Assembly (NCBI GenBank): GCA_013823055.1
Contig: PNLN01000018.1
Coordinates: 1-33,796 of the forward strand
Reading direction: 5' to 3'
DNA length: 33,796 nucleotides
Source: Cyanobacteria bacterium DS2.3.42
Lineage (GTDB): Bacteria > Cyanobacteriota > Vampirovibrionia > Obscuribacterales > Obscuribacteraceae
Shown: positions 1 to 33,796 of the stretch, piece after piece
Position numbering within the stretch: the first letter of the stretch is position 1
How the letters are laid out: each line of letters opens with the position of its first letter
Notes under the pieces: model-generated
What the model was told of the DNA's origin: nothing
Database searches by the model: none
Seen by the model: the letters and a program-made list of their open reading frames with translations, nothing else
Position numbers and translations under genes: made by a program

Positions 1-1389
1 TTGATCCTTGGCGAAGTACGCATCCATGTCCGAGAACGGAATCATGTGAAAAGCCAGGTCCCAAGCAGCGAACCACGGATACTCCCACTTGTCGGGCATA
101 GAAACAATGTCGCGATTGTAGACGTGCTTCCAATCTTTATTGCGTCCAAATTTGCGCTGTCCCGGAGGTGGCGGTTGATCCTTGTCACCGTCCAGCCAAT
201 CCGGAACCACGTAGTGGTAAAACTGTTTCGTCCAGAGCAGCCCCGCATAAGCCTGACGTGCCACCAATTTTTCTTCATTCGTCAATGTAGGGTGAATGAC
301 GCCGTCTTTGTAATACAGATCATCTGCCTCAGCCAGACGGACCAGAAAGAGTTTGTCGAATTCATTGCCGAATGGCTCAGCGGGTCGCTCTTCTTCTGAT
401 GAAAGACGCAGATTGATGACGCAAGAATTATTTGCGCCGACTTCAATTATGTAATGCGGAGCAAATTTGGTGCCGGCGCGATCGGGATTAATTGCGTCTT
501 GCTTGTTGTTGATTACATATTCGTGAAAAGCATCTTTCACATACGGTGACGAGTTGGCTAAACCGAACAGTCGCTCGTTGTTGGTTTCGTTTTCAGTAAA
601 GAGTGGCGTGGGTTCTTCCTTTGCTCCTTGTGGTGTTTCGTAAGCAAAAAAGAACTTGCCTAATGTTTCATGCTCAGCCAAAACCAATCCTGGTTTTTCA
701 AATCGCATGTGTGGTCGAGTGCCGACACGATCGTAAGCAGAGCCAAAGCTCCATGTATTGCGGAACCAGAGAGTGGGCAAAAAGTGGATTGTTCTTGCTT
801 CTGAAAAACGGTTGTGGATAGAAACCTTAATGAGAATATCGTCCGGCGTGTTCTTCGCATACTCAACAAACACATCGAAATATTCGTCATTAGCAAAGAC
901 GCCGGTGTCGTACAGTTCAAACTCGGGTAGCGCCCTGCTACGGCGGCGATTCTCATCAAGCAACAAGGCGTAAGGAAACTCATTTTGAGGATACTTGTAC
1001 AGCGCCTTCATGTATGAGTGCGTGACTGTAGAGTCAATGTAGTAATAGTTTTCTTTCACGTCCTCGCCGTGATTGCCTTCATGCCCCGTGAGCCCGTAAA
1101 GCCGTTCTTTCAAAATTGGATCTTTGCCGTTCCACAAGCAAAGTGAAAAGCACAATCGGCATTCGCGATCGCTAATGCCCAGCAAACCGTCTTCTCCCCA
1201 GCGATAGGCACGGCTGCGCGAATGGTCGTGGGTAAAATAGTCCCAGACAGACCCGCCCGCCGAGTAGTCCTCGCGCACTGTGCCCCACTGGCGGTTCGAC
1301 AAATACGGGCCCCAACGCTTCCAATTACGCTGCCTGAGCCTGTCTTCCTCTAGCCGGCGTGTCTCTTGACTGTCATAAACCTGAAGCAT
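1..1389 (-). CDS. GH63 / MGH1-like glycoside hydrolase (glucosidase), 3' end truncated by window edge
   Basis: Frame open from ATG at 1389 down to base 1 with no stop (463 codons), checked triplet by triplet. N-terminus reads MLQVYDSQETRRLEEDRLRQRNWKRWGPYLSNRQWGTVREDYSAGGSVWDYFTHDHSRSRAYRWG; the end in the window reads ...DIVSMPDKWEYPWFAAWDLAFHMIPFSDMDAYFAKDQ, typical of GH63-like glucosidases. Missing from the supplied ORF list, probably because it has no stop in the window. Confidence 0.9.
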   Translation of the reverse strand, partial: MLQVYDSQETRRLEEDRLRQRNWKRWGPYLSNRQWGTVREDYSAGGSVWDYFTHDHSRSRAYRWGEDGLLGISDRECRLCFSLCLWNGKDPILKERLYGLTGHEGNHGEDVKENYYYIDSTVTHSYMKALYKYPQNEFPYALLLDENRRRSRALPEFELYDTGVFANDEYFDVFVEYAKNTPDDILIKVSIHNRFSEARTIHFLPTLWFRNTWSFGSAYDRVGTRPHMRFEKPGLVLAEHETLGKFFFAYETPQGAKEEPTPLFTENETNNERLFGLANSSPYVKDAFHEYVINNKQDAINPDRAGTKFAPHYIIEVGANNSCVINLRLSSEEERPAEPFGNEFDKLFLVRLAEADDLYYKDGVIHPTLTNEEKLVARQAYAGLLWTKQFYHYVVPDWLDGDKDQPPPPGQRKFGRNKDWKHVYNRDIVSMPDKWEYPWFAAWDLAFHMIPFSDMDAYFAKDQ

Positions 1390-1444
1390 TGTTGTGTGAC
1401 TTTCCTTGTTTCCCGCCCTATTCAAATTGATTTTGCATCACTAC

Positions 1445-2554
1445 TTAATCGCACATTGCTTTGACGATCAGCTTTTGAAAATGAATGCATAAATGCTCGC
1501 TGTTGGTCAGGAATCGACCAACACTGGGAGTGCCGCCAATCAGCCCCAGTTGCACTGAATTAGTCAAAACATCGTCCTCATTGCCGACTTCCACATTGAA
1601 GTGAATGAGCTCCTCAGCCCACTTCTTATCAACGCCCGGCGCAAAGTATTGCTCGGAAAAACCTTTGCCTGTGTTGGGACCATTCGGCAGCCAGACATCC
1701 ACCGAAAGATTCGGGAAACCGGGATTGATGTTAATCGTGAAATTGGGCCAGAGCAGGTGATACTGAGCCTGTTTGACTGAGCCTTTGGCATCATAGGTCT
1801 TGATCTTGGCGTTGCCTTCCAGCGCGGACTCTCGAACATAGCCAACCTGACTGGAAAACCACTCGTATGCAGTCAACTTATAGCTGTCTTGATCGACATC
1901 GATGGCAGCGCTGAAACCGGGATGAGCAACCGGACAGTGGTAGCACTCAAGATAATTTTCCAGCATCGTCTTCCAATTGGCGCGTGCATCCCATTCGCTA
2001 CGCTCCCACAATTCAAGGTTGTCGAGATCGATACCGCTTTCAGCAATGATGTCCAAAACCTGCCCGAAATAAGATTCCAACGGCCGGCAATCAGGGTCCG
2101 CATTGGCGAAGACCCACGGACCCAATTTTTCTACCTTAATGGGAAGCAACGGGTAATCGCTTGTTGAAAAATTCGGCTCGCGATCGCTGCGCGGTGCTGC
2201 TTTCAACTCGCCGCAAAGATCATACGTCCAAGCGTGATAGCGGCATTGCATAATCTTGGCATTGCCGCAGCCTTTCATGACCTCATGGCGGCGATGACGG
2301 CAAACATTAATGAAGCCTTCCAACCCGTTTTCGTTATGAACGATGACGACCGGAATTTCGCCCACATAACCAGTAATGAAGTCGCCAATATCTTTGAGCT
2401 GCTGCGTTGGTCCTACATACTGCCAACTCTTGCGGAAAATCTTGTGAATCTCCTGTTCAGTCATCGCAGGGTCCGTATACCAGCTTGACGGAAGCGATTC
2501 GCCGCGATCGAGCCCTGCCAGCAATTCACTTGCTTTGTTGACGACTTGTTGCAT
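1445..2554 (-). CDS. Rieske [2Fe-2S] aromatic ring-hydroxylating oxygenase, alpha subunit-like
   Basis: Rieske ligands CRHR...CRYHAWTYDL and catalytic-domain motif NWKTMLENYLECYHCPVAHP. ORF track extends to 2578; MQQVV at 2554 is a likely start. Confidence 0.88.
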   Translation of the reverse strand: MQQVVNKASELLAGLDRGESLPSSWYTDPAMTEQEIHKIFRKSWQYVGPTQQLKDIGDFITGYVGEIPVVIVHNENGLEGFINVCRHRRHEVMKGCGNAKIMQCRYHAWTYDLCGELKAAPRSDREPNFSTSDYPLLPIKVEKLGPWVFANADPDCRPLESYFGQVLDIIAESGIDLDNLELWERSEWDARANWKTMLENYLECYHCPVAHPGFSAAIDVDQDSYKLTAYEWFSSQVGYVRESALEGNAKIKTYDAKGSVKQAQYHLLWPNFTININPGFPNLSVDVWLPNGPNTGKGFSEQYFAPGVDKKWAEELIHFNVEVGNEDDVLTNSVQLGLIGGTPSVGRFLTNSEHLCIHFQKLIVKAMCD

Positions 2555-2868
2555 GAAACTCTCCTGATTGCACAGCAAAGACGCTCTGGATTTAATTCAG
2601 TCGCCGGGAAATGCCTGAAGAAAGAGATGATAACCGATGGGCTCTCCCTTTTGCGTTAAAACGGTTGCCCTGTGAGACTTGCCAGTTGCAAACCGGTAAT
2701 TTTCTGCAAGCGTCAGCTGAGATTTCATCATTAAATCGCACGGTTAACATCCCAAAAATACTGGAAAGTATTGTGCAGGCGCTGGCTCACGCATTGCTGC
2801 GTGATAAGATCTGCCAACTCAAATGGCTCCCCGGCTGAACTGTTGAAAACTTCAGAGGTTGACTTCAC

Positions 2869-3717
2869 ATGCATTACCGCTTAAATCGCCTATTCCACCC
2901 TGAATCCAAGCGCACGCTAATCGTCGCTATCGACCATGCTCTGTTCAATAACGCCGCCTTCCTGGATGGCATTGAAAATATGGACAAGGTTGTAAAAACC
3001 CTATCTGACGCGAACCCGGATGCCATGTTGTTGTCGCCAGGCGAAGCTCCGCACTTGCAGAAATTGCCCGGGCGCAATAAGCCGGCATTGATGCTGCGTG
3101 CCGACACAGCAAATTTCTACAACGATGTATTGCCGTCATCACGACTGTTTTGCCAGGCATACGAAGGGGCAGTAGAGATGGCAGTTCGCCTCGACGCCGC
3201 CTGCATTCTTCTCAATTTGCTGCAAGTGGATGAATTTCCGGAGATGCTCGAGCAGTGCGTGCACAATATTCTCAGCATGAAAAATATCTGCGATCGCTAC
3301 GGCATGCCGATGGGTATCGAACCGCTATCTTTCCGCAGAAACAATAAAGGCGATATGGAAGGCGACCTCACTCCAGCGCGCGTAGTGACACTTGCTCGCA
3401 TGGCTGCAGAACTCGGCGCCGATTTGATCAAAACAGACCCGACCGATCCCGAAGAAGTATTCGACAAAGTAATCGAAGCAGCTTCCGGTGTACCTGTATG
3501 CGTACGCGGAGGCGGACGTGCTTCCAATCAAGCAATTCTGGAGCACACAGAAAAGCTCGTGGCTGAAGGTGTCGCCGGACTTATTTACGGACGCAACATC
3601 ATCCAACACGAAGATCCGATCGGCATGACGAAAGCACTGCAAGCGGTACTTCATCACGGTGAAAGTTCCAAGAGCGCGCTCAAACACATCCGCGAAGGTG
3701 TGGCGGCCAAACGCTAA
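2869..3717 (+). CDS. Class I aldolase of the DeoC/FbaB/LacD type (TIM barrel)
   Basis: 282 aa; candidate Schiff-base Lys in ADLIKTDPTDPEEVFDKV followed by phosphate-binding-like GVPVCVRGGGRAS and GVAGLIYGRNI. Confidence 0.75.
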   Translation: MHYRLNRLFHPESKRTLIVAIDHALFNNAAFLDGIENMDKVVKTLSDANPDAMLLSPGEAPHLQKLPGRNKPALMLRADTANFYNDVLPSSRLFCQAYEGAVEMAVRLDAACILLNLLQVDEFPEMLEQCVHNILSMKNICDRYGMPMGIEPLSFRRNNKGDMEGDLTPARVVTLARMAAELGADLIKTDPTDPEEVFDKVIEAASGVPVCVRGGGRASNQAILEHTEKLVAEGVAGLIYGRNIIQHEDPIGMTKALQAVLHHGESSKSALKHIREGVAAKR

Positions 3718-3730
3718 GAGGAGAAAAATT

Positions 3731-4294
3731 ATGAAGCAAAGCGAAATCAATCTGCTTTTGAAAGAAGCGGCAGAGTGTTTGAAAAAACATAACTGGATGC
3801 TTCCTCCTGAGCCGGAATGGTGTGCCACTGATTTCGGATTGGGCGAATATGAGAAAGCTGGTCTAGTCGAAGTACTGCTCTGCAACGAGCCTGAGTACTG
3901 CGAAAAAATCATGTATGCGCGTGAAAACATGGTAACACCATGCCATACGCACTACGAAAAGAAAGAGGACATCATCGTCCGACACGGAAAAGTGAAGTTC
4001 ACTTTGTGGAACAAAAATCCGGAAGAAAACAAAGCGGAAGGAACGGTTGAAATCAAAATCAATCGCAAAATGGAAACCAAGAAATCAGGCGAACCATTTG
4101 AACTAAAAGAAGGCGAGCGCGTCACCCTCACAGCAGGCGTCTGGCACGAATTTGCGCCCGTCGGTGGTCCGGCTTTGATTGGTGAAGTGAGCACCTACTG
4201 CAACGAAGAGACTGACAATGTCTTCGCCAATAAAAAGGTCGACATTTTTCAGGCTCCTGAAGCAGACGAAAAAGTGCTGACACCCTGCTGCTGA
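3731..4294 (+). CDS. D-lyxose ketol-isomerase (cupin fold)
   Basis: MKQSEINLLLKEAAECL... with metal-binding motif TPCHTHYEKKEDIIVRHGKVKFTLWN and GVWHEFAP. Start set at 3731, preceded by GAGGAG; the ORF-track start at 3659 overlaps the upstream gene. Confidence 0.85.
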   Translation: MKQSEINLLLKEAAECLKKHNWMLPPEPEWCATDFGLGEYEKAGLVEVLLCNEPEYCEKIMYARENMVTPCHTHYEKKEDIIVRHGKVKFTLWNKNPEENKAEGTVEIKINRKMETKKSGEPFELKEGERVTLTAGVWHEFAPVGGPALIGEVSTYCNEETDNVFANKKVDIFQAPEADEKVLTPCC

Positions 4295-4297
4295 TCT

Positions 4298-4455
4298 TGT
4301 AGGGGCGACGCCATGCGTCGCCCTGCTCAAACGTCGGCTTTCAAAATTCGGATTCAGAGTTCCAGAGTTCCAGAGTTCCAGAGTTCCAGTGTTCCAGTGT
4401 TCCAGTGTTCCGATATAAAGTTCAAAACCGGGCGACGCATGGCGTCGCCCCTACA
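4298..4455. repeat. Inverted-repeat element: perfect 26-bp terminal arms enclosing an 8-bp minisatellite
   Basis: Left arm 4298-4323 TGTAGGGGCGACGCCATGCGTCGCCC; right arm 4430-4455 GGGCGACGCATGGCGTCGCCCCTACA is its exact reverse complement. Confidence 0.92.
4355..4410. repeat. 8-bp tandem repeat, 7 units: 4x CAGAGTTC then 3x CAGTGTTC
   Basis: Read directly from sequence. Confidence 0.95.
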
Positions 4456-4493
4456 GTCGGTGATCAGTCATCGCCAAAACAAAAGGAAAAAAC

Positions 4494-5177
4494 ATGCGCA
4501 CTCCACATGCATTGATATTTGATATGGATGGATTGCTTCTCGATACAGAGATGCATTACAAACGCTCATGGACACAAGCAGCCAAAGAGATGGGCTTCGA
4601 CCTGACGGATGTGCTGTATTTGAAGCTAATCGGAATTACTGTCGCCGATGCAGAAGAAGTTCTGGCTCAAGAATTTGGATCTGGTTTTGCAAAGGACAAA
4701 TTCCACACACGCGCTGCTCACTTATATGAAGAGTTGCACAAAGTAGAAGGCTTGCCCCTCAAACCGGGCGTAAAAGAGCTACTTGTCTGGGCCAAAGAAA
4801 ACAACGTTCCCTGCGCGGTTGGTACATCAACCGTACAGAAAGAAGCAATCGAACGCCTGAAACATCATCAGATCTTCGAATACTTTCAAGTCGTGATTGG
4901 CGGCGATATGGTCGAGAAAGGAAAGCCAAATCCGGATATTTTCCTGAAGGCGCAAGGTGAGTTGAAGCTTTCAGCCGACAATTGCTTGATCCTGGAAGAC
5001 GCGCACAGCGGACTACTCGCAGCACGTGCCGGTGGTATGCGTTCTTGCCTGGTACCTGATCTCCTTCCGGCCTCTGAAGAATCAAAAAACATCGCAGAAG
5101 GCGTGTTCACGTCATTGCATGACGTCCGCGAATGGCTGGCACAGGGCTGCCCGGTCAAAGAAAAGGCATGTTCATAA
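4494..5177 (+). CDS. HAD-superfamily phosphatase / beta-phosphoglucomutase-like
   Basis: HAD motif I FDMDGLLLDTE, motif II GTSTV, GKPNPDIFLKA, motif III/IV LILEDAHSGLLAARAGG. Confidence 0.9.
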   Translation: MRTPHALIFDMDGLLLDTEMHYKRSWTQAAKEMGFDLTDVLYLKLIGITVADAEEVLAQEFGSGFAKDKFHTRAAHLYEELHKVEGLPLKPGVKELLVWAKENNVPCAVGTSTVQKEAIERLKHHQIFEYFQVVIGGDMVEKGKPNPDIFLKAQGELKLSADNCLILEDAHSGLLAARAGGMRSCLVPDLLPASEESKNIAEGVFTSLHDVREWLAQGCPVKEKACS

Positions 5178-5181
5178 CTGA

Positions 5182-6363
5182 ATGATTCGCACGCGTTTAC
5201 TCACATATTTGTGCTACGGCGCGATGATGAGCCTGGCTATAGGCATCAATCTGCTGCCGATTTTTCTCGTGTCGATCCAACACTCATTTCCTGGAGCCAG
5301 CGGAAACGGTCTGACCCAAGAAGAGCTAGGACGCATCGGCTCTCTGGCCTTTATCGGCTTGACCTTCGCAATCATCGCCACCGGTCCGCTTGCCGACCGC
5401 ATGGGCGCAAAAACATTTGCAATCGCCGGCAACCTACTGCTGGCCATCGGCTTGGCAATCACATCTTGGTCGCCAAATTACGCAGTTCTGCTCCTGGCTA
5501 ATTTCATTCTTGGCGTAGGTGCCGGTGTCCTCGATATGGTGCTCAGCCCGATTGTCTCCGCCTTGAATCCGGACAATCGCTCAGCCTCGATGAATTGGCT
5601 GCATTCTTTTTACTGTGTCGGCGCGACAGTTACTGTGTTAGCCGGAACAGCAGCGTTGCAATGCAATATTTCCTGGCGATCTGCCTGTCTAATCCTCATT
5701 CCTCTGCCTATCGCCCTTATATTTGCCCTGGGAGCAATGAAATTTCCGTCGATGACGGCAGAAGGAGAAGTGCGAACTCCGTTTTTAAAACTCGTCTCCG
5801 ACGCCTGGTTTTTCGGCGCATTGGTGGCTATCTTTTTGGGCGGCGCAACCGAACTGGGCATGGCACAATGGCTGCCGGCTTATGCAGAGCTGGGGCTCAA
5901 GTATCCTCAATGGATGGGCGGCACGGCGCTGTTTCTTTTTTCAATTTGCATGGCAATTGGTCGCATGGGAATCGGCGCACTCAGTGAAAAGGTGAATCCA
6001 ATCACAATCATGGCGTGGGGATGCGGTCTGTCCGTTGTTTTGTTCCTTCTGGGTTCTTTCTTCCCAATCAAGATTGTTGCTCTGAGCGCTTGTGTGCTTG
6101 CTGGTTTGACAGGCAGCTGTTTGTGGCCGACCATGCTGGCTATAACAGCGGACAAATATCCCAACGGCGGCGCCACCATGTTTGGTGCACTAGCGGCATT
6201 CGGAAACGCCGGTGGAATTTTCATGCCCTGGGTAGTCGGAGTGATCGCCGACCATTCTTCACTGAGCTGGGGACTGGCTATCAGCGCTTTGGCGCCGTTT
6301 TTCATGCTGCCCCTCGTGATTGCGCTGGGAGCAAAGCGTGCAGCAGTGACGAATCCTACTTAG
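5182..6363 (+). CDS. MFS transporter, fucose-permease-like sugar transporter
   Basis: About 12 hydrophobic segments; MFS loop motif GPLADRMGAKTF; starts 4 nt after the HAD gene stop. Confidence 0.8.
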   Translation: MIRTRLLTYLCYGAMMSLAIGINLLPIFLVSIQHSFPGASGNGLTQEELGRIGSLAFIGLTFAIIATGPLADRMGAKTFAIAGNLLLAIGLAITSWSPNYAVLLLANFILGVGAGVLDMVLSPIVSALNPDNRSASMNWLHSFYCVGATVTVLAGTAALQCNISWRSACLILIPLPIALIFALGAMKFPSMTAEGEVRTPFLKLVSDAWFFGALVAIFLGGATELGMAQWLPAYAELGLKYPQWMGGTALFLFSICMAIGRMGIGALSEKVNPITIMAWGCGLSVVLFLLGSFFPIKIVALSACVLAGLTGSCLWPTMLAITADKYPNGGATMFGALAAFGNAGGIFMPWVVGVIADHSSLSWGLAISALAPFFMLPLVIALGAKRAAVTNPT

Positions 6364-7541
6364 TATGTCGGAGCGCCAGTGCGCGGATCGTAAACAGCTC
6401 CGGCAAACATAATTACACGCGTAACCTTGTCCGCCATAACAAAAAGGAACGGTCGATCTACCGTCATTTCAAAGGGTGGTTTAGGCATATGCGCGCTGCC
6501 GTAGGCAGTAACACAAGTGGCTGCAGCGGCTTCAGTGCCTAGTTCATTCACGTCTATGAACGCTTTATGCATTATGTCTGACACGCACAAGAAAGGAGGC
6601 TTTTGCTGCTCAGGTGCAAGTATGTTCCACAGATCGGCCTGCGGAGTGAAAAGCTCTTTTATGCCGATTTGCGAAAGCCAGGAAACAAGCGAGACTCCAA
6701 ATTCCATGCAAAATTTGGGAAATGCCAGCTGCCCTTCTCGCTTGGTCAAACGCGGCATCCACGAGTCCCAGTGCTCTACAGATATTTGTGAGACGAAACT
6801 CGGCAAGTCGATGTTCTTGGCGGGCTGAATCAAATACATATTGAATCGATCGTCGGTATAAGGCAGCTGGACCATTTCCATGTATTGATCGTTGAAGTAT
6901 TCGACCTCGCGGAATCCATGCATTGTCGGCACCTGAATGACGTTGCCGTCAGACAGGTAAAAGTCGCGCGGCAGCGTTCGATTTTCCTGAAACGGTGTTG
7001 ACCAGCGCGCTCTGAAGTATGCGCAATTGAGCAAAACGAAATAGTTGGCCGGAGTCAGTTGCGTAACTATCGAAGGAATCTTTCCGAAAGTTTTTTGACT
7101 CACCCAATTGTTTATCGTTTGAATTGAACTACCATTGCCAAAATCAAGGTTCGCACATTCCGCTGCGTACTGGGTTTGCACATGATCGGCAAACCCTGGA
7201 TGCACCTGGACACTTTGATGAAACCAGGCAGAATTGGCAAGCAAAAATTTTACCGACGCGCCCTCGCCTTTCCACTGCGATTTGTCATTGGTTTCATTCA
7301 AACTGTCAAATACGGTTCGATAATCGAGAGCCAATTCATCACGCCCGAATGAATGTAGACCCAGTGTTTGAAGCATCTCGCTAAGCGTGTTTCCACCTGC
7401 AGCGGCAACCGTCAACTGGAGAGCAGCGCTGATACTTAAAGGTGAAATGCAGATGTTGCTTTTGTGTACACCTAAATGATTCATCAAGCGGAAGCATAGA
7501 TTCGAAGTAGATCTGGCGGTATCGCCTGTGCCTGTCGTCAT
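6360..7541 (-). CDS. Serpin-family protease inhibitor
   Basis: 393 aa: [47 protein letters not shown], hinge/reactive loop [45 protein letters not shown]. Confidence 0.93.
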
Positions 7542-9010
7542 GCAACCACCTTGTCGCGCAATGCGATTCGCTTCGCCACTGAAGCCCCCGAATGAAGTCC
7601 GCCTTCCATATACCCTTGAAACGCAAAGCTTGTATGTTCACCTGCGAAATGCAGACGTCCAAGTCCACCATAAAGTATTGGTCCCAGCGTAATAATCTGT
7701 CCAGGAGCCGGAGCTGAATAACCGGCTTGCGACCAGGGATCCGATGGCCAATCGACAAAAATGCCTTTGATAAAGTTTTGAGCGTAGCGTGGATAAATAC
7801 GCTCCAGCTCAAGAGCATAATGCGCCATTCTTTGATCGTGCGTCCAGCCTCTGCCCGTGTCGGCCGCGTTTCCTCCAGCAAAAACAGTCAGGCAAGCATG
7901 TCCTTCGCTTGATTGTTTGTCAGTTGCATCCCAGGTCTCGGCCACTGGTCCATCACTCAGAGAATTGGGTGAGAGATTATCCTGCTCCCAAAATCTGCTG
8001 CGCACTTCAGAGAGAAACTTCACTTGATTCGACATCTGCGGTGACAGCTGCGGCGGAAAAGGCGGAGTAAAAGTGATTCTCTTCCAGGTGCCTGGTGGCA
8101 CGCTCAGTATCACATCATCAGCTTCCAGAACTTCTCCGTTTGCAAGCTCTACCTTCACTTTATTGTCCAGCACATCCACAGCAGTAACAGGCATTTCCAA
8201 ACGAATACGCTGTCTTCCAATGGCATCCGCCAACTTCTCAGCTAATTGCTGATTACCGCCCTTGCAGCGATAGACTTCAGTGTCGGTCCAATATTTCTCG
8301 AGTCCGCCACCTTTGATAATACATAGGCGCCCGAGCAAACTTTCCCAGCCTGGGTCATTGGCATCAGATGATTCCGACAATCGAATCGCTCGCTTGCAAA
8401 GCTCTGAGCACTTGAGGTCGTCTATCCAATTGTCGACTGTCTTGTTGTCGAGGGCCAGCGCATTAGGACTTCGCCAGGGCTGAACAGGATCGATCTTTAA
8501 TGCCAGCGCGTTGTAAAGGTTCAGCTGCTCGTCGACTTCATGCCACAAATTTTCAGCCTCTTTAGGACTGAGCAACTTGCCACTGAAAAAACAAGGCTTG
8601 GCGCTGTCCGGGTAATCTGTGCGCTCCAGCATCTCCAACTTGAAGCGTTTCGCATAAGCCTGCCAGGTGGGGTGATTGGCGCCGATCAGCTCCGCTCCCG
8701 CTTCTACAGTTTTATCCCGGATGAAATCATAGAGGGTGTGGACGCGCCCACCGACTCGATCGCGCGCTTCCAAGACAGTCACGTCGTAGCCCACAGAAGA
8801 CAATTCGTACGCGGCTGCCAATCCCGAAAAGCCCGCACCTATAATGATTACACGCCTTCCGTCTTTGGCAAAACTAGTGGAGGGGAAGGTGTAGCTGAGC
8901 ATGAGCCCGGCTGCTGTTGCCATCATGCCCTTCAACATTTCTCGGCGCGAGAATCTCTCTTCCCTGGAAAGAAATCTCTGGCTGAGTTCTGAAACGAAAG
9001 AGCGTGACAT
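7538..9010 (-). CDS. Flavin-containing amine oxidase with predicted Tat signal
   Basis: Twin-arginine motif SRREMLKG then hydrophobic stretch; FAD motif [42 protein letters not shown]-terminal [31 protein letters not shown] track extends to 9085; MSRSFVSE at 9010 preferred. Confidence 0.9.
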
Positions 9011-9146
9011 GTTTCGCCGGTCCCCCACGGCAATGTTTTTAAGTGCCAAAACAAGCATACTAAAAACTTGCCACCTTTCCCGCACATCCAGACTGCTTGA
9101 CTAGGTGCCTCGATCAAAGGTAAGTTTGGATTTGGGAGGGGAATAC

Positions 9147-9347
9147 ATGAAGTTTTGGCGAACAGCGGAAATCATTGGTTCGATTGCACTTCTCGCTTGC
9201 GTAAGCGGTATCGTCTTGCTTGAATTGACTCGTCCCCTGCTTATTTCAGCCTTTCAAGAAATTGAGTCACACAACGTAGATGCATTTCTGAGCGGCCGAA
9301 CCAACACGTTTAAAGGTTTTGATTCAGCAAGATTGCCGCTGTACTAA
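9147..9347 (+). CDS. Small membrane protein (66 aa), hypothetical
   Basis: GGGAGGGG upstream of ATG at 9147; MKFWRTAEIIGSIALLACVSGIVLLEL... predicts one TM helix. Confidence 0.5.
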   Translation: MKFWRTAEIIGSIALLACVSGIVLLELTRPLLISAFQEIESHNVDAFLSGRTNTFKGFDSARLPLY

Positions 9348-10567
9348 GTCTGCGCCGGATCAGCCGTTTGCAATACTGCATCTTTGGGTTTGACGAGAAA
9401 CATCGGCATACAGATGAAGAACAACACGCTCACGATCAGCAGAATATGAAGAAGCTGAAGGTGATGCGCTGAGTCGGTAACGACTTGTATGTAAGTATCG
9501 ACGCCGATCATTCCCAACGCATAAGCCAAATTATAAATGGCATAGGCGACGGCATACGATGATGAACCCCGCCTGTCAACTGCATCTCCGAGCTCTGCAG
9601 AAGTAGGATTGATAGTAAAAGCATAGGCAATGGTCACAAGGCACAGCACGGTGCCGGCTAAAAACAGATTTGGTGTGATCGCCAATAAAGGCAAGACTAT
9701 GGCAGTCATCCCAAGCCCGTAAGCTGTTGTTATGCGCACCCCGATGCGGTCTGTCACCCACCCAACCACCGGTGCCATGAATGCGTAGATGATGTTGGAA
9801 ACCGTGAACAAGGTGCCGACCATAGCTGGCGATGCGCTGGCAATTCTTATCGCATGCATCGGGAAAAGCGGCTCCATAAGAGCCCAACTGGCTGCGGCAA
9901 GAGCAACTGCAAATGCTGCCGACAGCACACTTTTATCGGTGACAATTCCCCGCAGCTCAGCAAAAGTGTCGCTCCAGGGCGGCTGCTGTGCAGGATTTGT
10001 ATTCTGAGGTGTAAATACAACGCGCAAAGCAATGTCAATTGCGACCAGTACAAAAGCAAACCAGAATGGCGCCAAATAGCCGTATTTGTCAAAAAGCTCG
10101 CCGCCGATAACCGGACCCAAGATGGAACCGGTCGTCGAACCAATCATGGCGTAGCCCATCGCTCGCACACGATCTTTAACGCAGTACTTAGCGACTAAGG
10201 CCAAACCGGCTGTCCAAGTGCACGCAGCTCCTGCACCTTGAAAAAACCTTGCGGCAAAAAGAATTTCTTGACTGGTGCCGATGGCAAAAAGAATTGCCGA
10301 TAGCCCCAGGAGCAATGCACCGATAACCATGGGGTTCCGCCTTCCCAGGCGATCCGTGACTATTCCCAATATAGGAGTGGCGATAAACATCCCCAGAGCA
10401 TAAGCACCATACAAGGTGCTGATGATATGCTCGTCTCTAATATGAGCAGGCGCCTCAGAGGTAAGAGGGCAACACATGTTGTAGAGAAACTCTTCGTTAA
10501 AGAGCGCAAAACAACAAACGAAAAGCACCATCCATTGATTTGATCGTAGTTTTTCGACCCAGCTCAT
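9344..10567 (-). CDS. MFS efflux-type transporter
   Basis: TPILGIVTDRLGRRNPMVIGALLLGLSA (MFS motif A), GSTTGSILGPVIGGELFDKYG (motif C-like). MSWVEK at 10567 preferred over the TTG start at 10600. Confidence 0.82.
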   Translation of the reverse strand: MSWVEKLRSNQWMVLFVCCFALFNEEFLYNMCCPLTSEAPAHIRDEHIISTLYGAYALGMFIATPILGIVTDRLGRRNPMVIGALLLGLSAILFAIGTSQEILFAARFFQGAGAACTWTAGLALVAKYCVKDRVRAMGYAMIGSTTGSILGPVIGGELFDKYGYLAPFWFAFVLVAIDIALRVVFTPQNTNPAQQPPWSDTFAELRGIVTDKSVLSAAFAVALAAASWALMEPLFPMHAIRIASASPAMVGTLFTVSNIIYAFMAPVVGWVTDRIGVRITTAYGLGMTAIVLPLLAITPNLFLAGTVLCLVTIAYAFTINPTSAELGDAVDRRGSSSYAVAYAIYNLAYALGMIGVDTYIQVVTDSAHHLQLLHILLIVSVLFFICMPMFLVKPKDAVLQTADPAQT

Positions 10568-10586
10568 AAGCTTAGAAATTGATACA

Positions 10587-10608
10587 CGAAAACCCGCCAA
10601 GAGACGGG
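10587..10608 (-). terminator. Rho-independent terminator on minus strand
   Basis: Minus-strand CCCGTC-TCTT-GGCGGG-TTTTCG, 6-bp stem with one G-T pair followed by TTTT; downstream of the 10726 gene. Confidence 0.5.
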
Positions 10609-10725
10609 CATTGTAGCGTGTTTAAAGAGCGATTTAAACGCCGCCAGTTCTTGATTTCCGAGCACAACGGCAACAGGCAGAGGCTGTCCACATTTGTCTT
10701 TGTTATTGCTTGGCTGATTAGTTGT

Positions 10726-11241
10726 CTAGATGTTTTTCCAAATTGAGTTGTAAACCTCAATTCCACCCAACCACACACTGCCTACACTGCCGCTGGGGTA
10801 GACGAAGACAAAATATTTATCCGATTCGGACCAGTTGCTGCCGGTTTCTTCGGTAGCGCTCATTAGCTTTGCAAATTCAAATGCATTCAATTGCTTGGAT
10901 TGACGGGCCAGAAGCGCCGGAACTCTAGCAGGGCTATTAGCCGCGGCCTCAAGCAACTGGCTTACTCTTGTAAAAATATCGGCCGGGACACTTGCAGGCT
11001 CTTTTGTGGAAACAGTCGCCCCTGCTACAGAAGTGGCAGAAGTCTGTACTCTTTCCTTTTCTGCAGATTCAAGCTTTGGAAGATTGGTCGCTGTAATGCG
11101 AGCAGAGTTCTTCTCTGCGGCGCCTTTACTCCAGTCGAACATCTCGGACAAAGTGTTGAGAGCATAACTGGTGTCAGACGCCTGGACGGAGGAAACCTGT
11201 GGCAACAAAGGGAGCGCAAGGCTGGGGGATACGGGGGTCAT
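10726..11241 (-). CDS. Hypothetical protein, tandem paralog of 11377..11847
   Basis: 171 aa; shares DWSKGA and C-terminal RVPALLARQSKQLNAFEFAKLM...YPSGSVGSVWLGGIEVYNS with its neighbour. Confidence 0.75.
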   Translation of the reverse strand: MTPVSPSLALPLLPQVSSVQASDTSYALNTLSEMFDWSKGAAEKNSARITATNLPKLESAEKERVQTSATSVAGATVSTKEPASVPADIFTRVSQLLEAAANSPARVPALLARQSKQLNAFEFAKLMSATEETGSNWSESDKYFVFVYPSGSVGSVWLGGIEVYNSIWKNI

Positions 11242-11376
11242 TTCGCCTCCGAGAGCGGATCAATAATAGTAAGTTTCGGTCGACATCTATAGAAAACCAT
11301 TGCTTTATGTCAAAAAAGTGGCAGGCAGATGAAATGCGTGAAACTGGGGACAGGAGGCCAATGGGTTGTCGGAACG

Positions 11377-11847
11377 TTAGGATCTCCGGACAAGCGAACT
11401 ATAGACTTCAGCTCCGCCCAGCCAAACACTGCCTACCTCTCCATTTGGATATCTGAAAATATAGAAGCGCTCCTCGTCAAACCACTGGTTGCCGCGCTCT
11501 TCAAGGGCATTAATTAATCGAGTGAAGTCGAATTTGCCCAACAGTTTGGCTTCTTTGGCAAGTAGCTCCGGAACTCGAATCTTGCAGGCATGGGTCATAT
11601 TGACTAGCAGCTGTACTTTTTCGGCAAGTTGGGCCTTATTCAAAAACTGACTGCTGCAAAAACCATCAGCACATTCAACCGCCTTGGGTTCAGGCACTGA
11701 CTCAGACTTGACCGCAATTAAATTGGTGTAAGTGCGGTTGGCTTTGCTTTTGGTTGCTCCTTTGCTCCAATCCAGGGCGCCCAAATGAACGCTCAGCTTG
11801 TAGCTTACGGAGGCTTGTGACACAGGCATAACAGATGTGTGGTTCAT
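11377..11847 (-). CDS. Hypothetical protein, tandem paralog of 10726..11241
   Basis: 156 aa; ...DWSKGA...RVPELLAKEAKLLGKFDFTRLI...YPNGEVGSVWLGGAEVYSS. Confidence 0.75.
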   Translation of the reverse strand: MNHTSVMPVSQASVSYKLSVHLGALDWSKGATKSKANRTYTNLIAVKSESVPEPKAVECADGFCSSQFLNKAQLAEKVQLLVNMTHACKIRVPELLAKEAKLLGKFDFTRLINALEERGNQWFDEERFYIFRYPNGEVGSVWLGGAEVYSSLVRRS

Positions 11848-11939
11848 GAGCCACTCCTGCTTAGAAGTTATAGGTGAGGGGGGTGCCTATATTAATACTG
11901 AAAATTAGTTACTAAGTAGTGACACGCTCAAACCAGCAA

Positions 11940-12851
11940 TCAAAGCTCGCGTGCTTTGGCTCTATCTCTTTTTGCCATTTCAGCATTGCCGAGTTTTTCG
12001 TAAATATGAGCTCGCTCCAAAAACATCGAGGAGGTGGGCATTTCTTTGATCACCAGATTCATGTCTGCAAGGGCATCTTTATCGCGCCCAAGCTTTGAAT
12101 AAATTCTTGCCCGCCCGAGCAATGCCATCTCATTGTCAGGACTTGCTACCAACACTTTCGAATACTCATCTATGGCTTCTTTCAGACGCCCGCCCAAAAC
12201 GTAGGCTTCCGCTTTCTTATCTGTCCAAGCAAAGCTTGGGCGAATGCGCTGAAGCCTGTCATAAAGTGCTACGGCCTCGTCAGTCCTTCCTGCACGTGCA
12301 TAAATGAGCGCACCGCCATCGATACTGTTGTAACTGGTTTTTGCATTGGGATTTAAGGCCTCGAACTTTTGCCACTCAACGAGCGCCTCCTTATCATGCT
12401 TTGTCTCACTGAGAATCAAAGCGCGTGACTTGTAGCAAAAAGGGTCAACCGATTTCTGAGCCACCGCCTTATCGAGCAGTGCCATTGCCTCTTTGAACTT
12501 GCCCATGCGAGCATAGATTTCAGCCAAGCCCTTGAGACAAGTGCTGTTATTTGGAGCCGCTTCGACAGCCTTCTTCGCGGCATCAAGTGCTTTTCCCATT
12601 TGGGTGCCGCTGAAATCCATGTCCATATAAACCTTGCTCAGCAATTGCCAGGCTTCCGCATCGCCAGGATCATTTCTGGTCATGCTTTCCAGCTCGAAGC
12701 GAACTGCCTCAGGCTTACCGCTCTTCAGATGGCGACGAATCTCGCGCATTCGCATCGAGTGAGCATCTTCAGGCTTATGTTTCTTAGCTTCAGAAATTTG
12801 AGTCAGAAAAAGCATAAGAAGAAAAGCGAGTGCAAACTTACTTGCCAACAT
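11940..12851 (-). CDS. TPR-repeat protein with N-terminal signal peptide
   Basis: MLASKFALAFLLMLFLTQISEAKK signal-like; repeated TPR units (e.g. GLAEIYARMGKFKEAMALLDKAV). ATG at 12851 overlaps the helicase stop (TGATG). Confidence 0.85.
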   Translation of the reverse strand: MLASKFALAFLLMLFLTQISEAKKHKPEDAHSMRMREIRRHLKSGKPEAVRFELESMTRNDPGDAEAWQLLSKVYMDMDFSGTQMGKALDAAKKAVEAAPNNSTCLKGLAEIYARMGKFKEAMALLDKAVAQKSVDPFCYKSRALILSETKHDKEALVEWQKFEALNPNAKTSYNSIDGGALIYARAGRTDEAVALYDRLQRIRPSFAWTDKKAEAYVLGGRLKEAIDEYSKVLVASPDNEMALLGRARIYSKLGRDKDALADMNLVIKEMPTSSMFLERAHIYEKLGNAEMAKRDRAKAREL

Positions 12852-15181
12852 CAAAAGTCTTCTTTCACTTCATCACGCGACAGCAATCGCTCGGCTTGCA
12901 TAGCTAATTCCATGAATTTTTCAGGAACATTGGGAGCGCGAGTAAACTGGCGACAAAGATCGACTGTTCTTCTCAACGCTCTTACAACATCGCCTTCGTC
13001 GTATGTGGTGGCAAGCCGCATTTGATCCCAGGTGGCGCCGTGTGCCCACATTTCCGTCAGTCCGGCAAATGTCGGAGCGATAGAAATAGGAATGTCGACA
13101 TCAAAATCTCTCTGTGTACGATAAAGCTTGCGGCCAAGCTGTCCAACGTTATCGAAAGCCAACTCCGCTTCAGGGCTGACGCGCGTTCTAATCGGATCGT
13201 GCAGGCGACCTTCTTCAGTGACCAGCGCGGTCATCATGGCCGCAAACTGAGGAGCGGTCAGGTGATCGAGCAAACCGTTGATAGCAACTTCGCAAAGGAA
13301 GAGTTCGTTGCTACCCCGAATGGTCGCGGCCATCTGACCGTACTTGGTCGGTTTGTCGCCGTCCAGATAGCCTTTCAAACGCAAGATATCAGTGAGAGCA
13401 ACAAACGTGCGCCAGTATCTTGTGGTTTCTCTCTGAATTCTGCGATCGAATTCTTTGATTCGCCTATCCAATTGTTTTTCGCGCTCAGTCTGCTTGCTGC
13501 AAGGCTTTTGCACCGGACATCCATGGCAGGGCATCGCATAAGCTTCGGAAAGCAACCCGGAAATTTCTTCGCGAACACCGACAAGAGCTTCATCTGCCTG
13601 TGGATCGGCTTTCGTTTTTCCTGTTTTGAGCGCACGCTCCATAATCTTCAATTGCTTGTGTTTCGTCCTGATCGCTTCAAGACGTTTCGCATATAGCGGC
13701 AGGTCTCCGATAACATCGGGACAGAGTGGGTTCTTCAAACGTTCCAGTTCTTTTTCCCAACCCATCTTCTGCTCGTACAGAGGTTCCAACTGTTGATTGA
13801 TGAGAAATTGTCCAAAACTGCGTTCAATAAGATCGCGAGTTTCATCAAGCGTATGGCGCTCCAACAAATTGAGAACCATGCCATACGAAGGAGTGAAGCG
13901 GCTGGAGAGCGGATCTGCTTCCGCTGCGGCTAATTTCGCTGCGTCTTCTACACTTTCGAACGGATGGTGCAGAACGACCACATTGCCGACTTCGTCCATG
14001 CCTCGTCTGCCGGCCCGTCCGGACATCTGGAGAAACTCTGAGGCGCGCAATTGGCGGTGACCTTCATCGGCACGTTTGGAGATTGAACTGATAACAGTGG
14101 TGCGCGCAGGCATGTTGATGCCGGCAGCAAGAGTCTCGGTGGCAAACACTACCTTGAGCAAACCGCGGATAAAGAGCTTTTCCACCATCGCCTTCCAACT
14201 CGGCAGCATGCCCGCGTGGTGGACGGACATCCCTTCCAGAAGATATGGAAGGTGCGGGTGATTTCTTAAGTTGGGATGATCGTTAGTGAAACCGGCGACA
14301 GCCTTTTTCAGCTCCTCTTGCTCCTCTTTGGAGATGAGAGGAATGCCGCGCGCCTTTTTCATCGCTTCTTCGCAGCCACGTCTCGAGAAAAGAAAGTAAA
14401 TTGCAGGCAGCATATTGCGGGCCGACAGTTGTCCAAGCACATCGCCGGGATGCGCTCCCAAAGCCGGTACTGAGCGATGCTTACGATCCCGGTGCATTAC
14501 CTTCTTGTTGCCGAATCGGTTTTTCAGAAGAGTGTTGACGACTTTTCCGGGACTGAGCAGCGGATAAACCCGGCGATCGCCGAAGTAATAAAAACGCAGT
14601 GGTACTGGGCGGAAAGTCGAAAGAACCAAACCGGTCGGACCATGTGTTTCGTCGATCCATGTAGTTAGTTCGTCGGCATTGGCAATAGTCGCCGACAGCG
14701 CTACAAGCTGAATTTCCTTGGGCGCGTAAATGATCGACTCTTCCCACACGGTGCCGCGCTCGGGGTCATTCATATAGTGACATTCGTCCAAAACTACAGA
14801 AGACACGTCCTGCAAATTCCGACGCTTATCACCAAGGATGGTGCCGTACAACATGTTGCGGAAAACTTCGGTAGTCATTACAACCACCTGTCCATCACGA
14901 TTTATTGAAATATCGCCAGTCAGCAGACCGACTTTATCATCTCCGTACTTGGCTCTGAAATCGTGAAATTTCTGATTGGAAAGTGCTTTCAGCGGCGTTG
15001 TGTAATAACAACGCTTGTTCATGCTCAGAGATTGCTCGATGGCGAACTCGGCAATTACCGTCTTACCTGCGCCGGTAGGTGCGCAGACAACGACGCTCTT
15101 GCCTTCCTCAAGGTGCTTAATCGCCTCGAGCTGAAAATCATCGAGCTTAAAATCGAACAGATCGGTTGGGCTAAATTGCAC
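12851..15181 (-). CDS. Ski2/Mtr4-like DExH-box helicase
   Basis: Walker A CAPTGAGKTVIAE, DECHYMNDPERGTVWEE, LSATIANADEL, QMSGRAGRRGMDEVG; Cys cluster PCHGCPVQKPCS; C-terminal DSHCT-like region. Confidence 0.92.
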   Translation of the reverse strand: MQFSPTDLFDFKLDDFQLEAIKHLEEGKSVVVCAPTGAGKTVIAEFAIEQSLSMNKRCYYTTPLKALSNQKFHDFRAKYGDDKVGLLTGDISINRDGQVVVMTTEVFRNMLYGTILGDKRRNLQDVSSVVLDECHYMNDPERGTVWEESIIYAPKEIQLVALSATIANADELTTWIDETHGPTGLVLSTFRPVPLRFYYFGDRRVYPLLSPGKVVNTLLKNRFGNKKVMHRDRKHRSVPALGAHPGDVLGQLSARNMLPAIYFLFSRRGCEEAMKKARGIPLISKEEQEELKKAVAGFTNDHPNLRNHPHLPYLLEGMSVHHAGMLPSWKAMVEKLFIRGLLKVVFATETLAAGINMPARTTVISSISKRADEGHRQLRASEFLQMSGRAGRRGMDEVGNVVVLHHPFESVEDAAKLAAAEADPLSSRFTPSYGMVLNLLERHTLDETRDLIERSFGQFLINQQLEPLYEQKMGWEKELERLKNPLCPDVIGDLPLYAKRLEAIRTKHKQLKIMERALKTGKTKADPQADEALVGVREEISGLLSEAYAMPCHGCPVQKPCSKQTEREKQLDRRIKEFDRRIQRETTRYWRTFVALTDILRLKGYLDGDKPTKYGQMAATIRGSNELFLCEVAINGLLDHLTAPQFAAMMTALVTEEGRLHDPIRTRVSPEAELAFDNVGQLGRKLYRTQRDFDVDIPISIAPTFAGLTEMWAHGATWDQMRLATTYDEGDVVRALRRTVDLCRQFTRAPNVPEKFMELAMQAERLLSRDEVKEDF

Positions 15182-15317
15182 CTTGTTTAGTTGTCACCCC
15201 GAAGCTAACGGTTTTTTGCGACTTGCTTGAAGTATCGGCCATGGGCTTTTCCGAGGGGCAATCGGTTTGAATTGCTCTTGCCAGCGCATGCTTACCGGAA
15301 ACAAGTAATCATCATAG

Positions 15318-15323
15318 TATAAT
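15318..15323 (+). promoter_or_regulatory. Putative -10 (TATAAT) for tRNA-Pro
   Basis: Perfect TATAAT about 22 nt upstream of the tRNA 5' end; no convincing -35. Confidence 0.4.
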
Positions 15324-15344
15324 TGCGTCCAGAAGATTGCGTTG

Positions 15345-15419
15345 CGGGACGTGGCGCAGGGGTAGCGCGCACCTTTGGGGTGGGTGAGGCCGGAGGTTCG
15401 AATCCTCTCGTCCCGACCA
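15345..15419 (+). tRNA. tRNA-Pro (anticodon GGG), CCA encoded
   Basis: Folded by hand: acceptor CGGGACG/CGTCCCG, D stem GCGC/GCGC, anticodon stem CACCT/GGGTG with loop TTGGGGT, T arm GGAGG-TTCGAAT-CCTCT, then A-CCA. Confidence 0.93.
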
Positions 15420-15429
15420 ATTTCTTTGC

Positions 15430-15518
15430 GGGCGATGCGTGGCATCGCCCCTACAACTTTAATGCGAAGCATCGCCCCAATCGTTTTTGACAGGGCGACG
15501 CATGGCGTCGCCCCTACA
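15430..15518. repeat. Palindromic dispersed-repeat copies downstream of tRNA-Pro
   Basis: 15493-15518 GGGCGACGCATGGCGTCGCCCCTACA is identical to the right arm at 4430-4455; 15430-15455 GGGCGATGCGTGGCATCGCCCCTACA is a compensated variant; a partial GCGAAGCATCGCCCC lies between them. Confidence 0.9.
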
Positions 15519-15540
15519 GCTCTCGGCTGAGCACCTAAAC

Positions 15541-15927
15541 TCAAACCCGGGCTCGGCGGCGCAATCTGACAGTAGCAAGGCGATTCGGGCAGTCACCCGG
15601 TTGAGCATTGGCCTCAATAGAGAACGGCAAATTGGGCGAAAACTGCTCTATTTCTTGAATCGCTGGAGCCGGCTGCTGCGGCTCCTTTTCAGGAATCGGA
15701 GGAAACTCCGCAATAGTTGTACTCTTCTGCTCTCTGACAAATTGCGGATGCGCCAAGTTGGCAAGAGAATTGATTGTGTTGGTTTGACGCCGACCCATCT
15801 CTATAGAATGGATAGTGTCAAAGCATGGATTTAGATGCACGAAAGCTCGCAGCTTGAGCTTAATGATGGCCTTTATGTGGCTATCCAAATGCTCAAGAGC
15901 AATCGTAGATTCGCCGCCTGTCGGCAT
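15541..15927 (-). CDS. Hypothetical protein
   Basis: MPTGGESTIALEHLDSHIKAIIKLKLRAFVHLNPCF...; GGTGAGG upstream of ATG at 15927 (ORF track uses GTG at 15981). Confidence 0.5.
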   Translation of the reverse strand: MPTGGESTIALEHLDSHIKAIIKLKLRAFVHLNPCFDTIHSIEMGRRQTNTINSLANLAHPQFVREQKSTTIAEFPPIPEKEPQQPAPAIQEIEQFSPNLPFSIEANAQPGDCPNRLATVRLRRRARV

Positions 15928-16023
15928 TATCTGTTCCTCACCCAAAATGTAGTAAAAGTGGTTCTGCTGGATATACGGCACAGGGACTGCGTTTTAATCT
16001 AATTCCGCGCCCTTAAACGCCAA

Positions 16024-16051
16024 ATGTTAGCAGGGATTAAAAGGTAGTCAA
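16024..16051 (-). promoter_or_regulatory. Putative sigma-70 promoter for the 15541..15927 gene
   Basis: Minus strand TTGACT-N16-TAACAT. Confidence 0.35.
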
Positions 16052-16091
16052 ATCTTGACAACAAGGTGGATTCAAAGAATTAACTTCGAGC

Positions 16092-16910
16092 TTATTGCTC
16101 AGGCGGAATGAATTTACGGTGGGCGCAAACGCCGTCGTTCTGCATGATCTCTTTAAGCCGCTTCAATCCGGTGTGTACAGCACGCGACACGCCCATTTCC
16201 GAAAGACCAAGCACAGTGGCTGTTTCCTTCTGAGAAAGGTCGTAGAAAAAGACGAACTCCACTATCTGGCGAGTCCTGCCGCCGAGCTTCTTGAGCGCCT
16301 GAGCAACCAGTTCGCGCTCTTCATTGGACATCAACTGATCCTGATAACGCTTATCCGGCACCGTTTCGCTCAAGCTGCGACGATCTTCGCGATCGTCTTC
16401 ATCGTTTGCAGAATCGAACGATTCGTAGTGAATACGCGCTTCCCACGATTGTTGGGCCTCGAGGACTTCCTGGACGGTAAAGCCGGAGTAGACCGCCAGT
16501 TCGTTAACTGAGGGCACATGGTCCAAAATTTTGGTCAGCTTTTCTTCCAACTGAGAGAGCTGAGAGTTCATCTCCGTGAGGCGTCTGGGCACTTGAACCA
16601 GAGAGCAATGGTCGCGCAGATAATGGCGAATCTCGCCTCTTATGTAGCAAGTGGCGAGGGTCTTGAAGCTGGCCGAACGCGCGCGGCGCGGATCGTAATA
16701 TTTGATAGCCTTGAGAAGCCCGATGGAGCCGACCTGTACGAGATCTTCCGTATAGTCGGGATTGAATTGCGCGTAACGCCGAGCGAACTGCCGTACCAGA
16801 GGCATGTACTGGCGAACGAGATCGTCAGTCTCTTCCTCTTTAAGGTATGCAGGAGCCTGCTTCGGTGAGCGCTTATTTGGATTTGATGTTTCGGGATAAG
16901 AGGTTTCCAT
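16092..16910 (-). CDS. Alternative sigma-70 family RNA polymerase sigma factor (SigB/F/G-like)
   Basis: Region 2 YTEDLVQVGSIGLLKAIKYYDPRRARSASFKTLATCYIRGEIRHYLRD; region 4 ELVAQALKKLGGRTRQIVEFVFFYDLSQKETATVLGLSEMGVSRAVHTGLKRL. METSYPE at 16910 preferred over 17012. Confidence 0.92.
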   Translation of the reverse strand: METSYPETSNPNKRSPKQAPAYLKEEETDDLVRQYMPLVRQFARRYAQFNPDYTEDLVQVGSIGLLKAIKYYDPRRARSASFKTLATCYIRGEIRHYLRDHCSLVQVPRRLTEMNSQLSQLEEKLTKILDHVPSVNELAVYSGFTVQEVLEAQQSWEARIHYESFDSANDEDDREDRRSLSETVPDKRYQDQLMSNEERELVAQALKKLGGRTRQIVEFVFFYDLSQKETATVLGLSEMGVSRAVHTGLKRLKEIMQNDGVCAHRKFIPPEQ

Positions 16911-17083
16911 ACCTGGCTTCCTATTTCTTATGGATTCGCTTCTTGCCCCCCCTCTCCCGTTTTTCCCTTGACAACTACGATTTAAACAGTCTCTTGCTTT
17001 GGAATTCGCCACAGTTGTGGGGTGTAGAACATTAATTCCGATAGAATTGGTCTAGGCCAAGCTTTTCCGCAGTCCCCTTTTGG

Positions 17084-19159
17084 GTGGATGAAGAACGAGC
17101 ACCACGCAGCCGGAAGAGACTGAAACGCCATACAGAGGACCAGGGTATCAATACCAAAGAACCGCCTCAGCACCTGAAAGCACCACGTGCAGTCGACAAA
17201 CTGATCGTCATGTGGGCGCGCGTTTCCGCGCAAAAGCAGCTGCTCGTATTGGGCATTCTCAGCATCTCCGCACTGGTGACTTTCACAGCCTGGGTGTGGG
17301 TCGACCGCGCACAGCGCGTTCTCAACTCATCGGTAGAACAATTCGGTGTGGCTCTGGCTCACGCTCTTGCCCGAGGCGGCGCCGAGTCGCTCACGCACGA
17401 AGGCAACCTGGAAGGGCTCAAATACTACATTTTGACCGAGCGCGACAAAACTCCGTCCATCGTTTACATCGTCTTCTGCGACCAGTCCGGCAAAGTCCTG
17501 CTTGACAGCGAAGTGATCAAAGCAAGAAATGGTGACACGCGACCGATCTTCCCAATCTTCAACGAACCGCCGGGCAAGTACGCCACGCCCAATGTTTACT
17601 CCAGTCCATACGGATACAGACCGGTAACTAATATCGCTGTACCGATGGAAAGAAACAACGAAAAGCTCGGTATGTGCTGGGTTGGATTAGACAGCAACGC
17701 CTTCACTATTTTAGGAACGCAAAAAGAAACCCGAAACTTCCTCGTTTCAATCTTCGGTCTGGTTGGGCTCTTAGGCGCCCTGGGCCTATGGGCGAACTAT
17801 GCTCTGATCAATCGCCCGCTGCGCGTTCTCTCTCAAGGCGCCAGTGAAATTGCCGCCGGACGTTTCGGCCACCAGATCAAATCGCAGCGCGCCGGTCGCG
17901 AAATCGACCATGTGGTCAATGCTTTCAATTACATGTCCAGCCGCCTGCAGCAATACGACAAACAAAATGTCGATACATTGATGGCTGAGCGCAACAAGTT
18001 TATCTCTGAGCGCAACAAGCTAGAGCTGGTTTTGATGTCCATCGCCGACGGCGTCGTCGTCTGCGATCGCGACAATAAAGTGCAGATAGTCAACGCTGCC
18101 GCTACTCAATTATTCGCCAAAGAAGCAAAAGAATTGCTCGGCAAACCACTCGTTTTCTGCACGGAAGAGCCGGACTCACCGCAAATCTGCCGCGTCGTCC
18201 AGGCTTTCACTGACACGGTTTCACCCGGCTCTCTTGAGCCTGTGGTTCAATCCATTCACCTGGGCGACCTGACTGTGCGCCTGCACATTGCCCCGATCAG
18301 TCTCAATCAAGAATTCCTCGGCTCCGTAATGATCATGCACGACGTTACGCGTGAAGCCGAATTGGAAAAGATGAAAAACGAATTTATATCCAATGTGTCG
18401 CACGAATTACGCACGCCAATCACATCGATCAAGACATACGTCGATACGCTATGCAACCACGGCGAAAAACTAGATCCTGATATATATCGCGAGTTTCTCG
18501 AGATCATCGACAACGAAGCCGATCGTTTGATGTATCTGGTCAATGACGTTTTAGAACTGAGCCGCATCGAAGAAGGCGACAGAGAATTGGAACTGATCGC
18601 ATTTCCTGTATTCGATGCAGTCGAGCAAGCAGTGCGCTCAGTCAATTTGATGGCCCGCGACCGCGAACTCGAATTGAAAGTTACGCAAGGTCCGGACGTA
18701 CCTGCTGTATATATGAATCGCGAATCGATCGAACGCGTAGCTATAAATCTTCTCACCAACGCGCTCAAGTACACCCCCGCCGGCGGCACCATCGAGGTGC
18801 TGATCAATCATTTGCCGGAAACAAAAGAAGTACAGGTAGCCATTAAAGACAACGGCATAGGAATTCCTGAGGAATGCTTGCCGCAGATTTTCGATCGTTT
18901 TTATAGAGTTGAACGCAAGGTTCATACGATCAAAGGAACGGGTTTGGGCTTAACCATCGTCACTAAGATTATTGAAAAACACAAAGGTCGCGTGACGGTC
19001 GAATCGGCGCTGGGGCAAGGGTCTACGTTCTCTTTCTTCCTGCCTACAGGCAATCCATATGAAGAGCAGGATCCTTTGAGAGGAGACACCATTGCGCCTT
19101 CTATGGAAGGAAACGCACTGGCCAAGCCGAATTTAACTTCTCACGAAATAGCTTCATAA
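17084..19159 (+). CDS. Membrane sensor histidine kinase (extracytoplasmic sensor, HAMP, PAS, HisKA, HATPase_c)
   Basis: TM QLLVLGILSISALVTFTAWVWV; HAMP ALINRPLRVLSQGASEIAAGRFGHQI; PAS MSIADGVVVCDRDNKVQIVNAAA; H-box FISNVSHELRTPITSIKTYVDTL; N-box NLLTNALKYTPAGG; G boxes DNGIGIPEE, GTGLGLTIV. Confidence 0.93.
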   Translation: MDEERAPRSRKRLKRHTEDQGINTKEPPQHLKAPRAVDKLIVMWARVSAQKQLLVLGILSISALVTFTAWVWVDRAQRVLNSSVEQFGVALAHALARGGAESLTHEGNLEGLKYYILTERDKTPSIVYIVFCDQSGKVLLDSEVIKARNGDTRPIFPIFNEPPGKYATPNVYSSPYGYRPVTNIAVPMERNNEKLGMCWVGLDSNAFTILGTQKETRNFLVSIFGLVGLLGALGLWANYALINRPLRVLSQGASEIAAGRFGHQIKSQRAGREIDHVVNAFNYMSSRLQQYDKQNVDTLMAERNKFISERNKLELVLMSIADGVVVCDRDNKVQIVNAAATQLFAKEAKELLGKPLVFCTEEPDSPQICRVVQAFTDTVSPGSLEPVVQSIHLGDLTVRLHIAPISLNQEFLGSVMIMHDVTREAELEKMKNEFISNVSHELRTPITSIKTYVDTLCNHGEKLDPDIYREFLEIIDNEADRLMYLVNDVLELSRIEEGDRELELIAFPVFDAVEQAVRSVNLMARDRELELKVTQGPDVPAVYMNRESIERVAINLLTNALKYTPAGGTIEVLINHLPETKEVQVAIKDNGIGIPEECLPQIFDRFYRVERKVHTIKGTGLGLTIVTKIIEKHKGRVTVESALGQGSTFSFFLPTGNPYEEQDPLRGDTIAPSMEGNALAKPNLTSHEIAS

Positions 19160-19378
19160 ATTTCTTTTTTCTCATTTTGGATGCATCGCGCGCAAAGCGC
19201 GAAATTCGGCACGTCCAGCGCCCGCCAATTCCACTTGACATCGATCATGCGGGAAGATTAGCAATATATGGCCTGTTTGCCGCGTTTCCAAGAAATTGCC
19301 GTGTTATCATTGCTCCATTGACAAGGCCAAAAGCCGTGTCAGTTGACAGTTCCTAGCCGATTCCGAACCGATAAGCGA

Positions 19379-19867
19379 ATGGTCCGAGTTATATATCCTG
19401 GCTCATTCGATCCTATGACTTATGGGCATTTGGACATCGTGTCACGGTCAAGCAAATTGTTTGACGAAGTGATCATGGCAGTCGTTGGTAACCCCGGGAA
19501 ATCCCCGCTACTACCGATTGAAATGAGAATGGAGTTAATCAGCGAAGCCGTAAAGGATCTGAAAAACGTTTCTGTAGGATCTTTTCAGGGTCTTACAGTT
19601 GATTACGCCAAACAGAACGACATCAAAGTTCTGATTAGGGGGCTGAGGGCTATTTCCGACTTCGAAGCGGAGTTGGGAATGGAGCAGGCGAATAAGCAAC
19701 TGTTTCCTGAACTAGAAACTATTTTTCTCATGACAAAAGCCGAGTATTCTTTTATCAGTTCATCCACTGTGAAGGAAATTGCCCGCCTCGGCGGTGACGT
19801 ATCCCAGTTTGTCCCCCCACCTGTGAACGAATACCTGAAGAGGCATTTCAGCAGAGGCACCAAATAG
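19379..19867 (+). CDS. coaD: Phosphopantetheine adenylyltransferase
   Basis: MVRVIYPGSFDPMTYGHLDIVSRSSKLFDEVIMAV...LIRGLRAISDFEAELGMEQANKQLFPELETIFLM...FISSSTVKEIARLGGDVSQFVPPPV. ATG at 19379 preferred over 19343. Confidence 0.97.
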   Translation: MVRVIYPGSFDPMTYGHLDIVSRSSKLFDEVIMAVVGNPGKSPLLPIEMRMELISEAVKDLKNVSVGSFQGLTVDYAKQNDIKVLIRGLRAISDFEAELGMEQANKQLFPELETIFLMTKAEYSFISSSTVKEIARLGGDVSQFVPPPVNEYLKRHFSRGTK

Positions 19868-20554
19868 ATGACGACGCTAACCGTATCTCCGCAACAACAG
19901 CAGCAAGCAACTGCAGCAACCTACAAGCAAACATCGATATATAAACATCTCGATCTGCTTGAGCATCTTATAGATGACGCTGTAGGCGTGTACAAATACA
20001 AACTCATCAATGCTGACGAGTTTCTCGATGTACTCGACAAAGCTCGCGCTCGCTTGCCGGAAGAATTGAAAGAAGCTGGAGACGTTCTTCAGCGCCGCGA
20101 CGAAATTCTGGGAGAGTCCCAGCGCCGCTCCGAACAAATTATCGCTACCGCTCGCCGGCAAGCCGAAAACATGTTGCACGAATCCGAGCTTCTCAAAGCC
20201 GTGCAAGCTGAAGTCGAGCGTATCCGCAAGCAAGTAGTTTCAGAAGTCGAACAAATGCGCAGAGAAGCTCTGGCAGAAGCTGAAAAGATTCGCCTGGAAG
20301 CAGAAGAGCATGCAGCCGCCACCCGCGAAGGTGCCGACCACTATGCTGAAAATGTGCTGACTCGCATAGACAGCGATTTGCAAAACCTCGGACAACGTCT
20401 GGTTGAATCACAAACTATTGTGAGAAACGGACAGCGTCTGCTCGGACAAGTGAAGCGTCACCCTTCGGCACCTGTTTTGAACGCTGCTTCGGCAGTTTCA
20501 GCAGTCGCCGGACTAAACAGCCCACTTCTCGGTGCAAATCTACCGCAACAATAG
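19868..20554 (+). CDS. DivIVA-like coiled-coil protein
   Basis: 228 aa, long charged coiled coil (RRSEQIIATARRQAENMLHESELLKAVQAEVERIRKQVVSEVEQMRREALAEAEKIRLEAEEHA); starts immediately after the coaD stop. Confidence 0.7.
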   Translation: MTTLTVSPQQQQQATAATYKQTSIYKHLDLLEHLIDDAVGVYKYKLINADEFLDVLDKARARLPEELKEAGDVLQRRDEILGESQRRSEQIIATARRQAENMLHESELLKAVQAEVERIRKQVVSEVEQMRREALAEAEKIRLEAEEHAAATREGADHYAENVLTRIDSDLQNLGQRLVESQTIVRNGQRLLGQVKRHPSAPVLNAASAVSAVAGLNSPLLGANLPQQ

Positions 20555-20578
20555 TTGCAGTACACCAAAGAAATTGAA

Positions 20579-20610
20579 AACTCCCGAGTTTATCCCGGGA
20601 GTTTTTCTTT
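20579..20610. terminator. Bidirectional Rho-independent terminator between convergent genes
   Basis: AACTCCCG...CGGGAGTT hairpin with T-run on the plus side (GTTTTTCTTTT) and TTTTCAATTT on the minus side. Confidence 0.8.
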
Positions 20611-20660
20611 TGGGAACAGCACAGTGATTGGGGGCTGGCCCAATCATTGTTTCTCAAAAA

Positions 20661-23600
20661 CTAAGACACCGATGAGGACAATCCCATCAAGGCTGCTTTC
20701 ACAGCGTCATTGCTGACAGCGGAGAGCAAGTCATCAAAGTTATCGTTGGTGATGAAGGTGTGGTTGACCTTCAGACCGGCGATATCGGGGTTGTTCGTGT
20801 CTGCAGCGTAAACCGCTTTGATTGCCTTAGAAAGTGCACGCACTTCGTCGATACCATATGTGCCACCACCGGCTGCAAGAATTCTTTCAGCGGTCTGCCA
20901 TGGACCTTCGCCACGACGCACAGTAGCCAATGCAATCAAGTCTTCTGTCGGCATTGGCTGAGTCGGAACCACTGGAGTTTCTACTGGAGGTTCAAAGTCC
21001 AAGGTATTCTCCGCGATGTCTACAGCATTGCTTGTTGCTACGGCCACTTTCGGCAGAACTGTAGCCAGATCGGCCGCTGTGTTTATGACTTGCGGAAGAG
21101 CTGTTGCAACATCATCGCCAAACTTCGCTGCAGTTGTTGCAATGTTATCGCTGACGTTTGCTAATGCCGCGCCGGTGTTGTCGACCACAGCTGCCAATCT
21201 AGTATTTGCAAATGCATCCGGTAATTTCCACGCTTCAGGACCGTTAATGATCGGTCCACCGTTGGTAAATGCTTCCGGAAGCTTCCAATCTGCAGGACGA
21301 TTGAACATCGGTTCGCCCAGGTTATCAGCAGTTTGAAGATTCGGTCCGATCATATTGTTGTTTGCCGGCACCGGAATTCTCGTACCATCCTCCATCACAT
21401 AGTGGAGCTTGCCGTCTACAGTGACAGTTCTCTTAACGCCGGCTGGAAGCGCAGCAGTGTCAGCTACAACCGGCTCCGGAATTGCCTTTGTTCCGGCAAC
21501 GACAGCATCCTCACCGAATTCGAATGCTAATTGAATTGGGGGCTCGCTAGCTACAATGTTAGTTGTCGGCAGGTCGTTGATGACGTTTCCTGTTGTGTCC
21601 AGGTTTTCAGCCAAATTTCCTGTCACAGTGGTGGCATCTACCGCCTCACTGGAGGCTCTAATTGCGGTAACTGGTACTTCTACAACTTCTTGACCAGCCT
21701 TCGCCGCTGCCAGAGTTTCTGTACTGGCTTTCATAACTTCTGCAATGGGTGTTCCGCCTTTGTAGGCAGTGAAAGCCGCTCTGGCAGTGTTAGCAAGGAG
21801 GTTGACTCCGAGAGTTCCGCCAATATCGATAGTGCTCTGAAATCCGAGATCAATTTGTTCTTGCGTGGTAAGGGTGCCGCCCTCGATGTATTTCATCAGG
21901 TTTGTGCGGTTTGCTGCTGTTCCAAGCACAACAGAAAGACCGACTGCACCAGTAACACCACTCCAGCAAGTAGCGATCGTTCCAGCAATTACGATTGCAT
22001 CAAGTGCTTTCTGCGCCAGATCAGCGACATTAGCTTTCGTCTCGAGATTGTTGCGGAGCGCTTCTCTGAAGTAATCTTCAACGGCTTGCAGGGCTTCAGG
22101 AGGAAGCTCTTCTTTAAGGGAAGCGTATTGCTGAATCAAAGCTTGATTACGTTGCAGAGCGGTCAAAACTTGATCATGAGTGGGATCTATGACCATACCG
22201 TCTTGGGAGAAATTGTAGGTTCTATCCAGAAAGTCTTGAATTGGATCGGAGTCTTTCGAACTAAGCAAGGTGCTCAGCGCGATGGTGTCAGCATAATTTT
22301 CACCGGCGAGACCGATTACATCGGCTTCCATGTCGGCATCGTATTTATCAGCATAGGAAGATTTGAGTGATTCGATTTGTTCTGGCGACAAACGTGCCAG
22401 CGCGTCTTCAAAACCGCGATAGGACTCTCCGCCGTCAAGCACGGCAAGACGCATCATATCTTCCAATTCAATGTCAAAACCCTGACTCTGAATTCGTTGT
22501 AGGAGTTGAGTGTATTCCTCGTTGTTATTCTCACTGATTGCTTGGTTTATGAAATCCGCGCCAAATGCAACTTTATACTTCGCTTCGTAATCAGCCATAA
22601 ACTGATTCCTACCAGCTTCATCCAGACTGGCCAAATGAGCAAGGGTGTCGCGGAATGTGTCGGGCTGACCGGCACCATGACGTCCAGAGCTATCGTTTAT
22701 GTCATAAATGCGGGCATAATCAACCGGCAAAGTTTCGCCATTTTGCTGATTAATAACGTCTTGAACTGCTTGCTTTTCAGCACCCAAGAAAGCGTATTCA
22801 TGAGCATAAGTTTCTTGGTTGTTCTCGCTCTTGCTCATTTGGTACCGACCGGAATAGTCGGTAAGTCCAACCGGAGCTGCATCATCTCCCAGCACACCAA
22901 ATCCCAAAGGAATGCCATTTCCATTCAGCATTTCCGACAACGCTACATCATTGACGCTAGGGTCCAGCACTTGCATCGTGCCCATCAATGTTCTGTCGAA
23001 TAGCGAAGCTTGGTGATAAGGATCCGCATGCATTTTGTCCAACATGGCGGCATACTTCGGATCTGCATAAATTTGCATCATAGCCGTCAGTCGTTCTGCC
23101 GTGGCTTGATTTTCTTCGCTGTTCTCCGTGTCCAACTCGCCGTTCATCATCTTGCGAACGATCGTTTCAACAGGACCTTCAACAGGTGGCTTGCCAGTCT
23201 CACCAACTTGCTTCAGCATCATTTGCGCATAAAGCATTGCTTGCTCGCCGCCTTCGTTGCCGAAGTGGAACTGTTCGGTGCGCCATACGGTACCAAAAAC
23301 AATCGAGTCTACTTCTTCCTTAAAGGAGGGATCGCTTGGATCCATGTACTTCGCAACATCTTCTGCGGACATGTGAGCAATTGCATCAGCAAGTTTGAAA
23401 GGATCTCCTTCCGGTCCTTCATTCTCGATCAATACGTCCATTAAGTCATTGCGAGCAATCTCGACTTCACCATGCGATGGAGCATCTGCAACTTGCTTCA
23501 GCAAGCCAGTCAAACTCTCGGCAACTTCAGGAGATGAAGAATATCTCTGTACCAGATTTCTCAGGTTGGACAGGTAAGCAGACTCAGCACCACCCTCGGT

Positions 23601-24938
23601 GTGAAGTCTCTTCCAGTCAGCCTCACTCATTTGCTCGATAGCAACCTTGATCACCTGGTCGGTGAGCTTCCCATCAATACTCGCTTGAGCAAGAGTAGAA
23701 AGCATGGTGCCTTCACCGTGGATCAGCTTATCGCTCCAGATAATTGCTTGATCTTCGCCGCCGATTGAAACAAAAGAGTTGTTCAGCTCTTGGTAGTACT
23801 GCTTAGCTTGCAGTTGTTCGCTATCCAATTCGGTGTCAGGCGTATTAACCAGCTCCTGCCCTTTGGCAAAAGTAGCCCGATCCTCTGGCTGAGCGAAGGC
23901 GATTTCATCATCAATGTTACCGTTAACGTCGCTGAACGGGTGCCAACCTTGGTATGGAGCAACATTGTCCAAAACGGTGGCTGTACCATGCTGCAAGTAT
24001 GAGTCTGCCATTGGCAGGTCACCAAATGCAGTGTTGTAGATCAACCCGAAATTAGCATCGGCACTCAATGCATCTCTTACTGGAGCGTTTGCACCAATCA
24101 AAGATTGAAACACATCCAATCCGTAAGCAGCGTCGGTATGACCGTAGGCTACGTTGGTTGCAACACTCCTGGCAGCACCAACAACCTCAGCCAAAGTGGC
24201 GCCGTCCTGGCCCTTCATGTAGAGACTTTCTGTCAATTCTTTATCAATAGCTGGAATATTCGATTGCTTAATAGCATCGAGAAGCGAAAGGTCGCCGTGG
24301 CGGTCAGCAAAATTCGCGTTCCAATCTGCTTCCGCTCTGGCTACATCTGCGCTGTTCATTCCACTAAACGTCATTCTCAATTGACGTCCAGCCTCTTCGC
24401 TCTGACCACTGGCAGCCATTACGAGCGCAACATTCAAATTACCAGCGAAATTTGTGCCGGCATCCGTGGTCATCAGCTTTGATTCGAGTCTGGCAAATTC
24501 TATGGCAGGCATGACTTTGCGCAAGTCATCAAGCAACTTTCCGGTACCGTCCAGGGATTCATAGGTCTGAGCAACACGCACGAAATCTTCCTGACGAAGA
24601 CCGGATAGCGTGACATACAAACTATTGGTATCAACAGCATGACCCAGGGTGAATATCTGATCCAACACGCTTGGGTTTAAGGTAGCTTTGATTTCTTCCG
24701 CTTTTGCCAGGTCCGCTGCCGGTGTCATGAGGCGAACTTCGTTTGCGTCTACTAGCGACTGATTGCCGGCATCTGGCGTATTGAGAACGAATTCGAACTC
24801 AGCGGCACCAGCAATGACTCCGGTAGTTGTATCTTCCTTAGTCGGAAGCACATCATTGCAAATTGCTTCGTCGGCCACATGACTAGACGTCGTGGTTCCG
24901 GACTCTTGTGGTATTTCGCAGACTTTATCACCGGCCAT
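20661..24938 (-). CDS. Giant protein, paralog 1 (1425 aa): helical body, hydrophobic segment, V/A/P linker, LysM-like C-terminus
   Basis: Continuous ORF; ATG at 24938 with GGAG upstream. C-terminal MPTEDLIALATVRRGEGPWQTAERILAAGGGTYGIDEVRALSKAIKAVY... aligns with the next two genes. Confidence 0.93.
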   Translation of the reverse strand: MAGDKVCEIPQESGTTTSSHVADEAICNDVLPTKEDTTTGVIAGAAEFEFVLNTPDAGNQSLVDANEVRLMTPAADLAKAEEIKATLNPSVLDQIFTLGHAVDTNSLYVTLSGLRQEDFVRVAQTYESLDGTGKLLDDLRKVMPAIEFARLESKLMTTDAGTNFAGNLNVALVMAASGQSEEAGRQLRMTFSGMNSADVARAEADWNANFADRHGDLSLLDAIKQSNIPAIDKELTESLYMKGQDGATLAEVVGAARSVATNVAYGHTDAAYGLDVFQSLIGANAPVRDALSADANFGLIYNTAFGDLPMADSYLQHGTATVLDNVAPYQGWHPFSDVNGNIDDEIAFAQPEDRATFAKGQELVNTPDTELDSEQLQAKQYYQELNNSFVSIGGEDQAIIWSDKLIHGEGTMLSTLAQASIDGKLTDQVIKVAIEQMSEADWKRLHTEGGAESAYLSNLRNLVQRYSSSPEVAESLTGLLKQVADAPSHGEVEIARNDLMDVLIENEGPEGDPFKLADAIAHMSAEDVAKYMDPSDPSFKEEVDSIVFGTVWRTEQFHFGNEGGEQAMLYAQMMLKQVGETGKPPVEGPVETIVRKMMNGELDTENSEENQATAERLTAMMQIYADPKYAAMLDKMHADPYHQASLFDRTLMGTMQVLDPSVNDVALSEMLNGNGIPLGFGVLGDDAAPVGLTDYSGRYQMSKSENNQETYAHEYAFLGAEKQAVQDVINQQNGETLPVDYARIYDINDSSGRHGAGQPDTFRDTLAHLASLDEAGRNQFMADYEAKYKVAFGADFINQAISENNNEEYTQLLQRIQSQGFDIELEDMMRLAVLDGGESYRGFEDALARLSPEQIESLKSSYADKYDADMEADVIGLAGENYADTIALSTLLSSKDSDPIQDFLDRTYNFSQDGMVIDPTHDQVLTALQRNQALIQQYASLKEELPPEALQAVEDYFREALRNNLETKANVADLAQKALDAIVIAGTIATCWSGVTGAVGLSVVLGTAANRTNLMKYIEGGTLTTQEQIDLGFQSTIDIGGTLGVNLLANTARAAFTAYKGGTPIAEVMKASTETLAAAKAGQEVVEVPVTAIRASSEAVDATTVTGNLAENLDTTGNVINDLPTTNIVASEPPIQLAFEFGEDAVVAGTKAIPEPVVADTAALPAGVKRTVTVDGKLHYVMEDGTRIPVPANNNMIGPNLQTADNLGEPMFNRPADWKLPEAFTNGGPIINGPEAWKLPDAFANTRLAAVVDNTGAALANVSDNIATTAAKFGDDVATALPQVINTAADLATVLPKVAVATSNAVDIAENTLDFEPPVETPVVPTQPMPTEDLIALATVRRGEGPWQTAERILAAGGGTYGIDEVRALSKAIKAVYAADTNNPDIAGLKVNHTFITNDNFDDLLSAVSNDAVKAALMGLSSSVS

Positions 24939-24947
24939 AGTAAATCG

Positions 24948-24967
24948 GCTCCTGGGGAGAGGGGAGC
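24948..24967 (-). promoter_or_regulatory. Leader hairpin overlapping the Shine-Dalgarno of giant paralog 1
   Basis: Minus strand GCTCC-CCTCTCCCCA-GGAGC immediately upstream of CGATTTACTATGGCC. Confidence 0.45.
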
Positions 24968-25113
24968 TAACAAAGAAATTGCAAGGGGATTTGGAGATTC
25001 GCAGCCGTTTCTAGGGCTGGCGAGACTAATCTACCAACAGCCCATGACATTCGTATGACGACCTGTCATACAAGGCAAGAACCCAGCTCTGTGGGGATAA
25101 ACTTGAACACCGG

Positions 25114-25146
25114 CAAAAACTCCCGGGGGAAATCCGGGAGGTTTTG
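25114..25146 (-). terminator. Rho-independent terminator of giant paralog 2
   Basis: Minus strand CTCCCGG...CCGGGAG followed by TTTTTG, downstream of the stop at 25184. Confidence 0.75.
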
Positions 25147-25183
25147 CTCTTGGCGATCAGTTGAAACTTTTGGGGTTGTTGAA

Positions 25184-28100
25184 CTAGGACACTGGTGCAC
25201 CTTGCGCCATGTTTAGCAGAATGGCTTTAACTTCCGCGTTGTTGCAGGCGGCGATCAAATCGTCGAAGTTGTCTTTGGTCACAAAGTTGTGTCTGACTTT
25301 CAGCCCGCCCATGTCGCCATTGCCGCCATTTTCAGCTTTAAAAACAGCCTGGAAAGCTTTGGTCAAGGCTCGTACTTCGTCAACACCGTGCGGCTTGCCA
25401 TCGGCAGCTAGAATTCTTTCTGCCGACTGCCACGGGCCTTCGCCGCGCTTCACGGTAGCCAATTCGATCAGTGCATCACTGGGAAGTGGAACGGCGGGTT
25501 GGACCGGTTCTGGCACCGGTGCTACTTCTGTAAGTTTGTCAGCCACTTCGCTCACAACCATTGGTGCTACAGCCGGCTGAATCAAGCGGGAAGCACTAAA
25601 GCTCTTCCAAGCGTTCAAACGAGCGTCTTCAAATGCTTGAGCGGTCACTGCTTGTCTTTCCACAACAGCAGCCTGAGCTTCTTTCTGTCTCAAAGTGGCG
25701 AGCATACGTTGCGCAACAGTGTCACCATTATTTGCGGCTGTTTCTACTTCAGCTCTAGTAAGACGTCCGGCTGCGACATCTTCTTCCATCTTTGTCAGTC
25801 TGGCGGCGTCATCGACAACATCATCGGCAACTTGTCTTCCAGCGTTGAGGGCTGCAACTTCAGCAACCGGTTCATCGGCGACTTTGATTCCTGCGAACGT
25901 AGCATCATCAATCACAGCCTCTTCGACTGGGAAAGCGGCCGGTGCTCGCTTCGCTGCTGCAGTGGCTTCGAGACCTTCCTTTTCACCAACTACTGCGAGA
26001 TCTCCCTGTTGTACAACAGCTGCCGGTAAGGACTCTGCCGGTGCGGAAATTTCTGCGCGGACTTTTGCAATCGCTTGCTCCCAGGCGGCAAAGTCGATAG
26101 GACCGGCACCTTGAGCAGGACGAAGGTTTCGGACATCGACCAGATGATCGGCCCAATCAAGAGTGTATTTCGGATCCAATTCGTTTGCTGCACGGAGGAA
26201 TGTTTCCATTTCAGACGGTTCAATCAGTCTCATCCAGCTTCCAATCGCAACATCAGGATGCTTCGCGAGCGCTTCCTTAACTAAAGCGACGCGGTCTTCA
26301 GGTGCGGCATTCTTGATCATATTTCCGAGATCAACGAATCCGGTTTCGGGAATGTCGAACTTGCGAGCTTCTTCAACCACACTGGCGGCAATATCAACTG
26401 GTTGCAGGACGCCATCATTTGCTATCACTTCGGGTACAGGCAACGCTTCGTCCACAGTTTGGACATTAGCCTGCACCGCTGGCTTGTCTGCCGCACGCAC
26501 AAGATTTTCGCTGGTTGCTTCCACAACAGTAGATGGTGCGGGCAAAACTTGTGCAACCTTCTCGGTTGTTTCCTCAACCACTACAGGTACAGGCAAAACT
26601 TGTGCCACCGTTTCCGCAGCATCATCCACCACTTGTCCAGCCAGTGTCTCTGCGCCTTCCTCGATAACCTTGCGATCAACTACGGCAGCTGCGGTAACCA
26701 CTTTTCCGAGGCTCAATGGAACGCCCATTGCGCCTTCAACCGCGCCAACCAATCCGAGCTTGAGCATATTTTCCGGGCTGCTGTCGAAGGTACCACCTTG
26801 CATTTCTGCAATCATTGCAACTCGGGCTGTGCCGCCGGCTGTAGCATAGGCTGTGACCATACCGAGACTGACACCACCGGTTGCCGGAGTAAGTGCAATC
26901 GCTGCTGCAATTGTGGCAGCAGTGATTGTCATATCGGCGACGAAGTGAGCATATTTCTCATTGGAATCCAGGTTGTTTTGATAAACCTTGCTGTAGTACT
27001 CAGCCATTGCGTCCTGAGCTTCTTCAGGCAGCTTTACCATCTGGTCGTTGAAACGGCGCAGAATATTTTCATTGATTTGAAGCATGCGCTCATGAGCTTC
27101 CGGACTTCCATCAAATGTACCGAGTTTTTCGAAGCGTGCCATGCGTTTGAAGAAAGCATCGACACCATCTACTTCTCCGAGACTCAAATAGTCACTATAT
27201 CTGTCAATATCTTTTGCAGGGACGGTGTCCAGGAATTTGTCATCGAGGTTGCCTTTATACTCTGACGAATACAATTTCTTCAGGTCGAATGCTTGCCGCG
27301 GGGTCAACTTGGACAGCTCTGCGCGGAAATCGGAGTATTTGGCGCCTTCGGAGGAGCCCGTCACAAAGAGTTGCAGGCGATCTACGAGTTGCAAGTCGCC
27401 TTTATTCTCGATTACTCGCTCCCAGACTTTCTGCGCAGCTTCCGACAAATCGCTTTTGCCAAGGCTGGCACGTGCTTCTGCAAGCAAGTCACGTTCGGTG
27501 CCGAATTCAGATCTATAGGCTCTATCGAGCTCTCTGCGTTTTTCTTCAGGAAGTTTTGAATACTCTTCCATCAAAGGAGCGATATTTCCGCCTTCAACAG
27601 CGTACTCGCGGAAGCGTCCGGCCAGATCGAGAGTGCCGCCATTGCGCACTGCGTTATCTACCAATTGTTGCTGCTCCGGCGTCAGTCTCAGCTTTGCACG
27701 CTCGCTTTCCGAAAGACGAGCTACATCTTCATATCTGCCGGCCAGCCAATCACCTGGCAATACTCGCGACAGACCTATTTTGGTATTAAAAGGAACTTCC
27801 CCGTCATTCAGCAAACGCTGGAAGTTGGATTGCATTTCGGGCATCATGCCCAGGCCGACGCCGGGAGTGTCGAAAGTCCCTGCGCCAATTGCGAAAGCCT
27901 TGGAGTCCGAAGGAATAGCGTTGTTGAAAATGCTGTAGAGAAGTTCGTCTTGAGCGTTGATTTCACCTACCAATTCGCCATTTTGACGTTGGCGAATTTG
28001 CTCGTCGACCAGCTTCATTCTGGCTTGCAGCTCGGGATCTTTCATAAGCTCTTCGACTTGAGAAATTTCCTTGAGCTCTCTTTGAGCTTGCCCCTGGAAA

Positions 28101-29842
28101 TCTGTTGTTGCCGGTGCAGGCTGCATTTGTCCGCGCAAGAATTGTTCGAGTTTGACCTGGGTAGTGGTCTTCTCTTTTCCAGCCGATGCCAGTTGGAGAT
28201 TCACAAGCGCTTCTGCGTTTGGTTCGCTCACATATCTGCTTACGAAGCCGTCCACTTGTCTTTTGAATTCCGGACTGGAGCTGTATCTTTGCGCTTCTTC
28301 AGGGGTGAGATTTGATAAGCGGTCGACAATCTGTTTGTCTGCGTTGTAAGTGCCGGAGGCGGCGAGATCGGTCATGAATTGATCGAGCGAGCGTCTAACC
28401 GAAAGAGAATCCGTGTAACCTGCTGGATTAGAATCGGTCGTCTTAACTTCAACATTCAACTTCGCGTTGACCATCTCCATTACAGAATTGCGAAGCGCTT
28501 CGTCGGTAATCATGGCAGCGATTTGGCGGTCGAATTCTTTCTTGTATTCAGGGTTGCGCAAGAGGCCATATTCGCGGGCAGTCATGTTCTCAACTGCGGC
28601 CAGTGCGTCGTGATTGTAGAAGCCTTTACCAAATCCGAGAGTGCCTTCGCTGTAGGTGCGGGCAATATCGGAGATGAGAGTTCTTTCGCCGTGGAGCAAC
28701 TCGTCCTCGAGTACAGCTCTTTGCGCTAGCGATACATCGTTCATCGCTTTAACAAGATCGGTGTATTTGCGAACCGCTTCTTTCTCCACAGCTGTTGCCG
28801 GCTCACGACCTGATTCAACAATCTCGCGACCGACTCTGAAAGCCTGGCGATCTTGCTCGGGTGCATTGGCAAACGTCACACTGGTGTTTTCCAGATTGCC
28901 GTGAATGCCCTGTGCGTCTCCGGTCAAGACGGCATCAAGTGCTATTTTTCCTTTTCTCAAAGCTGCCGATACTTCTTGATCGAGCACCATAACCATTTGT
29001 CCGTTCTGATCGATCTCCACACCTGGAAACTTCGAAGTGGCATCTTTCATGAATTTCTCATCGGCGAGCAAATCGGCTCTGGCATAGATATCTTTATCAT
29101 CGTCACCGGCCAGAAGATTGATGAGCATCCTGCTGTCGCCACCTTCCACAGCCAGATTTGCCATCGCGACAATCTGTTCGCGACCGATCTTGTCGGAGCC
29201 TTGCAACAAAATATCGAAAATTGCTTTCGTTTGTGGCGAAACGACCGACTCATCCAAGTCTTGAATCGCTTCAGCAAGCGTAGTTCCAAAAGCTTCTTTG
29301 TAGTCCTGATTAAGAGTAGCGATTTGAGTGCTTCTCTTACCGGAAACAACCGCACGAAGAAGATTCATTCCCTTTTCCGGGTCGTCCGACAAAGTGGACA
29401 TAGCCACGCGAGCATTTCCTGCATCACCAGTGGCAGCCTTGGCATTCATCAATACTTCAATGGCAGCGTATTCAGGTGAGCCTTCAGTAAGGTAATACTT
29501 CGCATCGTCCCAGAACTTGCTTTCGCCCTGGTCGTATCTTGCAATCAATTCCTGTCTGCCCTGAACAGTCATGCCGCTAAGTATGTTGGAAAGTTTCTCG
29601 GCATCGGGCGACTGCCACGCCCAGTTTCCTGTCAACTCTTCACGAACCAGGTCTGCGCTTTGTTGAACTTGAGCTTCAGCTTCCGTATCGACGATTTCTA
29701 CTGGGGCCAGAACTGCTTGTGCAGTATCTTCACCGGCATGCTTCGGATCGAAAGTGCAGGCGAGCGCTTCGGCAGCAACGTGTTCGGTAGTTGCCGGTGT
29801 TTCGCACTTCTTCTCAGTGGCTTTGTCTGTAGTTTCGGCCAT
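25184..29842 (-). CDS. Giant protein, paralog 2 (about 1552 aa): same architecture
   Basis: Continuous ORF; ATG at 29842 (MAETTDK) matches the ACTATGGCC start context of paralog 1; the ORF-track start at 29860 is a TTG inside the SD region. Confidence 0.93.
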   Translation of the reverse strand: MAETTDKATEKKCETPATTEHVAAEALACTFDPKHAGEDTAQAVLAPVEIVDTEAEAQVQQSADLVREELTGNWAWQSPDAEKLSNILSGMTVQGRQELIARYDQGESKFWDDAKYYLTEGSPEYAAIEVLMNAKAATGDAGNARVAMSTLSDDPEKGMNLLRAVVSGKRSTQIATLNQDYKEAFGTTLAEAIQDLDESVVSPQTKAIFDILLQGSDKIGREQIVAMANLAVEGGDSRMLINLLAGDDDKDIYARADLLADEKFMKDATSKFPGVEIDQNGQMVMVLDQEVSAALRKGKIALDAVLTGDAQGIHGNLENTSVTFANAPEQDRQAFRVGREIVESGREPATAVEKEAVRKYTDLVKAMNDVSLAQRAVLEDELLHGERTLISDIARTYSEGTLGFGKGFYNHDALAAVENMTAREYGLLRNPEYKKEFDRQIAAMITDEALRNSVMEMVNAKLNVEVKTTDSNPAGYTDSLSVRRSLDQFMTDLAASGTYNADKQIVDRLSNLTPEEAQRYSSSPEFKRQVDGFVSRYVSEPNAEALVNLQLASAGKEKTTTQVKLEQFLRGQMQPAPATTDFQGQAQRELKEISQVEELMKDPELQARMKLVDEQIRQRQNGELVGEINAQDELLYSIFNNAIPSDSKAFAIGAGTFDTPGVGLGMMPEMQSNFQRLLNDGEVPFNTKIGLSRVLPGDWLAGRYEDVARLSESERAKLRLTPEQQQLVDNAVRNGGTLDLAGRFREYAVEGGNIAPLMEEYSKLPEEKRRELDRAYRSEFGTERDLLAEARASLGKSDLSEAAQKVWERVIENKGDLQLVDRLQLFVTGSSEGAKYSDFRAELSKLTPRQAFDLKKLYSSEYKGNLDDKFLDTVPAKDIDRYSDYLSLGEVDGVDAFFKRMARFEKLGTFDGSPEAHERMLQINENILRRFNDQMVKLPEEAQDAMAEYYSKVYQNNLDSNEKYAHFVADMTITAATIAAAIALTPATGGVSLGMVTAYATAGGTARVAMIAEMQGGTFDSSPENMLKLGLVGAVEGAMGVPLSLGKVVTAAAVVDRKVIEEGAETLAGQVVDDAAETVAQVLPVPVVVEETTEKVAQVLPAPSTVVEATSENLVRAADKPAVQANVQTVDEALPVPEVIANDGVLQPVDIAASVVEEARKFDIPETGFVDLGNMIKNAAPEDRVALVKEALAKHPDVAIGSWMRLIEPSEMETFLRAANELDPKYTLDWADHLVDVRNLRPAQGAGPIDFAAWEQAIAKVRAEISAPAESLPAAVVQQGDLAVVGEKEGLEATAAAKRAPAAFPVEEAVIDDATFAGIKVADEPVAEVAALNAGRQVADDVVDDAARLTKMEEDVAAGRLTRAEVETAANNGDTVAQRMLATLRQKEAQAAVVERQAVTAQAFEDARLNAWKSFSASRLIQPAVAPMVVSEVADKLTEVAPVPEPVQPAVPLPSDALIELATVKRGEGPWQSAERILAADGKPHGVDEVRALTKAFQAVFKAENGGNGDMGGLKVRHNFVTKDNFDDLIAACNNAEVKAILLNMAQGAPVS

Positions 29843-29853
29843 AGTAAGTTTAG

Positions 29854-29872
29854 GCTCCAAGGGAAAGGGAGC
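29854..29872 (-). promoter_or_regulatory. Leader hairpin overlapping the Shine-Dalgarno of giant paralog 2
   Basis: Minus strand GCTCC-CTTTCCCTT-GGAGC upstream of CTAAACTTACTATGGCC. Confidence 0.45.
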
Positions 29873-30042
29873 AGGAAAAGAATTTAGGGGCGCAGGGGAT
29901 GCGGGGGTCGCGGGCTACTTGAACATAGTCGCTGAGAGTTCGTGATTTTGGCGTTATTCTGCGAAACACCAAACACCTGGCGAGCGATTGCGGGGTCAAA
30001 GGCTGGTTCGCTGTTTGATAAGGTGATTATGTTTCACAACAC

Positions 30043-30069
30043 ATAAAAATCACGTGAGAAACACTCACG
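30043..30069 (-). terminator. Rho-independent terminator of giant paralog 3
   Basis: Minus strand CGTGAG-TGTTT-CTCACG-TGATTTTTAT, downstream of the stop at 30124. Confidence 0.7.
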
Positions 30070-30123
30070 ATGGACGCACACCGTGTCGATAAACTTAAAT
30101 CCAACGAAAGTAGAATCGCTCGG

Positions 30124-33100
30124 TTAGTTCTTAGCCAGCGAAAGCAATACAGCTTTCACCTTTTCGTCCTTACAGTTGGCCACGATGTTGGCGAAAGTAT
30201 TGGCTGAGGTGCCGGCGAAGGAGTACTTAACCTTAAGACCGCTCATATCGCCATTGCCACTATTGTCGGCCTTGTAAGCTGCTTGAATGGCCTTGGTCAG
30301 TGCTCTCACTTCGTCGACCGAATGTTTCTTCCCATCAGCCGCCAAAATCCGCTCGGCTGTTTGCCATGGACCTTCACCCCGTCGTACGGTAGCAAGCTCC
30401 AAAAGCTTGGCGCTAGGCTGCAGCGGTTGTTCGACTGGTTTGGGCAATTCAGCCGCGTCCGCAAGTCGGTCTACAGCTAGTGTCGGTAAGACGCCCAATT
30501 TCATGAGCTGCTCGGTCTGACTGGCAACCATAGCGGTGCGAGCAGCTTCCGCCTTTCTCAAGGCAGCCAATGCTTCGATCGCCTTCGCATCACCTTTGAG
30601 TGCGGCTTCTTCAAGTACTTTTCTGTCGAACGCCTTCAGCGCGGCCGCGGCGCCTTCATCGCCTCTAGTAACGGCTTTCTCCAATATCTGTCTGTCAAAC
30701 GCGACCAACTCAGCAGCCGTCTTGTCTCCGCGTGCGACGGCCGCAACCAATTGATTGCGATCGAAGGTTTGAAGGGCTTTCACTGCCGCAGGATCACTGG
30801 ACTCGGCCAGTTTTGCCAATAAGACTCTGTCTTCTGCCTTAAGCGCAGCGAGGGCTGCTTGGTCACCTTTGGAGGCGGTGAGCGCCAATGCTTGTCTCTC
30901 CGCAAGCAGTGTTGCCTCATTGGAAGCGCGCACCATCACGGGAGCAACTTCGGCGACTTCGGCAACTGCAGCGACTTCGGTTACGACTGGCTGTGTCAGT
31001 TTCTCACTCTTTGCGACAACGGGAGCTGCATCATGGATAACTTGAACGGCAGGAGCTGCTTCCTTAGCCACGACGGTCGGAACCACTCGAGGAACTACTT
31101 TCTCGGCTTCAGCAGCGGTGTCGACAACTTCTGCAGCGGTAACAACTCTATCGGACCTAACTCCAGTGACGATGACAGGCTCGACGCGAGCTGCGATGAC
31201 TGGCTCGACTCTAGAGCCAGCAACCACGGCTTCTAGCTTCTGAGCGGCTGGAAGTGCCTGCTCTACTCTCAGTGCCGCTGGAAGTGCTTGCTCCACTTTA
31301 GTCAGTGCAGCCACGGTCTCTGTGGCGCGCTCACCGGCTCGGATCTTGTTGAAGATTTCAACACCACGACCTACTGAGCCAATCGGCAAGAAGAGCGCTG
31401 CATCAATTCCGCCTCTGATAGCATGCTGGCGGAATTCCTCAGGCGTGATGGTTTTGCTGCCCAAAGTATTTTCCATGATAAATGGACGGGCAACCGAAGC
31501 GGCAAACCCAGTCGTAGCGATAGCGCCACCGGCAACTGGTGCGGATAGTCCAAAGGTTGCGTACATGCTGGCTGCAGCAGCGGTGACAACCGCGATATCG
31601 AGAGCTAGTTCTTTAGCCTTCGCGAGCCGTTCTTTCGAATCAAGGTTCTGTTGAGTAGCTTCGGTGAAATACTTGTCGATGCGATCGCGCATTTCAGGCG
31701 GCAGCTTTTCTCTGTTCGCCTGATATTGAGCAACCATGTCGCGATTGACTTGCAGTGCACGTTCCATGTTGATTTGCGAGCCATCGTAATTGGCGCCAGT
31801 CAAATCCATTGTCGCAGTGCGCTCGAGAAATTCAGACACGGGGTCTGATGGAGCACCTTTAAGCATCCTTTGGTAGGTGATTTTCGCTCCAGGGTTATCT
31901 ACCTGGCCGAGGAAATCTTTGTCGAGAGCAGAACCATACTTTTCGGCGTATTCAGTCTTCAACTGTTGAATCTGAACAGGCGTCATTGCCTTGAGGCGAT
32001 CTTCAAACGGCTGATAAGGGCTGGTTTTGCCATCCAAAACTTTGAGGCGCATTTCGTCAGCCAGGGTCGGCTTGAAATTCTGTCCGGCCAATTTGTCGAG
32101 AACTGTCTTGTGATCGGCTGACAAACCTTCACGTTGAACGGAACCATTAACAAATGCGGTTTTGAAATCCTGTCCGTATTTGCTTTCAAATGTCTTGAAG
32201 AAATTAGCTCTGTCGGTGTCATTCATCTTGGCGATCTTTTGAACGAAATCGCGATAATTGCCACCGTCGCCGACCAGGTAAGACTGAGCTTCGTCTGCCA
32301 GGTCTGCGGTTCCACCTTGTTTAATGACGTTTTGAACAATTTTCTGTTGCTCAGGGCTAAGCATGCCGACGATGCGATCGCGCTCGGATTGCGGTTGAAT
32401 CTTAGCGATGTCGGGATATCGTCCTTTAAAACCATCTCCGAGCACTCCGCCGCCGGCAGCGATTTTCTCACCGATGCCGATTTGTTCGCCTCGTAGCAGA
32501 TTTCTATAACCGAATTGGCTTGTCGAACTCATTAACATCGCCGAGAGATTAATGTCCTCTTGCGACAATTTGAAATCAGAAGACATGGTGCCTTTATCAC
32601 GCATGTTCTGAATCTCGTTCAATCTTGCGCGCAAAGCAGGATCACCAAGAACGAGCCTTTCTGCTGCATCGATTTTCTTGTTCGGTGTATCGAGTTTGCC
32701 GTCCATTGTGTCTTTGGCAAACTGCTGCAATGGAGTCAACTGTTGCACTGGTTTGCCGGTTTGCTCCACTTGCTTCAACAATGATTGAGACAAAACTGTT
32801 GCCGCAAGAGCTTTGTCATCAATGCCTGAAGTCTGATTTAGAACGTCACCAGTCTGCTTGATCAAGGCAGGATTATTTTTGAGATCCTGTGCTTCCTTAG
32901 CAGTCATGGTCAGGAGGCGCTCGGTGATTGCTTTCTTGCCTTCCGGAGAAGATGCTGCATCGGTGACGACTTCACCGAAAGTGCGTCGGACTTGCTGCGA
33001 TGCTTCAAATGAAGGTGCTTTTGCTTTACCGTCCAGAATTCTTTCCAGAATTGGTCTCTCTTGCTCAGTGGCGTATTTGAACACCGAAGCCTTTAGATCC

Positions 33101-33796
33101 TTCATATATGCGGGATCTTTCAGCTGCTTCCACTGATCGGGCGTCATGTTTTCAAAGACTTTGAACAAATCTTGAGATGTATGTCCGGCGCCGATACCGA
33201 ACAAGCCACCATCGCTGTGCGTAGCTGCAGCGTCGGAGATCAGTCCTTTTTTACCGGTCACCAATTGCTCGGTCCAGGCAGCGGCTTGACGCTCTCCACC
33301 CTTCTCTCTGAAGGTTTCATCCAGCTTCCTAAAATAAGCGAGCTGGTCTTTTTGTTGGGCATTCAGTTTGCTGGGGTCGGTATTTTCAGCAGCCAGTGCT
33401 CTGCCGGCTTTGAAATCGGCTATTTCTTTGGGAGTGGCACGGGATAGTGCGCCACTGATCAAGTCCGGATTGTCGAAAAAACCGCCCAGGGTCTTGGCGT
33501 TGCCACTAACGATCGTGGAAAGGGAAATACGCCCTTCGGTAAGCAAATCTTGGGCAACTCTTTTTTGCGTGTCATTTGCCCAGGTGCTCGGTCCGAATGC
33601 TTTGTCATAAGCATCGGTGAATGCTTTGTCGCCTTGCAGTGCTTTTCGTGCAGCTACAGCGGCAGGACTGTCACCGGCCAGAACATCGGACAATTGGCGC
33701 AGATACTTGTCGGCATTGGCGCTGCTGCTTTCAGTGTCGTTGTAGTTGTTGACGACAAGGCGGGCAGCAGCAGCGATATCCTCGGGGGTTCTTTGA
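30124..33796 (-). CDS. Giant protein, paralog 3, 5' end truncated by window edge (>1210 aa)
   Basis: ORF-track start at 33693 is a TTG; the frame stays open to 33796 (...TPEDIAAAARLVVNNYNDTESSSANADKYLRQLSDVLAGDSPAA...). Confidence 0.92.
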   Translation of the reverse strand, partial: QRTPEDIAAAARLVVNNYNDTESSSANADKYLRQLSDVLAGDSPAAVAARKALQGDKAFTDAYDKAFGPSTWANDTQKRVAQDLLTEGRISLSTIVSGNAKTLGGFFDNPDLISGALSRATPKEIADFKAGRALAAENTDPSKLNAQQKDQLAYFRKLDETFREKGGERQAAAWTEQLVTGKKGLISDAAATHSDGGLFGIGAGHTSQDLFKVFENMTPDQWKQLKDPAYMKDLKASVFKYATEQERPILERILDGKAKAPSFEASQQVRRTFGEVVTDAASSPEGKKAITERLLTMTAKEAQDLKNNPALIKQTGDVLNQTSGIDDKALAATVLSQSLLKQVEQTGKPVQQLTPLQQFAKDTMDGKLDTPNKKIDAAERLVLGDPALRARLNEIQNMRDKGTMSSDFKLSQEDINLSAMLMSSTSQFGYRNLLRGEQIGIGEKIAAGGGVLGDGFKGRYPDIAKIQPQSERDRIVGMLSPEQQKIVQNVIKQGGTADLADEAQSYLVGDGGNYRDFVQKIAKMNDTDRANFFKTFESKYGQDFKTAFVNGSVQREGLSADHKTVLDKLAGQNFKPTLADEMRLKVLDGKTSPYQPFEDRLKAMTPVQIQQLKTEYAEKYGSALDKDFLGQVDNPGAKITYQRMLKGAPSDPVSEFLERTATMDLTGANYDGSQINMERALQVNRDMVAQYQANREKLPPEMRDRIDKYFTEATQQNLDSKERLAKAKELALDIAVVTAAAASMYATFGLSAPVAGGAIATTGFAASVARPFIMENTLGSKTITPEEFRQHAIRGGIDAALFLPIGSVGRGVEIFNKIRAGERATETVAALTKVEQALPAALRVEQALPAAQKLEAVVAGSRVEPVIAARVEPVIVTGVRSDRVVTAAEVVDTAAEAEKVVPRVVPTVVAKEAAPAVQVIHDAAPVVAKSEKLTQPVVTEVAAVAEVAEVAPVMVRASNEATLLAERQALALTASKGDQAALAALKAEDRVLLAKLAESSDPAAVKALQTFDRNQLVAAVARGDKTAAELVAFDRQILEKAVTRGDEGAAAALKAFDRKVLEEAALKGDAKAIEALAALRKAEAARTAMVASQTEQLMKLGVLPTLAVDRLADAAELPKPVEQPLQPSAKLLELATVRRGEGPWQTAERILAADGKKHSVDEVRALTKAIQAAYKADNSGNGDMSGLKVKYSFAGTSANTFANIVANCKDEKVKAVLLSLAKN
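30560..30900 (-). repeat. Five degenerate 22-23 aa coding repeats (consensus like DRxxLxxAxxRGDxxAxxALxAF) in giant paralog 3
   Basis: ERQALALTASKGDQAALAALKAE / DRVLLAKLAESSDPAAVKALQTF / DRNQLVAAVARGDKTAAELVAF / DRQILEKAVTRGDEGAAAALKAF / DRKVLEEAALKGDAKAIEALAAL. Confidence 0.85.

Follow-up and report, generated by a model that had tools for sequence, protein, structure and literature searches.

The window analyzed here, a stretch of 33,796 nucleotides of contig PNLN01000018.1 from Cyanobacteria bacterium DS2.3.42, carried three giant open reading frames on its minus strand, and an ORF scan confirmed all three at the positions where a first-pass annotation had described giant same-strand genes. 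P1 (20661..24938), the third and fast-evolving gene of the array, encoded 1425 aa and was recognized by its open frame, its paralogy and the core profile described below. Translation of P2 (25184..29842) from the ATG at 29842 gave 1552 aa; with its GGAG Shine-Dalgarno sequence, this ATG was a better start than the TTG that would give 1558 aa. P3 (30124..33795) encoded at least 1223 aa, its 5' end lying beyond the end of the contig at 33796; from its orthologs, the missing N-terminus was estimated at about 230 codons, including the N-terminal repeat pair. Pairwise BLASTP matched P1 to P3 at an E value of 1e-62 (residues 251-1121), P2 to P3 at 6e-56, and P1 to P2 at 4e-13 and 3e-10, with C-terminal matches separate from the core at 4e-24 to 6e-34. 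The similarity therefore extended significantly beyond the C-terminal domain and, judged by these alignments, the three proteins are paralogs over nearly their whole length. The core of P2 was 65% identical in PR.3.49, and the comparison with that ortholog (dN 0.31, dS about 2.4) indicated that the P2 frame is under purifying selection. Terminator-like hairpins were found on the minus strand 3' of P1 (20577..20605), P2 (25120..25140) and P3 (30053..30085) in a scan that overall rose only slightly above the shuffled expectation; these hairpins, together with intergenic gaps of 245-281 bp, suggested that the giants may be separate transcription units.

The downstream border of the array was formed by a DivIVA-like coiled-coil gene (19868..20554, plus strand), 94-98% identical and kept in order in relatives of the genus, and adjoined by coaD (19343-19867). 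In two relatives (G002 and G006), the order was RDD-like, SpoIIM-like, a 360-aa gene, a 150-aa gene, P3, P1, DivIVA-like, coaD and a histidine kinase, where such neighbor names are a reading of the sequence with no search behind them. P2 sat between P3 and P1 in the window and in PR.3.49. In relatives, the P3 ortholog was preceded by the membrane-protein/SpoIIM-like/RDD-like cluster and by no further giant, which suggests that the array is complete at three and makes its continuation past 33796, raised in the first-pass annotation, unlikely.

The giants and their flanks differed sharply in conservation. Between genomes, the DivIVA-like, coaD and kinase flanks were 93-98% identical, whereas in the same genomes P3 was 45-86% and P1 31-40% identical; divergence in the downstream slot, P1, is much more rapid than in the genes around it. 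Within P1 orthologs, the C-terminal domain was 55-73% identical and the body 28-39%, bearing out the earlier observation that the C-termini are more conserved than the middle regions. In a tree, the P1 copies grouped together, as did the P3 copies, forming sister clades, and P2 branched apart from both, close to a gene from a different genus. Synonymous sites were saturated in the giants, while dS in the flanking genes was 0.17-1.3. Such a pattern could reflect old alleles that have been exchanged, or else accelerated evolution under weak codon bias.

Annexin-type repeats in the window proteins

An annexin repeat comprises about 70 aa folded into five helices. Searched alone against Pfam and NCBIfam, the window proteins gave nothing above cut-off, with a weak Annexin score in P3 only (2.9e-4 for a P3 sub-region, under the curated cut-off), and a PDB phmmer search with P2 alone found no match. 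When an alignment of 24 family members (A1) was searched as a profile against PDB, annexin VI matched at 6e-23; Pfam Annexin matched 13 of these 24 members (best 1.2e-21), and paralogs exceeded the Pfam cut-off. One of the paralogs, L102, matched annexin V by single-sequence phmmer at 5e-7, the annexin-like part being residues 47-202.

A jackhmmer repeat profile, seeded on the textbook repeat of L067 (GAGTDE), detected four repeats each in P1 and P2, and a further two in what the contig retains of P3, with E values from 2e-3 to 1e-17, all on the minus strand. In P1 these were a weak first repeat (aa 96-148, 24495..24653, i-E 2e-3), followed by aa 181-233 (24240..24398, 2e-6), aa 761-799 (22542..22658, 2e-7) and aa 825-880 (22299..22466, 3e-15). 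In P2 they fell at aa 69-111 (29528..29656, 9e-7), aa 163-201 (29258..29374, 4e-6), aa 746-809 (27434..27625, 1.5e-13) and aa 825-884 (27209..27388, 1.5e-14), and in P3 at aa 499-550 (32146..32301, 1.3e-14) and aa 577-633 (31897..32067, 1.2e-17). The repeat HMM gave the best window repeats E values of 1e-13 to 1e-17, and block-shuffled window proteins reached a best E of only 0.14 against the repeat profile. Because iterative profiles can drift, a further profile (A5) was built exclusively from repeat pairs of the window and the same genus, none with GxGTD. Against PDB, it matched annexin VI at 1.1e-9, and all of its significant ranks were taken by annexins, counting alpha-11 giardin, which is related to them. 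The LxxLxPxQxxxLKxxYxxKY modules of the window proteins are thus almost certainly annexin-type repeats in degenerate form, an assignment that these profile searches establish for the family and support well for the window proteins. The earlier view that the giants belong to no known family holds in that no named whole-protein family was found above the Pfam or NCBIfam cut-offs, and fails for the modules themselves.

The repeats were arranged as two pairs about 500 aa apart instead of four consecutive units, and the region between the pairs gave marginal repeats at most, although it may hold degenerate ones. The type II calcium motif (GxGTD / GxGT[D/E]) was present in no window repeat. Across the family, the pattern G.G[TS][DNG] occurred in 11 of 163 repeats, and some paralogs kept GxGTD intact.

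Modeling of the P2 core was consistent with the profile evidence. The AlphaFold model, built from six sequences (the window and L042 only), was of low confidence (mean pLDDT 60.6, pTM 0.38), with a pLDDT of about 70-85 in its C-terminal repeat region. The Foldseek check proposed in the first-pass annotation, run for this P2 core model, ranked annexin VI first with a probability of 0.97 and an E value of 1.6e-3, which just misses 1e-3; other annexins followed at probabilities of 0.84-0.99, and HEAT-type and TPR-type proteins also appeared, with weaker scores.

The core family and its exchangeable ends

The giants shared a helical core of about 1000 aa, composed of an N-terminal repeat pair, a helical middle of about 500 aa, the C-terminal repeats and a hydrophobic hairpin rich in Ala and Gly. 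The hairpin, located by hydropathy, lay on the minus strand at about aa 970-1050 of P1 (21789..22031, peak 1.62 at aa 981), aa 970-1065 of P2 (26666..26953, peak 1.71 at aa 973) and aa 725-815 of P3 (31351..31623), and its hydropathy was borderline for a membrane segment. It was followed by a linker rich in Ala, Val and Pro (16-24% Ala and 10-14% Val in the trio) and by a C-terminal domain of about 95 aa, here called GEGPW. The blocks that the first-pass annotation had drawn in fixed order through all three proteins, namely helical modules, a hydrophobic stretch, an A/V-rich linker and a C-terminal domain put at about 97 aa, were accordingly real.

By jackhmmer, the GEGPW domain was placed, again on the minus strand, at aa 1332-1421 of P1 (20676..20945, 4.5e-35), aa 1461-1553 of P2 (25202..25480, 1.7e-39) and aa 1128-1223 of P3 (30127..30414, 1.3e-41). 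Besides the window trio and their orthologs, it occurred in a group of proteins of roughly 300-530 aa, several of which carried EF-hand-like motifs. Foldseek with a model of the domain (five sequences, pLDDT 75) and a PDB profile search each returned no match, and no Pfam toxin domain matched the window C-termini.

The core profile matched 58 ORFs in regions fetched from genomes, and core-bearing open frames reached 5727 aa. Among draft genomes, the window's own being 64% complete, 44 of 50 from the same taxonomic family had the core, whereas a sample of 291 others from the phylum yielded no match. Up to 20 matches were counted per genome, where one long gene may yield two or three. What followed the core varied considerably. 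Some paralogs carried an FHA domain and a transglutaminase-like peptidase, and some had RHS repeats; L102 was a single 1408-aa ORF with two GGDEF domains, L081 and L092 ended in a dual-specificity phosphatase with HCx5R, and L073 had a methyltransferase and a metallopeptidase appended. The suggestion that the proteins diversified around a fixed C-terminal module was consequently right within the genus, where the C-terminal domain was the most conserved piece, and wrong family-wide, where the annexin core was fixed and the C-terminus was swapped.

Candidate functions and known systems

The arrangement of repeats, hairpin and variable ends could be explained if the giants were cytoplasmic, membrane-docked annexin scaffolds with exchangeable outputs, a mechanism read from sequence to which we give an even chance of being correct. 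Under this mechanism, the protein would remain cytoplasmic, its annexin repeats and hairpin attaching it to the inner face of the membrane. Calcium may be needed for this where relatives keep GxGTD intact; the window copies have no GxGTD and would bind the membrane either independently of calcium or under the control of a partner. Held out by the linker, the GEGPW domain would meet a partner common to the giants and the GEGPW proteins with EF-hand-like motifs, and sister proteins may use the same platform to present an FHA, diguanylate cyclase, phosphatase or peptidase domain.

A plain scaffold would not ordinarily diverge as rapidly as P1 does, and such divergence would be in keeping with a second explanation, that the giants are polymorphic conflict effectors, exported without a signal peptide, whose repeats and hairpin bring a C-terminal payload across or onto a target membrane. 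Published precedents are the single annexin domains of PVC-SS toxins (PMC3482391) and the toxin and DUF4157 domains joined to annexins in bacteria (PMC3894181), the RHS repeats and HExxH metallopeptidase domains of several paralogs are also compatible with exported effectors, as are the phosphatase ends, and P1 is 31-40% identical between genomes with flanks at 93-98%. However, the contractile sheath, searched for as PF04984 only, was found in none of the 50 family genomes (a control was positive in 3 of 14), the C-terminus in the window is a small, probably helical GEGPW domain instead of a recognizable toxin, no immunity-like gene lies in the gaps between the giants, and the paralogs with GGDEF (and FHA) domains are hard to reconcile with export. 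A search of the window's own genome for an eCIS core gave no match, and the control likewise gave none. We consider export as conflict effectors somewhat unlikely. Slightly less probable still, and offered tentatively, is a lineage-specific annexin system in which one membrane-docking core serves many signaling and enzyme outputs, c-di-GMP synthesis among them, and the position at the end of the array is hypervariable, its gene being replaced or forced to diverge between close relatives, which would point to a role in self-recognition or conflict.

The first-pass annotation had also raised a surface or matrix scaffold, and a cell-wall role would follow if the C-terminal domain were a wall-binding module of the LysM type and the giants formed an outer matrix. 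GEGPW and LysM aligned in register by hhalign (GEGPWQxAERIL against GDxLWxIAxxxL), with an E value of 0.0014 and a probability of only 17%, and L047 bridged the two, its C-terminal part matching Pfam LysM at 2e-4; a kinship of GEGPW with LysM is suggested by these alignments only, and neither PDB nor Foldseek returned a match for it. FHA and GGDEF domains work in the cytoplasm. As none of 53 members had a signal-peptide-like N-terminus (sought by hydropathy as a strongly hydrophobic stretch) and paralogs carry these cytoplasmic domains, a surface or matrix role was unsupported, and a wall scaffold is improbable. That the annexin likeness is a general helical-repeat similarity, with the giants an unrelated new fold and generic scaffold, is more improbable yet: the weaker HEAT-type and TPR-type Foldseek matches and the scores of the window repeats alone under the Pfam curated cut-off would fit it, but annexins occupied all significant ranks of the profile searches, paralogs with intact GxGTD passed that cut-off, and shuffled controls gave nothing.

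Annexins are seen as membrane tools chiefly of eukaryotes, with few bacterial counterparts. The genome-wide expansion in one bacterial lineage, with proteins of up to several thousand residues and fusions to c-di-GMP, phospho-threonine and phosphatase domains, offers a tractable entry to the roles of annexin repeats in bacteria, and the family allows one to ask whether eukaryotes were preceded by the regulatory use of the annexin fold. With a fast-evolving slot set between flanks that hardly vary, comparative genomics alone can test recognition against housekeeping. In the literature collection searched, no paper named Obscuribacter together with annexin, and of four that mention both Melainabacteria and annexin, none concerned annexin repeats in these bacteria by title and abstract.

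Eukaryotic annexins (PF00191) have four consecutive repeats, or eight in annexin A6, which mostly bind calcium. The window proteins resembled annexins A5 and A6 in repeat register and predicted helices, and annexins gave the best profile and Foldseek matches; unlike them, the giants had two pairs about 500 aa apart and large appended domains, and the window copies lacked the type II calcium site. Compared with LysM (PF01476), the GEGPW domain had the motif of its N-terminal half in register; it was about twice as long, was modeled as helical and reached a significant profile match only through L047. In PVC-SS toxins, annexin domains are single and were read as accessory membrane-breaching domains (PMC3482391). 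As in PVC-SS and eCIS annexin toxins, the family had annexin repeats ahead of a C-terminal domain that can be exchanged, and a further likeness was a weak eCIS-core-like HExxH stretch in L073; the differences were the absence of a PF04984 sheath gene, the several repeats with a hairpin, and the GGDEF and FHA outputs. A survey by Kodavali et al. (2014, PMC3894181) listed about 34 bacterial annexins from 17 species, with no cyanobacterial or Melainabacterial member; these often varied in length and combined several domains, enzymatic ones among them, and their repeats were divergent from the eukaryotic ones and largely kept GxGTD. Bacterial annexins are thus already known, and what is new is a giant, expanded, multi-output family whose copies in the window are without calcium sites. 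Like the surveyed proteins, the giants carry bacterial repeats in multi-domain proteins of variable length; they differ from them in the loss of GxGTD in the window, the core of about 1000 aa, the genome-wide expansion, the tandem arrays and the GGDEF and FHA fusions.

Enzymatic domains on annexin-core proteins

An uninterrupted ORF of 1408 aa in a related genome (L102:2313-6536; contig C53 of G017) carried annexin repeats at aa ~47-202 as well as the family core and two GGDEF domains, one reading GGDEY and the other SGDEY; judged from its sequence, this protein is a predicted annexin-diguanylate cyclase fusion. The annexin-core giants of loci L081 and L092 ended in a dual-specificity/tyrosine phosphatase, at about aa 2499 and 2642, respectively, with the HCx5R motif intact in both.

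Divergence and gene neighborhoods

The slot of giant P1 (window 20661-24938, minus strand) was, together with its orthologs in L043, L044, and L045, hypervariable, at 31-40% identity from one genome to another, and its flanking genes were 93-98% identical across the same genomes. Synonymous sites were saturated in the giants but unsaturated in the flanks.

Immediately upstream of the P3 ortholog, an RDD-like gene, a SpoIIM-like gene, and two more were found in three genomes (L043:3219-6753, on G006:C9; L042; L045). The end of the contig keeps this set, a possible functional neighbor, out of view in the window.

Elsewhere in the window, a serpin look-alike ORF (393 aa; 6360-7541, minus strand) adjoins a monoamine oxidase-like gene (7538-9085), and two small paralogs lie side by side (10726-11241 and 11377-11847, minus strand), sharing a C-terminal YPxGxVGSVWLGGxEVYxS motif.

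The GEGPW domain beyond the giants

Short proteins with EF-hand-like motifs (L047:12463-13887, L083:2624-4204, L084:3879-5000, and L085:3601-5091) carried the C-terminal GEGPW domain of the giants, and its occurrence on both suggests that they have a partner in common.
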